NCBI GenBank assembly: GCA_017434455.1
Contig: JAFRFG010000014.1
Coordinates: 124,001 to 188,000 of the forward strand
Source: Thermoguttaceae bacterium
Lineage (GTDB): Bacteria > Planctomycetota > Planctomycetia > Pirellulales > Thermoguttaceae
Length of the DNA: 64,000 nucleotides
Direction: 5' to 3'
Part shown: in pieces, positions 1 to 64,000 of the stretch
Numbering within the stretch: position 1 is the first letter of the stretch
How the letters are laid out: each line of letters opens with the position of its first letter
Made by a program: the position numbers and the translations under genes
The notes under the pieces: model-generated
What the model was told of the DNA's origin: nothing
Seen by the model: only the letters and a program-made list of their open reading frames with translations
Database searches by the model: none

Positions 1-171
1 GAGGCGGCGACCGCCGCCCGCGTGCGCGTGATTATCGAAAGCAAAGACGCCGACGAGGTCTGGGGAACCGTCGGGGTCGACGAAAACGTCATCGAGGCAA
101 GCTGGATCGCCCTGTGCGACTCGATCGAGTACAAACTGGCCAAATGCCAGGCCAGCCCCGCCCAGCCATAA
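1..171 (+). CDS. cimA: C-terminal end of (R)-citramalate / 2-isopropylmalate synthase family protein (5' truncated)
   Basis: The window opens inside a + strand frame that runs 56 codons to TAA at 169-171. The tail reads [19 protein letters not shown] followed by DSIEYKL. This matches the regulatory C-terminal domain of citramalate synthases (CimA, the LeuA-like family that condenses pyruvate and acetyl-CoA on the isoleucine route). The catalytic HMGL-like barrel lies before the window, so the enzyme class is inferred from the tail alone. An ordinary isopropylmalate synthase is the alternative, but the 'WGTVGV..NIIEASW' ending is more typical of CimA. A 48-bp gap separates it from the next gene on the same strand. 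Confidence 0.75.
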
Positions 172-219
172 AAGCGTTTTTAAGCGTTCTTTCCCCCACC
201 CTTTGAAAAAAGGCCTGCC

Positions 220-735
220 ATGAACCCGACCCGCACCATTAAGCTATCCGGTGAAAAATTCTCGTTCAGCGCCTCGCACGCCATTGTGTTCGAGCAGCCG
301 AACCAACCCGGTTCCCTCGGCGTCGAGCCGCTTCACGGGCACGACTTTGTCGTGGACGTCGAGATCACCGGCCCGGTCAACGCCCTTGGAATGGTGATTA
401 ACTTTCTCATCGCCGAGAGTGTTCTCCGGTCGATTATCGATAAGTTCAACCATAAGATCCTCCTTCCGGCCAAGCCCGAGTACTTCAACTACGAGCAGAG
501 CGGCCGGCAGCTGGGAGTCCGCTCGAAGGTCGACCCCCGCTCCTGGTCGTTCCCGATGGTCGATGTCTGCTTTATCGACGCGCCGAACGCGTCGACCGAG
601 GCGATCGCCGACGACCTGGCGAGACTCTACTGGAGCCGGCTGACCGAGTTCGGCATTATCAGCCCGGCCGAGGCGTACCAGCTGCGGGTCACGCTCAAAG
701 AGTCGGCCGGCTCGTCGGTGACGGTCGAGTACTAA
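220..735 (+). CDS. 6-pyruvoyltetrahydropterin synthase-like protein, PTPS-III type
   Basis: 171 residues, T-fold family of QueD/PTPS enzymes. Three zinc-ligand histidines are visible: H20 in FSASHA, and H39 and H41 in LHGHDF. The position that holds the catalytic cysteine in QueD and PTPS (four residues before HGH) is V35, while E36 sits three residues before it, giving E-P-L-H-G-H. An ExxHGH signature without the cysteine marks the PTPS-III group, known to replace dihydroneopterin aldolase (FolB) in folate synthesis by making 6-hydroxymethyl-dihydropterin. The usual 'DF..LDH' stretch is here GMVINF...FNH, so N61 and N77 replace two common aspartates. A purine-rich stretch precedes the ATG. 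tadA follows after 15 bp, so the two are probably co-transcribed. A queuosine role (QueD) is less likely without the cysteine. Confidence 0.8.
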   Translation: MNPTRTIKLSGEKFSFSASHAIVFEQPNQPGSLGVEPLHGHDFVVDVEITGPVNALGMVINFLIAESVLRSIIDKFNHKILLPAKPEYFNYEQSGRQLGVRSKVDPRSWSFPMVDVCFIDAPNASTEAIADDLARLYWSRLTEFGIISPAEAYQLRVTLKESAGSSVTVEY

Positions 736-750
736 ACCGGCGGTTTTGCG

Positions 751-1272
751 ATGACCGGCGGGAACCAGGACGATCAGGGCGGCGCCCCGGGCGGCGATCG
801 GGATGAGGCGTATATGCTTCTTGCGATCGAGCAGGCGCGTCTGGCCGCCGAAGAGGGGGAAGTCCCGATCGGCGCGGTGATCGTCTCCGACGGCCGGGTC
901 ATCGCCCGCGGCCGCAACCGCCGCGAGAGCCGCCGCGACCCGACCGCCCACGCCGAAATGGAGGCGATTCGCCAGACGATCGGGCAGTTCGCTTCGTGGC
1001 GCGTCGAGCGGGCGGCCCTCTACGTGACGCTCGAACCGTGCCCTATGTGCGCCGGGGCCATCGTTCAGTCGCGGATCGACCGGGTGGTGTACGGCTGCGC
1101 CGACCCGAAGGCGGGGGCCGCCGCGACACTCTACTCGCTGCTGAGCGACCCGCGGCTGAACCACCGCTGCGAGGTCCGCGCCGGGGTACTTGAGGACCAG
1201 TGCCGGGAGCTGCTGAGGAGCTTCTTCCGCGCGCGCCGCGCCTCGCCGTCCGACGGGGGGCGGGGAGAATAG
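751..1272 (+). CDS. tadA: tRNA-specific adenosine deaminase TadA
   Basis: 173 residues of the cytidine/deoxycytidylate deaminase fold. The zinc site is complete: H67-A-E69 (proton shuttle E69) and P96-C97-P-M-C100. The downstream AGAIVQSRIDRVVYGC stretch is typical of TadA, which converts A34 to inosine in tRNA-Arg(ACG). A Gly/Asp-rich 15-residue N-terminal extension precedes the core; the true start could be a little downstream. The last 15 residues are basic. It follows the PTPS-III gene by 15 bp on the same strand. A guanine or cytosine deaminase is possible, but the HAE/PCPMC spacing and length fit TadA well. Confidence 0.9.
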   Translation: MTGGNQDDQGGAPGGDRDEAYMLLAIEQARLAAEEGEVPIGAVIVSDGRVIARGRNRRESRRDPTAHAEMEAIRQTIGQFASWRVERAALYVTLEPCPMCAGAIVQSRIDRVVYGCADPKAGAAATLYSLLSDPRLNHRCEVRAGVLEDQCRELLRSFFRARRASPSDGGRGE

Positions 1273-1280
1273 GTTTTCCC

Positions 1281-1309
1281 TTTTCGGCCGGGGGGCAAAC
1301 TGGTAAAAT
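1281..1309 (+). promoter_or_regulatory. Putative extended -10 promoter of the phosphohexomutase gene
   Basis: TGGTAAAATGG (TAAAAT at 1304-1309) lies about 70 bp before the mutase ATG. Seventeen bases upstream is only a weak -35 (TTTTCG). Very similar GGTARAATGG boxes occur at 11068, 24201 and 63601, always upstream of a gene on the same strand, which supports the call. Confidence 0.4.
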
Positions 1310-1380
1310 GGCCCTTGGGGTGAAAAAACAACCAAACAAAACAGCTGTATAAAGAAACATATAGATTTTAGAGGTTATCT

Positions 1381-2745
1381 ATGCCGGCACCGTTGATCAT
1401 CAGTGTTTCCGGGCTTCGCGGGGAAATCGGCGCGACGCTGACTCCCGAGGTGGCGATGCGCTACGCGGCCGCCTTTTCGGCCTCGCTGGCCGGCGACGAC
1501 CGCCCGTTTGTGATCACCCGCGACGGCCGCGCCGGCGGCTCGGCGCTGGCCGACGCCATCGCCGCGGCGCTGGTCTCGGTCGGCCGCTCGGTGATCGACG
1601 CGGGGATCGCCGCCACGCCGACGACCGGCGTGCTGGTGCGCCATTTAAAAGCCGCGGGAGGGATTCAAATCTCCGCCAGCCACAATCCCCGCCGGTTCAA
1701 CGGGCTGAAGCTCTTCAGCGCCGCCGGGCGGGTGATCCCCAAGGCCGAGGGGGAGGCGGTGCTGCCGGTTTACCGTTCTTTCCAGACCGGGCCGCTGCCG
1801 TGGGTCGATGTCGAGCGCCTCGGCAAAAAGAGCGTCTGTGACGAGACGACCTCCGCACACCTGAACGCCGTGTTGGCGACGGTCGATGTCGAGGCGATTC
1901 GGGCGAAGAAATTCCGCGTGCTGATCGACTCCAACCACGGCGCCGGTTCCCTGCTGGGCCGCCCCCTGCTGGAGGCGCTCGGCTGCGAGGTCGTCGGCGT
2001 GGGACAGACCCCCGACGGGGCATTTGAGCATACCCCCGAGCCGACCGCCGAGAACCTCGCGCCCGTGCTCGATACGGTTCGTCAGGCGAAGGTCGATATC
2101 GCCTTGTGCCAAGACCCGGACGCCGACCGTCTGGCGCTGATCGATGAAAACGCCCGCTATATCGGCGAGGAATACACCGTGGCGATCTGCGCCAAGAACC
2201 GCCTGGCCAAAGAGCCGGGGCCGGTGGTGATCAACGCCGCCACCAGCCGCATGACGATCGATATCGCCGAGTCGTTCGGGCAGAAGTGCTTCCGTTCCCC
2301 CGTGGGGGAGGCGAACGTCGTCGACTGCATGATCGCCAACGGCGCGGTCTTCGGCGGCGAGGGGAACGGCGGCCCGATCGACCCGCGCGTGGGATTTGTA
2401 CGTGACAGTTTCGTCGGGATGGCGATGGTCCTCGAGGCGATGGCGCTGCGGGATCTGCCCCTCTCGCGCCTGGCCGACGAGCTCCCCTCGTACGCGATCA
2501 TTAAGCGGAAGGTGACCTTGCCCGCCGAGAGAATCGCCGCGGTCCTCGACGGCCTGGCCGAGAAGTACGCCGGCGAGAAGGTCGACCGTTCCGACGGGGT
2601 GCGGGTCGACTTCCCGTGCAGTTGGGCGCTGGTTCGGGCCAGCAATACCGAGCCGATCGTGCGTATTATTGTAGAGGCGCCCGATGAGGCCGCCGCCGAA
2701 GAGCTTTGCGGCCGGTTCCAGCGCGATACCGAGGCGCTGGCTTAA
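1381..2745 (+). CDS. Phosphohexomutase (phosphoglucosamine mutase / phosphomannomutase family)
   Basis: 454 residues, alpha-D-phosphohexomutase superfamily with the four expected loops in order. The phosphoserine loop is ISASHNP, with catalytic S100. The metal loop is DPDADR near residue 245. The sugar-specificity loop is GGEGNGG near residue 325, and the phosphate-binding loop is RASNTEPIVR near the C-terminus. It interconverts hexose-1- and hexose-6-phosphates, most plausibly GlcN-6-P and GlcN-1-P for cell-wall precursors. The specificity loop is neither the GlmM type (GEQSGH) nor the ManB type (GEMSGH) but resembles archaeal-like enzymes, so substrate is left open. rpiB follows after 73 bp. 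Confidence 0.88.
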   Translation: MPAPLIISVSGLRGEIGATLTPEVAMRYAAAFSASLAGDDRPFVITRDGRAGGSALADAIAAALVSVGRSVIDAGIAATPTTGVLVRHLKAAGGIQISASHNPRRFNGLKLFSAAGRVIPKAEGEAVLPVYRSFQTGPLPWVDVERLGKKSVCDETTSAHLNAVLATVDVEAIRAKKFRVLIDSNHGAGSLLGRPLLEALGCEVVGVGQTPDGAFEHTPEPTAENLAPVLDTVRQAKVDIALCQDPDADRLALIDENARYIGEEYTVAICAKNRLAKEPGPVVINAATSRMTIDIAESFGQKCFRSPVGEANVVDCMIANGAVFGGEGNGGPIDPRVGFVRDSFVGMAMVLEAMALRDLPLSRLADELPSYAIIKRKVTLPAERIAAVLDGLAEKYAGEKVDRSDGVRVDFPCSWALVRASNTEPIVRIIVEAPDEAAAEELCGRFQRDTEALA

Positions 2746-2818
2746 AAGAAAGAACATAACACGTTAAGGATACCGGCGCGTGAGTGACCGCCGGGAGCAT
2801 TTTTTCGGAGCGAAAAGG

Positions 2819-3304
2819 ATGAAAATCTACCTCGGAAGTGACCATCACGGTGTCAGAACACGTCTGAATTTGTGTGGTTATCTGCGCGAGCAGGGACATG
2901 AGGTGGTCGATATCGGCCCCGCCGAGGAGGGGACCGCCAGCGTCGATTACCCCGATATCGCCGAGCAGGTCGCCGGCGCCGTCTCGCGCGGGGAGGCCGA
3001 GCGGGGGATTCTCATCTGCGGAACGGGGATCGGCATGAGCATTACCGCCAATAAGTTCCCCGGCGTGCGCGCCGCGCCGATCGTCGACGAGTTCTCGGCC
3101 CAGATGAGCCGGCGGCACAACGACCTGAACGTCCTTTGCCTTTCGGCCGATACGCTCTCGGAATCGACGATCGGCCGGCTGGTCGACGTCTGGCTGAAAG
3201 GGGTTTTCGTCGGCGGCCGCCATCAGCGGCGCAACGATAAAATCGCGGCCATCGAAGCCGAACAGATCAAAGAGAATAAGCAAATCAACGAAAATGAGGG
3301 GTGA
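2819..3304 (+). CDS. rpiB: Ribose-5-phosphate isomerase B
   Basis: 161 residues, RpiB/LacAB family. Hallmarks are the N-terminal SDHHG, the active-site loop CGTGIGMSITANK with C67 as catalytic base, and RRHNDLNVL further on. It isomerises ribose-5-phosphate and ribulose-5-phosphate. I chose ATG 2819 over an in-frame GTG at 2780 because the family begins 'MKIYLGSDH', and a GGAG-like ribosome site precedes 2819. A charged Lys/Glu tail of about 20 residues extends beyond the normal C-terminus. The stop overlaps the region just before the next gene's ATG at 3310, indicating translational coupling. Confidence 0.93.
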   Translation: MKIYLGSDHHGVRTRLNLCGYLREQGHEVVDIGPAEEGTASVDYPDIAEQVAGAVSRGEAERGILICGTGIGMSITANKFPGVRAAPIVDEFSAQMSRRHNDLNVLCLSADTLSESTIGRLVDVWLKGVFVGGRHQRRNDKIAAIEAEQIKENKQINENEG

Positions 3305-3309
3305 TCGCT

Positions 3310-5349
3310 ATGAAACGGACTTGCGCGACTAACCGACTCACCGCGCGGTGGGTTCCGCTCTTGCTCTTTGCCGCCGCGGCGGCACTTCTGAGCTGCGCCG
3401 GCACACGGACGCTTTGGGCCGGCGCCGACGAGACGAAGAAAGAAATGGAAACCGCCCCGTCGGTCCCGCTGGACGATCCCGACGCGATGGACGAGGATGA
3501 AGACGACGACGAACTCGACGCCGAGAACCCAGCCGACGTCGCCACGCAGGTGATCGACGAGATCGCCGCCGACGCCCGGGAGAACAGCGCCGAAGATCTG
3601 CTGAACCTCGCCACCGAGGCGAAGCTCTCGGCCGAGTCGATCCTCGACCTCACCAAGGCGATCGCCTACTGTATTGAGGCCGAAAAGAAGGGACTCGACG
3701 AAGATTCGCTCGACTACTGCCGCAAGCTCAAACTCGCCACCCAGCTGGAGCGCGGCCTGGCGCTGGCCAATGTCTTTATGGGCGATAAGATCAAGATCGG
3801 CGACCTGCCGCACGGCTGGGAGACGATCCGGACGATGGCCCTGGAAGACCTCAACGCCTGTCTGGAAGAGAACTCCGAGCTGATCCTCGCCCAGCTGGCG
3901 GTCGGCCGGCTGGAGATGCTCCCCGGCGGGGACGATACGCGCGCCCGCGCGGCGCTCGACAAGGCGATCGCCGGAGCGGCCGGGTCGGAGCCGGAGATTC
4001 TGGCCGAGGCACTGAAGTTCCGCGCCCTGTTAAGCGACGACCCGCAGGACAGCATTAAGATGCTTCATCAGGCGATCGACCTGTCGAAGGATAACCCGAC
4101 GCTGCTGACCTTGCTGGCGACGAAACTGTCGGAAGTCAACCAAGATGAAGAGGCGCTGAAGCTCTTCGACGAGGCCCTGGCGCTGGACCCCGACAACGCC
4201 GACTACAAAAAGGCGAAGGCGTTCGTTTTAGCGGCCCTCGACCGCGAGGAAGAGGCGGAAAAAATCTTCGACGAGGCGATCGAAAGCGAGCCGCAGAACC
4301 TTTTATCGACGGTCGAGAGGGCGCAGTTTTTGGCCTCGATCGACAAGACCGACAAGGCGATCGAGCTCATCTCCGAGGCGATCGACCACTTCAGCCAGAT
4401 CCCGATGCTCTACTACCTGCGCGCCGAGCTGTATCTGCAGCGGCGCGACTTCCGCATGGCGATGAGGGATGTCAATCAGGCGCTGCGGATCGACCCGTCG
4501 CTCACCGAGGCGATTCAGCTCAAGGGGGTGATCTACCTGCGTCAGGAGAAGACCGCCGAAGCGGTGCGGATCTTCGAGGTGCTGGTCAATCGGACCCCCG
4601 ACTCGATCGACTCGATCACCCAGCTGGCGTACGCCCGCGGCCAGAACAACGACTACGCCGGCGCGGTCAAGCTGATCAATAAGGCGCTCAAGAAATTCTC
4701 GGACGACGACGCCCGCTGCGCGCTGCTGCGCTGCCGCGGCGATATCGAGCTGCTCTACGGCAAGTTCGCGGCGGCCAGCGCCACCTACGATCAGATCCTC
4801 GCGATGCGCCCGGACGACTCCGGGACGCTGAACAACTACGCCTGGCTGCTGGCGACCGCCCCCGACGAGGCGGCGCGCAACGGGGAACTGGCGCTGAAGT
4901 ACGCCCAAAAGGCGTCGGACCTGACGAACAATAAAGAGTCGCATATCCTCAGTACCCTCGGTGCCGCCTACGCCGAGACGGGCGACTTCGACAAGGCACT
5001 GGAGTGCGCCAACAAGGCGGTCGAAATCGGCGAGAAGCAGAACGTCGACCGGCTCGACGACCTTAAGAAAGAACCCGAGTCGTACTTAAAGAAACAGCCG
5101 TGGCGCGAGACCCCCGAAAAGGCGAACGTCGAAACGACCGAGCCGGAAGAAGATGAGGAAGACCTGTTCGACAGCGCCGACGAGGAAACCGAAGAAGACG
5201 CGAACAGCGCCGCCGCCGAAGAGGCGGTCGGCACTCTGGAGCCGGTGAATAACGCCGAGGCCGACGCGGCCGCCGAGGAGAACCCGCCGGAGGACCGCCC
5301 GATGGGCGTCCCCGCCGCCGACGCCGAGGAAGACGGCGAGAACAACTGA
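3310..5349 (+). CDS. TPR-repeat lipoprotein / exported TPR protein
   Basis: 679 residues from ATG 3310 (a GTG at 3301 is possible, but GAGGGG is well placed for 3310). The N-terminus has basic residues, a hydrophobic run and LLSC, a likely lipobox, so it is probably a membrane-anchored exported lipoprotein. An acidic linker follows (residues ~45-75), then a long run of tetratricopeptide repeats, for example around residues 250-430 (A.AL.LDPDNADYKKAKA-like units). The last ~85 residues are extremely Glu/Asp/Ala-rich and probably disordered. TPR arrays are protein-binding scaffolds. No enzymatic domain is visible and I cannot name a partner. Only five bases separate it from the rpiB stop. Confidence 0.75.
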   Translation: MKRTCATNRLTARWVPLLLFAAAAALLSCAGTRTLWAGADETKKEMETAPSVPLDDPDAMDEDEDDDELDAENPADVATQVIDEIAADARENSAEDLLNLATEAKLSAESILDLTKAIAYCIEAEKKGLDEDSLDYCRKLKLATQLERGLALANVFMGDKIKIGDLPHGWETIRTMALEDLNACLEENSELILAQLAVGRLEMLPGGDDTRARAALDKAIAGAAGSEPEILAEALKFRALLSDDPQDSIKMLHQAIDLSKDNPTLLTLLATKLSEVNQDEEALKLFDEALALDPDNADYKKAKAFVLAALDREEEAEKIFDEAIESEPQNLLSTVERAQFLASIDKTDKAIELISEAIDHFSQIPMLYYLRAELYLQRRDFRMAMRDVNQALRIDPSLTEAIQLKGVIYLRQEKTAEAVRIFEVLVNRTPDSIDSITQLAYARGQNNDYAGAVKLINKALKKFSDDDARCALLRCRGDIELLYGKFAAASATYDQILAMRPDDSGTLNNYAWLLATAPDEAARNGELALKYAQKASDLTNNKESHILSTLGAAYAETGDFDKALECANKAVEIGEKQNVDRLDDLKKEPESYLKKQPWRETPEKANVETTEPEEDEEDLFDSADEETEEDANSAAAEEAVGTLEPVNNAEADAAAEENPPEDRPMGVPAADAEEDGENN

Positions 5350-5392
5350 TAAACGATACCGATCATCAAACACCTAAATCAACAGCGAAAAA

Positions 5393-5848
5393 CGCGGGAG
5401 GGACAAACGGCCGCGCCGTTTTTTCCGCGCGCGCCCCGCAAGGAGCGCGCCGGGGGAGACGAACGAGGAAAGTCCGGGCTTGGTGAAGGCATGAGGGTGG
5501 ATAACGTCCACCGGCCGCAAGGTCAGGGAAAGTGCAACAGAAAATATACCGCCGCGGGTGTTGTCACGGACCCCGCGGTAAGGGTGAAATGGCGAGGTAA
5601 GAGCTCACCGGCCGTCGGGTGACCGGCGTGTCTGGCAAACCCCCTCACAAGCAAGGTCAAACAGAGCACAGAGCCGATTTTTTCCGCGCTCGCGCGGGAA
5701 AGAAAAGGCGAAGGGATCGCCTTCGTCCCCGCTGCTCGGGTAGACCGCTGGAGCGCGGCGGCAACGCCGCGCCGAGATAAATGGCCGTTGCCGAGAGCCC
5801 CCTTAAGGGGGTTTTCGGAACAAAACCCGGCTTATCGTCCCTCCCGCG
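5393..5848 (+). ncRNA. rnpB: RNase P RNA, bacterial type A
   Basis: All the conserved blocks are visible in order. CR-I GAGGAAAGTCCGGGCT is at 5465-5480, then GCAACAGAAAATATACCGCC near 5533. AAGGGTGAAATGGCGAGGTA with AGAGCTCACCGG follows near 5580, and CR-V ACAAAACCCGGCTTAT is at 5820-5835. The ends pair as helix P1: 5393-5404 (CGCGGGAGGGAC) is a perfect 12-bp complement of 5837-5848. This is the ribozyme subunit that matures tRNA 5' ends. Length of about 456 nt is slightly longer than the E. coli RNA. The exact 3' end is set by the P1 pairing. No terminator is obvious before the next gene. Confidence 0.97.
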
Positions 5849-6012
5849 TTGTTTTGTATAACCTGCTGAAGTATTCGCCGGAATTCAGGACGACCCGGAT
5901 AACTCGTATCACCTCATTAACGCCAAAGCGTAAGAGCGAAGCGAAATGGCGGATATTGTCCCGCAATTCCGAAAGGGGGAGACAGTTTGTATCGGGAGGC
6001 GAAGAAGAACCA

Positions 6013-6957
6013 ATGGATCAAATAGTCACCATTTGCGGCGACGCGATCACGGAATTGAAAAAGATTCCCGACGGCACCGTTCGCCTGATTGTCACCGACC
6101 CCCCGTATAACCTCAGCAAAGACTATGGGAATAATCAAGACAAGCTGCGGTTCGACGACTATCTGGATTTTTCACGCCAATGGCTGTCGCAGGCCAAGCG
6201 GGTACTCACCGAGGACGGAACCTGCTATGTCTTTATGGGGATGCGGTATATCTCTTACATCTACACGATTTTAGAGACAGAACTGGGGCTGTCGTTTAAC
6301 TCGTGGATCACGTGGTACTATACACAGGGAATCGGAAAGACCCGAGGTTTTTCACCGCGGCACGACGATATTTTGATGTTCACCAAACATCCGAAGAACT
6401 TCGTGTTTCACCTCGACGATATTCGAGTTCCGCAAAAATCGTACCGCTCCATCAACAATATGCGCGGAGCCAACCCGGGGAATGTCTGGACGTTCTCCCA
6501 CATGCACTACTGCAACAAGAACAGAAAGAACCATCCGACGCAAAAACCGGAAGGCCTGTTTGAGCGGATGATCCTCGCCTCCTCGGATCCCGGCGATACG
6601 GTACTCGACCCGTTCGTCGGGAGCGGCACGGCCCTGCGGGTCTGTCAGCAGACGGGAAGAAAGGGGATCGGTATCGATATCAACCCGGAATACATCGCCA
6701 TGACGCGCCGGCGGCTCGGTGAGGAGTTTACCGGGTTCGACAGCATCGACGACCGGATGAAACGGATTCCCAACGACTTAAATGACAGGGAAATCCGCGA
6801 AGAATACATCAAAAACCATATCGCGTGGTTTTTGAGGAATCACCCCGACGCGGTCGCGGAATTCCTCGAAGGGGTCCGTCGAAAGTATCCAAATGACGAA
6901 AGCGTATCGGTCCCGACGCCGCTGCTCGATTTCTTCAACGAGGTGGTGAGCGGCTAA
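6013..6957 (+). CDS. Orphan DNA methyltransferase (N6-adenine or N4-cytosine, beta class)
   Basis: 314 residues. The catalytic motif IV D29-P-P-Y32 comes before the SAM motif I, D199-P-FVGSG (201-205), and is followed by GIGIDINPEY; this order defines the beta class. HPTQKPE (174-180) is the usual link before motif I. DPPY allows either N6-adenine or N4-cytosine methylation. The start is set at ATG 6013, because the open frame continues upstream into the RNase P RNA, where it cannot be coding; GGGAGG lies about 11 bp upstream. The last ~85 residues form an added charged region (DNDREIREEYIKNH-like) beyond the catalytic core. No restriction nuclease lies next to it, so it may be a regulatory or anti-restriction methylase. 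Confidence 0.88.
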   Translation: MDQIVTICGDAITELKKIPDGTVRLIVTDPPYNLSKDYGNNQDKLRFDDYLDFSRQWLSQAKRVLTEDGTCYVFMGMRYISYIYTILETELGLSFNSWITWYYTQGIGKTRGFSPRHDDILMFTKHPKNFVFHLDDIRVPQKSYRSINNMRGANPGNVWTFSHMHYCNKNRKNHPTQKPEGLFERMILASSDPGDTVLDPFVGSGTALRVCQQTGRKGIGIDINPEYIAMTRRRLGEEFTGFDSIDDRMKRIPNDLNDREIREEYIKNHIAWFLRNHPDAVAEFLEGVRRKYPNDESVSVPTPLLDFFNEVVSG

Positions 6958-6977
6958 GACACACGCGCCCCAAGGAC

Positions 6978-7016
6978 AAAAAAATCCCCGCGCCTTTGGG
7001 CACGGGGTATTTTTTT
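6978..7016. terminator. Bidirectional intrinsic terminator between methyltransferase and secA
   Basis: AAAAAAATCCCCG ... CGGGGTATTTTTTT forms a GC-rich hairpin flanked by an A-run on the left and a T-run on the right. It can serve both converging genes: the methylase ending at 6957 (+) and secA ending at 7045 (minus). Confidence 0.8.
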
Positions 7017-7044
7017 CTCGCAAGCGCCCGCAAAAGCCGGTCTC

Positions 7045-10000
7045 TTACGCTTTTTTCCCGCAGCAGTTCTTGTACTTCTTCCCGCTTCCGCAGGGGCACG
7101 GCTCGTTGCGGCCGATGCGGGCGGTCTTGTTGCGGATCGTCTCGACCTTGTGGGTCTTCGACATCTCCACGGCGGCGTCCTGCTGCTGGCGGATCCCATC
7201 GACCACCGAGTTCCCCGAGAGGGTCTCGTGGTGCGCCTCGGTCTCGGTCCAGACGTAGTTGATGAACTTCTCGTCGAGCTGCTCGACGCGGAAGATGTAG
7301 TCGGTCACCCGCGCGTAGACGCCGTTCCACATCTCCTCGAAGATCTTCATTCCCTCGCGCTTGTACTCGACCTTCGGGTCGACCTGGGCGTAGCCGCGGA
7401 AACCGACCGACGCCTTTAAGTGGTCCATCGCCAGAAGGTGCTCTTTCCACGCCGCGTCGAGGACGCCGAGGATCAGCTGGCGCTCGACCCGGCGGAACTC
7501 GGGATTGTAGCGGTCTTCGATCACCGACTCGAGGCGGTTTTTGATCAGCAGGATATCCCAGTCGCGGATCTCCTCGGGGGTGATCTCGTAGCGGAACCGC
7601 TCTTTGAGCCAGTCGCACAGCTGTTTCAGCGCGGCGTTCCCCCGCTTAAGGGTCACCCGCTCGTCGGGAGAGATCCGCTCGTTGCGGGCGATCTTCTGAT
7701 CGTGGAACTGCTGGATCCGCTCGATATTGATCGACTCTTCGCGGAAGACCTCGCCGAGGCGGCGTTCGAGCTCTTTGTAATCGTCCTGAATCGGCTCGGA
7801 GGCCTTAACGGCGATGGCGAAGAGGTAATCGATGATCTCCTGCCGCTGCTTGTTCTTGAGGTCCTCTTCGGTGATCGGCACATTGTAGTGCTCCCTGGCC
7901 CATTGAATCACCCCCTCGCGGTCGAGGTGCCGGCCGCTGGCGTCGGCGTGGGTGAAGTGCATCAATGTCGCCATGATCGGGAAGAAGAGCTCTTTTTCGC
8001 GGTACTTGTCGAAGACCCGGCGGCGGATCTCACTGACGACGGTCTTGGAATCGAGCTGCGCCATCTCGTCGGCGTTCAGATCGAGACCGAACTTGATTTT
8101 GACCCACTGGCAGGCCGAGCGGACCCCGTAAGTGGGGTCGAGCATCGTCTCGCCGCGCGACAGGTCAACGCCGCTGATATACTTGGCGGCGCGGTCGATC
8201 AGGTACTGCGCCGCGCCGTCGCGGCCGATCTTCTTGAGGTCGGTATCGCGCAGGGCGCACTTCCAAAGGAAGTTCACCGTCTTGGTCAGCGCCTGCCAGT
8301 TCCACTCGCTTTCGGGAACGTCGGTCGAGAGGTTCTCCTCAATAGCGTCGAGCACCTGGGTTTCGGCCATGCGCCGCGCGTGCTCGTGGGCGTACTCGTC
8401 GGCCGATTTGAAATCGTGGCCGCGGAACTGCTTCGCCTCGAACTCGACATTGAACTGCCGCGAGGCGAAGGCGGCGAAGGTCTCGGCGCCGAAGTTGCGG
8501 TCGAGGAACCGGTTGAGCTCTTTGTCGATCTGGCCGTTGATCATCTCCTCGATGTAGTGACGGGTATTGCCGCCGTCCAAGATCCGCTGGCGGTAAGAGT
8601 AAACACTCTTGCGCTGCATATCCATCACTTCATCGTAATCGAGCAAGCTCTTACGGGTATCGAAGTTCCGTTCCTCGATCTTCTTCTGCGCTCCCTCGAC
8701 CCGGCGCGAGACCATCTTGTTCTCGATCGCCATCCCCTCTTCCATGCCGAGGCGGCCGAGGAAGTTCTTGACCCAGTCGCCGGCGAAGATCCGGACCAGG
8801 TCGTCCTCCAGCGAAAGATAGAACTGCGCGTCGCCCGGGTCGCCCTGACGGCCGCAGCGGCCGCGCAGCTGCAGGTCGATGCGGCGCGCCTCGTGGCGCT
8901 CGGTCCCGATGATATGCAACCCGCCCAGGGCGCGGACCTTCTCGCCCTCGGCCTTCATCTGCTCGCGCTGCTCGATCTCGGCGACTTTCGCCTCCCATTC
9001 GGCCTGCGGGACATCGAGACGGGTCGGGTACTTTGTTTGGAAGTACGCCCACGCCATCGTCTCGGGGTTCCCTCCCAGGATGATATCGGTACCGCGGCCG
9101 GCCATATTGGTGGCGATCGTCACGGCGCCGAGCCGGCCGGCCTGCGCGATGATCTCGGACTCGCGGCCGACGTTCTCGGGCTTGGCGTTGAGCACCTGGT
9201 GCTTGATCCCCCGGCGGTCGAGCATCTGAGAGATCAATTCGCTCTTTTGAATCGAGACGGTACCGACCAGCACCGGGCAGCCGCGGTGATGGATCGACTC
9301 GACGCTCGATTTCGGAATCATCTGGGCGCGGTTGTCTCCCCGCGGGGTGAACTCGATGGCATCGTCGGTCTGTTTGCCGATCAGGCCGAGGTATTCCTCG
9401 CCGGTATTCATCACGAGGGTATCCCACTTGTTGATCCGCTCGATGGCGTCGACGACGGCGTTGTATTTTTCTTTCTCGGTCCGATAGATCTTGTCGACGT
9501 GATGGATGCGGCGAACCGGGCGGTTCGGCGGAATGGCGATTACCTCGAGGTTGTAGATCTTCCAGAATTCGCCGGCCTCGGTCATCGCCGTACCGGTCAT
9601 CCCGGCGAGCTTGTCGTAGAGCTTAAAGAAGTTCTGCAGGGTGATCGTCGCCAGGGTCTGGTTCTCTTTTTTGATCGTCACCCCTTCTTTCGCCTCGACG
9701 GCCTGGTGAAGCCCGTCGCTCCAGGAACGGCCTTCCATCAGACGGCCGGTGAACTCGTCGACGATGATGATCTCGCCGTTTTTAATGACGTAGTTCACAT
9801 CTTTCTTGTAGAGGTAGTGGGCCTTGAGCGCGTTGTCGATCAGGTGGGGCCAGTGCATGTTCCCCGTGGTGTAGAAGCTCTCGACCCCGGCCAGGCGCTC
9901 GGCGTGGAGCACCCCCTCGTCGGTGAGGTTCGTCGTGTGGTCTTTCTCGTCGACGATGAAGTCGCCGGTGGTTTCGCCGGTCTTCTCGTCTTTCTCGCCC

Positions 10001-10830
10001 TTGACCAGCTGACGGGCGACGGTGTCGGCCGCCTTGTATTTGGAGGTGTCGTCCTCGGACGGACCGGAGATGATCAGCGGGGTACGCGCCTCGTCGATGA
10101 GGATGTTGTCGACCTCGTCGACGATGGCGTAGTGCAGACGCCCCTGCGACTGCTGGCGCTCGGGATCGTAGCGCTCGTCGCCCCGCCGCGCCGGGCGCAT
10201 GTTGTCGCGCAGATAGTCGAAGCCGAACTCGTTGTTCGTCCCGTAGGTGATGTCGCACGAGTACGCCTTCTGCCGATCGAGCGTCGACATGTGGCTTTGG
10301 ATCGAGCCGACCGTCAGCCCCAGCGCCATGTAGAGCGGACCCATCCACTCCATATCGCGGCGGGCCAGGTAGTCGTTGACGGTCACCACGTGGACCCCCT
10401 TCCCCTCCAGGGCGTTGAGGTACGCCGGCAGGGTCGCCACCAGCGTCTTTCCCTCACCGGTCATCATCTCGGCGATCGCGCCGCTGTGAAGGACAATACC
10501 GCCGATTAACTGCACGTCGTAGTGACGAAGCCCCAGCACGCGCCGCCCGGCCTCGCGGCACACGGCGAAGGCGTCTTCCAAGATATCGTCGAGCGTCTCG
10601 CCGTCGGCCAGCCGCCGGCGCAGCACGTCGGTCTGCTCGCGCAGCTGCTCGTCGGACATCGCGCGGTACTTCGGCTCGAGCTTATTGATCGCGTCGACGC
10701 GCGGCTGAATCTTTTTGAGGAAACGGGCGTTCGACGAACCGAACAGCGCGGTGATGCGTCCTTCGATGAACCGGGCCAGGGCGCTGAAGAAATCGGTTAT
10801 CGCGTCCCAAATATTTTCAAGCGTTTCCAT
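7045..10830 (-). CDS. secA: Protein translocase ATPase SecA (long form)
   Basis: 1261 residues, against about 900 in E. coli. It drives preproteins through SecYEG, which fits a genome with this many exported enzymes. Walker A MTGEGKT lies near residue 125 and the DEAD-type DEVDNILIDEARTP box near residue 240. The second motor domain has GTDIILGGNP, and the C-terminal zinc/SecB-binding motif GRNEPCPCGSGKKYKNCC is intact. Two extra segments explain the size. One is about 60 residues between the EKYNAVVDAI helix and GCPVLVGTVSI. The other is a large helical expansion in the wing/scaffold part. Long SecA proteins are known in planctomycetes. ATG 10830 gives the family's usual N-terminus. A TATAAT box on the minus strand at 10933-10938 is the likely promoter. 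Confidence 0.97.
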   Translation of the reverse strand: METLENIWDAITDFFSALARFIEGRITALFGSSNARFLKKIQPRVDAINKLEPKYRAMSDEQLREQTDVLRRRLADGETLDDILEDAFAVCREAGRRVLGLRHYDVQLIGGIVLHSGAIAEMMTGEGKTLVATLPAYLNALEGKGVHVVTVNDYLARRDMEWMGPLYMALGLTVGSIQSHMSTLDRQKAYSCDITYGTNNEFGFDYLRDNMRPARRGDERYDPERQQSQGRLHYAIVDEVDNILIDEARTPLIISGPSEDDTSKYKAADTVARQLVKGEKDEKTGETTGDFIVDEKDHTTNLTDEGVLHAERLAGVESFYTTGNMHWPHLIDNALKAHYLYKKDVNYVIKNGEIIIVDEFTGRLMEGRSWSDGLHQAVEAKEGVTIKKENQTLATITLQNFFKLYDKLAGMTGTAMTEAGEFWKIYNLEVIAIPPNRPVRRIHHVDKIYRTEKEKYNAVVDAIERINKWDTLVMNTGEEYLGLIGKQTDDAIEFTPRGDNRAQMIPKSSVESIHHRGCPVLVGTVSIQKSELISQMLDRRGIKHQVLNAKPENVGRESEIIAQAGRLGAVTIATNMAGRGTDIILGGNPETMAWAYFQTKYPTRLDVPQAEWEAKVAEIEQREQMKAEGEKVRALGGLHIIGTERHEARRIDLQLRGRCGRQGDPGDAQFYLSLEDDLVRIFAGDWVKNFLGRLGMEEGMAIENKMVSRRVEGAQKKIEERNFDTRKSLLDYDEVMDMQRKSVYSYRQRILDGGNTRHYIEEMINGQIDKELNRFLDRNFGAETFAAFASRQFNVEFEAKQFRGHDFKSADEYAHEHARRMAETQVLDAIEENLSTDVPESEWNWQALTKTVNFLWKCALRDTDLKKIGRDGAAQYLIDRAAKYISGVDLSRGETMLDPTYGVRSACQWVKIKFGLDLNADEMAQLDSKTVVSEIRRRVFDKYREKELFFPIMATLMHFTHADASGRHLDREGVIQWAREHYNVPITEEDLKNKQRQEIIDYLFAIAVKASEPIQDDYKELERRLGEVFREESINIERIQQFHDQKIARNERISPDERVTLKRGNAALKQLCDWLKERFRYEITPEEIRDWDILLIKNRLESVIEDRYNPEFRRVERQLILGVLDAAWKEHLLAMDHLKASVGFRGYAQVDPKVEYKREGMKIFEEMWNGVYARVTDYIFRVEQLDEKFINYVWTETEAHHETLSGNSVVDGIRQQQDAAVEMSKTHKVETIRNKTARIGRNEPCPCGSGKKYKNCCGKKA

Positions 10831-11149
10831 GGATATAATGCTTTCTTATGATTCCGGCACCCGCAGGGGGTGAGTGATTTTCGTTTGGATGGCGCCCCCC
10901 ACCCAATATATTAAAAGGGGAGGCCAGGGTCGATTATACCCGTTTTGTTCCCGCTTTTATAGTAGGGAAGAGGAAGGGAGAATAGCGGTTTTAGAGATTT
11001 TTACCGCACCACCCCGACCGCTTGCCCCGCGGAAAGCGCGCCTATAGCGGCGGGGCGGCCGTTTGGGTAGAATGTTTTCATTGCCTGACCGTTAAAAATA
11101 CCCTCCGCGAGCCGTTCACCCCAAGAATTGCTGTTTCCCGAGGTTCCCC
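10831..11149. promoter_or_regulatory. Divergent promoter region of secA and the triple phosphatase gene
   Basis: A 319-bp intergenic region. Toward secA (minus) it has GGGTATAATCG, with TATAAT at 10933-10938 about 100 bp before the ATG. Toward the phosphatase (+) it has TAGCGG at 11045-11050, a 17-bp spacer and TAGAAT at 11068-11073. Both boxes and much of the sequence between them recur in diverged form at 24041-24206. No RNA gene or small coding frame was seen here. Confidence 0.55.
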
Positions 11150-14100
11150 ATGCGCCGTACCCCTTCGATCCTTTCCCCGGTGTTGTTCTTCGTCCTGTGC
11201 CTTCTCGCTCCCCTAGGTGCCGCCGAGATCACGCTGACCGCCCCGGACGACGGCGCGCTGGTATCGCTGGCCCCGCCGGCCCAAAGCCGGTACCTCACCC
11301 CCGGCGAGCGGGGCTTTGGGTGCGACTACCACATCGGGGAGCTGCGCGATCATGGCCAGCGCGCCGACCGACCGCTGCCGATCGAGCTGGCGTGGCGCCT
11401 GGAAGACGGCGACGCCCAAGCGGCCGAGCCGGCCGCGTTCACTGTTGAAGTTGACACCTCGGATCAGTTCACCGACCCGATCACCGTCACGACGGCCGAA
11501 AACAGCTGCCGGGTGGATAACCTCGATATCGGGACCGACTACTTTTGGCGCGTCCGCGCGGGCGGGAGTATCTCGCCGGTGGGGCACTTCACCACGGCGG
11601 CGATTCTGCCGCGCTGGATCCACCTGAGCAAGGGGATCGTCAACGTTCGCGACGCCGGTTACTGGCCGGCCGCCGGGAACAAACGGGTCAAGCCGGGAAT
11701 GATCTTCCGCGGCGGCGAGCTCGACAATCACTACGAACTGGCCGAGAAAAGCAAAACATTCCTTCTCGAAAAGCTCGGCATCAAGACCGACTTCGACCTT
11801 CGGGGGCCCGGTGAAACGGGGGACCCGGCCGAGTACGTCTGCCCCCTGGGGGATAATGTCCAGTGGCTGAACTTCGTGACGCGGGGGTACGCGGGGGCCT
11901 TTACCTCGAAGGGACGCGCCGTCATGCGCGATATCTTCCAGGCGCTGGCCCGTCCCGAGATCTACCCGATCTATCTGCACTGCCGCGGCGGCGCCGACCG
12001 AACCGGGACGGTGATCTTCCTTCTTCAGGAGATCTTGGGGGTGAGCGACAGCGACGCGTTCACCGATTTCGAGCTGACGACCTTCTCCCCGTCGGGAATC
12101 CGGTACATCCGGCACGATCACGCGCAGCGGACATTCCTGGAGCTGAGCCGCTACGGATCCGCCGAAGAACCGCTTTCGGTCAAATGCGAGCGGTACCTCC
12201 TTGATATCGGCGTGACCCCCGAGGAGATCGCGGCGATCCGCGCCACCCTTTTGGAGGACATGCCCGCGATGGCCGGCAGCGGCCCGGTTCTTTTGACCCC
12301 CGCCGAGGGGGAAAGCGTCTCGGTCGCCCCTCCGGCGGCGGTACCGTACCGGACGCCGCGGCAGCGCGGCTGGGATACCGACTACCCGATTTCCGAGATC
12401 AACCCCGACAATACCGACCGCACCCACCCGCCCGCGGTGACGCTCCGCTGGTCGTGGCCGGCCCCGGCGCGCTTTACCGTCGAGGTGGCCGCCAAAGAAG
12501 ATTTCTCCGACGCGATTGTTCTCCACAGCGAAACAACGAGCGTCGAGGTACGCAACCTCGCCCCCGGCACCCTCTACCACTGGCGCGTCACCGCCGGGGG
12601 GATCGGCGGGGGGAACCGCTCGGCGGCGGGGCATTTCCGCACCGAGCCGCAATTGCCCCGATGGTACGATATCCCGGGCATCGCGAATGTCCGCGACGCG
12701 GGGGGATGGCTCACCGCCGACGGCCGCCGCGTCAAAGAGGGGATGGTCTTCCGAGGGACCCAGCTCGACGGGGAGTTCGCCATCACGCCCGAGGGGCGCG
12801 ACTACATGGTTCACACCCTTGGGATCAAAACCGATATGGATCTGCGCCGCGACGCCGAAGTCGGCGACCCGAAAAAAACCACCGGCCGCCCCCTGGGGGA
12901 CGAGGTTGTCTGGGCCCACGCCCCGGTCCTCGCCTATACGGACGGGTTCGCCGCCGATCAGCTCCCCCGCTGGCGCGAGGCGTTTAAGGTCCTCGCCAGG
13001 CCGCAGACCTACCCGGTTTACATCCACTGCTACGGCGGCGCCGACCGGACCGGGGAGATCTGCCTGCTGCTCAAAGCGATCCTGGGCGTGAGCGACAGCG
13101 ACCTGTGCGCCGACTACGAGCTGACGACGCTGATGCGCTTCGGGATTCGGTATATCCACACCGACTATTTTGAGGCGATGATCGCCGGATTCAACAAGTA
13201 CGGCACCCCGGAGGAGCCCCTTTCGGTCAAGTGCGAGCGGTTCCTGCTCGATATCGGGGTAACGCCCGAGGAGATCGAGACGATCCGCGCCACCCTTTTG
13301 GAGGACGCGCCCCAAGCCGTCCCGGTCCTGGAGACCCCGGCCGAAGGGGAAAGTGTCTCGGTCGCCCCGCCGGCGGCGGTGCCGTACCAATCGCCGCAAG
13401 AACGCGGCTGGGATACCGACTACCCGATCCAACAGATCAATCCCGACGGTGCCGACCGGACCCAGCCCAAGGCGGTGACGCTTTCGTGGTCGTGGCCGGA
13501 AGAAAGTTACTTCACCGTCGAGCTGTCGGCCAAGGAGGATTTCTCCGAAGCACTGATCCTGCACAGCGAGACGACGACCGTCCAGGCGCGCAACCTTGCC
13601 CCCGATACGCTGTACTATTGGCGGGTCACCGCCGGGGGGAAGTGCCGCTCGGCGGTGGGGCATTTTCGGACCGAGCCGCAGCTCCCCCGCTGGTTCGATA
13701 TCCCGGGGGCCTCGAATGTCCGCGACGCGGGGGGATGGCCGACCGCCGATGGCCGCCGCGTCAAAGAGGGGATGATCTTTCGGGGGACTCAGCTCGACGG
13801 GAAACACGCCATCACGCCCGAGGGGCGCGACTATATGGTTCACACCCTCGGGATCAAAACCGATCTGGATCTGCGCGGTCCCAGCGAGGTTGGGGATCCA
13901 AACGTCAAGACCGGCCGCCCGCTGGGCGATGAGGTCGAATGGGTGAATATCCCGGTGGCCGCCTACAAAGATGTGTTCACCGAGGAGGGGCAGCGCCCCC
14001 GCTGGCGCGAGATCTTCAGTACCCTGGCCAAGCCGCAGACCTACCCGGTCTATATCCACTGCTGGGGCGGCGCCGACCGGACCGGAACACTCTTTCTGCT

Positions 14101-14347
14101 TCTGAAAGGCATCCTGGGCGTGAGCGACAACGACCTGTGCGCCGACTACGAACTGACGACCCTGACGATCTTCGGAATTCGGTACATCCACACCGAACTT
14201 TTTGAGGGGATGCTCGAGCAGCTGAACCGATACGGCACCGCCGAGGAACCGATGTCGGTCAAATGCGAGCGGTTCCTGCTCGATATCGGGGTGACGCCCG
14301 AGGAAATCGAATCGATCCGCGCGATTCTTTTAGAGGATCAGCAGTAA
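11150..14347 (+). CDS. Secreted protein with three tandem FN3-like + tyrosine/dual-specificity phosphatase units
   Basis: 1065 residues with a Sec signal peptide (cleavage near A25). Three repeats of about 345 residues follow. Each has an FN3-like beta domain ('TLYHWRV.AGG') and then a phosphatase of the Y_phosphatase3 type, beginning with NVRDAG. Each ends in a CX5R signature: HCRGGADRTG at H277-C278-R284, HCYGGADRTG at H626-C627-R633, and HCWGGADRTG at H970-C971-R977. All three catalytic Cys/Arg pairs are intact. The enzyme presumably dephosphorylates phosphorylated substrates outside the cytoplasm; whether protein, lipid or sugar phosphate is unknown. Repeat 3 is much closer to the single-unit gene at 24271 than to repeat 1, so duplication was stepwise. 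Start ATG 11150 has CGAGG upstream. Confidence 0.85.
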   Translation: MRRTPSILSPVLFFVLCLLAPLGAAEITLTAPDDGALVSLAPPAQSRYLTPGERGFGCDYHIGELRDHGQRADRPLPIELAWRLEDGDAQAAEPAAFTVEVDTSDQFTDPITVTTAENSCRVDNLDIGTDYFWRVRAGGSISPVGHFTTAAILPRWIHLSKGIVNVRDAGYWPAAGNKRVKPGMIFRGGELDNHYELAEKSKTFLLEKLGIKTDFDLRGPGETGDPAEYVCPLGDNVQWLNFVTRGYAGAFTSKGRAVMRDIFQALARPEIYPIYLHCRGGADRTGTVIFLLQEILGVSDSDAFTDFELTTFSPSGIRYIRHDHAQRTFLELSRYGSAEEPLSVKCERYLLDIGVTPEEIAAIRATLLEDMPAMAGSGPVLLTPAEGESVSVAPPAAVPYRTPRQRGWDTDYPISEINPDNTDRTHPPAVTLRWSWPAPARFTVEVAAKEDFSDAIVLHSETTSVEVRNLAPGTLYHWRVTAGGIGGGNRSAAGHFRTEPQLPRWYDIPGIANVRDAGGWLTADGRRVKEGMVFRGTQLDGEFAITPEGRDYMVHTLGIKTDMDLRRDAEVGDPKKTTGRPLGDEVVWAHAPVLAYTDGFAADQLPRWREAFKVLARPQTYPVYIHCYGGADRTGEICLLLKAILGVSDSDLCADYELTTLMRFGIRYIHTDYFEAMIAGFNKYGTPEEPLSVKCERFLLDIGVTPEEIETIRATLLEDAPQAVPVLETPAEGESVSVAPPAAVPYQSPQERGWDTDYPIQQINPDGADRTQPKAVTLSWSWPEESYFTVELSAKEDFSEALILHSETTTVQARNLAPDTLYYWRVTAGGKCRSAVGHFRTEPQLPRWFDIPGASNVRDAGGWPTADGRRVKEGMIFRGTQLDGKHAITPEGRDYMVHTLGIKTDLDLRGPSEVGDPNVKTGRPLGDEVEWVNIPVAAYKDVFTEEGQRPRWREIFSTLAKPQTYPVYIHCWGGADRTGTLFLLLKGILGVSDNDLCADYELTTLTIFGIRYIHTELFEGMLEQLNRYGTAEEPMSVKCERFLLDIGVTPEEIESIRAILLEDQQ

Positions 14348-14370
14348 AAGAAAGTGGGGGGTATCCATAA

Positions 14371-14404
14371 AAAACGGGGGGCCTAAATGGCCTCCCGTTT
14401 TTGT
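14371..14404. terminator. Bidirectional intrinsic terminator
   Basis: AAAACGGGGGGCC TAAA TGGCCTCCCGTTTTT forms a strong hairpin with an A-run before and a T-run after it. It closes the phosphatase gene (+) and, from the other side, the vsr end of the defence operon. Confidence 0.85.
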
Positions 14405-14458
14405 TTAGTGCTTTCCCCCTGTCTTTACGAATAGTGTTTTTCCTCTGTGGATGTGCCC

Positions 14459-14881
14459 TTAATCCTTGGATATAATTGTCTTGACTAATTTTTGCATAGT
14501 CAAATCAAAGTTTGATTTCTTCAGCTCGCATTCCCAAATCACGATAACCCTAAGCCCCATTTGGGTTAATTCCGCATAATGCTTTCGATCACGGGAAGCA
14601 TTCCCTTCGATCTTCTTGGTCCAATACTCGGCATTGTTTTTCGGCCAAACAAAGCTGCTGCATCCCTCGTGCTTATGCCAAAAGCACCCATTGATAAAAA
14701 TAACGGTCTTGTTCTTGGGAAGGTAAATGTCCGGCTTCCCGGGGAGCCGAGCATCATTTTTACGATAGCGAAATCCTTTTGAGAAGAGATACAATCTGAC
14801 CTGTTTCTCTGGTTTCGTGTCCTTGCTGCGTATATGGGACATGTTATAGCTACGGACTTCCGGTGAGTGATTGTCCGCCAT
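14459..14881 (-). CDS. vsr: Very short patch repair endonuclease (Vsr)
   Basis: 140 residues. From ATG 14881 the catalytic residues fall at the same numbers as in E. coli Vsr: D51 in LPGKPDIYLP, and H69 in NGCFWHKHEGC. Conserved NAEYWTKKIEGN and RVIVIWECEL stretches follow. Vsr nicks 5' of T in T:G mismatches that arise from deamination of 5-methylcytosine, and typically travels with a Dcm-type methylase, as here. I prefer ATG 14881 to the in-frame GTG at 14890 because GAGGTGA sits five bases upstream of 14881. It is the last gene of the island operon, 29 bp after the methylase stop. Confidence 0.95.
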   Translation of the reverse strand: MADNHSPEVRSYNMSHIRSKDTKPEKQVRLYLFSKGFRYRKNDARLPGKPDIYLPKNKTVIFINGCFWHKHEGCSSFVWPKNNAEYWTKKIEGNASRDRKHYAELTQMGLRVIVIWECELKKSNFDLTMQKLVKTIISKD

Positions 14882-14910
14882 AAACGTCACCTCTTTTGAA
14901 TGATCACCAT

Positions 14911-16524
14911 CTACTTGCTGACCTTCTTTAATTGATTGGCCAGGGTTTTCGCGATGGCCTGGGCCAGGATCGGCGGGACCGCGTTTCCCACCTGTTGATA
15001 TTGCTCATCCTTTTTCCCCATAAACACGAAACTGTCAGGAAAAGTCTGGAGCCGAGCCGCCTCTCTGATACTGATGGCGCGATCCCTTACGGGATGAATC
15101 CACATGGATTTCCGGACGTTAACCACAGTCGGAGAAGGCTGATCATAATCAAGTCTGCAATAGACCGTTTTCTGCGTTCGTGATACATCAGTATATGTGT
15201 TCGTCTTTAGCTTGTTATCCAGATCGTGGAAATTTTCTCCTTGCTTTAGTGCCCTAAACCTCTGCATAGCAGTATCAGTGGTTCTCGTGATAATATGGTT
15301 CTTCAGCAGTTTCGAGTTTCGCAGTTTCTTGCCTAGTTCACTGATTGTTTTAGGCTTTTTCAGATGAATCCCAATATCATCACTAATGTCATAAACCGGG
15401 TCAACATCCTCAAGATCACCAATTGCATCACGGACCGTTAGATATCGAGACTCATCAATCCGCCCCAGAGGGAGGGTAATCTTGCCAGCAATACTCTTCT
15501 TGATGCCGATCATAACAAAGCGCATCCGTTTTTGGGGGGCTCCATAATTTGCGGCGCAGAGTACACTGGAATTGATTGAATACCCATCATCCCCTTCACC
15601 GAGCATCGCTTTTATATAGTCCAGCACGGCAAAAGAGCGAATCTCCGCAAAGAGACCGTTCTCCGACGAGTAACGATCAACAACAAGATGATTTTCGAAT
15701 ATCTCGGCTGCATGCATTATCATTCGACGATACAAAACAGCCGCCTCGATTTTTTCCTTAAGCTGAACAGATCGTAATCTGCCTCCATAATAATCCAGGA
15801 TGGCAGAATAAGCCTTAGCATCAGCCCTTATGATGGGGGAATCTTCCTCTCTAATACGGATCGACGCCGTTTTGAGGAGGTTTCTTTTGTATTTAAGGAG
15901 CGCCCCTTCCAGCTTCTTTGCGTTCTTTGATGCCTTATAAATAATATTGAGAACAGGATAGTCCTGCGTCAATCCTAGATACGGCTTGATTCCTCCCTTT
16001 CGCCGCACTATATCAATTGCACCGTCGAAGGAATATTTCGGGTCCAGGAGGGGTATTCTCGAGATTTTTGTCTCGATGGCACTCCCATTCAGGAGATCAA
16101 TATCGAACCTGGAAAGATAAAAGCGATGTATATCGGAGCGCAGCATGCCGACATTCTCCATGACAAACGCTTTCGGGTTCAGCGCCTTAATTGCGCGTAC
16201 ATACTCCTTCACCAGCGTGTTATTATGACTGACAGCCGTGTTTTTTTGCCGGTTGGCATTTGAAAAGCCCTGACACGGAGGACCACCGATCACAACATCT
16301 ATGGGACCGTAGAGCTGATCAATTTCGGAATAGTCAGCGGTACAGACGTCTCCTCGCACATCAACGTTCGGATGATTTCTCTTATACGTTGACTGCATTG
16401 TGGGGTTATTCTCATAAGCGACCTTAATGCAATATTTCCCACTTTGAAGAAAACCGGTGCTAAGACCACCGGCGCCAGCAAAAAGGTCGACTACGGATAA
16501 CAGATTGCTGTCAGCTTTAATCAT
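14911..16524 (-). CDS. C5-cytosine DNA methyltransferase (Dcm family)
   Basis: 537 residues. Motif I is DLFAGAGGLSTG (13-24). Motif IV is GGPPCQGFSNA, with catalytic C84, and motif VI is MENVG with E123. Motif VIII is APQKRMRFVMIG, and motifs IX/X are REAARLQTFPDSF and QVGNAVPP. Between motifs VI and VIII there is an insertion of about 150 residues, which makes it longer than the common 330-420. The enzyme methylates cytosine at C5 and would protect host DNA against the island's nuclease components. Its ATG overlaps the AIPR stop by four bases (ATGA), so the two are translationally coupled. Confidence 0.95.
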   Translation of the reverse strand: MIKADSNLLSVVDLFAGAGGLSTGFLQSGKYCIKVAYENNPTMQSTYKRNHPNVDVRGDVCTADYSEIDQLYGPIDVVIGGPPCQGFSNANRQKNTAVSHNNTLVKEYVRAIKALNPKAFVMENVGMLRSDIHRFYLSRFDIDLLNGSAIETKISRIPLLDPKYSFDGAIDIVRRKGGIKPYLGLTQDYPVLNIIYKASKNAKKLEGALLKYKRNLLKTASIRIREEDSPIIRADAKAYSAILDYYGGRLRSVQLKEKIEAAVLYRRMIMHAAEIFENHLVVDRYSSENGLFAEIRSFAVLDYIKAMLGEGDDGYSINSSVLCAANYGAPQKRMRFVMIGIKKSIAGKITLPLGRIDESRYLTVRDAIGDLEDVDPVYDISDDIGIHLKKPKTISELGKKLRNSKLLKNHIITRTTDTAMQRFRALKQGENFHDLDNKLKTNTYTDVSRTQKTVYCRLDYDQPSPTVVNVRKSMWIHPVRDRAISIREAARLQTFPDSFVFMGKKDEQYQQVGNAVPPILAQAIAKTLANQLKKVSK

Positions 16525-18605
16525 TTTACAAACCCCTCCTCGACAGCCCGTTCAAGCAAAGAGAGAAGGCGTTTGCTTTGAAAGGCATTCGGGATTTGAT
16601 TCGGTATTCTGCAGGCAACAGCCAGGGCCGTTTCATCTATCTTAGTGTTGAGGAGATGATTCTGAACAGCAAAATTTTCAAGTCTTTCCCACATCTCGAC
16701 AGGATAGCGGATTACTTCGGTTTGTGCAATGATTCCATTGACTTCTTTTTGATCTTTGCCTGCGTCACGATCAGCCTTTTTCTTCTCATCGGCAGTAATC
16801 AGACAGCTGCTCAAGTCATATGGGAGCGCATAATTGATCGTTTTGACCGCGGCCCAACAATCTTTGCGCTTGCACCACTGCGTAACGTTTGCAACCCCAG
16901 GATGTCGATATGGATCGGTTATATTAGCCAGAACCCTTTCAGCCAATTCAAGGAGAGCAAACCGAACAGGCTCTGGCAGGCTCTGACGGTTCCAGATGAT
17001 CATAAGATCGAGATCCCTGTCAGGGAACTGTTTCTGAATCAAAAGACGGAAAAGAGCAACGGTATAGTAAATAATGTTCGCCCGGTAACCTCCTTCATAC
17101 CATGACTGGTTCGGAATCGTATTCTCGAGATATTGAAACATCAGCAGAAGAGCAGCGGTAGACTGGAAATATCTTTCATTGAACTGCTGATCGTTAGCTT
17201 TCCACTCTTCCGTGATATAATTAGCAAAGTTACTAAAGTTGGTTTGCGCGCCCTTGCTGACAATATCAGGGTGGCCCATCCATGTATTGTGCACCTTGGC
17301 CAAGTCTGTTTTCTTAATAACCTGTTTCTTGGGATGCTGCAGTTCAAACTGCCTCTTCTGTGCCCTGGTCATACGCATTTGAGCCTGGAGATATTGACCT
17401 CTGACACGCTCGTAAAACCACTTTGTATCATGCTGTGAGCCGTCGACGGCCGGAGCAAACAACCTCCTCGATATCTGTTCCATTCGGCGATGGAACGGAT
17501 GAGAAGCAAAGAAGTCTGCATCGCTGACCTTGTTTTGCCTGTTGGAACAGTAGGAGATATTTTTAATCAATTCATCAGCTTCTTCCGGTGTAGATTCCTC
17601 TATATCTGTTAGTTTCATCTGGACATAAAGACCGTCCAATGGAACTTTATCGTTGAATCTGGAGTTCGAAATGGATGCTGTGGTCTGTCCTCCGTTGATG
17701 ATCTGAAAATCTTTGGCGTAAGTAATGAAACGCCCATTATGCGTAAGTTTCGTTTCGACTTTCATTGCCGTTGCGGCAATACCATTATTGAATGCAAAGA
17801 ACATTTGCGGAGTATTTTTTATCGTAGCGCGTATCTGTTTGTTTACAGCTACTTTCGTAGATAAGAATGACCGGACATTGCCCTCCAACAGTTTACTGCC
17901 ATACTTATCATAGATATCAGCCAGGACAGAACCTGGGATGACACCCAGGTAGCTCTTATATTTATCGTTTGCCACAGAACTAGCCTCTATGCAGGGAATT
18001 CCTTCCTCACAATATTCGGTGAAATCGATTTCAATGACTTGCCGTCCTTGCTCAGAACAACAAACATGGAACAGTCTGCCTATATCCCATATCTGCCCTT
18101 CTACAGGGATTCCTTCATAATCTTCGATTTCGACTGTTTTTATCAATGTGCTCATGTCAGCATCGGTGAAAATGAGCAGGCGGTACTTTCTGATATTCTT
18201 CTCGTTGATTCGCAGGAAGTCAACCAGATCTGCACACGGAGTGCTTATCTCAATCTCTTGATAGAGATTTGACTTTAACGCCGCGTCCAAGAAGACTGTG
18301 AGCTCACCGAAATCATGCGTTGCTTCAGTGTTGGTCAGCGTGCGATCCAGATCGTTGCCATCGTAGTTGGCGATGATGAGATTCATTGTATTATCGAATT
18401 CGTCGAACACATAGCCATCCACACGGTACTTGCTTCGTCCATAACGACCGATGTAGAAAGATGGGGAGAAGTCCGAGAGAACTTCTGCGTCGATCAAGTA
18501 TTGAGCTACTCTTTCGGCGAAGGCAGCACAGGAACCCTCGCCAGTAGCAGCGGCAGCAGCCTTGATATCCTGCAAAAAGTCATTCTTAAATTCAGTAAAA
18601 TCCAT
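16521..18605 (-). CDS. AIPR-family (abortive infection phage resistance) protein
   Basis: 694 residues. The family hallmark INGGQTTASI is present near residue 300, preceded by FFAFNNGIAATA, typical of AIPR proteins. The N-terminal part (residues ~55-80, YRVDGYVFDEF then LIIANYDG) looks like a beta-rich nuclease-type fold, but I cannot assign catalytic residues with confidence. AIPR proteins are found with restriction-like systems containing Z1 and GHKL ATPases and were named from a phage abortive-infection protein. It lies between the PD-(D/E)XK gene (12-bp gap) and the methylase (4-bp overlap), so it is part of one operon. Confidence 0.85.
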   Translation of the reverse strand: MDFTEFKNDFLQDIKAAAAATGEGSCAAFAERVAQYLIDAEVLSDFSPSFYIGRYGRSKYRVDGYVFDEFDNTMNLIIANYDGNDLDRTLTNTEATHDFGELTVFLDAALKSNLYQEIEISTPCADLVDFLRINEKNIRKYRLLIFTDADMSTLIKTVEIEDYEGIPVEGQIWDIGRLFHVCCSEQGRQVIEIDFTEYCEEGIPCIEASSVANDKYKSYLGVIPGSVLADIYDKYGSKLLEGNVRSFLSTKVAVNKQIRATIKNTPQMFFAFNNGIAATAMKVETKLTHNGRFITYAKDFQIINGGQTTASISNSRFNDKVPLDGLYVQMKLTDIEESTPEEADELIKNISYCSNRQNKVSDADFFASHPFHRRMEQISRRLFAPAVDGSQHDTKWFYERVRGQYLQAQMRMTRAQKRQFELQHPKKQVIKKTDLAKVHNTWMGHPDIVSKGAQTNFSNFANYITEEWKANDQQFNERYFQSTAALLLMFQYLENTIPNQSWYEGGYRANIIYYTVALFRLLIQKQFPDRDLDLMIIWNRQSLPEPVRFALLELAERVLANITDPYRHPGVANVTQWCKRKDCWAAVKTINYALPYDLSSCLITADEKKKADRDAGKDQKEVNGIIAQTEVIRYPVEMWERLENFAVQNHLLNTKIDETALAVACRIPNQIPNAFQSKRLLSLLERAVEEGFVK

Positions 18606-18617
18606 GTTTCTGCCTCC

Positions 18618-19553
18618 TTATTTAGCCCAGGAATCGATGCTGGGCAAATCTATCTGGTACTCAGCATTCACGATCTCTTTCGGCATGCCATCACGAACCA
18701 TTCGTGGAAAGATTTCATTGACCTCATAATGTGTTTTGTCCGTGATAACAAAGTGAATGTTATCGTACTCTTGGGTATCAAAGTAATCGACGGATGCCAG
18801 TTTCAGGACAAGTTCTTCGACAAGTCCCGGATTATCTGTTAGTCTCGAAATCACGTCATGTACAAGGTTGTATAACGTAAGTGCTCCGACTTGCTGACGG
18901 GCGCACTTGTCTATCCGGTATATAACCAACTCCCCTGGAACCTCACAATCCAGCTGTTCAATAGAAGTAATGGTGACAGATACTGATGATGTGCCGGTTG
19001 CTTTGATTTCATACCAGCCCTCTGAATAAAAGAAATCCTGATCTGATCCTTCAGGCCCTACCCACCCTGACAGGGCTTCTGAGGCAGGCATTCCCTTCTC
19101 AATCATTTCTTTTAAAAAAGAAAGCTCGGCAATCAGTCCTTTTTGAGCGTTTAAGCTGAGCAGCGAACTGCGCTTGTGATCAAGCAGCTTCAGCCATTGT
19201 GCGTATCTGCGCAAAACCTTAGCAAGCGCGTCCTTTTGTGTAGTCTCCTCTTTTGAGTATTCTATGATGTTGCTTGACATCGATATGAATACGTCTTCCT
19301 GGGCTCGGTTTACGAGCGTAAACGAGATGGCGTATTTCCCATCTCGTCGCTGGTTGCAGGCGGTTTCGATGCTCCGAGAGGAAGTAATACTGTCAACTGG
19401 CAGATCTGACACGATAACGATAGACTTCTGGTCCTTCGTTACGTACCGTACATACCACTCCAGCGCGTGCGGGATCGCAAGCTGAAGAGCCCCTCCCCTG
19501 CGATAACCTATATGGTCCCATTTCTGACGCAGTTCTGCCTCGTAAGTATTCAT
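18618..19553 (-). CDS. PD-(D/E)XK-type protein (DUF4420 family)
   Basis: 311 residues. The motif GPEGSDQDFFYSEGWYEIKA places D173, E182 and K184 in a D-x8-E-x-K arrangement, with E143 in the preceding helix (GLIAELSFL). That is a complete PD-(D/E)XK nuclease site and matches the DUF4420 family, known beside Z1 ATPases. It is the best candidate for the DNA-cleaving subunit of the island. Its ATG abuts the stop of the Z1 gene with no gap, which suggests coupled translation and roughly matched amounts. No other domain is visible. Confidence 0.8.
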   Translation of the reverse strand: MNTYEAELRQKWDHIGYRRGGALQLAIPHALEWYVRYVTKDQKSIVIVSDLPVDSITSSRSIETACNQRRDGKYAISFTLVNRAQEDVFISMSSNIIEYSKEETTQKDALAKVLRRYAQWLKLLDHKRSSLLSLNAQKGLIAELSFLKEMIEKGMPASEALSGWVGPEGSDQDFFYSEGWYEIKATGTSSVSVTITSIEQLDCEVPGELVIYRIDKCARQQVGALTLYNLVHDVISRLTDNPGLVEELVLKLASVDYFDTQEYDNIHFVITDKTHYEVNEIFPRMVRDGMPKEIVNAEYQIDLPSIDSWAK

Positions 19554-22283
19554 TTAGTCATCCTCATAACCTTCGTCAGAGAAATTAATCCAATTACGCA
19601 GTTCTACGAGATTAACTTTGTAATTGGCTACACGGGTGTCGTTGTCATCACGTGGAAAACCAACCCCAAGGGCAAAGAGGAAGGGAGGGAGTCCTGAACT
19701 ATCACCTTCGTACTTCGCATCTAAAATATGAAGCATGAGAATGGGATCGCGGTCTCTGGTGAGAAACGCTTTATCAGAAACATTGCTCTTACCGGTTTCG
19801 GACTTAAATGCTCGCTTCGCATCATCTATTTCACCACGGGTTAGACCAATTCTGGTGCACCCACCGGATCCGACCCTAACTTTTGTACCGCTGACACTCA
19901 GCATTTTAGCGTCGACGGAGATCTTTCGGCTTTCCGTACTCTGGATTCTAAGCGTTTCTGAGCCACATTTAAGGTCGCCTTGGTAAGGCTCGCCATCACC
20001 GCTGTTAAACAGAACCACATCCCACCCATGATTCCAGGGCCTGGATTCTATAGATTCTGCCAGCGCTCTTCCATTAAAGCTCAGATGCCACGGGTGCGTC
20101 TCGAAATCTCGAAGAAGCTGAGCAATTGCGTCACCGGGAACATGCTTCCAATAGTAATGTCCTTGGGTTCGCTCCTTATCATTCAGCCGATCTCCATGCT
20201 CTGACAAAGAATCGACAAAGTTTTTGAAAACCCTTTCGTTTTCGTTAAGTATTGAAAGCGATGCTTTCAGTCGGGGGGTTTCAAGCAGATGTCCAGAAAC
20301 TGTAACCGGGAACGTGATATCCGTTGCGGTACGCATTTTGTTTCTGGCCGTCACAATTAATGCGCCTGGATCCTGACGTACTTTTAAGCCAAATTCCAAA
20401 GGTGTCTGATGCGCATTTCGCATCTTGATGATCTCGTCTTTAAGTTCGACGGCAGCACGATTAATCTGTCCGTACCAATCAAATGCCTCTTCAGACATCC
20501 AGACTTTAACAAGATCCTGATAGTTGGGACGATAGCCAAACCAGCGTCCCATTTGCATAAGGGTGTCATACATCTTTGTGTTGCGGTGAAAATAAGACAC
20601 ACAGAGTCCCTCGAGAGTCAGACCGCGTGACAAACTGTTGCCGCCTACCGCAATTACTCGCAGTCCGTCTTTCTTGTGATTAAAATAATCCAGACTAGCC
20701 GTACCTGTTTTCATGTTGACCGCGCGTACATCAATCGGAGCAACAGACCTATAAAGGTACTTTCTAAGAACCTCGTCCCAGGCGATCTTGCCAATGCCAG
20801 AGAGATTGAATTTCTCCCAAATGTGGTGCAATGCTCGGATCGAAGGAATCTGTTCGGCCTTGTCAACAGGGAGTTTCGAGTAATTCCTAAGATCAGACTT
20901 GACCCGTTCCAGCCAGCAGCTAAGAATATCAGCAATTTGGTTCTGGACTGCGGTAAAAAGACTGATGTGAACCATCATTGAACGATGTTCAGTTGTATCT
21001 CCACGAAAATCCCGTATGGCGTTGACGAGGAGAAAATAATTGGCCGCTTCATAGAGATCATCCGGCAAACCAGAAACCACAAGCTCCTTCTTGTGCCCAT
21101 CTGGGAAGTATCTCTGCAAATCAAAAATATCGATCGGTCTAATCATGTCAGAAAGATCACCGTCATCACCAAAGATCCGATCTGCACCAATATAGTCTGT
21201 TGGAGGGGACAGCGCATAGATGAAATCCGCCGGGAACAAATCTTCATCGTTTCCGGGGTCAATGAAGATATTCGCGAAAGGAGTCGCAGTAACGCCCAAG
21301 TAAGTGGTCCTGCTGAAGAGAAGCAACAACCTTCTGATACAATCATTTATGGCTGTAGGCAGCGTATCAGGGTCTTTCGTGTTAACAGAAGCATTATCTG
21401 CCTCGTCATCGATCAATAACAGCGGGAGATCAATCTTCCCCACATCATTTTGTGTATTGTTCAAGGTCAGCCAGTTAATAAGATTGTTGAGAATGCGCTT
21501 GTTCTTCTTTACTACTAGGATGACTGGACAATTAACGTTCTCTATGCCAAGATCATTGCTGCGAAGCACACCGCTGTCAAAGTCCTTGGTGACAGAGGTG
21601 AAAGACACTATCTTCTTCGACTTGCCATACCGCCCTACCCCCACAAATCGGTTTTTATATCTTCGAAACGGGTTGGTATCGAGGAAATATTCACTCTTGC
21701 GACCGGAGCATTCCGCATCCAGACGTTCCTGAGTCTGTTTGCGGAGGTTTTCCTGAAGCCCGGCCAGAATGATGATGATTCGATAACCAGTGTCAGCAGC
21801 TTTATTGCAGACTGCAGTGTAGTTTGCTGTCTTTCCGGACTGAACATCACCAAGAATAAGTCCCTTAATGGCGAAGTGGTCTTCAGAAGGGTCACCGCAC
21901 AGATCCAGTATCTCATCAGAGATTTTGCCGAGATTGGCTGTTACGCGCGGATTCCAATGCTTAACTTCCTCGAGATACTTCTTGTATCGATTCCAAAAGA
22001 AGAAATCAAATGAAGCACGTTTTGCGGGAAGCCATGACTGGTGCCCATTATTTCGGTCGTTGATATAAACACCAACATCCATTTGGATTACGAGAGTCTG
22101 CCTGAGCCGTGTCAAAATCTCGGCGAATTCCTGATCTGTGACCGGCATCAGCATAGATGTTTTATCTCTAAAGAGAGCTGCCTTTTCAATGAACTCTTCT
22201 TCAGTAGGGGGGACCTCCTTATATACGGAGTTTATGTAGGCGGATATCGTATTTTCCAGTTGTTCAACGTTCAGATTAGCCAT
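19554..22283 (-). CDS. Z1-domain superfamily II-like ATPase
   Basis: 909 residues. Walker A GDVQSGKT is at 145-152, Walker B LLIDDEAD at 289-296, and a motif-III-like GVTATPFANIF at 330-340. The C-terminal motor half has GGNSLSRGLTLEGL (547-560) and MGRWFGYR (578-585), the signature of the Z1 domain. This family is known from restriction-modification-like operons with GHKL ATPases, where it is thought to act as the DNA-translocating or remodelling motor. Its start overlaps the end of the GHKL gene by eight bases. Codon use and GC are lower than in flanking genes, in line with transfer. Confidence 0.9.
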   Translation of the reverse strand: MANLNVEQLENTISAYINSVYKEVPPTEEEFIEKAALFRDKTSMLMPVTDQEFAEILTRLRQTLVIQMDVGVYINDRNNGHQSWLPAKRASFDFFFWNRYKKYLEEVKHWNPRVTANLGKISDEILDLCGDPSEDHFAIKGLILGDVQSGKTANYTAVCNKAADTGYRIIIILAGLQENLRKQTQERLDAECSGRKSEYFLDTNPFRRYKNRFVGVGRYGKSKKIVSFTSVTKDFDSGVLRSNDLGIENVNCPVILVVKKNKRILNNLINWLTLNNTQNDVGKIDLPLLLIDDEADNASVNTKDPDTLPTAINDCIRRLLLLFSRTTYLGVTATPFANIFIDPGNDEDLFPADFIYALSPPTDYIGADRIFGDDGDLSDMIRPIDIFDLQRYFPDGHKKELVVSGLPDDLYEAANYFLLVNAIRDFRGDTTEHRSMMVHISLFTAVQNQIADILSCWLERVKSDLRNYSKLPVDKAEQIPSIRALHHIWEKFNLSGIGKIAWDEVLRKYLYRSVAPIDVRAVNMKTGTASLDYFNHKKDGLRVIAVGGNSLSRGLTLEGLCVSYFHRNTKMYDTLMQMGRWFGYRPNYQDLVKVWMSEEAFDWYGQINRAAVELKDEIIKMRNAHQTPLEFGLKVRQDPGALIVTARNKMRTATDITFPVTVSGHLLETPRLKASLSILNENERVFKNFVDSLSEHGDRLNDKERTQGHYYWKHVPGDAIAQLLRDFETHPWHLSFNGRALAESIESRPWNHGWDVVLFNSGDGEPYQGDLKCGSETLRIQSTESRKISVDAKMLSVSGTKVRVGSGGCTRIGLTRGEIDDAKRAFKSETGKSNVSDKAFLTRDRDPILMLHILDAKYEGDSSGLPPFLFALGVGFPRDDNDTRVANYKVNLVELRNWINFSDEGYEDD

Positions 22284-23745
22284 GGTTTATCTCCCTTCTC
22301 AAACTCTCAAAGACTTCAGGAAAAGATGAAAAAGGTTCGACATTATGCATTCTGTCAAGCAAGGCAAGCCTCTGGGCGTTATTGCTGCAGCTGTCAAGCA
22401 TAACTGCAAGCGAATCCTTTATCTGTGCCGCATCCTGATCCTGATCATTAATCAGTTTCTCATCTTCATTGAGGTCGACATAGAGCTGATTCAAGGGCAG
22501 TCCCCGCTCGATTTGCTCTAATAACGAAAATACGAGCTTTTGTTGCGCTGGAGATTTATCTATAATCAGCTTAACCAGAGGGTGATCTCGGTTAATCTCG
22601 TAATACACGGCCCCCTGACGATTCCTCATTCTATTCCAGATATGGATATTCTTATCACTAACTTCGCGTTTCCCTCTGACTTTCCAAGTCCGTTTGCTTT
22701 TCTCAGCAACGCGTTCAATAATGACCCCCAAGTTCTTCCGCACTTCCGCCGGAGGCAAGGCAGACGATTTCTTGATGTCAAGAGTCCAGAGATCGTCGAG
22801 AGAGTTCGGTATATCAACCTGGATTCGGGCCAACTTAGACAAATCTCCCTGCGGCATCATCCTGAACCATGTCCCCCACGTGAGCAGGCGTTTATTGCGG
22901 TAGACAAAGAATCCCTGCTGTTTTCTGAGGCCTTCCTTGCCGCCGAGTTCCTTTATTTCTTCTGGTGTCATACGTGAGATGTGCGGCAGAATGTAGGGCC
23001 GGACAACTATCTCTTGTTCGCGTATAATGAGTTTTTCATCGTCCATTACCTTAGTGCTCTTGTCTTTCAAAAAAGGGTCGGCAGGCAATACCGGTTCATA
23101 GTTGATCGAGAGCTTAAATTTGGTGATGCCAGGTTCACCGCTAAGATACCTGTGATAAACAAGCGACAAATGAGAACGAACACTGTCGATCTTACTGCCG
23201 AGAGTATGCTCAAATTTTGCCTCTCCGACCTTCATACGGTCCAGGTTCTGCCATACAACAAGGGTCCCTGACTTCTGATCCTCGAGGTACTCAACACCCG
23301 GCACCTCGTTTATTTCGCTTGGTTCAAGGATCAAAAGCGACCAATCACCTACATCAGACACATGATCAATATCCCACCTGCGGCCTAAAATCGTGTCGCC
23401 TTGCTTCGTGACCACAGTTAGCGTACGGCACTGAGACAGAGATGCTGTTTTGAGTCCCAAGCCAAAACGCCCCAAGTCCTTAGAATCTCTGGTCTCAATT
23501 GGGCTGCGGCTGCCGTATTGCATAGCGCGATCCAACTCCGCTTCGCACATGCCCTTTCCATTGTCCAGAATGGAGATGTAGGCTCCGGCTTTGTCATACG
23601 GGAAAAAGAAAATGTTGACGGCGGTCGCGCTTGCCGCAACGCTGTTGTCGATAATATCAGCGACGGCCGCTTCGAGCGAATAGCCAATAGCACGAGTCGA
23701 CTCAATCAGGGTTGGCGCATAGGGCGGCAGATTCTTGGTTCTCAT
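22276..23745 (-). CDS. MutL/MORC-like GHKL ATPase of a restriction-like system
   Basis: 489 residues. The Bergerat fold is clear: an N-box in EAAVADIIDNSVA (25-37), a G1 box DNGKGM (61-66) and a G2 box GRFGLGLKTA (92-101). The C-terminal half is the S5-like plus coiled region found in MORC-type proteins rather than a kinase domain. Iyer, Abhiman and Aravind described such ATPases in restriction-modification-like operons, as relatives of eukaryotic MORC. It would be an ATP-driven clamp on DNA. It is the first long gene of the operon. The likely promoter is the TATAAT at 24062-24067 on the minus strand. Confidence 0.88.
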   Translation of the reverse strand: MRTKNLPPYAPTLIESTRAIGYSLEAAVADIIDNSVAASATAVNIFFFPYDKAGAYISILDNGKGMCEAELDRAMQYGSRSPIETRDSKDLGRFGLGLKTASLSQCRTLTVVTKQGDTILGRRWDIDHVSDVGDWSLLILEPSEINEVPGVEYLEDQKSGTLVVWQNLDRMKVGEAKFEHTLGSKIDSVRSHLSLVYHRYLSGEPGITKFKLSINYEPVLPADPFLKDKSTKVMDDEKLIIREQEIVVRPYILPHISRMTPEEIKELGGKEGLRKQQGFFVYRNKRLLTWGTWFRMMPQGDLSKLARIQVDIPNSLDDLWTLDIKKSSALPPAEVRKNLGVIIERVAEKSKRTWKVRGKREVSDKNIHIWNRMRNRQGAVYYEINRDHPLVKLIIDKSPAQQKLVFSLLEQIERGLPLNQLYVDLNEDEKLINDQDQDAAQIKDSLAVMLDSCSNNAQRLALLDRMHNVEPFSSFPEVFESLRREINHG

Positions 23746-24270
23746 CGATCTAAAGTCACTTCTTTCTAACGAACAGAAACAAAACTATCCTAAGACAGTC
23801 CCTTGCCCCTTTCCTCAGATGATCATTATGCTTTTTCTGCGCAAACAATCTGCTCGATATACTGACATGCTGCAGACAACTTTCACCGAGACATGATGTG
23901 TATCCTGTCCCTGGACTGAGCCAGCCGGCCGAGGATCACGGCACCATATATTATCGAGCGTGTCCATAATCACACCTTCTTAACCCCCCCGAATATGCGA
24001 AGGGGATGGTTTCGCCGAGATACCCCCACGGATCCATCATTAAAAGGGCCAACCGAGGACAATTATACAATATTACCCGCACATATACAGAAGATTCGAG
24101 GAAAAAATAGTGATTTTAGGGATTTTTCCTGAGGAGAGTACACTAAGGTACACAGTCTCTGTTCCCGGAAACGCCTGTAGCGGGGGCGTCCCCATTCGGG
24201 TAGAATGGCCCCAATCGTAACCACAAAACAACCTTCCCCCCCAAAAAGCCGCTTTCAGAGGTTTACGCCG
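23746..24270. promoter_or_regulatory. Intergenic region between defence operon and single-unit phosphatase, with divergent promoters
   Basis: 525 bp. On the minus strand GTATAATTGTCC (TATAAT at 24062-24067) can drive the defence operon. On the + strand TAGCGG (24178-24183), 17 bp and TAGAAT (24201-24206) can drive the phosphatase. From about 24041 onward the sequence resembles the secA/phosphatase intergenic region 10911-11080. Shared pieces include TTAAAAGG, the ATTATAC box, AATAGNGNTTTTAGNGATTTTT and CCTNTAGCGG. One possible small coding frame lies at 23818-23967. No tRNA or inverted repeats marking an element end were found. Confidence 0.5.
23818..23967 (-). CDS. Possible small protein upstream of the defence operon
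   Basis: A 49-residue frame starts at ATG 23967 with AAGGTGTGA a few bases upstream, and ends at TGA 23818-23820, 72 bp before the GHKL gene. It lies between the putative operon promoter and the first long gene. Residues are unremarkable (starts MDTLDNIW, ends RRKSIMII), with four cysteines and no recognised domain. It could be a leader peptide, a degraded regulator or chance. Confidence 0.25.
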
Positions 24271-25386
24271 ATGCGCCGTCCCCTTCCCTTCCTTTCCCCG
24301 GCTTGGTTTTTTACCCTGTGGGTTCTCCTGCCGCTGGCCGCGGCATCGTCAGATGACTCCGTCCCCGTCCTCGTGACCCCGGCCGAGGGGGAAAGCGTCT
24401 CGGTCGCGCCGCAGCCGGCGGTGCCGTACCTTTCGCCCGAGGAGCGCGGCTGGGATACCGACTACCCGATCGAGCAGATCAATCCCGACCATACCGACCG
24501 TTCCCGGCCCAAGCCGGTGACCCTCTCGTGGTCGTGGCCCCATGGGGGGCACTTCACCGTCGAGCTGGCGGCCAATGAGGACTTCTCCGACGCGGTGGTC
24601 CTAAAGAGTGATTCCGAGACGCTCCAGGCGCGCAACCTTGCCCCCGATACCCTCTACTCCTGGCGGGTCACCGCCGAAGGGGGGGTGCGCTCGGCGGCGG
24701 GGCATTTCCGCACCGATGTTCAGATCCCCCGCTGGTTCGATATCCCGGGGCCCTCGAACGTCCGCGACGTCGGGGGGTGGCCGACCGCCGACGGCCGCCG
24801 GGTCAAAGAGGGGCTGGTCTTTCGGGGGACCCAGCTGGAGGGGAGGTTCGAGATCACCCCCGAGGGGCGCGACTATATGGTTCACACCCTTGGGATTAAA
24901 ACCGATCTGGATCTGCGCGGCCCCAGCGAGGTCGGGGACCCGAACGTCAAGACCGGCCGCCCGCTGGGCGATGAGGTCGAATGGGTGAATATTCCGGTCT
25001 CCGCCTACAAAGATGTATTCACCGAAGAGGGGCAGCGCCCCCGCTGGCGCGAGATCTTCAGTACCCTGGCCAAGCCGGAAACCTACCCGGTTTACATTCA
25101 CTGCTACGGCGGCGCCGACCGGACCGGAACGCTCTGCCTGTTTCTCAAGGCGATCCTGGGGGTGAGCGACAACGACCTGTGCGTCGACTACGAACTGACG
25201 ACCCTGCGCTTCGCGGTTCGGCACATCCACATCGACGCTTTCGAGGCGATGCTCGAGGAGCTGAACCGATACGGCACCGCCGAAGAGCCGATGTCGGTCA
25301 AATGCGAGCGGTTCCTGCTCGATATCGGGGTGACGCCCGAGGAGATCGAATCGATCCGCGCGATTCTTTTGGAGGATAAGCCGTAA
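24271..25386 (+). CDS. Secreted FN3-like + tyrosine/dual-specificity phosphatase (single unit)
   Basis: 371 residues from ATG 24271, which gives MRRPLPFLSPAWFF, a signal peptide matching that of the large paralogue; an upstream in-frame ATG at 24205 lies at the promoter and is rejected. One FN3-like domain (residues ~30-150) is followed by the phosphatase with NVRDVGG and the CX5R loop HCYGGADRTG. The second half is almost the same as repeat 3 of the gene at 11150 (for example EVEWVNIPV, FTEEGQRPRWREIFSTLAK). So this gene and repeat 3 share a recent ancestor. Role as for the paralogue: an exported phosphatase of unknown substrate. Confidence 0.85.
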   Translation: MRRPLPFLSPAWFFTLWVLLPLAAASSDDSVPVLVTPAEGESVSVAPQPAVPYLSPEERGWDTDYPIEQINPDHTDRSRPKPVTLSWSWPHGGHFTVELAANEDFSDAVVLKSDSETLQARNLAPDTLYSWRVTAEGGVRSAAGHFRTDVQIPRWFDIPGPSNVRDVGGWPTADGRRVKEGLVFRGTQLEGRFEITPEGRDYMVHTLGIKTDLDLRGPSEVGDPNVKTGRPLGDEVEWVNIPVSAYKDVFTEEGQRPRWREIFSTLAKPETYPVYIHCYGGADRTGTLCLFLKAILGVSDNDLCVDYELTTLRFAVRHIHIDAFEAMLEELNRYGTAEEPMSVKCERFLLDIGVTPEEIESIRAILLEDKP

Positions 25387-25450
25387 GAGTAAACCCGGGG
25401 CTTTTGACGTTATCGGCGCCTGTCCTCTTGACCGAGGTACCCGGTATGAC

Positions 25451-25490
25451 TATTATGAAAAAAGGTGTGGGCACACCTTTTTTCATAATA
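25451..25490. repeat. Perfect 40-bp palindrome just before the AAA/DUF4143 gene
   Basis: Two 19-base arms, TATTATGAAAAAAGGTGTG and its exact complement, surround a central GG. The palindrome ends nine bases before the ATPase ATG at 25500. Inside it, GGTGT-GGGC-ACACC followed by T6 could act as an intrinsic terminator in either direction for the phosphatase gene. The perfect symmetry extends well past what a terminator needs, so an operator or mobile palindromic element is also possible. Confidence 0.85.
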
Positions 25491-25499
25491 GAGGGCGCT

Positions 25500-26753
25500 A
25501 TGGAGATTAAACGGGACATCTACCTGAACCGGCTGATCCGGCGGGAAAACAACGGGCTGGTCAAAGTCGTGACGGGGGTTCGCCGCTGCGGCAAGTCGTA
25601 CCTTTTGCTGCGTCTGTTTCATAACTACCTCTTGGACAAGGGGGTAAAAGAGGACCACATTATCGAGATCGCGCTCGATGACCGAAGTAATAAACCGCTG
25701 CGCGACCCCGACAATATGCTCCGATACATGAAAGAGCGGTTCGCCGACAGGGATACTTACTACATCATCCTCGACGAGGTGCAGCTTCTGGCGGAGTTCG
25801 AGGACGTGCTCAACAGTTTCATGCACATCCCCGGCGCGGATGTCTACGTGACGGGGAGCAACTCGAAATTTCTCTCCTCCGATCTGATCACCGAGTTTCG
25901 CGGCCGGGCCGACGAAGTACGGATCCACCCGCTTTCCTTCCGGGAATACTGCTCCGCCTTCCGGGGGAGCGCCGAGGAGGCGTGGGATGATTTTGTGACT
26001 TACGGCTCTTTGCCGCTGATCCTTTCCCGCCGGACGGCGGAAGATAAAGCACAGTATCTGACGTCGCTGTTTCAAAAGGTCTATCTCAGCGATATCGTCG
26101 ACCGCCACCGGGTACGCAACAGGGAGGAACTCGGCGAGCTGGTCGATATCCTCGCCTCCGCCGTCGGGTCGCTGACCAATCCGCTGAAGCTGACGAAGAC
26201 ATTCAAGTCGGTCAGGAACAAGACCATCAGTGATATGACGCTGAAAAAATACATCGATTATCTGACGGACGCCTTCCTGGTGAGCAAGGCGGTTCGTTAC
26301 GATATCAAAGGAAGAAAGTACATCGGTTCCCCGGCGAAATACTACTTTGAGGATGTCGGTCTGCGCAACGCGCGGCTGAATTTCCGGCAAATGGAAGAAA
26401 ACCACATTATGGAGAATATCATCTACAACGAGCTGCGTATCCTGGGGTATCGCGTGGACGTGGGGGTGGTGAAACAGTTCGGCAAAAACAGCGAGAACAA
26501 AACGACGAAAAAACAGCTTGAGGTCGATTTTGTCGCGGCGCGCGGCAGTGAGAAGTACTACATTCAGTCCGCCTTCGCGATCGATTCCCAGGACAAACGG
26601 GAGCAGGAGGAACGTTCGCTCGCCGCCCTCGGCGACTCTTTCAAAAAGATCATCGTCGTGCGCGATAACATCAAAGCGCGCAGGAACAACCGAGGGATCG
26701 TGACGGTCGGGATTCGCCATTTTCTGCTGGATGAAGAGAGCATGAATCTGTAG
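25500..26753 (+). CDS. AAA-type ATPase with C-terminal DUF4143 domain
   Basis: 417 residues from ATG 25500. Walker A GVRRCGKS is at 26-33 and Walker B YYIILDEVQ ends at residue 95; sensor 1 is VYVTGSN (115-121). The second half is the DUF4143 domain, ending with a PD-(D/E)XK-like stretch (QLEVDFVAARG ... YYIQ). This family is common and often variably present in gut and rumen bacteria; its biological role is not established. An alternative start inside the palindrome (ATG 25456, MKKGVGTPFF) would place the hairpin within the coding region. The gene is followed by a clear terminator. Confidence 0.85.
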   Translation: MEIKRDIYLNRLIRRENNGLVKVVTGVRRCGKSYLLLRLFHNYLLDKGVKEDHIIEIALDDRSNKPLRDPDNMLRYMKERFADRDTYYIILDEVQLLAEFEDVLNSFMHIPGADVYVTGSNSKFLSSDLITEFRGRADEVRIHPLSFREYCSAFRGSAEEAWDDFVTYGSLPLILSRRTAEDKAQYLTSLFQKVYLSDIVDRHRVRNREELGELVDILASAVGSLTNPLKLTKTFKSVRNKTISDMTLKKYIDYLTDAFLVSKAVRYDIKGRKYIGSPAKYYFEDVGLRNARLNFRQMEENHIMENIIYNELRILGYRVDVGVVKQFGKNSENKTTKKQLEVDFVAARGSEKYYIQSAFAIDSQDKREQEERSLAALGDSFKKIIVVRDNIKARRNNRGIVTVGIRHFLLDEESMNL

Positions 26754-26784
26754 AAGCGAATCGGAAAAGGTGCTCTTTAAGACA

Positions 26785-26819
26785 AAACGAGGAGCAGATA
26801 CCTGCCCCTCGTTTTTTTA
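26785..26819. terminator. Intrinsic terminator (bidirectional)
   Basis: AAACGAGG(A)GCAG ATAC CTGC(C)CCTCGTTTTTTT forms a hairpin with a T7 tail, placed between the converging ATPase gene (+) and NagB-like gene (minus). Confidence 0.85.
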
Positions 26820-26846
26820 TCGCGGATAATCTCGGCGCTTTTTTGT

Positions 26847-27776
26847 TTAGTGCATCTCGGCCCCGACGGTCTTGATGGCCGGACGCCAGTAGTGGAAGTG
26901 GACGTTCGGGTGATCGGCCAGCAGCGACATCGGAACGGCGGAATCGGGGATCTTCTTGGCGATCATCCAGGCCGACAGCCGCATGCCGAACGGGTTGTCG
27001 TGGGTCCCGGCCTGCCAGATGCTCACCTTCTTCGCCTTCCAGGTCTCGACCGGGCCGACCGTCGCCGCCTCGCGGGCGACGTTGGCGACGTAGCCGCCGT
27101 TGCTCGTCCGGGCGTTCTGCAGCACGGTAATCGGGTGAAGCTCGGTCACGCGGGTCGCCAGTTTGCGGTATTCCTCCGGGGTCGGCGGGTTGTCTTTGTA
27201 CTTCCCCTTGCGGCGGACCGGGTCGTTAAAGGCCCAATGCTTCGTATCCCCCTGCCCCCCCTGCATGATGGCGCACTCGATCTGGTCGTACGTCTTGCTG
27301 TACGCCTTCAGGTCGCCGGAGGGGAAATGAATATTCTCTTTCGGCATTCGGAGCTTTTTGTCGATCCGGTTGAAGCACATCTCGAAGTCGGCCTTGGCGA
27401 AGGAAAGCGGATGGTCGATCCCGACCGGCTTGCCGTTTTCGACCCACTCGTCCATCCCCCAGAAATGGGCGTACCTTAAGTTGATGCCGAGCGAATTGAC
27501 GATCCGGGCCACCAGCGGGAGCTGTTCGGTCGGGCCGATCGGGCCGCACAGGCCGACCGGGTTGTCGGCGGTCGCCTTCTGCCACGACTCGACGTATTCC
27601 AGCGCCTCGGCCAGATAAAAATCCTCGAGCGTCTCGTGATAGTGGACGGTAAACCCGGGACGGGAGAGCTTAAAGAGGGACTTTTCGGTCAGTTTGGCGG
27701 CGTCGGAAAGGATCTCCGGGTCGAGGGTGGTGTAGTCCCACCATTCCGGGGCGACTTGGCTGAGCGGTCGGGCCAT
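26847..27776 (-). CDS. Glucosamine-6-phosphate deaminase/isomerase-like protein
   Basis: 309 residues, NagB/SugarP_isomerase fold. WGMDEWV with a downstream HPLSF matches the NagB 'MDEY..HP.SY' region, and [14 protein letters not shown] matches the catalytic 'GGDGHIAFNEP' loop. The D-G-H of classical NagB is altered to G-D-T-K-H, so activity may differ. If active it would convert GlcN-6-P to fructose-6-P and ammonia, feeding amino sugars into glycolysis. GGAG lies upstream of ATG 27776. It is divergent from a PIG-L deacetylase gene, which makes an amino-sugar pathway plausible. It has a strong sigma70-type promoter at 27829-27857. Confidence 0.78.
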
Positions 27777-27828
27777 TTTTTACTCCATCATCTGCGTTTT
27801 TTTAGGGAAGCGAACGCGCTTATCCTAG

Positions 27829-27857
27829 ATTTTAAGAAATCCGTTTCGGCGGTTCAA
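27829..27857 (-). promoter_or_regulatory. Sigma70-type promoter of the NagB-like gene
   Basis: On the minus strand TTGAAC (27852-27857), a 17-bp spacer and TAAAAT (27829-27834), continuing as CTAGGATAAG. The arrangement and the TAAAATCTAG core are the same as at the propeller-array promoter (63512-63540). A + strand box TTAAAATGGG with TAAAAT at 27936-27941 probably serves the divergent deacetylase gene. Confidence 0.7.
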
Positions 27858-28003
27858 GCCGATTTGGGGCATTTTTCGCCGGAGGAAAACAAAAAGATAA
27901 TGCCCGCGCCTCTTTATTCCGGACGGCGGTCTTCTTAAAATGGGGGTGTGGTCAAACACAGAACCTTTGACTTAACAGCACGGGAAAAATAAGAGGAGCG
28001 TCT

Positions 28004-28798
28004 ATGCCGACGGTTTTCGCGATTGCGTGTCATCCGGACGATATTGAGTTCACGATGGCCGGAACGATGCTGCTGATGAAGCAGCGGGGATGCGACCTGC
28101 ACTACATGACGATCGCCAACGGCTCGTGGGGAACCGCGACCATGCGCCGCGACGAAATCATCGCCGCGCGCCGCGGCGAGGCGGCCGCGGCCGCGCGGCT
28201 GATGGGGGCGGTCTTCCACGAGTCGCTGGTCGACGACCTGGAGGTCTTCTACGAAAGGAAGACCCTGCTGCGGCTCATCGCCGCGGTCCGCGAGGTGAAG
28301 CCAGATATCGTCCTGCTTCAGTCGCCGGTCGACTATATGGAGGATCATCAAAACGCGGTCCGGCTCGGGGTGACGGCGGTCTTCTGCCGGGGGATGGTCA
28401 ACGCCCCGTGCGAGCCGCCAACCGAGCCGACCTTCCAGGACGTGACGATCTACCACGCCCTGCCGCACGGCACCCGCGACCCGATGCGCCGGGTCGTCCG
28501 CGCCGAGCGGTACGTCGATATCGGGCCGGTGATGGCGAAGAAGCGGGAGCTCTTGGCCTGCCATAAAAGCCAGAAAGAGTGGCTCGACGTGTCGCAGGGG
28601 TACGATTCGTACCTCGACTCGATGACCGAGGCGGGGGAAATCGTCGGCAAGCTCTGCGGCAAGTACACGTACGCCGAGGGATGGCGCCGGCACAACCACG
28701 TCGGCCTGTCCGCCCGCGAGATCGACCCGATGGCCGATATCCTCGGCGATGTCTCGTGGGTCGATCCGGCGTACGAGAAGTATCTGCTGGGGGAATGA
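28004..28798 (+). CDS. PIG-L/LmbE family N-acetylglucosaminyl deacetylase-like protein
   Basis: 264 residues. The zinc-binding H10-P-D-D13 motif is at the N-terminus, and D110 with H115 (VDYMEDHQNA) complete the usual site. Members remove acetyl groups from GlcNAc-containing molecules. No signal peptide is visible, so it acts in the cytoplasm. GAGGAG precedes ATG 28004. It is followed after 26 bp by a flavodoxin gene on the same strand and is divergent from the NagB-like gene. A deacetylase feeding glucosamine to NagB is a reasonable, unproven link. Substrate could also be a thiol cofactor precursor, as in bacillithiol synthesis. Confidence 0.85.
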   Translation: MPTVFAIACHPDDIEFTMAGTMLLMKQRGCDLHYMTIANGSWGTATMRRDEIIAARRGEAAAAARLMGAVFHESLVDDLEVFYERKTLLRLIAAVREVKPDIVLLQSPVDYMEDHQNAVRLGVTAVFCRGMVNAPCEPPTEPTFQDVTIYHALPHGTRDPMRRVVRAERYVDIGPVMAKKRELLACHKSQKEWLDVSQGYDSYLDSMTEAGEIVGKLCGKYTYAEGWRRHNHVGLSAREIDPMADILGDVSWVDPAYEKYLLGE

Positions 28799-28824
28799 AC
28801 CTGAAACATTAAGGAGGAAGCACG

Positions 28825-29301
28825 ATGAGCAAAGCGTTGGTAACGTACTTTTCGGCCAGCGGCGTGACCGCGAAACTGGCCAAGCGCCTGGCCGAGGCGG
28901 TCGGCGCCGATCTGTTTGAGATCAAGCCCGAAACCCCGTACACGAACGCCGATCTGAACTGGCAGAACAGCCAAAGCCGAAGCTCGGTGGAGATGAACGA
29001 CCGCGCCAGCCGCCCGGCGATCGCCGAGAAAATCGCCGATATGGCGCGGTACGACGTCGTTTTCGTCGGCTTCCCGGTGTGGTGGTACCGGGAACCGTCG
29101 ATCATCGACACCTTTATGGAGGCGTACGACTTTTCCGGAAAGACCGTGGTCCCCTTCGCCACAAGCGGCATGAGCGGCATCGGCGACTCCGGCAAGAACA
29201 TGCAGGCGCTGGCCCCCGGCGCGAAAGTCGACGCCGGCAAGCGGTTTGACGCCAACGCGTCCGAGAAGGAGCTTGCTGACTGGGGCTCGCGGTGGGTGTA
29301 G
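28825..29301 (+). CDS. Flavodoxin-like FMN protein
   Basis: 158 residues, flavodoxin fold. The phosphate loop is TYFSASGVTAKLAKRLAE (residues ~7-24), and FVGFPVWWYREPSII (about 75-89) forms the isoalloxazine-binding loop, as in the small flavodoxins annotated Flavodoxin_4. It would carry electrons through FMN or act as a quinone/NADPH oxidoreductase. AAGGAGGAAG is an excellent ribosome site before ATG 28825. It is probably co-transcribed with the PIG-L gene. No partner reductase lies nearby, so its pathway is unknown. Confidence 0.88.
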   Translation: MSKALVTYFSASGVTAKLAKRLAEAVGADLFEIKPETPYTNADLNWQNSQSRSSVEMNDRASRPAIAEKIADMARYDVVFVGFPVWWYREPSIIDTFMEAYDFSGKTVVPFATSGMSGIGDSGKNMQALAPGAKVDAGKRFDANASEKELADWGSRWV

Positions 29302-29341
29302 AAGAAGCGGCGCAAGCGCGCGGGCACCTTTAGGGGGGGCG

Positions 29342-29369
29342 CCCGCCGGCTTTCGCCGGCCGCGGCGGG
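29342..29369 (+). terminator. Possible terminator after the flavodoxin gene
   Basis: CCCGCCG (29342-29348) pairs exactly with CGGCGGG (29363-29369), with an inner GCCGGC/GCCGGC option, followed by TTATTTCTTCC. The T-tract is interrupted, so termination is plausible but not certain. Confidence 0.4.
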
Positions 29370-30842
29370 TTATTTCTTCCCTTCTTTTTTGGCCTTTTCG
29401 AACAGACGGTTCAGTCTCGCGCGGATTTCCTCTGGTATCGACCGCGCGTCGCAGGGTATCGAGCCGATCGCTTTTTCGGCGCCGCCAAGGTAAAGCTCAA
29501 TCAAGGCGCGGGCTCCGAAACGCTCGCTGGTGACGCGGAACCGATAAACGTCCTCCCCCCCGCCGCGGCACAGCAGGAAGCCGTCCTCGTTTTCGCGGAA
29601 CAGGAGATCCTCCGACTCCGCCCTGTCGGCGCACCACTGCCGAACCGCGTTTTCGGTCTTGCCGAACGGGGAATCGTTCCGGCCGAGAAACAGCGCCGTG
29701 ACCGCCTCGTTCAGATCGTCGATGATTCTCAGGACGCACCGGGCAAGATGATCAAACGCGGAAACCGAATCGTTTCGAAGTATTTCGCGCCTCGGGACGT
29801 CCCCCAGCGGGAGGGGCCGCAGGTAGAAGGTGGTCTGCGCCTCGCGATCCTCGAACTTCGTGAATCCGCACTCCAGGAGTATCTGTTCGCTGAGGCCGTG
29901 GTGCTTGATCCGTTCCATCATGTCGGTATCTTTCCACGGCATTTTGATCACGAAGAAAAAAGGATGACCGAGCGTGAACTCCCCGCCGGCGGCCCGCTTC
30001 CAGCGGAGACAGTGGTTCAGGTCCGCTCCCCACTCGAAAACACCCCAAAGATCGCTGCGGCACAGGAATTTCCGATACGGCCGCGCCGAGGGATAACCGC
30101 CGGCCTCCCGGTTTTCGATGCCCAGGACCCGAATATCATACCGGCCGCACCCGGGCAGATCGACCGACGGAAAAGATCGGTCGGGGTACGGCCAATCGAT
30201 CGCGTCGAGAATCATCGTGTTGGCGCATCTGATCGCTCTTTCGATCCTCTCCCACGTTTCTTTCCCGGCGAAGGCGTCGATTTCCGGGTCGCTGTGTTCC
30301 CCGGCCGGAAACAAAAACTCCCGGAGCGTTTCGGCGAGAAAAGAGCGCTTCCCGTCCTTCGGGGCGGCGGCGTCCCACGCGCCGAAGAGCCGTTCCCATG
30401 TCACGATCGACACGATGGTCTTGTTCCCGCCCGAAGCGCCGCCGCTTTCGTCCGGCACGCATTGCTCCATCTGGGCGATCGCCGCTTTCAGTCTGCACGC
30501 TTGCGCGTCGCCGCGCGCCAGGAAGATCAGCCGCTCGGTCCGGCAGGGGGATTGGCGAAGAAGATCGGCCGAGCGCCAAAGCCGAAACAAGCGGGCCGCC
30601 GAACTGCTGTTTTCGACGCGGATGACCTCGCCCCCGCCGGCGGCCGTGATCGAGATGCCGCGGCGGCCGGAAACGGCATCGGATTCGCCCACGCTCATCG
30701 CCGCCGGGTCGGCCGCCGAGCCGATCAATTCGAGGAACGGTTTGAGGTAGACAGGATCGCGGAGAATGTCGGTCAGGACCTCCATCGCGAGATCCTCCCC
30801 GCCGACCCCCTGGATACGCGCGAACAGATTTTGATGCTTCAT
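29370..30842 (-). CDS. Uncharacterised protein, possibly a degenerate PD-(D/E)XK nuclease
   Basis: 490 residues, not recognised with confidence. The N-terminus (NLFARIQGVGGEDLAMEVL) resembles openings of PD-(D/E)XK proteins linked to defence loci, where an alpha helix with a conserved Glu starts the fold. The stretch where 'D...(E/Q)xK' should appear reads RRGISITAAGG then VIRVENSS, so the metal Asp and the Lys both seem to be replaced. The remainder has no known motif; there is a Trp-rich central part (FEWGADLNHCLRW) and a Lys-rich tail. It neighbours the DUF262 pair, which hints at a defence role. GC is high like the host, unlike the DUF262 genes. Confidence 0.55.
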   Translation of the reverse strand: MKHQNLFARIQGVGGEDLAMEVLTDILRDPVYLKPFLELIGSAADPAAMSVGESDAVSGRRGISITAAGGGEVIRVENSSSAARLFRLWRSADLLRQSPCRTERLIFLARGDAQACRLKAAIAQMEQCVPDESGGASGGNKTIVSIVTWERLFGAWDAAAPKDGKRSFLAETLREFLFPAGEHSDPEIDAFAGKETWERIERAIRCANTMILDAIDWPYPDRSFPSVDLPGCGRYDIRVLGIENREAGGYPSARPYRKFLCRSDLWGVFEWGADLNHCLRWKRAAGGEFTLGHPFFFVIKMPWKDTDMMERIKHHGLSEQILLECGFTKFEDREAQTTFYLRPLPLGDVPRREILRNDSVSAFDHLARCVLRIIDDLNEAVTALFLGRNDSPFGKTENAVRQWCADRAESEDLLFRENEDGFLLCRGGGEDVYRFRVTSERFGARALIELYLGGAEKAIGSIPCDARSIPEEIRARLNRLFEKAKKEGKK

Positions 30843-31006
30843 AGCCGTAGTTCTTTGTTAGCAGGTTGACAGTACGCTGACGGATGACGCCGCGAGGCGG
30901 TACCGCGTGCCCGCCCATAGAGGATGATAGGGAGGAAGGGAGAGTTTTGAGGAGAAAAATGTTGGGAAAGTGAAGGGAAGTCGAAGTTTAAGCTGACAAG
31001 CAATAA

Positions 31007-31047
31007 ACGAGCAACCGGCCACGTTTCATACGCGGGCGGTTGCTTGT
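31007..31047 (-). terminator. Possible terminator of the DUF262 operon
   Basis: Read on the minus strand, ACAAGCAACCG is followed by an 18-20 base loop and CGGTTGCTCGT, then TTTATTG. The stem is about 10 bp with a short T-run. It lies about 70 bp beyond the last DUF262 stop. Confidence 0.5.
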
Positions 31048-31117
31048 TCCGATGAGATTCCAGAGAGGAATGAAACCTTGCGAGAAACGCTGGTTCCAGG
31101 ATAACTCGTGGATATGT

Positions 31118-33480
31118 TTATTTCTCCCCTAGCTTTTCGGCTGGATCAATCTCTATTTGCTTTTGGTCTTGATCACCCTTAAATTTGAGCAGTTCGTCGT
31201 AGATTATTTCCGGAGTCCAGTCATTCAGCCGCTTAATTAAATTCTTCAGCAGCTCAATACGATCCTCAGCATCTATCCCGGCTTTCTGCACAACAGGTAT
31301 GCAGACTTCTTTCTTCGTCTCGCTCTCGTCGTTACGGAAAAGATACCCATTGTTCTGACAGATAATGTGCCAGTGTCCGTAAATCAAACAATCCCCCTTA
31401 TCAGAAAGGTGGTTCGAATCAGCTTCTTTCAGGTACGGCATATAGGTCGTTCTTGACCGTTCTTCTGTCAACATTACAGAGAACATGTACGGTTCTTTTT
31501 CTGGGTTATTATTGTGATATTTCCCATACTTTCCTGGGCGAAATGACTCATAATTGACATAGTAGTATCGCCAGGAATACGTGGCATTATCTTTACAGCA
31601 ACTTATAAACGAATCCACAGAATTCCTAAGATGTTCATCTTTGAAGGATTTAGCCGAAGAGAGAAGTTTAAAGAGAATTTCGCTCGTATCCTTAAAACCT
31701 TTGTTAGCACTTTTATGAAACAGCCTATCCCAAGCAGACATTATACTTTTAGAACCATATTGGTAACGCCAGGATTTCTCGTCTTGCTGCTTGTAGTCTC
31801 CTGTAGACATCAAAGCTCGATCTATCAAATCATACTCACATTTAAAGAGAGACACGAAACGATCTGCATAATCGGCAAGGTCAAGATCGGGAGTAGTATC
31901 CTGTTGGCTTAACCACTTTAGGGCGACGATACTTATCTGTCCCTTTAATCTCTCATGATCCTCAAGAGAGAGCACAGCTTCAGTCTTGTCAGAATATTTA
32001 CTCAAGAATTCCTTTTTCCTCTTCTCCTCATCGATCTGATGACGATTGAAGCCGATTTCTGTGGATTCATCGATGTTACCATACAACATAATTGCATCAG
32101 TCTGATCCAAAATAGCTTTCATACGGCCAGGATTCTTATTGTCTCTGAACTCACCTGACGAATTCTGAATCAGATTGTTGATACAGCGTATCCTCTGTTT
32201 GAAGAGATGATCGTCAATTTCATCATTGTGAAGAAGGTATTCGATCACTGCATAAAGTAGTACCGCACGCGCTTTGTTGAATTTGCCATTCTTATCTGTA
32301 TAAGAACGGAGGCAGTCTTTGAAAATATTAATCTCGTCGTTTGAAGAATAGAATACGATTTTACCATTGCCACTATTGTGATCAATAAAAGACTTGAAAA
32401 ATCCGTCAATAAGGTCATTCCTTTGGTCATTCTTATATATTCTGTACCAGCAGTCAAAGTATGATTTCATTATCTGGATATTATTGCGAACACCGTCTGT
32501 ATCAAAAGTATCATTTACTGCAATGAATTTCTTAAGCAGTTCGAATTCATCCTCATTCTCGCGACGGTTTACGCAGTTTTTGTAACCGATGATATCACAT
32601 ATATAGTAGAAATATCGCAGGAATTCATCATCAATGACAGAATCCTCATCGGTCATAGTGCCGGAATTTCGATACTGCCAGAGCATATCTGTCCAGTCAC
32701 AGTCGATTTTTCTCATGAATTCATCAACTTGAGTTGTGTCTTCCTTGTAGGCTTCTCTGATGCACTTCTGGAGTTCAGCTTTGACGTGCTCAAATCTCGT
32801 AAGCGGCTTTCCTCGAGAATTCATTTTAATATATAAATCGTCAGTCTGACCAATGTCCTTGATGGGTAGGAAATAGAACTTAATCAATTTGTCGTTGACG
32901 AGTTTTTCCCAGAGATTATCAACCTCTCTAAACTTTACGTGAATAGCATCAAGCATAACAAGCATAGATTTTATGGTGGGATCATTCAACCAGCTCATGG
33001 GAAACCACGCCTGGTCTACAATCTTCGCCGACAGTTCTATTCCTTCAAATGACGGATTATAGTTCTTCGTAAGTTCTGCGCAAAAGACCCTAGCGCTATA
33101 GCGTGTTTCATAACTAAAATTAGAGAGAAAGGAGCAATCGTTTTTATTGACTTTGTCTTTTCGAGCGGCGTACCAGTGTAATAGGTACAGAGTAGTCAGT
33201 CTCTGTTGGCCATCTAAGGGTGTCATAACTCCGACGATATTACCCTTCTCGTCTTTATCCTTCTTAATCTCTCCATAGATAAAATCAAGGGTAATTGGCC
33301 TAGAATAAACCAACGCATCATGCAGTGAAGCAAGAAAACGATCACGTATTCGCTCAATTTCTGGTCCACTCCTCCCTTGGGCGTAATCCCGTTGGATCAT
33401 AGGGATAACATTTTCTCGACAATCCCCTGCTCATCTTGAAAGCCGAAGATTTCTCTGAACGAAAGAAAGTTTGTACTCAT
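31118..33480 (-). pseudogene. DUF262 (GmrS-like) protein, frameshifted near its 5' end
   Basis: The intact frame runs from ATG 33400 to 31118 (760 residues) and begins MIQRDYAQGR, with LDGQQRLTTLYLL near residue 65, the DUF262 signature. DUF262 proteins normally have about 25 residues before 'P.IQRDY'. Those residues exist in another frame: ATG 33480 overlaps the stop of the upstream gene as ATGA and reads MSTNFLSFREIFGFQDEQ to EKML, then meets a stop at the 28th codon. Adding one base near 33405-33411 would join the frames as KML-IPMIQRDY. So the gene is broken or mis-sequenced, or is translated only from the internal start. No HNH (DUF1524) domain is seen; the C-terminal 150 residues are unrecognised. 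Confidence 0.75.
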
Positions 33481-35333
33481 AAAATCTCCTCCTCAGTTTT
33501 GATTGGTTCAAGATCGTACTCTTTAAGAACTGTGTTAATTCTTGTGATATATGCCTTTCTATCGGGTAATCCCCAGAAATGAAGTTGGTTTTGATTAGAA
33601 GGCGTGTAATACTTCATAAACACCATCTTCGTGCAGAACGGTATAAATGTACCCTCCATATCATATTCGATAATACGATTACGCTTAACATCGAAGGCTG
33701 AATTATTAAGTGCTGAATTATCATCTCTTTGGAGCAGTGCAAGGTTGCCAATATGGTGGAGATACTCATCATCTCCATCTGGGGAGAGTCTGTTTATCAC
33801 TTCTTCTTGTAGTTTAACAAATTCTCCTTCTTCAAGATCGTTCTTATCGTGGGCTTCGGTCATTCTCTTTGAGAGCCTCGACAGATCTTTGCGAATCTTT
33901 TGGACCTTTGCCTGTTCGCAGAGATTATCGATCGACTTTTGGTGGGCGTTCAGCCATTCTTTCCACCTTTCCCTCCCTTGAAGGCCTACCGAGTGCTGGG
34001 CATGAATATGCTCGAGCGACCATGGGCCTTTAGCATCGGACTTGAATTTGTCAAATGGAAACCTCTGAGTCTGACCATCTATCTGACGGACAGACTCGAC
34101 ATTAAAAAGAAGTAGAAGTTTAAAGATGAGTTTACAATCCGAATCACTTTCGAAGCTTAAATCCGCGTAGTTTCTTTCAATCTCTTTATTTTTGTTGCTC
34201 TTTTTCAGTTCAACACTCTTTTTAATGTATTCTTTTAGCAAACACTTGAATTCAGTTTTTGTTTTACCTTCGTACACATCAAAGAGTTCACGGAGTGTCT
34301 TCTCCTCAGATGCGATAAGATAACCTATTTTATGATAGAGCTCATGATCTTCATACCAGTCCCTTAATATAAGGAACGTCTTATGGATTTGTTTCCAGAG
34401 ATCTGGTTGATCGGACAGTTCTGGTTGATCGGATAGTTCTGGTTGATCGGACTTTGTGTCGGGCCCATAGTAATTCTTGTATATTTCAAAGAATGTATAG
34501 TACTTATCACGGGAATTTTGCGGCCGCTGCTTACAGATCAAGTCCAAGATCAGGTCAATCCTAGTCTGGTAACTGGATTGGCTGTTATTAGTTAGAAAGA
34601 ACCAAAGAGATTTTTCCTGGAGTTCTCTCTCTATGTTGTCCCACTGCAGGGAAATTTCTTGTTTTTCACGCTCTGTTATGCCCGCACTACTGCTACTCAA
34701 AAACAATGCCTTTACCAGTTCCGCATTCGTCAACGGAATCTTTCCTATATTCAATCTTGTAAAAAGAGATATAGGGTCTTCATTCTCACCGACCTCGTAC
34801 CAGATAATTTTCACTTTCTCAGTGAGGAAACTAAAGAAATGCAATATGCGGTTCGCTAGTCCCGACCGTTCCTTATCCTGTTCAAACCATTCCTTAATCT
34901 TCTTATAAGCCTCTGAGATGAACCAATTATCGATGTTTTTATCACACCCGCATATTTGATTATCATCGGATGTAGTAATATTATGTAGAAAATCAGCGGT
35001 CTCTTTTCGAGTTTCGTATTCAAATTTCAGCGTAGGCGCAGCTTCTGCACGGAGCGGATCAGTATTTGCAATGTAACGAAAGATCAGGAACAACGTCGTC
35101 ATTCGTTGTTGACCGTCAATCAACTCATAACAATTATCACCGCGTTTGAGAACAACAACGGGCTGGAGACAATAATTCCCTCCTGAGTTACAGTTCACAT
35201 ACACGTCGTCCAAAAGTCTCTCAACCTCAATTTGACCCCACCTATACCCACGTTGGTAAGAAGGGATTATAAATGTTGTGCCGCTGATATCAATCACGAG
35301 CTTAGTGCACAATTGTATCTGGTTGTTCGTCAT
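33477..35333 (-). CDS. DUF262-DUF1524 (GmrSD-like, type IV restriction) protein
   Basis: 618 residues. The N-terminal DUF262 domain has IPSYQRGYRWG (23-33) and LIDGQQRMTTLFL (71-83). This DGQQR nucleotide-using motif is ParB/sulfiredoxin-like. The C-terminal DUF1524 part has WSLEHIHAQH and later HIGNLALLQRDDNSALNN, the His-Asn pattern of HNH nucleases. The two-domain order is that of fused GmrSD enzymes, which cut modified phage DNA using NTP. Residues near 310 hold three copies of a SDQPEL-like unit. Marked AT-rich composition suggests horizontal gain. The stop overlaps the next ATG (ATGA). A strong promoter lies at 35588-35617. Confidence 0.85.
   Translation of the reverse strand: MTNNQIQLCTKLVIDISGTTFIIPSYQRGYRWGQIEVERLLDDVYVNCNSGGNYCLQPVVVLKRGDNCYELIDGQQRMTTLFLIFRYIANTDPLRAEAAPTLKFEYETRKETADFLHNITTSDDNQICGCDKNIDNWFISEAYKKIKEWFEQDKERSGLANRILHFFSFLTEKVKIIWYEVGENEDPISLFTRLNIGKIPLTNAELVKALFLSSSSAGITEREKQEISLQWDNIERELQEKSLWFFLTNNSQSSYQTRIDLILDLICKQRPQNSRDKYYTFFEIYKNYYGPDTKSDQPELSDQPELSDQPDLWKQIHKTFLILRDWYEDHELYHKIGYLIASEEKTLRELFDVYEGKTKTEFKCLLKEYIKKSVELKKSNKNKEIERNYADLSFESDSDCKLIFKLLLLFNVESVRQIDGQTQRFPFDKFKSDAKGPWSLEHIHAQHSVGLQGRERWKEWLNAHQKSIDNLCEQAKVQKIRKDLSRLSKRMTEAHDKNDLEEGEFVKLQEEVINRLSPDGDDEYLHHIGNLALLQRDDNSALNNSAFDVKRNRIIEYDMEGTFIPFCTKMVFMKYYTPSNQNQLHFWGLPDRKAYITRINTVLKEYDLEPIKTEEEIL
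34403..34452 (-). repeat. In-frame 18-bp tandem repeat inside the DUF262-DUF1524 gene
   Basis: CTGGTTGATCGGACAGTT is repeated almost exactly, then partly (about 2.7 units), and encodes S-D-Q-P-E/D-L repeats. It can expand or contract by slippage without changing frame, altering the linker between the two domains. Confidence 0.85.
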
Positions 35334-35697
35334 TCTTTCTTCTTCCTATTTTTTCTATTTTAACGGGGTGATACTCACTCCAATTTCAAAGGCAATCCAT
35401 CCAGCGCGTCAGACATCAGGCAACATTATTGTCGCCATAGCCACAAATACGCTAAGATGCCGATGAATACTCATCATCGGCCATTTCCCACAATTCACCT
35501 CTCCATTCAATTTAGTCAGGTGGTATATGGGAGGCAGTTTTTCCGGGTTCACGTTGCGAGGGAGACAGCCCCCCCTCCCCTACCGTAACTATAAAGCAAA
35601 CATTGTGCTTGTGTCAAGTATTTTGTCAAAGAATTTGGGGGAAACCCGAAAAAAATTCGAATTTCCCCAAAATCCGCATCGAATCCCAGCTCCGCAA
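35334..35697. promoter_or_regulatory. Promoter region of the DUF262 pair (minus strand)
   Basis: In this 364-bp gap the minus strand has a consensus TTGACA (35612-35617), an 18-bp spacer and TATAGT (35588-35593). A second TTGACA lies 11 bp further upstream. Transcripts would have a 5' leader of roughly 250 bases before ATG 35333. Composition shifts from AT-rich to host-like near 35520, perhaps the right edge of the acquired block. I see no tRNA or direct repeats. A + strand open frame across this gap has no ribosome site and looks like chance. Confidence 0.65.
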
Positions 35698-35970
35698 TCA
35701 TTCGGGCTGGCCGAACGACGACCCCTCCAACAACGTGCCCAGGTCGGGGGCCCAGCCAAACCGGCGGCGGGGCTTTTTCTCCTGTTGGTTCTCGGGGGCC
35801 GCTCCCGCGGCGGCATTGCCGGACGGGAGCGCCTGGCTGACCGGCGCGAAGCGGATGGTGATCGTCACCTCGGAAACGCCGGGCGGACAGCAGATCGTGA
35901 CCTGCTGTGCGGCGGGGGTCCCCGCGGCGCTGTTGGCACTGGTCGGATGGGACGGATTTTGGTTCGTCAT
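35698..35970 (-). CDS. Small uncharacterised protein
   Basis: 90 residues from ATG 35970, with AAGGAGAC eight bases upstream, an excellent ribosome site. The N-terminal 20 residues are Asn/Ser/Pro/Ala-rich. Then comes QQVTICCPPGVSEVTITIRF, a probable beta hairpin with a CC pair. A low-complexity Ala/Gly/Pro segment and KKPRRRFGWAPDLGTLL follow. No signal peptide or known domain. It lies just downstream of the terminator of the GH array and upstream of the DUF262 promoter, on the same strand. Function unknown. Confidence 0.6.
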   Translation of the reverse strand: MTNQNPSHPTSANSAAGTPAAQQVTICCPPGVSEVTITIRFAPVSQALPSGNAAAGAAPENQQEKKPRRRFGWAPDLGTLLEGSSFGQPE

Positions 35971-36078
35971 AGTATGTCTCCTTATAGAACGCTGTAACAC
36001 TGATAGTTTCGGCGGAACCCCTTTCCGCTCTCGTATTAGATGATAGGGACGAACCGTGGAGATATGATGGGCTTTCAT

Positions 36079-36107
36079 AAAAAAACGGGGGGAAAATTCC
36101 CCCCGTT
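36079..36107 (-). terminator. Intrinsic terminator closing the GH/propeller array
   Basis: Read on the minus strand, AACGGGGGGAA TT TTCCCCCCGTT followed by TTTTTATG is a 10-bp, GC-rich hairpin with a T-run. It begins 25 bp after the stop of the last GH2 gene (36132). I found no hairpin of this kind between any of the 15 genes upstream. Confidence 0.85.
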
Positions 36108-36131
36108 CGGGCGCCGGCCCCAACGCCAAAA

Positions 36132-39100
36132 TCAGTCGGTCAAATCAAACATCGGCACCACGGCGAACCAGCGGCGGGAGCCCTCCCCCAGCGAGCGGAC
36201 GGAGATTTTCTCGCCGCCGGCCTCTCCGGACAGAAGCTCCCGCGGCACACTCAGCGAGAAACGGCCGAAGGTATCCTGGCCGGTGAAGCGCAGAATCTCC
36301 AGCGACAGCGTCACGCCGTTATCGCAGGTCCACCGGTAAACGCTCGTTTTGCCCCGCGCTTTCGACAGCGCGCTAGCCGGGGGAAGGTCGAAGGTGAGGA
36401 CCTCTTGACCGTTGACCTCCAGCGCGAAACCGCCGGTTTCCGGCTGCTCCCGATAGCCGAGGCCGCCGCTGAAGACGAACGTGACGCTTTCCGCGTCGGC
36501 GGGGGCCGGGGCGGTCAGCCACGAAAGAACGTTCTCTTTGCTCGTCTGCCGGCAGACCAAGTTGCGCACGTCGTCGGCCTTCCACGATTTCCAAAGCGAC
36601 GACTCAAAGTTCGACGGCAGCGTCCGGACGAACCCCAGCGTGGTCCCCTCGGGGAGCGAGACGGTCGGCATCACCGCCTCGCGCGGCCACGAGACGGCCG
36701 GCTTTTCTTCGGCGGCGCAGCGGATCATCGCCTTTAAGACCGCGCGGTTTTCGGGGCGGTCTTTCGCGCCGGCGTGGTTCAGCCCCGAGGCGACCAGCGT
36801 CCCTTGGCCGACCGCCGCGTCGAACAGAACCGCCGTGTCCTGCACCCGAACCAAACTGGGGAGCGCCCGGATCTCGACGTTCGGCCGCGACGGCATCCTA
36901 TCCAGATAGAACTTCGCCGCGCCGTTTAAGAGGTAATACCACTCCTGCGCGCACCACTCGCCGATCCCCAGCCGGCGCGTCATCGGGGTATCGTAAACGT
37001 AGGTGCCGGTGTGGTTTTCGTTTTCCTCATCGCCCCCCTTCCACCAGGTCTGCTGGTAGTTGATCGAGATCCCCTCGAACAGCGAGCGGGCGTCGAGCAA
37101 AACCACGCCGGCCCCCTTCTCCAGCGCGTCGGCCAGCCGCGGCTCGATATAGCCGGTCACGTAGACCGCGTCGCTCGAAAGGGGCCCGTCCGCGGGGATC
37201 GGCTCCATTCCCCCGCCGGGGAACAGCTCCAGGACATCATTGTCGGCGTAAACCTTCTTCCCCTCCGGGACCACGTTTTTGGCGCTCGGGAAGATCTTGG
37301 CGCGCCAGCCGTTGGTTTTGAGCGTCTCCCCGCCGCTGACCAGCGCGGCGTCGATCGTCATTTCGGTCGGTTCCGCCGCCTCGGGAAGCGTCTGGTTCAC
37401 GACGCCGATTTCCCGAAGTTCCCCGGGCCGCAGGTCGTCAACGGCGAAGCGCTCGGTGTTTTCCTCGTCGGCGGCACGGCAGGTATAGACAAGCTCGCCG
37501 GTGATCGGCTCGGCCGTGTAGTTCGAGACAAACAGCTTGATCTCGTCGGTCTGTCCCCCCTCGTACGACAGGTCGAGCCCCTCCTGGAGCAGGACCAGCG
37601 GCGCGTTAAACAGCCGAACCCGTTCGGGGGCGATCGACTTCGGACGGAAGAACAGGTCGACCAGCCCATTGCTCGTCGTCCAGTAGTCCTGAATCAGCCA
37701 CCAGTGATAGCCGGTGATCTCGGGGTTGAGCCGCATCGACTCGACGTTCGCCTTGTGGTGCAGATAGTACATCTCTTCCGAAGCGCGGGCCCACTGCTCG
37801 ACCTCCTCGCCGCTGATCCCCAGCTCCTTGAGCTTCGCCGCCCCTTCGGTCATCCAGAACGGCTTGTACGAGCAGTAAAGGGGGAGATGAGCCCCGGCCA
37901 GCGACGGGTTATCGGCGAAGCCGCCGTCGTCGAACAGCTTGATCTGGTCGGGTCGGGAGAAGGTAATATAGTTCCCCGCCTCGTGCGAGATGATCGGCTT
38001 GGGGAAATCGCGGGCGGCGAACTTGCCGGGCAGAAGCGGGGTCGCCCCCTCGTTGAACATCACGAACCCCAGATCGAGCGTGTCCCGGTCGCGTCCCTTC
38101 TTGGTGATCGGCTTGTTCTCGGTCATCCAGTAGGTGCCGATCACATACTCGTCCGACTGAAAATAATGGGAAACTTCCCCGTCGGAGTCGCTGAAGAACC
38201 GCTGCGGGTCGAGCGTCTTGGCGATCTTTTGGAAATCGTGCCGGATCGACATCCCGCCCCACAGTTCGTTCCCCATGATCCAGATCAGGATGCAGGGGTG
38301 ATTGCGGTACTCGCGCACGACCTGGGCGAACCGTTCCCGATAGGTATCGTAAACCGGCTCGTGCGGCGTCCCCTCGGGAACACTCGCCTCCCACCATTTG
38401 TTCCCGGGGAGCTGCTGCGGGTAGCCGATCGGGAACTCCCCGGTCGGGATGATCCCCATCTCGTCGCACGCCTCGTAGTACTCATGCGGCAGGATCGCGC
38501 TGTGGTTGCGCACGTGATTGAAGCCGAACGATTTGATGATCGCTATGCGGGCCAGATACATCTGTTTGTTCGTCGGCATCGAGTACTCGTACGGGTAGAT
38601 GTGGTCGTCGCCGTACCCGGTTAAGTAGATCGGCTTGCCGTTGAGCAAAAGGCGGTTCCCCTCGGCGGTAAACCGGCGCATCCCGTAGCGGCTTTCCAAG
38701 GTATCGAGAACCGTCTCCCCCGCCATAAGCGACAGCCGAACGGTATAGAGATACGGGGTATCGGGGGACCAGAGCTTGGGGGAATCGATCACCGCGCTGG
38801 CCGAGACGCGCTCGTCGGAGGTGATCTTCGAAACCCCTTCGGCGACCGGCTCGCCCTCGGCGTCAAAGACTTCGATCTTCACCGCGTCGGCGTTTGTCTT
38901 GCCGATCAAATCGGCCTGGGCGGTGCAGGACGACTCGGCCAGATCAGTCATTAGGTAAAGATCCTCGATCCGCTGCTTCGGACGCGCCTCGATGCTCACA
39001 TGCCCCCACAGGCCTCCCCACTCGATCTTCATGTAGTCGTTCAGCGAAGAGCTGCCCAGGATCGCGTCCACCTCCCAATGCTGGTGCGAGTCGACCCGGA

Positions 39101-39584
39101 TCGTGATATCGTTTTCTTCCCCGTACCTGACCAGATCGGTGATATCGACGGTGAACGAGCCGACCGGACCGACGAGGTCTTTCCCGGCGCGGGCGCCGTT
39201 GACCCAGACACGGGCCTGACGCGAGATGCCCCCCAGCACCAGGAAGATATCATTCCCCTCCCACGAGGCGGGGATATCCACGCTTTTTTTGTACCAGCCG
39301 AAACCGACGAAATGATGCTTGATCTTCTCGGTATCGACCCCGTATCCCTGCTGATCCCAAATGCCCGGCACCTGAATCGTTCCGTCGGCCCAGGGGGCGT
39401 ACCCGGCCAGCGGCATCGCCGCCATCGGCGCGCCGGGGGCGAACCAGTTTTGCGCCTCGCCGATCTGCTCGCCGTCGGTGGCGAAGCGCCACGTGCCGTC
39501 GAGCGATATCGTCTCGCGCGCGGCGGCCGGCGCCAGAAGCGCCAATACCCACAACAGTCCTAAAAACGCCCGTAAATGTCTCAT
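36132..39584 (-). CDS. Secreted glycoside hydrolase family 2 protein (paralogue 1)
   Basis: 1150 residues with a signal peptide (LLWVLALLAPAAA, cleavage near residue 22). The N-terminal jelly-roll sugar-binding domain starts with ISLDGTWRF, an Ig-like domain follows, then the TIM barrel. The acid/base is E440 in IWIMGNELWGG and the nucleophile is E535 in ISHEAGNY, the paired Glu of retaining GH2 enzymes (beta-galactosidase, glucuronidase or mannosidase type). The final ~450 residues are an extra beta-rich region. Compared with the next paralogue it carries about 17 extra residues between the two Glu (near YFQSDEYVIGTYWM). Last gene before the array terminator. Substrate cannot be told from sequence. 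Confidence 0.88.
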   Translation of the reverse strand: MRHLRAFLGLLWVLALLAPAAARETISLDGTWRFATDGEQIGEAQNWFAPGAPMAAMPLAGYAPWADGTIQVPGIWDQQGYGVDTEKIKHHFVGFGWYKKSVDIPASWEGNDIFLVLGGISRQARVWVNGARAGKDLVGPVGSFTVDITDLVRYGEENDITIRVDSHQHWEVDAILGSSSLNDYMKIEWGGLWGHVSIEARPKQRIEDLYLMTDLAESSCTAQADLIGKTNADAVKIEVFDAEGEPVAEGVSKITSDERVSASAVIDSPKLWSPDTPYLYTVRLSLMAGETVLDTLESRYGMRRFTAEGNRLLLNGKPIYLTGYGDDHIYPYEYSMPTNKQMYLARIAIIKSFGFNHVRNHSAILPHEYYEACDEMGIIPTGEFPIGYPQQLPGNKWWEASVPEGTPHEPVYDTYRERFAQVVREYRNHPCILIWIMGNELWGGMSIRHDFQKIAKTLDPQRFFSDSDGEVSHYFQSDEYVIGTYWMTENKPITKKGRDRDTLDLGFVMFNEGATPLLPGKFAARDFPKPIISHEAGNYITFSRPDQIKLFDDGGFADNPSLAGAHLPLYCSYKPFWMTEGAAKLKELGISGEEVEQWARASEEMYYLHHKANVESMRLNPEITGYHWWLIQDYWTTSNGLVDLFFRPKSIAPERVRLFNAPLVLLQEGLDLSYEGGQTDEIKLFVSNYTAEPITGELVYTCRAADEENTERFAVDDLRPGELREIGVVNQTLPEAAEPTEMTIDAALVSGGETLKTNGWRAKIFPSAKNVVPEGKKVYADNDVLELFPGGGMEPIPADGPLSSDAVYVTGYIEPRLADALEKGAGVVLLDARSLFEGISINYQQTWWKGGDEENENHTGTYVYDTPMTRRLGIGEWCAQEWYYLLNGAAKFYLDRMPSRPNVEIRALPSLVRVQDTAVLFDAAVGQGTLVASGLNHAGAKDRPENRAVLKAMIRCAAEEKPAVSWPREAVMPTVSLPEGTTLGFVRTLPSNFESSLWKSWKADDVRNLVCRQTSKENVLSWLTAPAPADAESVTFVFSGGLGYREQPETGGFALEVNGQEVLTFDLPPASALSKARGKTSVYRWTCDNGVTLSLEILRFTGQDTFGRFSLSVPRELLSGEAGGEKISVRSLGEGSRRWFAVVPMFDLTD

Positions 39585-39652
39585 AGAATACTCGTTTTTC
39601 GTTTAAGGTTGATTTTTCTTCCGCGCGGGGTCCTTTGCGCCCCGCGCGCGGG

Positions 39653-42600
39653 TTAGTCGGTCAGGTCGAACATCGGCACCACGGAGAACCAGCGCCGGGA
39701 ACCTTCCCCCAGCGAGCGGACCGAAATCTTCTCGCCGAAATTCTTCCCCGACAAGAGCTCTTTCGGCACGGTCAGACGAAAGCGGCCGAAGGCGTCCTGA
39801 CCGTTGAAACGGAGAATCTCCAGCGACAGCGCCGCGCCGAAAGCGCCGGTCCATTGGCAGGTACTCGTGTGACCTTCCGCTTCCGGCAGGGCGCCGACCG
39901 GGGGAAGATTAAACCGCAAAACTTCCCGATCGTTGACCTCAAGCGCGAAACCGCCGGCGTCCGGATCGTCCCGGAAGCCGATGCCCCCGGCGAAGACAAA
40001 CGTGACATTCTCTTGCTCGGACGCGACCGGGGCGCTCAGCCAGGAAAGAATATTATCCCTGCTGGTCTGACGGCAGACATGATTGCGGGCATTGTCCGAT
40101 TTCCACGATTTCCAGATCGCTGTCTCGAACCTCGAGGGGATGGTCCGAACGAAGCCCAAAACCGTCCCCTCGGGGAGGGCGGCCTTCGGGGCGATCGCCT
40201 CGGGCGGCCACCGGACGGCCGGCTTCTCCTCGGCGGCGCAGCGGATCATCGCCCGCAGGACCGCGCTGTTCTCCGGGCGCCCCTTCGCGGCGAAGTGGTT
40301 CAGCCCCGAGACGACCAGCGTCCCTCGGCCGACCGACGCGTCGAAGAGAATCGCCGTGTCCTGGACCCGAACCAGACTCGGAAGCGCCCGAATATGAACA
40401 CGCGGCCGGGACGGCATTTTATCGAGATAGTATTTTGTCGCGCCGGTTAAGAGATAGTACCACTCCGGACCGCACCATGAGCCGGCGGCCAGCTCCCGCG
40501 TCAGGGGGGTGTCATAGACGAAGGTGCCGACGTGGTTCTTATCCTCTTCTTCGCCCCCTTTCCACCAGGTCTGCTTATACTCGATCTTGACCCCGTCGAA
40601 CGGGTGTCCGTCGTCCTGATCCCAGAGCCACCACCCGGCCCGCTCCTGCGGGGGATTGCTCGGGGACTCCTCGAGGACGACCAGACCGGCGCCGCGCGCC
40701 AGCGCGTCGGCCAGCCGCGGCTCGATATAGCCGGTCACATAGACCGCGTCGCTGGGGAGGGTCTCCAGCGCGGGAATCGGCTCCATGCCGCTGCCGCCGA
40801 AGATATCCAGAACATCGTCAGAGGCGTAAACCTTTTTCCCCTCCGGGACTACGCTGTCGGCGCTCGGGCAGATCTTGCCGCTCCAGCGGTTTGTTTGCAG
40901 CGCCGCCCCGGCGCTGTTCGTCAAAACCGCGTCGATCGTCACGTCGCTCGGCGCCGCCGGGTCGGGAAGCGTCTGGCTGACGACACCGATTTTCCTTAGT
41001 TCCCCGGGCTTAAGATCCTCGACCGGGAAGCGGCGGATACTTTCCCCGCCGGCCGCGCGGAGGGTACAGACCAGCTCGCCGGTGATCGCCTCGGCCGTGT
41101 AGTTGGAGATCGAGAAGGTCATTTCGGCGGTTTCGCCGCCTCGGTACGAGAATCGCAGCCCCTCCTGGAGCAGCACCAGCGGCGCGTTAAACAGCCGAAC
41201 CCGTTCGGGGGCGATCGATTTCGGACGGAAGAACAGATCGACCAGCCCGTTGCTCGTCGTCCAGTAGTCCTGGAACAGCCACCAGTGATAGCCGGTGATC
41301 TCGGGGTTGAGCCGCGTCGACTCGACGTTCGCCTTGTGGTGCAGATAGTACATCTCTTCCGACGCCCGGGCCCACTGTTCGACCTCCTCATCGCTGATCC
41401 CCAGTTCCTCGAGCTTCGCCGCCCCTTCGCTCATCCAGAACGGCTTGTACGAGCAGTAAAGGGGGGCTTTCGCCCCGGCCAGGGACGGGTTGCCGGCGAA
41501 ACCGCCGTCGTCGAACAGCTTGATCTGGTCGGGGCGGGAGAAGGTAATGTAGTTCCCCGTCTCGTGCGTGATGATCGGCATCGGGAAATGATGGATGTCG
41601 TACTTCCCGGGCAAAAGCGGGTTTGCCCACCATTCGTTGAACATCACGAACCCCAGATCGAGCGTATCGGACGGGCTTTGTGTCTGCTCGAAAAAAGTCC
41701 ACCATTCCCCGTCCGAATCGGAGAAGAACCGCCGCGGGTCGAGCGTCTTGGCGATCTTTTGGAAATCGTGCCGGATCGACATCCCCCCCCACAGTTCGTT
41801 CCCCATGATCCAGATCAGAATCGAGGGGTGGTTGCGGTACTCGCGCACGACCTGGGCGAATCGGTCGCGATAGGTGTCCAGAGCCGGTTCTTCGGGTGTC
41901 CCCGCCGGGACTTTCTTGAGCCACAGCGACCCCCCGGGGAGCTGCTCGGGATAGCCGATCGGGAATTCCCCGGTCGGGATCATCCCCATCTCGTCGCACG
42001 CCTCGTAATACTCATGCGGCAAAATCGTGCTGTGGTTGCGGACATGATTGAAGCCGAACGATTTGATCACGGCCAGCCGCGCTTTATACATCTGTTTGTT
42101 CGTCGGCATCGAGTACTCGTACGGGTAGATGTGGTCGTCGCCGTACCCGGTTAAGTAGATCGGCTTGCCGTTGAGCAAAAGCCGGGTCCCCTCCTTGGTG
42201 AATTCCCTCATCCCCCAGCGGCTTTCCAGCGAATCGAGAACCGTCTCCCCCGCCATAAGCGACAGCCGGACGGTATAGAGATAGGGGGTGTCGGGGGACC
42301 AGAGCATCGGGGAGGCAATCACCGCGCTGGCCGAGACGCGCTCGCTGGAGGTAATCTGCGCGGTGCCTTCGGCGACCGGCTCGCCCTCGGCGTCAAAGAC
42401 TTCGATCTTCACCGCGTCGGCGCTTGTTTTGCCGATCAAATCGGCCTGGGCGGTGCAGGACGACTCGGCCAAACTTGTCATCAGGTAAAGATCCTCGATC
42501 CGCTCCTTCGGCCGCGCTTGAAGCGTCACATGCCCCCACAGGCCCCCCCACTCGATCTCCATGTAGTCGTTCAGCGAAGAACCGCCCAGGATCGCGTCGA

Positions 42601-43114
42601 CCTCCCAATGCTGGTGCGAGTCGACCCGGATCGTGATGTCGTTTTCTTCCCCGTACTTGACCAGGCCGGTGATATCGACGGTGAACGAGCCGACCGGACC
42701 GATGAGGTCTTCTCCGGCACGGGTGCCGTTGATCCAGACGCGGGCCTGACGCGAGATGCCGCCGAGGATCAGGAAAATATCGTTTCCCTCCCACGACGCC
42801 GGGATATCCACGCTTTTTTTGTACCAGCCGAAACCGACGAAATGATGCTTGATCTTCTCGGTATCGACCCCGTATCCCTGCTGATCCCAAATACCCGGCA
42901 CCTGAATCGTTCCGTCGGCCCGAGGGGCGTACCCGGCCAGCGGCATCGCCGCCATCGAGGCGCCGGGGGCGAACCAACTTTGCGCTTCACCCACCTGGCC
43001 GCCGTCGGTGGCGAACTTCCACGTGCCGTCGAGCGATATCGTCTCGCGCGCGGCGGCCGGCACCAGAAGCGCCAGCGCCCAAAGCAATCCCATACAGGCC
43101 GATAAAAATCTCAT
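39653..43114 (-). CDS. Secreted glycoside hydrolase family 2 protein (paralogue 2)
   Basis: 1153 residues, closely similar over the whole length to the gene 68 bp downstream. Catalytic E440 (IWIMGNELWGG) and E518 (THETGNY) are 78 apart. The inter-Glu loop is shorter (WWTFFEQTQS), so the active-site surroundings differ between the two GH2 proteins. An added segment near residue 820 (ESPSNPPQERAGWWLWDQDD) is absent from paralogue 1. The signal peptide MRFLSACMGLLWALALL is nearly the same as in three propeller proteins of the array, although the mature proteins are unrelated. It begins 59 bp after the first propeller gene's stop. Confidence 0.88.
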   Translation of the reverse strand: MRFLSACMGLLWALALLVPAAARETISLDGTWKFATDGGQVGEAQSWFAPGASMAAMPLAGYAPRADGTIQVPGIWDQQGYGVDTEKIKHHFVGFGWYKKSVDIPASWEGNDIFLILGGISRQARVWINGTRAGEDLIGPVGSFTVDITGLVKYGEENDITIRVDSHQHWEVDAILGGSSLNDYMEIEWGGLWGHVTLQARPKERIEDLYLMTSLAESSCTAQADLIGKTSADAVKIEVFDAEGEPVAEGTAQITSSERVSASAVIASPMLWSPDTPYLYTVRLSLMAGETVLDSLESRWGMREFTKEGTRLLLNGKPIYLTGYGDDHIYPYEYSMPTNKQMYKARLAVIKSFGFNHVRNHSTILPHEYYEACDEMGMIPTGEFPIGYPEQLPGGSLWLKKVPAGTPEEPALDTYRDRFAQVVREYRNHPSILIWIMGNELWGGMSIRHDFQKIAKTLDPRRFFSDSDGEWWTFFEQTQSPSDTLDLGFVMFNEWWANPLLPGKYDIHHFPMPIITHETGNYITFSRPDQIKLFDDGGFAGNPSLAGAKAPLYCSYKPFWMSEGAAKLEELGISDEEVEQWARASEEMYYLHHKANVESTRLNPEITGYHWWLFQDYWTTSNGLVDLFFRPKSIAPERVRLFNAPLVLLQEGLRFSYRGGETAEMTFSISNYTAEAITGELVCTLRAAGGESIRRFPVEDLKPGELRKIGVVSQTLPDPAAPSDVTIDAVLTNSAGAALQTNRWSGKICPSADSVVPEGKKVYASDDVLDIFGGSGMEPIPALETLPSDAVYVTGYIEPRLADALARGAGLVVLEESPSNPPQERAGWWLWDQDDGHPFDGVKIEYKQTWWKGGEEEDKNHVGTFVYDTPLTRELAAGSWCGPEWYYLLTGATKYYLDKMPSRPRVHIRALPSLVRVQDTAILFDASVGRGTLVVSGLNHFAAKGRPENSAVLRAMIRCAAEEKPAVRWPPEAIAPKAALPEGTVLGFVRTIPSRFETAIWKSWKSDNARNHVCRQTSRDNILSWLSAPVASEQENVTFVFAGGIGFRDDPDAGGFALEVNDREVLRFNLPPVGALPEAEGHTSTCQWTGAFGAALSLEILRFNGQDAFGRFRLTVPKELLSGKNFGEKISVRSLGEGSRRWFSVVPMFDLTD

Positions 43115-43173
43115 CGACAGGCCTTCTTTTTCCGGTTGGTTAAGCGGGTCGGTTAAAACGCCGGCGGCGGATT

Positions 43174-44682
43174 TTACTCCTCAAACTTCATCGAGTACAA
43201 ATCGGCCTCGCGCATGACGAACCGCAGCGAGACCGTCTTCCCCGCCAGGGACGATACATCGGTATTGCCGTTCCACGAGCAGCGCCAATCGAGCATATCG
43301 CCGAAGAACATGTCGCACTCATCCAAAGTAAACCCGGGGATCGGGTTGCCCGCCTCATCGAGGAATTCCATCTTCACGAACCCGGCCGCGGAAGTGCCGA
43401 GGTTCAGCGACAGCTCCTTCCCCGTGAAGGTAAACGGACGCGTGGTCATTTCGCCGATTTTATTCTTGGCGTGGACCGAGCCGAAGCCGTCGATCCGCAG
43501 CGTGAAGCGCCGCACCAGCGACGAGGTCTCGGCGAACGACAGTTCCGTCGCGTAGAGCGACAGCTCACGCGGGCAGTCGTCACGCAGCGAGTCGGTCTCA
43601 ATCACCGTCCAGGCGATGTAGTTATCGCCGTAGACCCAGTTGTTTTTCGTCTTGAGCCCCGGGGGCATAAACGCCTCGTTCGACCGGCGGAAGTGGAAGC
43701 CGTCGCGGCTGGTGATATAGACCGAGTCGGTCACCGCCGTCCCGTAGCGGGACGATTGCGTCATCCGTTTTTGACGGCGGTCCCACTCCGGCAGATATTC
43801 GGTCGCGCGCAGAAGCCCGTAGTCGACGTACCGCGCCGGGAAACCGAGGTAAATATTTTTCGCCCGGTAGTAGGGGAGAATCTGGTTGACATAATATTGC
43901 GCCTCGGGAATCGGGCCTTCCCCTTCGGGGAAGTCGATCTCCCCCTCGTTCGTCCAGTGGAGGAAATCGTCCGAAACCGCCCGCGCGATCGCGCGGGCCC
44001 CATGCGCGAAGATCCGGTAGTAGAGAACGTACTTCTGCTCTTTCTCGGACCAGAAAGCGATGTTCTGCGTGTCGAACGCCCCGTCGGTGTAAACCGGCTT
44101 GTCGCTGATCGGCGTCCAGTGAATCCCGTCCGGCGACTGATAGGCGTACAGCCCCGACAGATCCATCGTGAAGCCGATCCCCTTGTACCGCGCCTCGGGG
44201 GCGGCGTTGGGGTTGGTGTCGATGAAGGGGGAGAAGTCGTGGCACTCGGCGTGACAGGCGGTCTCGTAAAGAATAATGTTATTCTCTTTCGATCCTTCCC
44301 ACTCGAATTGGCCGACGTTGGGGCGGGTCCAATGGATGCCGTCCTCGCTTTCGTAGGTGACGATCACCAGGCGGTGCCCCTGCTGGACCCCGTTGTTGAT
44401 CGACCACCCCTGAGCGTAGGCGCGGTAGATCTTCGCCTGATCGTCGTAGAGGATCGTCCAGTAACCGCAGTTGTTCCCCTCCCACGGCTTATCGCAGACA
44501 AACGCCAGTTCCTGCGGCACCGGCTGATGGACCAGGATCTGACAGTCGCTCATCGACGCGACCATCGTATCGTCCCAGAACACTTCGCGCTGGTCGCCGA
44601 GCGGATAGACCTCCTGCGCCGCGGCCGACACACAGGCCGCCAGACAAAATAACAACCCCAACAGTACACTTCGCGATTTCAT
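43174..44682 (-). CDS. Secreted propeller protein, array copy 1
   Basis: 502 residues from ATG 44682 (AAGAGG upstream; an earlier in-frame ATG at 44721 would overlap copy 2). Signal peptide MKSRSVLLGLLFCLAACVSA, mature start near QEVYPLG. It belongs to the REVFWDD subgroup with copies 2 and 12. The blade-3 loop is FTMDLSGLYAYQ. The blade-4 loop is shortened to RIFAHGARAIARA, lacking the usual SEGGYNGT. A unique Asn replaces Ser in WNGNTDVSS, and VDYGLL replaces the usual VDNGLL. This is the propeller gene nearest the GH2 pair. Confidence 0.8.
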   Translation of the reverse strand: MKSRSVLLGLLFCLAACVSAAAQEVYPLGDQREVFWDDTMVASMSDCQILVHQPVPQELAFVCDKPWEGNNCGYWTILYDDQAKIYRAYAQGWSINNGVQQGHRLVIVTYESEDGIHWTRPNVGQFEWEGSKENNIILYETACHAECHDFSPFIDTNPNAAPEARYKGIGFTMDLSGLYAYQSPDGIHWTPISDKPVYTDGAFDTQNIAFWSEKEQKYVLYYRIFAHGARAIARAVSDDFLHWTNEGEIDFPEGEGPIPEAQYYVNQILPYYRAKNIYLGFPARYVDYGLLRATEYLPEWDRRQKRMTQSSRYGTAVTDSVYITSRDGFHFRRSNEAFMPPGLKTKNNWVYGDNYIAWTVIETDSLRDDCPRELSLYATELSFAETSSLVRRFTLRIDGFGSVHAKNKIGEMTTRPFTFTGKELSLNLGTSAAGFVKMEFLDEAGNPIPGFTLDECDMFFGDMLDWRCSWNGNTDVSSLAGKTVSLRFVMREADLYSMKFEE

Positions 44683-44713
44683 CGAAATACCTCTTTTCTT
44701 CCAAAATTGCTCT

Positions 44714-46231
44714 TTATTCAAACTTCATCGAATACAAATCGGCCTCGTGCATGACAAACCGCAGCGAGACCGTCTTCCCCGCCAGGGACGATACATCGGT
44801 GCTGCCGTTCCACGAGCAGCGCCAGTCGAGCGTGTCGCCGAAGAACATGTCGCACTCCTCCAACGTGAACCCGGGGATCGGGTTTCCCGCCTCATCGAGG
44901 AACTCCATCTTCACAAAACCGGCCGCGGAAGTGCCGAGGTTCAGCGACAGTTCCTTCCCCGTGAAGGTGAAGGGGCGCGTGGTCATCTCGCCGATTTTGT
45001 TCTTGGCGTGGACCGAGCCGAAGCCGTCGATCCGCAGCGTGTAGCGCCGCAGCCGCGAGACCTCTCCGGTAAGACACGATTCCGGCGCGTAGAGCGACAG
45101 CTCCCTCGGGCAGTCGTCCCGGGTCGAGTCGGTCTCGACCACCGACCAGGCGAGGTAGTTGTCGCCGTACGACCAGTTGCCCGCCGTCTTAAGCCCCGGC
45201 GAAAGGAACGCCTCGTTCGACCGGCGGAAATGAATCCCGTCGCGGCTGGTGATATAGACCGAGTCGGTCGCCACCGTGCCGACACGCTGCGCCTGTTTCA
45301 TTCGCTCCTGACGGCTCTCCCACTCGGGCAGGTACTCGGTCGCCCGGATCAGACCGTTATCGACGTAGCGCGCCGGAAAACCGAGATAAATATTCGGCGC
45401 CCGATAGTAGGGGAGAATCTGATTGACATAATCCTGCGCCCCTTCCGTCGGCTCCTCCCCCTCGGGAAAGAGAATCGGCCCTTCGTTGGTCCAGTGAAGG
45501 TAGTCGTCGGAGACTGCCCGGGCGATGATCCGGATTCCGTTGTACCCCCCCTCCGAGAAGATCCGGTAGTAGAGGATGTACTTTTGTTCCTTCTCGGACC
45601 AGAAGGTGATGTTCTGCGTGTCGAACGCCCCGTCGGTGTAGACCGGCTTGTCGCTGATCGGCGTCCAGTGAAGCCCGTCCGGCGACTGATAGGCGTACAG
45701 CCCCGACAGATCCATCGTGAAGCCGATCGCCTTATACCGCGCCTCGGGCTTGGCGTTGGGGCTCGTGTCGATGAAGGGGGAGAAGTCGTGGCACTCGGCG
45801 TGACTGGCGGTCTCGAAAAGAATGATGTTATTGTCTTTCGATCCCTCCCATTCGAACCGCCCGACGTTGGGACGGGTCCAATGGACCCCGTCGACACTTT
45901 CGTAGGTGACGATCACTAAACGATGCCCTTTTTGCCCCCCGCTGTCGAACGAAACGCCCTGGGCGTAGGCGCGGTAGATCTTCGCCTGATCGTCGTAGAG
46001 AACCGTCCAGTAGCCGCAGTTGTTCCCCTCCCACGGCTTATCGCACGTGACGGCGACCTCCCGCGGCACCGGCTGATGGACCAGGATCTGACAGTCGCTC
46101 ATCGACGCGATCATCGTGTCGTCCCAGAACACTTCGCGGTCGGCCCCCAGCGGATAAACCTCCTGCGCCGCGGCTGTCACGGCAAACATCAGGGCCAACA
46201 ACAGTCCCCACAGTACGTTTCGCAAACTCAT
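44714..46231 (-). CDS. Secreted propeller protein, array copy 2
   Basis: 505 residues from ATG 46231, 25 bp after the copy-3 stop. Signal peptide MSLRNVLWGLLLALMFAVTA. REVFWDD subgroup, with FTMDLSGLYAYQ as in copies 1 and 12. The first variable loop is divergent (GVSFDSGGQKGHRL), and EEPTEGAQDYVNQ replaces the usual EGPVPEAQYYTNQ. The C-terminal lead-in is unusual too (APESCLTGEVSRLRRY, with an added Cys). The protein ends in MKFE without the usual second Glu. Confidence 0.8.
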   Translation of the reverse strand: MSLRNVLWGLLLALMFAVTAAAQEVYPLGADREVFWDDTMIASMSDCQILVHQPVPREVAVTCDKPWEGNNCGYWTVLYDDQAKIYRAYAQGVSFDSGGQKGHRLVIVTYESVDGVHWTRPNVGRFEWEGSKDNNIILFETASHAECHDFSPFIDTSPNAKPEARYKAIGFTMDLSGLYAYQSPDGLHWTPISDKPVYTDGAFDTQNITFWSEKEQKYILYYRIFSEGGYNGIRIIARAVSDDYLHWTNEGPILFPEGEEPTEGAQDYVNQILPYYRAPNIYLGFPARYVDNGLIRATEYLPEWESRQERMKQAQRVGTVATDSVYITSRDGIHFRRSNEAFLSPGLKTAGNWSYGDNYLAWSVVETDSTRDDCPRELSLYAPESCLTGEVSRLRRYTLRIDGFGSVHAKNKIGEMTTRPFTFTGKELSLNLGTSAAGFVKMEFLDEAGNPIPGFTLEECDMFFGDTLDWRCSWNGSTDVSSLAGKTVSLRFVMHEADLYSMKFE

Positions 46232-46256
46232 TGAAAAACTCTTCCGGACTTTCTGT

Positions 46257-47774
46257 TTACTCAAACTTCATCGAATACAAATCGGCCTCGCGCATGACAA
46301 ACCGCAGCGAGACCGTCTTCCCCGCCAGGGACGATACATCGGTGCTCCCGTTCCACGAGCAGCGCCAGTCGAGCGTGTCGCCGAAGAACATGTCGCACTG
46401 GTCCAAGGTGAACCCGGGGATCGGGTTTCCCTCTTCATCGAGGAACTCCATCTTCACAAAACCGGCCGCGGAAGTGCCGAGGTTCAGCGACAGTTCCTTC
46501 CCCGTGAAGGTGAACGGGCGGGTGGTCATCTCGCCGATGGTGTTCTTCGCGTGGACCGAACCGAAGCCGTCGATCCGAAGGGTGTAGCGCCGCGCGTACG
46601 CGGTCATTTCGGCCCACGACATTTCCGTCGCGAAGAACGACAGCTCGCGGGGACAGTCGTCCCGAAGCGAATCGGTCTCGATCATCGTCCAGGCGATGTA
46701 ATTGTCGCCGTAGACCCAGTTGTTCTTCGTCTTAAGCCCCGGCGGCAGGAACGCCTCGTTCGAGCGGCGGAAGTGGAACCCGTCGCGGCTGGTGATATAG
46801 ACCGAGTCGGTCACCGCCGTGCCGTAGCGGGGGTGCTGCGTCATTCGTTCCTGACGGAAGTCCCACTCCGGCAAAAACTCGGTCGCGCGCAAAAGCCCGT
46901 TATCGACATAGCGCGCCGGAAAACCGATGTAGATGTGCGGCGCCCGATAGTAGGGGCGGATCTGGTTGGTATAGTATTGCGCCTCGAATACCGGGCCCTC
47001 CCCTTCGGGGAAGGCAATTTCCCCCTCGTTGGTCCAGTGGAGGTAGTCGTCCGAGACCGCCCGACAGATCAGGCGGGTTCCGTTATAGCCCCCTTCCGAG
47101 AAGATGCGGTAGTAAAGGATGTACTTTTGTTCCTTCTCGGACCAGAAGGTGATATTCTGCGTGTCGAACATCCCCTCGGTGTAGACCTGCTTGTCACTGA
47201 TCGGCGTCCAGTGAAGCCCGTCCGGCGACTGGTAGGCGAAAAGACCCTCGCTTCCCAGCGCCAGGCCGACCGTCTTATACCGCGCCTCCGGCTTGGCGTT
47301 GGGGTTCGTGTCGATGAAGGGAGAGAAATCATGGAACTCGGAGTGATCGGCGGCCTCGAACATAACGATATTGTTATCCTTCGACCCCTCCCACTCGAAC
47401 AGACCGAGATTGGGGCGGGTCCAATGGATCCCGTCCTGGCTTTCGTAGGTCGTGATCACCGCGCGGTGCTCATCCTGCACCCTGCCGTTGATCGATCGGG
47501 CCTTCACGTAGGCGCGGTAGATTTTCGCTTGGTCGTCGTAGAGGAACGTCCAGTAGGCGCAGCCGTTCCCCTCCCACGGCTTATCGAACGTAATGGCGGC
47601 CTCCTGGGGGACCGGCTGATGGACCAATATCTGACAGTCGCTCATCGACGCGACCATCGTGTCGTCGCAGAACAGCTCGCGCCGGTCGCCGAGGGGATAG
47701 ACCTCCTGCGCCATGACGGGCGCGCAGGCCAGCAGGCCAAAAAACAGCCCCGACAGAATACTTCTTAAACTCAT
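46257..47774 (-). CDS. Secreted propeller protein, array copy 3
   Basis: 505 residues. Signal peptide MSLRSILSGLFFGLLACAPV. RELFCDD subgroup. The near-invariant ECHDFSPFIDTNP has Phe for Cys (EFHDF). The first variable loop is the most charged of the set (KARSINGRVQDEHRAV), and the blade-3 loop is LALGSEGLFAYQ. GTRLICRAV replaces GTRMIARAV, adding a Cys. The region before the C-terminal domain, TEMSWAEMTAYARRY, resembles only copy 5. These loop changes suggest a different ligand from copies 1 and 2. Confidence 0.8.
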   Translation of the reverse strand: MSLRSILSGLFFGLLACAPVMAQEVYPLGDRRELFCDDTMVASMSDCQILVHQPVPQEAAITFDKPWEGNGCAYWTFLYDDQAKIYRAYVKARSINGRVQDEHRAVITTYESQDGIHWTRPNLGLFEWEGSKDNNIVMFEAADHSEFHDFSPFIDTNPNAKPEARYKTVGLALGSEGLFAYQSPDGLHWTPISDKQVYTEGMFDTQNITFWSEKEQKYILYYRIFSEGGYNGTRLICRAVSDDYLHWTNEGEIAFPEGEGPVFEAQYYTNQIRPYYRAPHIYIGFPARYVDNGLLRATEFLPEWDFRQERMTQHPRYGTAVTDSVYITSRDGFHFRRSNEAFLPPGLKTKNNWVYGDNYIAWTMIETDSLRDDCPRELSFFATEMSWAEMTAYARRYTLRIDGFGSVHAKNTIGEMTTRPFTFTGKELSLNLGTSAAGFVKMEFLDEEGNPIPGFTLDQCDMFFGDTLDWRCSWNGSTDVSSLAGKTVSLRFVMREADLYSMKFE

Positions 47775-47830
47775 TGAGTACCCTTTCTTATTTTATATTT
47801 TATCTTGGGAGGTGAAGCGCCGGCGGCCTC

Positions 47831-49351
47831 TTACTCCTCGAACTTCATCGAATACAAATCGGCCTCGCGCATGACAAACCGCAGCGAGACCGTCTTCCCC
47901 GCCAGGGACGATACATCGGTGCTGCCGTTCCACGAGCAGCGCCAGTCGAGCGTGTCGCCGAAGAACATGTCGCACTCCTCCAGCGTGAACCCGGGAATCG
48001 GGTTTCCCTCTTCATCGAGGAATTCCATCTTCACGAACCCCGCCGCGGAAGTGCCGAGGTTCAGCGACAGTTCCTTCCCCGTGAAGGTAAACGGCCGCGT
48101 CGTCATCTCGCCGATGGCGTTCTTCGCGTGGACCGAGCCGAAGCCGTCGATCCGAAGGGTATAGCGGCGCATCCTCGAGACCGTTCCGGTGAAAGATGAT
48201 TCCTTGGCCAGGAGCGTCAGTTCCCTCGGCGAGTCGTCCCGAAGCGAGTCGGTCTCGATCACCGTCCGGGCGAGGTAGTTATCGCCGTACGCCCAGTTGT
48301 CCTTCGTCTTGAGCCCCGGCGGGAGAAACGCCTCGTTCGACCGGCGGAAACGCTTTCCGTCGCGGCTGGTGATATAGACCGAGTCGGTCACCGCCGTGCC
48401 GTAGCGCGGCGACAAGGCCATTCGCTCCTGACGGCGATCCCACTGAGGCAGATATTCGGTCGCCCGCGTCAGACCGTTGTCGACATAGCGTGCCGGGAGA
48501 CCGATATAGATATTCTTCGCCCGATAGTAGGGGAGAATCTGATTAGTATAATATTCCGTCCCCGGAACCGGACCCTCCCCCTCGGGGAAAACGATCTCCC
48601 CCTCGTTGGTCCAGTGGAGAAAATCGTCCGAAACCGCCCGGGCGATCGTGCGGGCTCCCGAAAACCCTCCTTCGGTGAAGATCCGGTAGTAGAGGACATA
48701 CTTCTGTTCTTTCTCGGACCAGAAGGCGACGTTCTGCGTATCGAACGTCCCGTCCGTATAGACCGCCTCGGTGCTCATCGGCGTCCAGCGCAGTCCGTCC
48801 GGCGACTGATAGGCGAACAGTCCCCCGCCGACAAAGGAGGTGCCGATCGCCTTATACCGGGCCTCCGGCTTGGCGTTGGGGTTCGTGTCGATGAAGGGGG
48901 AGAAGTCATGGCACGCCTCATGATTGGCCGCCTCGTAGAGCGTGATATTATTCTCCTTCGAGCCCTCCCATTCGAATTGTCCCAGGTTGGGGCGCTTCCA
49001 ATGAATACCGTCTTCGCTTTCGAAGGTAATGATCACCAGACGATGTTCCCGCTGGACTCCGTTGCCGGCCGTCCATCCCTGCGCGTAGGCACGGTATATC
49101 TTCGCCTGGTCGTCGTAGAGGATCGTCCAGTAGTTGCAGCTGTTCCCCTCCCACGGCTTGTCGCACGTGATGGCGACCTCTTGCGGTACCGGCTGATGGA
49201 CCAGGATCTCACAGCCGCTCATCGACGCGATCATCGTCTCGTCGCAGAACAGCTCGCGGTCAGACCCCAGCGGATAGACCTCCTGCGCCATGGCTGCCGC
49301 GCAGGCCAGCAGACACAAAAACAGCCCCAACAGGATTCTTCGCGAACTCAT
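47831..49351 (-). CDS. Secreted propeller protein, array copy 4
   Basis: 506 residues from ATG 49351. Signal peptide MSSRRILLGLFLCLLACAAA. MSGCEILVHQ replaces MSDCQILVHQ. It shares the blade-3 loop GTSFVGGGLFAYQ and ANHEACHDF with copy 10, six genes away, while other segments do not match copy 10, a mosaic pattern. The otherwise fixed RDDCPREL is RDDSPREL here, losing one Cys. The blade-4 loop is FTEGGFSGARTIARAV. Confidence 0.8.
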   Translation of the reverse strand: MSSRRILLGLFLCLLACAAAMAQEVYPLGSDRELFCDETMIASMSGCEILVHQPVPQEVAITCDKPWEGNSCNYWTILYDDQAKIYRAYAQGWTAGNGVQREHRLVIITFESEDGIHWKRPNLGQFEWEGSKENNITLYEAANHEACHDFSPFIDTNPNAKPEARYKAIGTSFVGGGLFAYQSPDGLRWTPMSTEAVYTDGTFDTQNVAFWSEKEQKYVLYYRIFTEGGFSGARTIARAVSDDFLHWTNEGEIVFPEGEGPVPGTEYYTNQILPYYRAKNIYIGLPARYVDNGLTRATEYLPQWDRRQERMALSPRYGTAVTDSVYITSRDGKRFRRSNEAFLPPGLKTKDNWAYGDNYLARTVIETDSLRDDSPRELTLLAKESSFTGTVSRMRRYTLRIDGFGSVHAKNAIGEMTTRPFTFTGKELSLNLGTSAAGFVKMEFLDEEGNPIPGFTLEECDMFFGDTLDWRCSWNGSTDVSSLAGKTVSLRFVMREADLYSMKFEE

Positions 49352-49399
49352 TGAATACCTCTCATGCTTCATCTTGGGAGGGGATGCTCCGGCGGCCGC

Positions 49400-50920
49400 T
49401 TACTCCTCAAATTTCATCGAATACAAATCGGCCTCGCGCATGACAAACCGCAGCGAGACCGTCTTCCCCGCCAGGGACGATACATCGGTGCTGCCCTTCC
49501 ACGAGCAGCGCCAGTCGAGCGTGTCGCCGAAGAACATGTCGCACTCCTCCAGCGTGAAGCCGGGGATCGGATTGCCCGATGCGTCAAGGAATTCCATCTT
49601 CACGAAACCGGCCGCGGCGGTACCCAGGTTGAGCGAAAGCTCCTTCCCGGTGAAAGTAAACGGGCGCGTGGTCATCTCGCCGATTTTGTTCTTCGCGTGG
49701 ACCGAGCCGAAACCGTCGATCCGCAGGGTATAGCGGCGCGCGCATGAAGCCGTTCCGGCCCATACCCTCTCGGTCGCGAAGAACGACAGCTCGCGGGGAC
49801 AGTCGTCCCGAAGCGAATCGGTCTCGAACATCGTCCAGCCGATGTAATTGTCGCCGTAGGCCCAGTTGTCCTTCGTCTTAAGACCCGGCGAAAGGAACGC
49901 CTCGTTCGACCGGCGGAAATGAATCCCGTCGCGGCTGGTGATATAGACCGAGTCGGTCACCGCCGTCCCGAGGCGCTGTGCCTGCGAAATGCGTTTCTGA
50001 CGGAAATCCCACTCCGGCAAAAATTCGGTCGCGCGGATCAGCTCGTTATCGACGTAGCGCGCCGGAAAACCGATGTAAATATTCGGCGCCCGATAGTAGG
50101 GGCGAATCCCGTTGGTATAGTATTGCGCCTCGAAAACCGGCCCCTCCCCCTCGGGGAAGATCAGTGTTCCCTCGTTCGTCCAGTGGATATAGTCGTCCGA
50201 GACCGCTCGGGAGATCATACGGGTTCCGTTGTATCCCCCTTCCGAGAAGATACGGTAGTAGAGGATGTACTTTTGTTCTTTCTCGGACCAGAAGGTGATG
50301 TTCTGCGTGTCGAACGCCCCGTCGGTGTAGACCGGCTCGTCGCTCATCGGCGTCCAGTGGATCCCGTCCGGCGACTGATAGGCGTACAGACCCTTGAGCC
50401 CCATCGAAAGACCGACCGCCTTATACCGGGCCTCCGGCTTGGCGTTGGGGTTCGTATCGATGAAGGGGGAGAAATCGTGACAGTCGGTATGATCGACCGC
50501 CTCGTTAATGACGACGTTGTTATCGGTCGACCCCTCTTTTTCGAACAGGCCGAGATTGGGGCGCTTCCAGTGGATCCCGTCCTCGCTCTCGTAGGTCGTG
50601 ATCACGATGCCGTGCCCCTCTACCTCTCCGTTGTTGATCGACCACGCCTTCGCGTAGGCGCGGAAGATCTTCGCCTGGTCGTCGTAAAGAACGGTCCAGT
50701 AGCCGCAGTTGTTCCCCTCCCACGGCTTATCGCACATGATGGCGACCTCCTGGGGGACCGGCTGATGAACCAGGATCTGACAGTCGCTCATCGACGCGAT
50801 CATCGTGTCGTCACAGAACAGCTCGCGGTCGGCCCCCAGCGGGAAGACCTCCTGCGCGGCGGCCGACAGACAGACCGTCAGACCCAATAACAGCCCCAAC
50901 AGCATATTTCGCGAATTCAT
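49400..50920 (-). CDS. Secreted propeller protein, array copy 5
   Basis: 506 residues. Signal peptide MNSRNMLLGLLLGLTVCLSA. The first variable loop is KAWSINNGEVEGHGIVI. The nearby surface is distinct: FEKEGSTDNNVVINEAVDH in place of FEWEGSKDNNIILFEAADH. YIHWTNEGTLIFPEG is unique at blade 4. The lead-in TERVWAGTASCARRY carries an extra Cys. SWKGSTDVSS has Lys for the usual Asn in the C-terminal domain. The 51-bp gap before it matches the gap before copy 6 closely. Confidence 0.8.
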   Translation of the reverse strand: MNSRNMLLGLLLGLTVCLSAAAQEVFPLGADRELFCDDTMIASMSDCQILVHQPVPQEVAIMCDKPWEGNNCGYWTVLYDDQAKIFRAYAKAWSINNGEVEGHGIVITTYESEDGIHWKRPNLGLFEKEGSTDNNVVINEAVDHTDCHDFSPFIDTNPNAKPEARYKAVGLSMGLKGLYAYQSPDGIHWTPMSDEPVYTDGAFDTQNITFWSEKEQKYILYYRIFSEGGYNGTRMISRAVSDDYIHWTNEGTLIFPEGEGPVFEAQYYTNGIRPYYRAPNIYIGFPARYVDNELIRATEFLPEWDFRQKRISQAQRLGTAVTDSVYITSRDGIHFRRSNEAFLSPGLKTKDNWAYGDNYIGWTMFETDSLRDDCPRELSFFATERVWAGTASCARRYTLRIDGFGSVHAKNKIGEMTTRPFTFTGKELSLNLGTAAAGFVKMEFLDASGNPIPGFTLEECDMFFGDTLDWRCSWKGSTDVSSLAGKTVSLRFVMREADLYSMKFEE

Positions 50921-50971
50921 CGTTTACCTCTTTGCTCAGTTTATCTTGGGGTGAAACTTTATCGGTGGATT

Positions 50972-52492
50972 TTACTCCTCGAACTTCATCGAATACAAAT
51001 CGGCCTCGCGCATGACAAACCGCAGCGAGACCGTCTTCCCCGCCAGGGAAGAAACGTCGGCACTCCCGTTCCACGAACAGCGCCAGTCGAGTGTGTCGCC
51101 GAAGAACATATCGCACTGGTCCAGCGTGAACCCAGGGATTGGTTCTCCTGTCTCATCGAGGAACTCCATCTTCACGAACCCCGCCGCGGAAGTGCCGAGG
51201 TTCAGCGACAGTTCCTTCCCCGTGAAGGTGAACGGGCGGGTGACCATCTCGCCGATGGTGTTCTTCGCGTGGACCGAGCCGAAGCCGTCGATCCGAAGCG
51301 TGAAGCGCCGCAGGTGAGAAGCCGTCCCGGTGAAATACGACTCGGTCGCGTAGAGCGACAGCTCCCTCGGGCAGTCGTCCCGAAGCGAATCGGTCTCGAT
51401 CATCGTCCAGGCGAGGTAATTATCGCCGTAGACCCAATTGTCCTTTGTCTTAAGCCCGGGCGACAGAAACGCGTCGTTCGACCGGCGGAAATGTGTCCCG
51501 TCGCGGCTGGTGATATAGACCAGGTCGGTCACCGCCGTCCCATAGCGCAGCGCCTGGGAAATCCGTTCCTGACGGCGATCCCACTCGGGAAGAAACTCGG
51601 TCGCGCGGATCAGCCCGTTATCGATGTAACGGGTCGGAAAACCGATGCAGATATTTTTCGCCCGATAGTAGGGATGAATCTGGTTGGTATAATATTGCGC
51701 CTCGGGGACCGGTCCCTCCCCCTCGGGGAAAACAATCGGCCCCTCGTTCGTCCAGTGGAGGTAATCGTCCGAAACCGCCCGGGCGATCATGCGGGTTCCC
51801 TCGAAGCCCCCTTCCGAGAAGACGCGGTAGTAGAGAATGTACTTTTGCTCTTTCTCGGACCAGAAGGTGATATTCTGCGTGTCGAACGCCCCGTCGGTGT
51901 AGACCGGCTCGTCGCTGATCGGCGTCCAATGAATGCCGTCCGGCGACTGGTAGGCGAAAAGCCCTTTGAGCCCGAACGAAAGACCGACCGCCTTGTACCG
52001 GGCCTGCGGCTTGGCGTTGGGGTTGGTGTCGATGAAGGGGGAGAAGTCGTGGCACTCGGTGTGATCGGCGGCCTCATAAAGGACAATATTATTCTCCTTC
52101 GACCCATCAGACTCGAACAGGCCAAGGTTGGGGCGCGTCCAATGAATGCCGTCTTCACTTTCGTAGAGGGTGACCACCAGCCGATGCCCATCCTGCGCCC
52201 CGTTGTTGATCGACCACGCCTTCGCGTAGGCGCGATACAGGCCCGCCTGGTCATCGTAGAGGATCGTCCAGTAACCGCAGGCGTTCCCCTCCCACGGCTT
52301 GTCGCACTTGATCGCGATCTCTTGGGGGACCGGCTGATGGACCAGGATCTGACAGTCGCTCATCGACGCGATCATGGTCTCGTCGCAAAACAGCTCGCGC
52401 TGGTCGCCGAGCGGATAAACCTCCTGCGCCGCGGCCGACACACAGGCCGTCAGACCCAACAACAGTCCCAACAGCATATTTCGCAAATTCAT
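50972..52492 (-). CDS. Secreted propeller protein, array copy 6
   Basis: 506 residues. Signal peptide MNLRNMLLGLLLGLTACVSA, a near twin of copy 5. It is a RELFCDE form. Variable loop KAWSINNGAQDGHRLVV; FESDGSKENN in place of FEWEGSKENN; blade-3 LSFGLKGLFAYQ; RVFSEGGFEGTR. NICIGFPTRYIDNG adds a Cys. TDLVYITSRDG has Leu for the common Ser, and SNDAFL has Asp for Glu. Lead-in SYFTGTASHLRRF is shared with the group of copies 7, 8 and 11. Confidence 0.8.
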   Translation of the reverse strand: MNLRNMLLGLLLGLTACVSAAAQEVYPLGDQRELFCDETMIASMSDCQILVHQPVPQEIAIKCDKPWEGNACGYWTILYDDQAGLYRAYAKAWSINNGAQDGHRLVVTLYESEDGIHWTRPNLGLFESDGSKENNIVLYEAADHTECHDFSPFIDTNPNAKPQARYKAVGLSFGLKGLFAYQSPDGIHWTPISDEPVYTDGAFDTQNITFWSEKEQKYILYYRVFSEGGFEGTRMIARAVSDDYLHWTNEGPIVFPEGEGPVPEAQYYTNQIHPYYRAKNICIGFPTRYIDNGLIRATEFLPEWDRRQERISQALRYGTAVTDLVYITSRDGTHFRRSNDAFLSPGLKTKDNWVYGDNYLAWTMIETDSLRDDCPRELSLYATESYFTGTASHLRRFTLRIDGFGSVHAKNTIGEMVTRPFTFTGKELSLNLGTSAAGFVKMEFLDETGEPIPGFTLDQCDMFFGDTLDWRCSWNGSADVSSLAGKTVSLRFVMREADLYSMKFEE

Positions 52493-52542
52493 CGTTTACC
52501 TCTTTGTTTAGTTTATCTTGGGGTGAAAGCAAGCTGTGGGTT

Positions 52543-54063
52543 TTACTCCTCAAACTTCATCGAATACAAATCGGCCTCGCGCATGACGAAACGAAGCGAG
52601 ACCGTCTTCCCCGCCAGCGCGGAAACATCGGTGCTCCCGTTCCACGAGCAGCGCCAATCGAGCGTATCGCCGAAGAACATGTCGCACTCATCCAGCGTGA
52701 ACCCGGGGATCGGATTGCCCTCTTCGTCGAGGAATTCCATCTTCACGAACCCGGCCGCGGAAGTGCCCAGATTGAGCGACAGTTCTTTCCCCGTGAAGGT
52801 GAAGGGGCGGGTGACCATTTCGCCGATGGTGTTCTTCGCGTGAACCGAACCGAAGCCGTCGATCCGAAGCGTATAGCGGCGCAGCAGCGTTATCGTCCCG
52901 GTGAAGTACGATTCGGTCGAGTAAAGCGACAGCTCCCTTGGGCAGTCGTCCCGCAGCGAGTCGGTTTCGATCACCGTCCAGGCGAGATAGTTATCACCAT
53001 AGACCCAGTTGTCTTTTGTCTTCAGTCCCGGTGAAAGGAACGCCTCGTTCGACCGGCGGAAGTGCATCCCGTCGCGGCTGGTGATATAGACCGAATCGGT
53101 CACCGCCGTCCCATAGCGGGACTCTTGCGTCATGCGTTCCCGGCGGCGGTCCCACTCCGGCAGATATTCACTGGCCCGCAGAAGTCCGTTGTCGACATAC
53201 CGCGCCGGAAGGCCGAGATAGACATTCGGCGCCCGGTAGTAGGGAAGAATCCCATTGGTATAATATTGCACCTCCGTCACCGGGCCTTCCCCTTCGGGGA
53301 AAACAAGAGGCCCCTCGTTCGTCCAGTGGAGGTAATCGTCCGAGACAGCGCGGGCGATCATGCGGGTTCCCGAGTAGCCCCCTTCCGAGAAGATGCGGTA
53401 GTAGAGGATATACTTTTGTTCCTTCTCGGACCAGAAGGTGATATTCTGCGTGTCGAACGCCCCGTCGGTATAGACCGGCTCGGTGCTCATCGGCGTCCAG
53501 TGGATGCCGTCCGGCGACTGATAGGCGAACAGCCCCTTCATATCCACGGTGAAACCGACCGCCTTATAGCGGGCTTCGGGCGTGGCGTTGGGACTGGTGT
53601 CGATGAAAGGGGACAGATCGGTAAACTCGGCGTGACTGGCGGTCTCGTAAAGTATGATATTGTTCTGGTTCGATCCCTCCCATTCGTGCAGCCCGAGATT
53701 GGGACGGGTCCAGTGGATACCGTCCTGACTTTCGTAGGTGACAATCACCAGGCGATGCCCCTCATGTACCCCGTTGTTGATCGCCCACGCGTGCGCGTAG
53801 GCGCGGTAAATCTTCGCTTGGTCATCGTAGAGAATCGTCCAGCAGCCGCAGCCGTTCCCCTCCCACGGCTGATCGCACGTGATGGCGACCTCCTGCGGCA
53901 CCGGCTGATGGACCAGGATCTGACAGTCGGACATCGCGGCGATCATCGTGTCGTCACAGAACAGCTCACGGTCGGCCCCCAGCGGGAAGACCTCCTGCGC
54001 CGCGGCCGACACACAAACCATCAGGCCAAATAACAGCCCCAACAGCAGACGTCGCGAATTCAT
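52543..54063 (-). CDS. Secreted propeller protein, array copy 7 (altered core motif)
   Basis: 506 residues from ATG 54063. Signal peptide MNSRRLLLGLLFGLMVCVSA, identical to copy 10. It is the only copy in which the core HDFSPFIDTNP is changed to TDLSPFIDTSP (preceded by AEF, so the Cys is lost too). If this His or Asp takes part in catalysis or metal binding, this copy may be inactive or differ in specificity. Other distinct pieces are HAWAINNGVHEGHRL, FTVDMKGLFAYQ, VTEVQYYTNGIL, LRASEYLPEWDRRRERM and ITLLRRY. Confidence 0.8.
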   Translation of the reverse strand: MNSRRLLLGLLFGLMVCVSAAAQEVFPLGADRELFCDDTMIAAMSDCQILVHQPVPQEVAITCDQPWEGNGCGCWTILYDDQAKIYRAYAHAWAINNGVHEGHRLVIVTYESQDGIHWTRPNLGLHEWEGSNQNNIILYETASHAEFTDLSPFIDTSPNATPEARYKAVGFTVDMKGLFAYQSPDGIHWTPMSTEPVYTDGAFDTQNITFWSEKEQKYILYYRIFSEGGYSGTRMIARAVSDDYLHWTNEGPLVFPEGEGPVTEVQYYTNGILPYYRAPNVYLGLPARYVDNGLLRASEYLPEWDRRRERMTQESRYGTAVTDSVYITSRDGMHFRRSNEAFLSPGLKTKDNWVYGDNYLAWTVIETDSLRDDCPRELSLYSTESYFTGTITLLRRYTLRIDGFGSVHAKNTIGEMVTRPFTFTGKELSLNLGTSAAGFVKMEFLDEEGNPIPGFTLDECDMFFGDTLDWRCSWNGSTDVSALAGKTVSLRFVMREADLYSMKFEE

Positions 54064-54088
54064 CGAAATACCTCTTCTCGGGGTAAAA

Positions 54089-55609
54089 TCACTGTTCAAA
54101 CTTCATCGAATACAAATCGGCCTCGCGCATGACAAAGCGCAGCGAGACAGTCTTCCCCGCCAGCGGCGAAACATCGGTACTCCCGTTCCACGAGCAGCGC
54201 CAGTCGAGCGTGTCGCCGAAGAACATATCGCACTCGTCCAGGGTAAAACCAGGGATCGGGTTGCCCCCTTCATCGAGGAACTCCATCTTCACGAAACCGG
54301 CCGCGGCGGTGCCGAGATTAAGCGAGAGCTCTTTGCCCGTGAAGGTAAACGGGCGGGTAACCATTTCGCCGATTTTGTTCATCGCGTGGACCGAGCCGAA
54401 GCCGTCTATCCGCAGCGTAAAGCGGCGCATCCCCGAGGCCGTCCCCGTGAAGTACGACTCCGTCGCGTAAAGGGAGAGCTCCCGCGGGCAATCGTCCCGC
54501 AGCGAGTCGGTCTCGATCGCCGTCCAGGCGAGGTAGTTATCGCCGTAGACCCAGTTGTCTTTCGTCTTGAGCCCCGGGGAAAGGAACGCCTCGTTCGACC
54601 GGCGGAAATGCTTTCCGTCGCGGCTGGTGATATAGACCGCGTCAGTCACCGCCGTTCCGTAGCGGGGAGACAGCGTCATGCGTTCCTGGCGGCGGTCCCA
54701 CTCCGACAGAAATTCGGTCGCGCGGATCAGTCCGTTGTCGACGTACCGCGCCGGGAAACCGATGCAGACGTTCTTCGCCCGGTAATAGGGACGAATCCCG
54801 TTGGTATAATATTGCGCTTCGGGAACCGGCCCCTCCCCCTCGGGGAAAACAATAGGCCCCTCGTTCGTCCAGTGCAGGTAATCGTCCGAGACCGCCCGGG
54901 CGATCATGCGGGTTCCGTTGTACCCCCCCTCCGAGAAGATGCGGTAGTAGAGAATGTATTTTTGTTCTTTCTCGGACCAAAAGGTAATATTCTGCGTGTC
55001 GAACGCCCCGTCGGTGTAGACCGGCTCGCTGCTGGCCGGCGTCCAGTGGATACCGTCCGGCGACTGATAGGCGAACAGCCCCTGGAATCCCAACGAACGG
55101 CCGACCGCCTTATACCGGGCCTCCGGCTTGGCGTTGGGGTTCGTGTCGATGAAGGGGGAGAAGTCGTGGCACTCGGTCTGATCGGCAGCCTCGAACAGGA
55201 TGATATTGTTATCCTTCAACCCCTCCCATTCGAACAGGCCGATGTTGGGGCAGGTCCAATGAATGCCGTCTTCACTTTCGTAGGTGACGATTACCGGCCG
55301 ATGGGGCGGATGTACCCCGTCCCCCTGCGAGCACCCCACGGCGTAGGCGCGATAGATCTTCGCCTGGTCGTCGTAAAGAAATGTCCAGTAGTTGCAGCAG
55401 TTCCCTTCCCACGGTTTGTCGCAGGTAAACGCCAGCTCCTGCGGCACCGGCTGATGAACCAGGATCTGACAGTCGCTCATCGCTGCGATCATCGTGTCGT
55501 CACAGAACAGCTCGCGGTCGGCCCCCAGCGGGAAGACCTCCTGCGCCGAAGCCGACACAAGAAGCGCCAGTCCCAAAGAAAGACTCAAACACGCCGATAG
55601 AAATCTCAT
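54089..55609 (-). CDS. Secreted propeller protein, array copy 8
   Basis: 506 residues. Signal peptide MRFLSACLSLSLGLALLVSA, of the type also found on GH2 paralogue 2. First variable loop VGCSQGDGVHPPHRPV, with an extra Cys; THWTCPN-type change (WTCPNIG); FEWEGLKDNN. Blade-3 loop RSLGFQGLFAYQ and PASSEPVYT. The C-terminal domain has HAMNKIGEM for HAKNKIGEM and DVSPLAGK for DVSSLAGK, and the last residue is Gln. The leader in front of it is almost identical to that of copy 9. Confidence 0.8.
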   Translation of the reverse strand: MRFLSACLSLSLGLALLVSASAQEVFPLGADRELFCDDTMIAAMSDCQILVHQPVPQELAFTCDKPWEGNCCNYWTFLYDDQAKIYRAYAVGCSQGDGVHPPHRPVIVTYESEDGIHWTCPNIGLFEWEGLKDNNIILFEAADQTECHDFSPFIDTNPNAKPEARYKAVGRSLGFQGLFAYQSPDGIHWTPASSEPVYTDGAFDTQNITFWSEKEQKYILYYRIFSEGGYNGTRMIARAVSDDYLHWTNEGPIVFPEGEGPVPEAQYYTNGIRPYYRAKNVCIGFPARYVDNGLIRATEFLSEWDRRQERMTLSPRYGTAVTDAVYITSRDGKHFRRSNEAFLSPGLKTKDNWVYGDNYLAWTAIETDSLRDDCPRELSLYATESYFTGTASGMRRFTLRIDGFGSVHAMNKIGEMVTRPFTFTGKELSLNLGTAAAGFVKMEFLDEGGNPIPGFTLDECDMFFGDTLDWRCSWNGSTDVSPLAGKTVSLRFVMREADLYSMKFEQ

Positions 55610-55652
55610 CGAAATACCTGTTCTTTTGTCAGTCAGCGTTTAAGCGAGGAAC

Positions 55653-57173
55653 TCACTCCTCAAACTTCATCGAGTACAGATCGGCCTCGCGCATGACAAA
55701 GCGAAGCGAAACCGTCTTTCCCGCCAGGGAGGATACATCGGTGCTGCCGTTCCACGAACAACGCCAGTCGAGCGTGTCGCCGAAGAACATATCGCACTCC
55801 TCCAGCGTGAAACCGGGAATCGGCTCTCCCGATGCGTCAAGGAACTCCATCTTCACGAACCCGGCCGCGGCGGTGCCCAGGTTGAGCGACAGCTCTTTCC
55901 CCGTAAAGGAGAATGGGCGCGTGGTCATTTCGCCGATGGTGTTCTTCGCGTGGACCGAACCGAAGCCGTCGATCCGCAGCGTACAGCGGCGCATTCTCGA
56001 AAACGTTCCCGTGAAAGCCGATTCCTTCGCGAAGAGCGACAGCTCCCGCGGGCAGTCGTCCCGCAGCGAGTCGGTCTCGATCACCGTCCAGGCGAGGTTG
56101 TTATCGCCGTACGACCAATTGTCCTTCGTCTTAAGCCCCGGCGAAAGGAACGCCTCGTTCGACCGGCGAAAGTGCCGCCCGTCGCGGCTGGTGATATAGA
56201 CCGAGTCGGTCACTGCCGTCCCGTAGCGCGGCGCCTGGGTCATTCGTTCCTGACGGCGGTCCCACTCCGGCAGATATTCTGTCGCGCGGGTCAGACCGTT
56301 ATCGACGTAGCGCGACGGAAAACCGATATAGATATTCGGCGCCCGATAGTGGGGACGAATCTGATTGACATAGTACTGTGCCTCGTGAACCGGCCCTTCC
56401 CCTTCGGGGAAGACTAAAGGCCCCTCGTTCGTCCAGTGGAGGTAGTCGTCCGAAACGGCGCGGGCGATCATGCGGGTTCCGTTGTAGCCCCCTTCCGAGA
56501 AGATCCGGTAGTAGAGAACGTACTTTTGTTCTTTCTCGGACCAGAAGGTGATGTTCTGCGTGTCGAACGCCCCGTCGGTATAGACCGGCTCCTCGCTGGT
56601 CGGCGTCCAATGGATTCCGTCCGGTGACTGGTAGGCGAACAGGCCTTTGAGCCCCATCGAAAGGCCGATCGCTTTATACCGGGCCTCGGGTTTGGCGCTG
56701 GGGTTGGTATCGATGAAGGGAGAGAAATCATGACAATCGGTGTGATCGGCGGCCTCGAGCATGATGATGTTGTTATCCTTCGATCCCTCCCACTCGAACA
56801 GACCGAGATTGGGGCGTGTCCAATGGATCCCGTCCTCGCTCTGGTAGGTCGTGACCGCCAGACGGTGGGGCTGATGGACCCCGTCTCCGACGGTCCACCC
56901 ATGGGAGTAGGCGCGGTAAATTTTCGCCTGATCATCGTAGAGGACCGTCCAGTAGTTACAGGCGTTCCCCTCCCATGGTTTGTCGCAATCGACGGCGATC
57001 TCTCGCGGCACCGGCTGATGGACCAGGATCTGACAGTCGCTCATCGCCGCGATCATCGTCTCGTCGCAGAACAGTTCGCGGTCCGATCCCAGCGGGACGA
57101 CCTCCTGCGCCGCGGCCGACACACAAATCGTCAGGCCCCAAAGCAGCCCCAAACACGCCGATAGAAATCTCAT
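55653..57173 (-). CDS. Secreted propeller protein, array copy 9
   Basis: 506 residues from ATG 57173. Signal peptide MRFLSACLGLLWGLTICVSA; mature start QEVVPLGS, as in copy 10. First variable loop HGWTVGDGVHQPHRLAV, followed by TTYQSEDG with Gln for Glu. IDTNPSAKPEARY has Ser for Asn. PTSEEPVYT, RPHYRAPNIYIGFPSRY and SAFTGTFSRMRRC (an extra Cys) are specific to it. The C-terminal domain has PFSFTGKE in place of PFTFTGKE. Confidence 0.8.
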   Translation of the reverse strand: MRFLSACLGLLWGLTICVSAAAQEVVPLGSDRELFCDETMIAAMSDCQILVHQPVPREIAVDCDKPWEGNACNYWTVLYDDQAKIYRAYSHGWTVGDGVHQPHRLAVTTYQSEDGIHWTRPNLGLFEWEGSKDNNIIMLEAADHTDCHDFSPFIDTNPSAKPEARYKAIGLSMGLKGLFAYQSPDGIHWTPTSEEPVYTDGAFDTQNITFWSEKEQKYVLYYRIFSEGGYNGTRMIARAVSDDYLHWTNEGPLVFPEGEGPVHEAQYYVNQIRPHYRAPNIYIGFPSRYVDNGLTRATEYLPEWDRRQERMTQAPRYGTAVTDSVYITSRDGRHFRRSNEAFLSPGLKTKDNWSYGDNNLAWTVIETDSLRDDCPRELSLFAKESAFTGTFSRMRRCTLRIDGFGSVHAKNTIGEMTTRPFSFTGKELSLNLGTAAAGFVKMEFLDASGEPIPGFTLEECDMFFGDTLDWRCSWNGSTDVSSLAGKTVSLRFVMREADLYSMKFEE

Positions 57174-57217
57174 CGAAATACCTGTTCTTTTGTCAGTCAG
57201 CATTTAATCGGGGGAAT

Positions 57218-58738
57218 TTACTCCTCAAACTTCATCGAGTACAAATCGGCCTCGCGCATGACAAAGCGCAGCGAGACCGTCTTCCCCGCAAGCGACGAAA
57301 CATCAGTGCTCCCGTTCCACGAGCAGCGCCAATCAAGCGTGTCGCCGAAGAACATATCGCACTCATCCAGGGTGAACCCGGGGATCGGGTTGCCCGATGC
57401 GTCAAGGAACTCCATCTTCACGAAACCGGCCGCGGCGGTGCCCAGGTTGAGCGACAGCTCCTTCCCCGTGAAGGTGAAGGGGCGCGTGGTCATTTCGCCA
57501 ATTTTGTTCTTGGCGTGGACCGAACCAAAGCCGTCGATCCGCAGCGTGAAGCGGCGCAGGTGAGAAGTGGTCCCGGTAAACGCCATTTCCGTCGCGAAGA
57601 GCGACAGTTCCCTCGGGCAGTCGTCCCGCAGCGAGTCGGTCTCGACTACCGTCCAGGCGAGGTAGTTATCGCCGTAGACCCAGTTGTTCTTCGTCTTGAG
57701 CCCCGGGGAAAGAAACGCCTCGTTCGACCGGCGGAAGTGAACCCCGTCGCGGCTGGTGATGTAGACCGAGTCGGTCACCGCCGTCCCGTAGCGGGGCGAG
57801 ACGGTCATACGTTCCTGGCGGCGGTCCCACTCCGGCAGAAATTCGGTCGCTCGGATCAGCCCATTGTCGACGTACCGCGCCGGAAAACCGATATAGACAT
57901 TCTTCGCCCGATAGTAGGGGAGAATCTGGTTGACATAATATTGCGCTTCCATCACCGGACCCTCTCCCTCGGGGAAAACAATAGGCCCCTCGTTCGTCCA
58001 GTGGAGATAGTCGTCCGAGACGGCCCGAGCAATGATGCGGGCTCCCGAAAACCTCTCTCCCGAGTAGATCCGGTAGTAAAGGATGTACTTTTGCTCCTTC
58101 TCGGACCAGAAGGTGATATTCTGCGTGTCGAACATCCCCTTGGTGTAGACCGCCTCATCGCTGATCGGCGTCCAGTGGATACCGTCCGGCGACTGATAGG
58201 CGAACAGACCCCCGCCGACAAATGAAGTGCCGATCGCCTTATACCGGGCTTCCGGCTTGGCGTTGGGGTTCGTGTCAATGAAGGGGGAAAAGTCGTGGCA
58301 CGCCTCGTGATTGGCCGCCTCGAAGAGGACGATGTTATTCTCCTTCGACCCCTCCCACTCAAAGAACCCCAGATTGGGGCGGGTCCAATGGATCCCGTCC
58401 TGACTCTCGTAGGTCGTGATCACCAGACGATGCCCCTGCTGCGCCCCGTTATCGATCGACCACGCCTTCGCGTAGGCACGGTAGATCTTCGCCTGGTCGT
58501 CGTAGAGGACCGTCCAGTAACCGCAGTTGTTCCCCTCCCACGGCTTATCGCAATCGATGGCGAGCTCCTGGGGGACCGGCTGATGAACCAGGATCTGACA
58601 GTCGCTCATCGACGCGATCATCGTGTCGTCGCAAAACAGCTCGCGGTCGGATCCCAGCGGGACGACCTCCTGCGCCGCGGCCGACACACAAACCATCAGG
58701 CCAAATAACAGCCCCAACAGCAGACGTCGCGAATTCAT
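57218..58738 (-). CDS. Secreted propeller protein, array copy 10
   Basis: 506 residues. Signal peptide as in copy 7. The variable loop KAWSIDNGAQQGHRLVI is close to copy 12, but the blade-3 segment ANHEACHDF...GTSFVGGGLFAYQ equals copy 4. SDEAVYTKGMFDTQN resembles copy 3. Blade 4 reads RIYSGERFSGARIIARAV, unlike all others. The lead-in TEMAFTGTTSHLRRF mixes the copy 12 and copy 6 types. It is the clearest mosaic in the array. A 27-bp gap follows copy 11. Confidence 0.8.
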   Translation of the reverse strand: MNSRRLLLGLLFGLMVCVSAAAQEVVPLGSDRELFCDDTMIASMSDCQILVHQPVPQELAIDCDKPWEGNNCGYWTVLYDDQAKIYRAYAKAWSIDNGAQQGHRLVITTYESQDGIHWTRPNLGFFEWEGSKENNIVLFEAANHEACHDFSPFIDTNPNAKPEARYKAIGTSFVGGGLFAYQSPDGIHWTPISDEAVYTKGMFDTQNITFWSEKEQKYILYYRIYSGERFSGARIIARAVSDDYLHWTNEGPIVFPEGEGPVMEAQYYVNQILPYYRAKNVYIGFPARYVDNGLIRATEFLPEWDRRQERMTVSPRYGTAVTDSVYITSRDGVHFRRSNEAFLSPGLKTKNNWVYGDNYLAWTVVETDSLRDDCPRELSLFATEMAFTGTTSHLRRFTLRIDGFGSVHAKNKIGEMTTRPFTFTGKELSLNLGTAAAGFVKMEFLDASGNPIPGFTLDECDMFFGDTLDWRCSWNGSTDVSSLAGKTVSLRFVMREADLYSMKFEE

Positions 58739-58765
58739 CGAAATACCTTCTTCTCGGGGTAAAAC

Positions 58766-60271
58766 TCACTTCTCAAACTTCATCGAATACAAATCGGCCT
58801 CGCGCATGACAAACCGCAGCGAGACCGTCTTCCCTGCCAGAGACGATACATCGGTGCTGCCGTTCCACGAGCAGCGCCAGTCGAGCGTGTCGCCGAAGAA
58901 CATGTCACACTCCTCCAGGGTGAACCCGGGAATCGGGTTGCCCGATGCGTCAAGGAACTCCATCTTCACGAACCCGGCCGCGGCCGTGCCGAGGTTCAGC
59001 GACAGCTCCTTCCCATCGAAGGTAAACGGGCGGGTGACCATCTCGCCGATGGTGTTCTTCGCGTGGACCGACCCGAAACCGTCGATCCGCAGCGTGTAAC
59101 GGCGCAGGGGCGAGGCCGTCCCGGTGAAGTACGATTCGGTAGAGTAAAGCGACAGCTCCCGCGGGCAGTCGTCCCGAAGCGAGTCGGTCTCGATCACCGT
59201 CCAGGCGAGGTAGTTGTCGCCGTACGCCCAGTTGTCCTTGGTCTTAAGCCCCGGCGGCAAAAACGCCTCGTTCGACCGGCGGAAGTGCAGTCCGTCGCGG
59301 CTGGTGATATAGACCGAGTCGGTAACCACCGTCCCGAAACGTGTTTCCTGCGTCATCCGTTCCTGACGGAGGTCCCACCCGGGGAGATACTCGGTCGCCC
59401 GCATCAGCCCATTGTCAATGTAGCGCGCCGGAAAACCGATGTAGATATTCGGCGCCCGATAGTAGGGGCGAATGCCGTTGGTATAATATTGCGCCTCGGG
59501 AACCGGCCCCTCTCCCTCGGGGAAGTCGAGTTCCCCCTCGTTCGTCCAGTGCAGATAGTCGTCCGAGACCGCGCGGGCGATGCGCCGCGCGTCGCGAGGA
59601 TTGATTCGGTAGTAGAGAATGTACTTTTGTTCTTTCTCGGACCAGAAGGTGATGTTTTGTGTGTCGAACGCCCCGTCGGTGTAGACCGGCTTGTCGCTCA
59701 TCGGCGTCCAGTGGATGCCGTCCGGCGACTGGTAGGCGAAGAGCCCCTCTTTCCTCGTCAGGCCGATCCCCTTGTACCGGGCCTCGGGTTTGGCGTTGGG
59801 GTTGGTGTCGATGAAGGGGGAGAAGTCGTGGCACTCGGTGTGAATGGGGGTCTCGTTGATGATGATATTGTTTTCCTTCGAACCCTCCCACTCGAACAGG
59901 CCGAGATTGGGGCGGGTCCAGTGGATCCCATCCTCGCTTTCGTAAGTCGTGATCACCAGGGGATGGGACGGATGCACCCCGTCGGCCTGTGACCATCCTT
60001 GAGCGTACGCCCGATACAGCCGCGCCTGGTCGTCGTAAAGAACGGTCCAGTAGCCGCAGCTGTTCCCCTCCCACGGCTTATCGCACGTGATGGCGACCTC
60101 CTGCGGCACCGGCTGATGGACCAGGATCTGACAGTCGGTCATCGCGGCGATCATCGTGTCGTCGCAAAACAGCTCGCGGTCGGATCCCAGCGGGAAGACC
60201 TCCTGCGCCGAAGCCGAGACGCAAATCATCAGACCCAAAAACAGCCCCAAACACGCCGATAAAAATCTCAT
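58766..60271 (-). CDS. Secreted propeller protein, array copy 11
   Basis: 501 residues, the shortest. Signal peptide MRFLSACLGLFLGLMICVSA. Variable loop QGWSQADGVHPSHPLVI resembles copy 13. NETPIHTECHDF; blade-3 loop shortened to LTRKEGLFAYQ; blade-4 loop shortened to RINPRDARRIARAV, comparable to copy 1. YLPGWDLRQERM has Gly for the usual Glu. TETRFGTVVTDSVY-type change near residue 330; PFTFDGKE with Asp in the C-terminal domain; last residue Lys. Confidence 0.8.
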   Translation of the reverse strand: MRFLSACLGLFLGLMICVSASAQEVFPLGSDRELFCDDTMIAAMTDCQILVHQPVPQEVAITCDKPWEGNSCGYWTVLYDDQARLYRAYAQGWSQADGVHPSHPLVITTYESEDGIHWTRPNLGLFEWEGSKENNIIINETPIHTECHDFSPFIDTNPNAKPEARYKGIGLTRKEGLFAYQSPDGIHWTPMSDKPVYTDGAFDTQNITFWSEKEQKYILYYRINPRDARRIARAVSDDYLHWTNEGELDFPEGEGPVPEAQYYTNGIRPYYRAPNIYIGFPARYIDNGLMRATEYLPGWDLRQERMTQETRFGTVVTDSVYITSRDGLHFRRSNEAFLPPGLKTKDNWAYGDNYLAWTVIETDSLRDDCPRELSLYSTESYFTGTASPLRRYTLRIDGFGSVHAKNTIGEMVTRPFTFDGKELSLNLGTAAAGFVKMEFLDASGNPIPGFTLEECDMFFGDTLDWRCSWNGSTDVSSLAGKTVSLRFVMREADLYSMKFEK

Positions 60272-60315
60272 CGAAATACCTGTTTTTCCGTCCGTTAAAA
60301 CTTCAGCGGAGAAAA

Positions 60316-61836
60316 CTACTCCTCAAACTTCATCGAGTACAAATCGGCCTCGCGCATGACGAAACGCAGCGAGACCGTCTTCCCCGCCAGGGACGATACA
60401 TCGGTGCTGCCGTTCCACGCGCAGCGCCAGTCGAGCGTGTCGCCGAAGAACATGTCGCACTGGTCCAACGTGAAGCCGGGGATCGGATTGCCCGCTTCAT
60501 CGAGGAATTCCATCTTCACAAACCCGGCCGCGGCCGTCCCGAGATTAAGCGACAGTTCCTTCCCCGTGAAGGTGAACGGGCGCGTGGTCATCTCGCCGAC
60601 TTTGTTCTTCGCGTGAACCGAGCCGAAGCCGTCGATCCGCAGCGTATAGCGGCGCAGCAGCGAAGTCGTTCCGGTGAACGACATTTCGGAGGCGAAGAGC
60701 GACAGTTCCCTCGGGCAGTCGTCCCGAAGCGAGTCGGTCTCGATCATCGTCCAGGCAATACCGTTATCGCCGTAGACCCAGTTGTTCTTCGTCTTGAGCC
60801 CCGGCGGGAGAAACGCCTCGTTCGAGCGGCGGAAATGAACCCCGTCCCGGCTCGTGATATAGGGCGCATCGGTCACCGCCGTGCCGTAGCGCGGCGCCTG
60901 GGTCATTCGTTCCTGACGGTGGTCCCACTCCGGCAGAAATTCCGTCGCGCGGATCAGCCCATTATCGACATAGCGGGTCGGAAAACCGATATAGATATTC
61001 TTTGCCCGGTAGTAGGGCCGAATCTGATTGGTATAGTATTGCGCCTCGGGAACCGGCCCTTCCCCTTCGGGGAAGACCAAAGGTCCCTCGTTCGTCCAAT
61101 GGAGGTAATCGTCCGAAACCGCCCGGGCGATCATACGGGTTCCATTGAAGCCCCCCTCCGAGAAGATACGGTAGTAGAGAATGTACTTTTGTTCTTTCTC
61201 GGACCAGAAGGTGATGTTCTGCGTGTCGAACGCCCCGTCAGTATAAACCGGCTTGTCGCTGATCGGCGTCCAGTGGATACCGTCCGGCGACTGATAGGCG
61301 TACAGCCCCGACAGATCCATCGTAAAGCCGACCGCCTTATAGCGGGCTTCCGGCTTGGCGTTGGGGTTCGTGTCGATGAAGGGGGAGAAGTCGTGGCACT
61401 CGGCGTGATTGGCGGTCTGGTTGAGGACAATGTTATTCTCCTTTGATCCCTCCCACTCGAAAAACCCCAGATTGGGGCGGGTCCAATGGATCCCGTCCTC
61501 ACTCTCGTAGGTCGTGATCACCAGACGATGCCCCTGCTGCGCCCCGTTATTGATCGACCACGCCTTCGCGTAGGCGCGATAGATCTTCGCCTGGTCGTCA
61601 TAGAGAATCGTCCAATAGCCGCAGTTGTTCCCCTCCCACGGCTTATCGCAGACAAACGCCAGCTCCTGCGGCACCGGGTGATGGACTCGAATCTCGCAGT
61701 CGGTCATCGAAGCGACCATCGTATCGTCCCAGAACACTTCACGCTGGTCGCCCAGCGGATAGACCTCCTGCGCCGCGGCCGACAGACAAGCCGACAAACC
61801 GAACAACAGACCCAACAGAACAGTTCGCAAACTCAT
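60316..61836 (-). CDS. Secreted propeller protein, array copy 12
   Basis: 506 residues. Signal peptide MSLRTVLLGLLFGLSACLSA. REVFWDD subgroup, here with MTDCEIRVHHPVPQE in place of MSDCQILVHQPVPQE. It shares FTMDLSGLYAYQ with copies 1 and 2 although ten genes separate them. TDAPYITSRDG replaces the nearly fixed TDSVYITSRDG, and CAWNGST replaces CSWNGST. Lead-in SEMSFTGTTSLLRRY. Second gene of the transcription unit. Confidence 0.8.
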   Translation of the reverse strand: MSLRTVLLGLLFGLSACLSAAAQEVYPLGDQREVFWDDTMVASMTDCEIRVHHPVPQELAFVCDKPWEGNNCGYWTILYDDQAKIYRAYAKAWSINNGAQQGHRLVITTYESEDGIHWTRPNLGFFEWEGSKENNIVLNQTANHAECHDFSPFIDTNPNAKPEARYKAVGFTMDLSGLYAYQSPDGIHWTPISDKPVYTDGAFDTQNITFWSEKEQKYILYYRIFSEGGFNGTRMIARAVSDDYLHWTNEGPLVFPEGEGPVPEAQYYTNQIRPYYRAKNIYIGFPTRYVDNGLIRATEFLPEWDHRQERMTQAPRYGTAVTDAPYITSRDGVHFRRSNEAFLPPGLKTKNNWVYGDNGIAWTMIETDSLRDDCPRELSLFASEMSFTGTTSLLRRYTLRIDGFGSVHAKNKVGEMTTRPFTFTGKELSLNLGTAAAGFVKMEFLDEAGNPIPGFTLDQCDMFFGDTLDWRCAWNGSTDVSSLAGKTVSLRFVMREADLYSMKFEE

Positions 61837-61890
61837 TGAACGCCTTTTCCTGTATTGATATTCAGTGGGGTGAAACGCCGGCGGCGGTTC

Positions 61891-63426
61891 TTATTCCTCA
61901 AACTTCATCGAGTACAAATCGGCCTCGCGCATGACAAAGCGAAGCGAGACCGTCTTTCCCGCCAGGGAAGAAACATCGGTGCTGCCGTTCCAAGAACAGC
62001 GCCAATCGAGCGTATCGCCGAAGAACATGTCGCACTCCTCCAGGGTAAACCCGGGGATCGGCTCTCCCGCCTCGTCGAGAAATTCCATCTTCACGAACCC
62101 CGCCGCGGCCGTACCGACATTAAGCGACAGTTCCTTCCCGGAAAAGGTAAACGGGCGCGTGACCATCTCGCCGATGGTGTTCTTCGCGTGGACCGAGCCG
62201 AAGCCGTCGATCCGCAGCGTGAAGCGGCGCATCCTCGAAACCGTCCCCGTGAAGGACGACTCGGTCGCGTAGAGGGAAAGCTCCCTCGGGCAGTCGTCCC
62301 GCAGAGAATCGGTCTCGATCACCGTCCAGGCGAGGTAGTTGTCGCCGTACGCCCAGTTGTCCTTGGTCTTAAGCCCCGGCGAAAGGAACGCCTCGTTCGA
62401 CCGGCGGAAATGCTTTCCGTCGCGGCTGGTGATATAGACCGAGTCGGTCACCGCCGTCCCGTAACGCCGCTCCTGTGTCATCCTTTCCTGACGGCGGTCC
62501 CACTGGGGAAGAGATTCGGTCGCGCGCTGAAGACCGTTGTCGACGTAGCGCGCCGGAAAACCGATGTAGACGTTCGGCGCCCGATAGTAGGGGCGAATCT
62601 GATTGACATAATATTGCGCCTCGGGAACCGGGCCTTCCCCCTCGGGGAAGACTAAAGGCCCCTCGTTCGTCCAATGAAGGTAATCGTCCGAAACGGCGCG
62701 GGCGATCATGCGTGTCCCCGAGTACCCCCCTTCCGAGAAGATCCGGTAGTAGAGGATGTACTTTTGTTCTTTCTCGGACCAGAAGGTGATGTTCTGCGTG
62801 TCGAACGCCCCGTCGGTGTAGACCGGCTCGGTGCTCATCGGCGTCCAATGCAGCCCGTCCGGCGACTGGTAGGCGAAGAGCCCCTTGGAATCCATCCCCT
62901 TGCCGATCCCCTTGTACCGCGCCTCGGGTTTGGCGTTGGGGTTCGTGTCGATGAAGGGGGAGAAGTCGTGGCACTCGGCGTGAATGGCGGTCTCGTTGAG
63001 GATGATGTTATTGTCTTTTGAACCCTCCCATTCGAACTGCCCGATGTTGGGGCGGGTCCAATGGATGCCGTCCTCGCTTTCGAAGGTCATGATCACCAGC
63101 GGATGGGACGGATGGACCCCGTCCCCCTGTGCCCACCCCTGTGCGTACGCCCGATACAGGCGCGCCTGATCGTCGTAAAGAACGGTCCAGTAGCCGCAGC
63201 TGTTCCCCTCCCATGGCTGATCGCACGTGATGGCGATCTCCTGCGGCACCGGCTGATGGACCAGGATCTGACAGTCGCTCATCGACGCGACCATCGTATC
63301 GTCACAGAAAAGCTCCCGATCGGAGCCGAGGGGGAAGACCTCCTGCGCCGGCAGCGACGCGGCGGCCAATGTGAACAGCGCCGCGGAAAGAAACAGGCGC
63401 GGGGATAACTTAACGGGCGGTTTCAT
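61891..63426 (-). CDS. Secreted propeller protein, array copy 13 (first gene of the unit)
   Basis: 511 residues. It is promoter-proximal and has the only unrelated signal peptide (MKPPVKLSPRLFLSAALFTL ... LPAQEVFPLG), so it may be the ancestral copy. Like all copies it shows four 'S.DG.HW'-like blade motifs: ESEDGIHWTRPN, QSPDGLHWTP, SDDYLHWTNEG and TSRDGKHFRRS. The core HDFSPFIDTNP, YRAPNVYIGFPARY and a C-terminal sandwich domain (LRIDGFGSVHAKN to ADLYSMKF) are also shared. The layout fits a five-bladed propeller of the GH32/GH43/GH117 type. Specific features are MDSKGLFAYQ, SLPQWDRR, TQERRYG and LSLNVGTAAAG. No substrate can be assigned. Confidence 0.8.
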   Translation of the reverse strand: MKPPVKLSPRLFLSAALFTLAAASLPAQEVFPLGSDRELFCDDTMVASMSDCQILVHQPVPQEIAITCDQPWEGNSCGYWTVLYDDQARLYRAYAQGWAQGDGVHPSHPLVIMTFESEDGIHWTRPNIGQFEWEGSKDNNIILNETAIHAECHDFSPFIDTNPNAKPEARYKGIGKGMDSKGLFAYQSPDGLHWTPMSTEPVYTDGAFDTQNITFWSEKEQKYILYYRIFSEGGYSGTRMIARAVSDDYLHWTNEGPLVFPEGEGPVPEAQYYVNQIRPYYRAPNVYIGFPARYVDNGLQRATESLPQWDRRQERMTQERRYGTAVTDSVYITSRDGKHFRRSNEAFLSPGLKTKDNWAYGDNYLAWTVIETDSLRDDCPRELSLYATESSFTGTVSRMRRFTLRIDGFGSVHAKNTIGEMVTRPFTFSGKELSLNVGTAAAGFVKMEFLDEAGEPIPGFTLEECDMFFGDTLDWRCSWNGSTDVSSLAGKTVSLRFVMREADLYSMKFEE

Positions 63427-63511
63427 GGTTCAAAATTCCTCACGGCTGCGCGCTTCATGCTGAAAACGGGAAACAGCCCGCCACGTCCGTTTTGGGCTCT
63501 CTTAACTCTAG

Positions 63512-63540
63512 ATTTTAGCGGGGCGGGGAGCGATTTTCAA
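63512..63540 (-). promoter_or_regulatory. Promoter of the propeller/GH2 array
   Basis: On the minus strand TTGAAA (63535-63540), exactly 17 bp and TAAAAT (63512-63517), continuing CTAGAGTTAAG. It lies about 85 bp before the ATG of copy 13. The -10 and its downstream CTAG match the NagB-like promoter at 27829-27857. Confidence 0.75.
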
Positions 63541-63577
63541 CGGCTTCAGGCCGGGGACAGCGCGGCGCGCCGGCAAG

Positions 63578-63606
63578 TTGCGCCGGGCCGCGCCGGAAGG
63601 TAAAAT
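63578..63606 (+). promoter_or_regulatory. Promoter of the divergent exported-protein gene
   Basis: TTGCGC (63578-63583), a 17-bp spacer and TAAAAT (63601-63606), as AGGTAAAATGG, about 75 bp before ATG 63681. It is back to back with the array promoter, with the two -35 boxes about 38 bp apart, so a shared regulator could act on both. Confidence 0.55.
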
Positions 63607-63680
63607 GGTTCTTTGCGGCCGGCAGACGGCGCGTCCCCTCACCATCCACAACGCCACAACAACGACATAACGAGGATTTG

Positions 63681-64000
63681 ATGAAACACCAATCGATCGC
63701 CCGGGTGATTCTTCCGATTCTTTGCTGCTTTGCCCTGGCCGCCGCGGCTTCGGCCGATGAACCGTATCCGCGGCAGCGGCTCCTGCGCGACTGGCTCTAT
63801 CAGGACGCCGGCACGCTGGCGGTCGACGACTATTTCACCGACACAGGCGGGGCCGAGAAAGAATCGGCGCTGGTTCAAAAGGTCCTGGATGATTTGGAGG
63901 CGTTCGACAGCCCGGCCCGCGACGCGCTCGCTTCACGCCTGGACGACCTGCGAACCCGGGGGGTGAATGCCGCCGACGAAGCGTGGAAGGCACTCTACAT
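63681..64000 (+). CDS. Exported protein, 3' truncated by the window end
   Basis: At least 106 residues. AACGAGGA precedes ATG 63681. The first 26 residues (ending AAAASADE) are a Sec signal peptide. The mature part starts PYPRQRLLRDWLYQD and continues with an acidic, helical stretch (residues ~50-105) without a recognised motif. It is divergent from the propeller/GH2 array with paired promoters, so it may belong to the same glycan-use locus. The frame is open to the last base. Confidence 0.75.
   Translation, partial: MKHQSIARVILPILCCFALAAAASADEPYPRQRLLRDWLYQDAGTLAVDDYFTDTGGAEKESALVQKVLDDLEAFDSPARDALASRLDDLRTRGVNAADEAWKALY

Follow-up and report, generated by a model that had tools for sequence, protein, structure and literature searches.

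A six-gene MzaBCDE-like operon with a C5 methylase and Vsr in a Thermoguttaceae genome: a candidate methylation-guarded restriction system

Results

A six-gene operon that encodes homologues of MzaB, MzaC, MzaD and MzaE, followed by a C5 cytosine DNA methyltransferase (Dcm) and a Vsr endonuclease, was confirmed in the window (the whole 64,000-nucleotide stretch analysed, positions 124,001 to 188,000 of contig JAFRFG010000014.1 from a Thermoguttaceae bacterium). The operon is probably a horizontally acquired, methylation-guarded and ATP-dependent restriction system, MZA-like in its MzaB-C-D-E core, supplemented with Dcm and Vsr and devoid of MzaA. It is a new member of a kind that was predicted in 2008 and published as a putative 'Type II' system in 2022. 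Its value lies not in surprise but in two testable points: tolerance of the core may require the methylase, and the target may be set by the N-terminal domain of MzaD.

Structure of the operon

All six open reading frames (ORFs) are intact and located on the minus strand, spanning 23745 to 14459. Domains of the six proteins were assigned with Pfam, and the E-values given below are from that search.

22276..23745, minus strand: MzaB-like MORC-type GHKL ATPase, the first gene, 489 aa (HATPase_c_3, 2.6e-35)
19554..22283, minus strand: MzaC-like Z1 SF2-type ATPase, 909 aa (Z1, 2e-75)
18618..19553, minus strand: MzaD-like DUF4420 protein, PD-(D/E)XK nuclease candidate, 311 aa (DUF4420, 2.3e-57)
16521..18605, minus strand: MzaE-like AIPR protein, 694 aa (AIPR, 7.5e-97; AIPR_N, 8.1e-40)
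14911..16524, minus strand: C5 cytosine DNA methyltransferase, 537 aa (DNA_methylase, 1.2e-59)
14459..14890, minus strand: Vsr T:G mismatch endonuclease, 143 aa (Vsr, 3.5e-31)
23746..24204: intergenic region upstream of the operon, 459 bp, presumed promoter side
14348..14458: 3′ boundary, lying between vsr and the neighbouring phosphatase gene; a ACGGGGGGCC/GGCCTCCCGT inverted repeat here is bordered by A and T runs (sequence read 14330-14470)

In gene order, the junctions measure −8, 0, +12, −4 and +20 bp, the fourth being a 4-bp overlap between the AIPR and dcm genes. The GC content of the operon is 46.3%, as compared with 63.0 and 60.6% in its flanks. The coordinates and gaps of the six co-directional ORFs, including the overlaps and the 0-bp junction, as well as the lower GC and the six gene identities, were thus as described in the original prediction; as to its wording of a 'defence island', the genes form a single operon and not an island made up of different systems. 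The upstream region (23746-24204) contains no ORF of >53 aa wholly inside it and no regulator gene was found there, while promoter-like sites across it were not more frequent than in shuffled sequence.

Relation to MZA and other known systems

PADLOC and domain searches, which had been proposed together with the original prediction, were run, and both PADLOC and NCBIfam matched the first four genes to MzaB, MzaC, MzaD and MzaE, all in one operon. The NCBIfam scores were 351 bits for MzaB (NF041932; 8e-105; cut-off 850), 490 for MzaC (8.4e-147; cut-off 1500), 118 for MzaD (4.7e-34; cut-off 420) and 308 for MzaE (1.8e-91; cut-off 1050). Since these amount to 28-41% of the equivalog cut-offs, the core represents a divergent relative rather than an equivalog of MZA, and the shortfall counts to some degree against carrying a restriction-modification function over to it. 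MzaA, a sigma-70-type protein by the NCBIfam definition NF041931, is absent: no large ORF is present in 23746-24204, and the neighbours of the operon are phosphatase genes.

The mzaABCDE set is a validated anti-phage system (Gao et al. 2020, as cited in PMC9523054). Homologues of MzaB, MzaC, MzaD and MzaE follow one another in the same order in the operon here, which differs in having no MzaA sigma factor and in carrying Dcm and Vsr; its core proteins are 21-35% identical to those of a named MZA locus (L011). No methylase gene is named for the validated set, which argues against restriction-modification. PMC9523054 also describes a putative 'Type II' defence system (Miller et al. 2022) with a core of Z1, PD-(D/E)XK, cytosine methyltransferase and AIPR, with which MORC is associated. 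By that account, this system is of broad taxonomic range and ~20% identical to mzaBCDE, harbours mzaA in only a few members, and has a transcriptional regulator as a frequent association but not as a core gene. All five of these proteins (Z1, PD-(D/E)XK, C5 methylase, AIPR and MORC) are found in the operon here, and the set is thus the same; the text of that paper names no Vsr gene for 'Type II', whereas the operon has one, and the regulator that often accompanies 'Type II' was not found upstream of the operon. A restriction-like system had been proposed for these genes and presented as open: the match to MzaB-E was missed, and with the 'Type II' set described in PMC9523054 the matter is less open.

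An older account is that of Iyer, Abhiman and Aravind (2008; PMC2292703), whose third operon type combines MORC, Z1 and restriction endonuclease (RE)-fold genes with DCM, VSR and AIPR neighbours, as a prediction with neither system name nor experiment. The link to these operons drawn beforehand is well founded, and extends to DCM, VSR and AIPR in their list. The operon here shares with that type the MORC motif, the DThhQXuRhFG helicase, the RE-fold partner with its E-D-ExK residues and the DCM/VSR/AIPR complement.

Of the systems that pair a Z1 ATPase with a C5 methylase, CglI is the closest mechanistic precedent for ATP-driven restriction. In CglI and NgoAVII, a Z1-domain ATPase and a C5 methylase are found together with a PLD-B3 protein as the nuclease; CglI hydrolyses ATP on DNA with unmethylated sites, exhibits translocase activity and requires ATP hydrolysis for cutting (PMC4267653, PMC5737866). 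Both share the Z1 ATPase and the C5 methylase with the operon here, yet they lack MORC, DUF4420 and AIPR. Moreover, no PLD or B3 match was found by Pfam in any of the six operon proteins, and a CglI nuclease with no relative in the operon speaks against restriction-modification. A second analogy is provided by M.Pin25611FIII of Prevotella intermedia, an active C5 methylase of G(m5C)WGC specificity; its gene belongs to a segment of five genes, and AIPR and Z1 proteins are encoded in the operon concerned (PMC5608340). The methylase alone was tested in that work, where it is listed as an orphan (PMC5608340); the activity of a GCWGC methylase beside AIPR and Z1 genes, as in the operon here, is consistent with restriction-modification.

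Conserved residues of the operon proteins

The first protein had been described as a GHKL/MORC-like ATPase, and it can now be called MORC-type specifically. The MORC-specific S5 motif GhXhhpXXRhl, which Iyer and colleagues used to tell MORCs from other GHKL proteins (PMC2292703), is present in MzaB as G278-FFVYRNK-R286-LL, with G278, Y282, R283 and R286 invariant among 58 homologues. In a profile search against PDB sequences, its best solved relative was MORC2 (1e-10), ahead of MutL (6e-7), which was also outranked by MORC4 and MORC3; by these sequence comparisons MzaB is closer to MORC than to MutL. At residue 30 (window 23656-23658), all of the 58 homologues have Asp where the N-box of MORC2 has Glu. 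That Glu position is the expected catalytic base of a GHKL ATPase, so the ATPase activity of MzaB is not certain, which is a further point against an ATP-dependent restriction-modification function.

The assignment of a Z1 ATPase is borne out: the protein is a Z1 helicase and carries the exact motif of Iyer et al. (DTLMQMGRWFG in MzaC, fitting DThhQXuRhFG). Its Walker A (GDVQSGKT) and Walker B (DDE) motifs are intact, with VQSGKT and DDE invariant, and sequence search returned no significant solved relative. In MzaD, E143, D173, E182, K184 and Q200 are invariant among 70 homologues; the three residues singled out earlier as the nuclease site (D173, E182 and K184) are thus among them, and the PD-(D/E)XK site is intact. 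The AlphaFold2 model of MzaD has a pLDDT of 93, while there was no significant solved relative by sequence and nothing at E≤0.001 in the fold search. Matches of its N-terminal domain to YbjN and to chaperones of type III secretion, with E values of 0.016 or higher, were too weak to be used.

The methylase matches the dcm profile TIGR00675 (1e-52, NCBIfam) and exhibits the C5 motifs FAGAGG, GGPPCQGFS, MENV, QKRMR, REAARLQ and GNAVP; an insert of ~200 aa between motifs VI and VIII is common to its closest relatives. Vsr scores 143 bits with TIGR00632 (cut-off 98) and retains D54, GCFWH, the zinc-ligand Cys/His residues and the WEC motif.

Gene content of related loci and exchange of the methylase

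Gene content was determined by profile searches in 80 chromosomal loci from many phyla, kept out of >580 matches to an alignment query; as the loci were picked by similarity to the Z1 protein of the window, the counts apply to this part of the family and not to MZA as a whole. The B-C-D-E order is kept in 74 of the 80 loci, and since it recurs in this way across phyla, the operon is far from a chance arrangement. A C5 methylase is located ≤3 kb from the core in 75 loci (51 of 53 among those with full flanks), and the methylase partner assigned beforehand thus accompanies the core almost everywhere. Vsr is found ≤5 kb away in 55 of the 80 loci; where both Vsr and the methylase are present (58 loci), they are ≤500 bp apart in 48. 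MzaA, on the other hand, was found in none of the 80 related chromosomal loci. Seven plasmid loci all keep the B-C-D-E order, and one of them has MzaA together with a methylase. A copy of the operon in a Devosia plasmid (L015, 6396-13663) is decayed, with the ATPase, Z1 and AIPR frames each in pieces. The survey figures for the methylase and MzaA favour reading the family as methylase-guarded restriction, and near-constant association with a C5 methylase, the gene order and the conserved GHKL, Walker and PD-(D/E)XK residues speak for restriction-modification, as do the PADLOC and NCBIfam matches to MzaB-E and the core shared with the validated mzaABCDE system.

The main rival, which we regard as rather unlikely, is a methylation-independent defence of MZA type, in which MzaB-E would sense a phage protein, DNA ends or replication structures, AIPR or MzaD would kill the cell or the phage, and Dcm-Vsr would be a neighbouring cassette with its own role. 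It ranks first among the alternatives because MZA, cited as validated in PMC9523054, is defined without a methylase gene, and the abortive-infection annotation carried by AIPR proteins is in its favour. It also draws on the evolution of the methylase. Median identity is 0.37-0.38 for MzaB, MzaC and MzaE, indicating an equal rate, and 0.27 for the faster MzaD. Divergence of the methylase is loosely correlated with that of Z1 (Spearman 0.32, versus 0.65-0.68 for the other core genes) and its position requires 17 changes on the Z1 tree, from which frequent exchange of the methylase is concluded. In two loci (L034 and L041), Dcm (59%) and Vsr (58-60%) are close to those of the window and the core is distant (only 28-53%), thus Dcm-Vsr moves as a cassette; in a third (L021), the core is 42-62% identical and Dcm only 28%.

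Such independent exchange would be odd for a restriction-modification system in which the core and methylase share one target, unless the specificity part changes too: with a shared target, some part of the core must change along with the methylase. The methylation-independent reading, however, has to accommodate a C5 methylase that is nearly always close to the core where the flanks are complete, the 4-bp overlap of the AIPR and dcm genes and the repeated reacquisition of a C5 methylase, which argues that the core needs one.

Candidates for a co-varying core part were compared with the methylase. MzaD and Dcm gave a partial rho of 0.14 (P value=0.007), the best of four tests, which fell to 0.04 in the closer subset. 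For the target-recognition region of Dcm, the partial r was 0.28 (P value=0.005; 200 permutations) with MzaD residues 1-135, as compared with 0.13 with the nuclease half of MzaD, and 0.27 and 0.33 with two stretches of MzaC. The target-recognition region may thus weakly track the N-terminal domain of MzaD; this is taken as a hint only, because the MzaC stretches give similar or higher values, the pairs are non-independent and many stretches were examined.

One related locus, in a Lachnospiraceae metagenome-assembled genome (MAG; L030, 8522-17372), is a mosaic relative to the window (AIPR 69%, methylase 57%, Z1 46% and DUF4420 31% identical), with the ATPase frame split in two. It suggested a joint transfer of AIPR and Dcm, for which no support was found overall (partial rho 0.06; P value=0.14).

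The AIPR protein

AIPR had been put forward as a second effector beside DUF4420. This role is not established, as the protein carries no canonical nuclease motif and its PDB fold matches fall below significance. An orthodox PD-(D/E)XK nuclease was rejected, since the N-terminal domain has no conserved D...(D/E)xK triad, with only D63 conserved (94%).

A wider version of the idea, in which reading or cutting of DNA by a restriction core falls to its AIPR subunit and MzaD is accessory, is quite improbable in our judgement. It gains from the many invariant polar residues of AIPR, which in the homologue alignment include NVR, NNG and NGxQTT-type motifs, N355 and Q357. Sequence search found no significant solved relative, and the AlphaFold2 model (pLDDT 89.9) was used in fold searches. 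No PDB match was below 0.05 (best E 0.055), let alone at E 0.001; many of the sub-threshold matches (AF1548, EXO5, McrC, EndoMS, Can2, SduA, FokI and HamA) are proteins that we take to have a restriction-endonuclease fold, a theme that is suggestive only. In a viral library, the top-scoring matches came from one phage, namely its AIPR protein and another, uncharacterised protein; a protein associated with DNA-sulfur modification was matched at E 0.06. The N-terminal domain of DndB has been placed in the AbiU1/AIPR family (PMC3506569). Against this version stand the missing triad and the level of the PDB matches, while the full invariant triad sits in MzaD.

Proposed mechanism

For the preferred reading, that of methylation-guarded restriction, the following division of labour is proposed. 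The methylase would protect self sites, and MzaB-E would detect an unmethylated site. MzaC may move along DNA by means of ATP, as has been proposed for the Z1 protein of CglI, and MzaB may be a clamp gated by ATP, closing so as to hold DNA or to loop it, by analogy with MORC and MutL; these clamp and motor roles are inferred from the protein families. Cutting would be performed by MzaD, as its PD-(D/E)XK site suggests, and AIPR may be an assembly or regulatory subunit, a role as second effector being less likely. Vsr, given the family it belongs to and its position next to the methylase, would repair the T:G mismatches that arise from deamination of 5mC, thus serving the methylase and not the attack on phage.

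A more specific version is speculative and, in our view, unlikely: MzaBCDE may be an ATP-dependent restriction machine of its own type, in which the target is read by the N-terminal domain of DUF4420 aided by the C-terminal end of Z1, so that a change in that domain would let cores take on new C5 methylases, and in which AIPR is a DndB-related subunit whose basis is a degenerate restriction-endonuclease-like domain and which connects the motor with the state of methylation. If true, MZA would be the sigma-factor-bearing branch of a methylase-guarded family. A literature search found no paper that explains the joint action of the MORC ATPase, Z1 ATPase, nuclease and AIPR. MORC proteins matter in eukaryotic gene silencing, and a bacterial relative whose DNA cutting can be read out would thus be useful as a model.

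Origin and genomic surroundings

In the Z1 tree, the protein of the window is nested among Bacillota proteins, its nearest relatives being from gut Oscillospiraceae/Clostridia MAGs (SH-aLRT 100, 98 and 99 for successive sets), and the host, itself a gut bacterium, probably acquired the operon from a donor among gut Bacillota. A planctomycete host is likely from SecA, whose closest match among the genomes tested is in a Thermoguttaceae MAG (61% over the full length); of 16S rRNA, only a broken fragment was present. In the same genus, a sister species has an uninterrupted locus without the operon, with SecA, a two-repeat phosphatase gene, a DUF4143 ATPase gene and the following genes; it matches window 7046-13306 at 94.6% and 24360-28608 at 90.4%. 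This empty site identifies the operon as an acquired block.

The operon is flanked by tandem ~1-kb tyrosine-phosphatase/fn3-type repeats (window 11150-14347 and 24205-25386). Four such repeats are present in the window genome, with the operon between the third and the fourth, and two in the sister species; with an identity of about 82-90%, the repeats on either side of the operon may have allowed it to be inserted or lost by recombination. Neither an integrase nor a transposase was seen adjoining the operon. Matches to MzaB are patchy, being found at any strength in 6 of 100 genomes including that of the window, and another genome of the host's family has a diverged locus with the same six-gene order, whose MzaB-like protein is ~36% identical.

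That the operon is inert in its host, as a recent passenger or a chimera of metagenome assembly, is very unlikely: low GC, absence from the sister species, Bacillota as nearest relatives, an insertion between imperfect ~1-kb repeats and a genome of 66 contigs at 91.7% completeness would fit it, but all six frames are open and retain conserved motifs, the operon has native sequence to its left and right in a contig of 240 kb, identity between the repeats around it is only about 82-90% and the same gene order recurs, diverged, within the host's family.

An N6/N4-type DNA methyltransferase gene (5788-6957, plus strand) adjoins secA where GC drops locally to 53%, and no restriction partner was recognised near it in the window; the match of the sister contig stops with secA, 286 bp before that contig ends. 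An AAA_14/DUF4143 ATPase (25404-26753, plus strand) matches the PADLOC candidate PDC-S01 (4.9e-115), and its gene is probably older than the arrival of the operon, as it is conserved in the sister species, where the site is empty. A second low-GC block (31118-35333, minus strand; 40% GC) harbours two GmrSD/DUF262-type genes (760 and 618 aa), and the second of the encoded proteins matches the PADLOC HEC-06 and Orf5 models; since this protein has only weak partial matches among other genomes of the genus, the block is probably another acquired defence locus.

Follow-up and report, generated by a model that had tools for sequence, protein, structure and literature searches.

A palindrome on the promoter of a PDC-S01/DUF4143 ATPase gene as a probable autoregulatory operator

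We conclude that the perfect palindrome just upstream of a PDC-S01/DUF4143 ATPase gene is probably an autoregulatory operator of that gene, bound by the ATPase itself and blocking its own sigma70 promoter. The conclusion draws on features computed here: the site, its position on a predicted promoter, its recurrence beside related genes, its symmetry at the DNA level, the preferred spacing of paired copies, and co-variation with the protein. The palindrome found in the window (the whole 64-kb stretch of DNA that was analysed) would be one member of a widespread operator class. Among open-licence PMC papers, we found a palindromic operator class at DUF4143, COG1373, or PDC-S01 genes described nowhere, and we found no paper on the mechanism of PDC-S01. 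The features of the window on which the argument depends are as follows.

14911-23745, minus strand: Mza-like defence cluster (C5 methylase, AIPR/MzaE, DUF4420/MzaD, Z1/MzaC, HATPase/MzaB)
24205-25386, plus strand: Y_phosphatase3-domain gene, directly upstream of the ATPase gene
25428-25433, plus strand: -35 box TTGACC of a sigma70-like promoter, from a consensus scan
25450-25491, no strand: putative palindromic operator of 42 bp (20-bp arms, GG), from the inverted-repeat listing
25451-25456, plus strand: -10 box TATTAT, within the left arm, from a consensus scan
25464-25477, within the palindrome: inner core GGTGTG-GG-CACACC, found in the genus only beside orthologues
25490-25495, plus strand: Shine-Dalgarno-like AGAGGG, which overlaps the right arm at its end, identified by eye
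25500-26753, plus strand: AAA_14 + DUF4143 ATPase of 417 aa with a PDC-S01 match, from domain and PADLOC models
26121-26348, plus strand: winged-helix-like segment (residues 208-283; three helices and a two-strand wing), from the predicted structure
26451-26543, plus strand: strands 318-329 and 335-348 of the PD-(D/E)XK-like domain, the proposed operator-reading beta-hairpin, from the predicted structure and co-variation
26478-26480, plus strand: codon of Phe327, the residue co-varying with the operator core
31118-35333, minus strand: two GmrSD_N-domain genes in tandem

The palindrome reads CTATTATGAAAAAAGGTGTG-GG-CACACCTTTTTTCATAATAG, with perfect arms at 25450-25469 and 25472-25491. An earlier sequence-only reading had described 40 bp with 19-bp arms (25451-25490), ending nine bases before ATG 25500. 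The perfect symmetry and the position just 5' of the ATG hold, but the extent and distance required correction, as the ATG starts 8 bases past the end of the longer palindrome. Around its core, the palindrome also holds A6/T6 tracts and outer arms CTATTATG/CATAATAG. The same reading had pointed to the A6/T6 tracts and to MKKGV.TPFFII, readable on both strands, and both are present. This readable stretch does not represent conserved coding, because its counterpart in a 93%-identical orthologue (L011) contains one TAG and one TAA. As M1 (ATG 25500) is also invariant across a 17-sequence alignment, a conserved N-terminal extension of the ATPase through the palindrome was dropped, and ATG 25500 is likely the true start.

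Of the 17 inverted repeats listed in the window (at least 15 bases long and at most 200 bases apart), the palindrome alone is perfect; the remaining 16 are 70-88% complementary. A plain 4^-20 calculation predicts about 1e-5 perfect 20-bp repeats with a gap of 0-2 in a genome of 3.8 Mb. The genome-wide search suggested by the sequence-only reading located the palindrome at one place in its own 3.8-Mb genome, also when the core was allowed up to 3 mismatches. A 22-bp partial match in L003 proved to be the start of a gene taken by eye for ribosomal protein S15 and was attributed to chance, as were matches of 24 bp in enterobacterial plasmids. The perfection of the outer arms surpasses the needs of a simple repressor, and this counts against the operator reading.

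The sequence TTGACC-17-TATTAT is the only sigma70-like promoter in 25300-25600, with 10 of 12 matches as scored by consensus only (mean of 0.2 in shuffles). Transcription would start approximately 7 nt past the -10 box, in the left arm. The window thus contains a dyad-symmetric site that overlaps the predicted promoter of its own gene.

The encoded protein scores well above the cut-offs of both domain families, with 109.2 bits for PF13173 (cut-off 27) and 63.7 bits for PF13635 (cut-off 28.1). Its best match to the PDC-S01 models is to PADLOC model PDLC04787, which covers residues 3-412 (E 3.1e-114). Sequence searches at E 0.01 returned no match for the ATPase in the PDB, NCBIfam, or PHROGs. 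The predicted structure (mean pLDDT 91.9) comprises an ATPase module, a winged-helix-like segment, so labelled from the order of its elements, and a C-terminal PD-(D/E)XK-like domain that carries the E, D and Q conserved in domains of this type (E305, D343 and Q356). The best structural matches to residues 1-294 are the archaeal AAA+ ATPases 2qen (PABY2304; Z 18.0, rmsd 3.1 over 258 residues) and 2fna (SSO1545; Z 17.7, rmsd 3.5 over 264 residues). The likeness concerns this part of the protein and comes with 17-20% identity; residues 1-294 also show lower-scoring structural likeness to the plant NLR and animal CED-4 STAND proteins. We know of no operator work on 2qen or 2fna. The Walker A/B residues G26, G31, K32, D92, and E93 are invariant in all 205 clade members. 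No other DUF4143 gene was found in the genome assembly. A 436-aa antisense open reading frame (25410-26720, minus strand) spans nearly the whole gene and is probably a shadow frame.

Passages of PMC12988326 describe PDC-S01 as an ATPase fused to a PD-(D/E)XK member and rank it fourth by frequency among defences in prokaryotes as a whole, with experimental validation pending for most PDCs; unlike the present proposal, those passages mention no regulation, operator, or DNA-reading role. A rumen genome survey reports PDC-S01 as the most frequent individual locus (PMC13356809). The window ATPase is by this resemblance a candidate, unvalidated single-gene anti-phage system. A co-varying operator would be the first concrete biochemical handle on PDC-S01, as it offers a DNA ligand for each protein, an assayable promoter, and a residue-level prediction.

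Palindromes recur upstream of related genes. Within the family, 58 of 119 genomes have a DUF4143 match at E 0.001 (54 above the family cut-off), and palindromes with a score of at least 10 are located close to 40 of 95 DUF4143 starts, compared with 21 of 204 control open reading frames (p 1e-9), a positive outcome for a check proposed by the sequence-only reading; several of these 21 are DUF4143 palindromes seen from a neighbouring gene (L066, L019, L127, L113, L118, L045, L015). The window and L011 are absent from the 95 starts because the longer antisense reading frame took their place. In relatives from several phyla, the upstream regions of the clade carry dyad-symmetric sites that are specific to each lineage.

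These sites co-vary with the adjacent protein. In a discovery scan of 53 loci, the inner half-site was associated most strongly with alignment column 327 (partial r 0.351 with identity regressed out; reached in 0 of 1000 label permutations), followed by columns 335 (p 0.007) and 337 (p 0.014). A score rule had reduced 95 loci to 59, and a further six were removed by hand because the chosen axis was unlike the repeat (L015, L156, L188, L189, L190, L215); the scan therefore counts as selected. L187 was excluded from alignment set A2 because its frame holds a stop. The rule that emerged pairs N327 with TGCG and F/Y/W327 with GTG.

Two text patterns were then fixed on the old set beforehand, and validation took every non-redundant cluster. 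Clustering at 85% identity gave 95 old and 110 new clusters. Some of the new clusters stem from host genomes and families already represented in the old set; 50 of 80 loci were taken, further clade members were a subset picked from lists, and extra viral scans yielded mostly loci already included. Among the 110 new clusters, TGCG accompanies N327 in 19 of 25 cases versus 1 of 85 for other residues (p 3e-15), and GTG accompanies an aromatic residue in 9 of 17 cases versus 8 of 93 (p 7e-5). Exceptions occur in both sets, with N327 lacking TGCG in 9/21 old and 6/25 new clusters and an aromatic residue lacking GTG in 11/27 and 8/17, respectively. In the new set, column 327 ranks top for TGCG and third for GTG, marginally behind columns 193 and 66; across all 205 clusters it is top for GTG.

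The association was also examined in tree-independent pairs, using 205 rows and a FastTree tree built without the tested columns (an earlier test on 95 rows gave too few pairs). With 12 pairs chosen by TGCG, a mean of 6.9 agreed with the rule, 0.2 opposed it, and 4.9 showed no difference (median p 0.016). The 15 pairs chosen by N327 gave means of 6.0, 0.1, and 8.8 (p 0.03), and the 18 aromatic-GTG pairs gave 5.9, 0.4, and 11.7 (median p 0.06).

The signal does not lie where a classical winged helix would place it. Co-variation was expected at the predicted recognition helix (244-258) and was not above the permutation null there; it lies at 327/335/337, and residues 327 and 337 would face each other on one hairpin of the model. 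The window conforms to the rule, with Phe327 accompanied by GGTGTG. Without contact between the ATPase itself and the site, the co-variation would be difficult to account for, and we propose the ATPase as the reader.

Many of the sites are paired. In relatives from other hosts, the layout read by eye is a distal dyad, the promoter, a proximal dyad at the transcription start, the ribosome site, and the ATG. In a repeat test against 40 shuffles, 34 of 83 genes have paired sites, compared with 9 of 182 neighbouring open reading frames. Significant paired copies are present in 93 of 205 non-redundant genes (43/95 old and 50/110 new), and in the other 112 no second site reached significance in the 200 bp upstream; genes with fewer than 200 upstream bases or no clear start (e.g., L174 and L210) were left out. 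In the window itself, no second copy stands out as significant over the 200 bp upstream (84 of 100 shuffles do equally well), and its close relatives L011, L100, L150, and L160 show the proximal site only, as judged by eye.

The distance between paired copies is strongly preferred. With one significant pair at 20 bp (L498) left out of the count, 68 of 92 pairs are spaced by 72-78 bp, 9 by 83-87 bp, 3 by 61-63 bp, and 2 by 94-97 bp; one each falls in 64-71, 79-82, and 88-93 bp, and 7 exceed 97 bp. This pattern suggests placement on one helical face, as about 6, 7, 8, or 9 turns would give. A Rayleigh test of the off-mode spacings depends on the period assumed (p 0.54 at 10 bp, 0.015 at 10.5 bp, and 0.0002 at 11 bp); the loci, moreover, are related to one another. 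Promoter-like sites with at least 10 of 12 matches occur at 47 of 92 paired loci (5.4% of shuffles), and 60 of 70 promoters scoring at least 9 are situated between the two copies.

The geometry bears on the possibility that the palindromes are target or anchor sites at which the ATPase carries out DNA transactions (homing, recombination, or self-marking), their location at promoters being incidental. Such a role would be consistent with the presence of a PD-(D/E)XK-like domain and with protein-site co-variation. The patchy distribution of the gene (14 of 392 genomes of the phylum at E ≤ 1e-50) fits horizontal transfer, and a few other DUF4143 genes (L025, L047) have palindromes on both sides. 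However, the sites are tied to promoter geometry, and in the genus the window core occurs beside orthologues only, with no solo copies. The domain itself also argues against this explanation. Although E305 (205/205), D343 (204/205), and Q356 (203/205) are near-invariant in the clade, the position of the canonical lysine, 358, is A in 194 members, S in 7, T in 2, V in 1, and a gap in 1 (n = 205), and never K, so that the window clade does not combine the acidic residues with the catalytic lysine of an active PD-(D/E)XK nuclease. We therefore regard a role in DNA transactions as unlikely. A regular-expression search of the 95 family-set genes assigned EVK/EIK to 26, a motif found in other DUF4143 groups, and Qx[AS] to 28, leaving 41 unmatched; palindromes with a score of at least 10 accompany 17/28 Qx[AS] genes, 9/26 lysine-motif genes, and 14/41 unmatched genes. 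A reader role for the catalytically altered domain would be the simplest reading of these motifs.

A second alternative is that the palindrome functions as RNA, forming a stem-loop in the 5' leader that blocks translation or attenuates transcription. The window offers some encouragement for this, as its leader folds at -24.5 kcal/mol (z -6) and the predicted stem ends at the Shine-Dalgarno-like sequence. It offers none for an intrinsic terminator or a known RNA family, both of which were dropped: by consensus, no GC stem followed by a T run occurs in 25300-25600, and the palindrome has no Rfam match. The relatives speak against RNA more directly. Because most scored promoters sit between the copies, the distal copy lies outside the mRNA, and the helical-turn steps in spacing are a property of DNA. 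The arms are mostly non-complementary at the A-tract in 23 selected loci, whose column profile is shaped by the choice of axis and is not used as proof. Within symmetric blocks, G.T mismatches do not clearly exceed A.C mismatches (63 versus 53 at 77 loci; 27 versus 24 at the 23 selected loci). Judged from these counts, with no clear G.U excess, the symmetry appears to act at the DNA level. As the distal copies are mostly outside the mRNA and there is no clear G.U bias, the translation-blocking hairpin raised by the sequence-only reading is not the shared function, and we consider the RNA explanation quite unlikely. At the window, the perfect stem could form in RNA and might add a side effect on translation.

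It is also conceivable that another host regulator, such as a xenogeneic silencer or nucleoid protein, binds the operator instead of the ATPase. A-tracts are typical of nucleoid-protein sites, and the site contains A-tracts. A host factor would be expected to give one motif per host, but paralogues within one genome often differ in both residue and core, and the core tracks a residue of the neighbouring ATPase in hosts that are distant from one another. For these reasons, we find a separate host regulator very unlikely.

Insertion of a MITE- or REP-like mobile palindrome, to which the long perfect arms might point and which the sequence-only reading had also entertained, has next to no likelihood: multiple dispersed copies per genome were not found, and the core AAAAAGGTGTGNNCACACCTTTTT (up to 3 mismatches) occurs at a single place in each of 4 of the 7 genus genomes, always just upstream of this gene type, with no occurrence of the reversed control pattern. 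L012 and L013 keep the core though their flanks do not match those of the window; each has a full palindrome farther upstream and a partial copy before the gene. In L011, one outer-arm change relative to the window affects both arms together (ATG/CAT to ACG/CGT). The remaining suggestion of the sequence-only reading, an operator, gains support from the location on the promoter, the recurrence of the core at orthologues, and the co-variation of the class with the protein.

From this evidence for an autoregulatory operator, we infer direct binding, repression rather than activation, an oligomeric state, looping, and derepression when the defence is triggered. Acting as a symmetric oligomer, the ATPase would use its C-terminal PD-(D/E)XK-like domain to bind the dyad-symmetric DNA. 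Residue 327, on the beta-hairpin, would help to set the sequence that is read, and the bound protein would block its own sigma70 promoter. In many relatives, the promoter would lie between two sites that face the same side of the helix, an arrangement that suggests cooperative or looped repression. The window would keep the promoter-proximal site only, in unusually perfect form. Triggering of the defence function would then relieve repression.

The proposed circuit can be compared with known ones. PMC7319586 describes negative autoregulation of the AbiE toxin-antitoxin system, whose antitoxin binds inverted repeats in the promoter of the system. The likeness is that of a defence-type gene autoregulated through inverted repeats, as proposed for the ATPase; in AbiE, as described there, the repressor is a separate antitoxin, whereas at the window it would be the ATPase itself. 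A further comparison is with regulation of the Lac, lambda, and Gal type. In those systems, two like operators flank the promoter on one helical face. The paired operators of the relatives likewise flank the promoter at approximately integral helical turns. In contrast, what is proposed to bind here is not a dedicated repressor but an AAA+/STAND-like ATPase that carries a nuclease-like domain. The operator sequence, moreover, often varies between paralogues, and the window has one site only.

A more far-reaching version of the autoregulatory operator can be put forward tentatively, and we hold it to be possible but rather doubtful. It casts the PDC-S01 clade as a self-silencing defence ATPase whose nuclease-like domain, having no canonical catalytic lysine, has been turned into the reader of a private palindrome through a decodable hairpin (Asn for TGCG, an aromatic residue for GTG). 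Paralogues would be wired separately, and an infection-sensing change of state of the STAND/AAA+ module would free the operator and switch the gene on. If true, a nuclease-like domain would have been re-used as a programmable DNA reader, and the arrangement would suggest how many paralogues stay separate within one cell.

The ATPase gene lies among defence genes, flanked as it is by the Mza-like cluster and the two GmrSD_N-domain genes. The second of the latter matches the PADLOC models HEC-06 and Orf5, and the first matches none. The Y_phosphatase3-domain gene is common to the window and one other genus genome (G006); in the five remaining genus genomes, blastn gave no hit to it in the 1.5 kb flanking the conserved downstream gene. 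That downstream gene and the adjacent PIG-L gene are retained in all 7 genus genomes, and no element boundary could be drawn from an empty-site comparison among them. Relatives with 79-83% identity occur in another genus of the family (L100, on G069:C74) and in Clostridia-labelled MAGs (L150 and L160), a placement that suggests recent horizontal transfer or MAG mislabelling.

Several other observations concern more distant genes. In a second, distant clade, repeated sites lie 39-40 bp apart, or about four helical turns (L130, L133, L273, L275, L276, L280, L282, L288). The distant DUF4143 gene L025 has near-identical nested palindromes on both sides (1305-1360 and 2930-2985) with TTTATCCGG repeats, and an upstream palindrome resembling these occurs at L019 in another genome. 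Another DUF4143 group, represented by L047 and L049 in two genomes, has palindromes with 24-bp arms (GCTCCC...GGGAGC), that of L047 ending at -7 of the ATG; of the two changes that separate these palindromes, one is mirrored in both arms and the other is confined to one arm.
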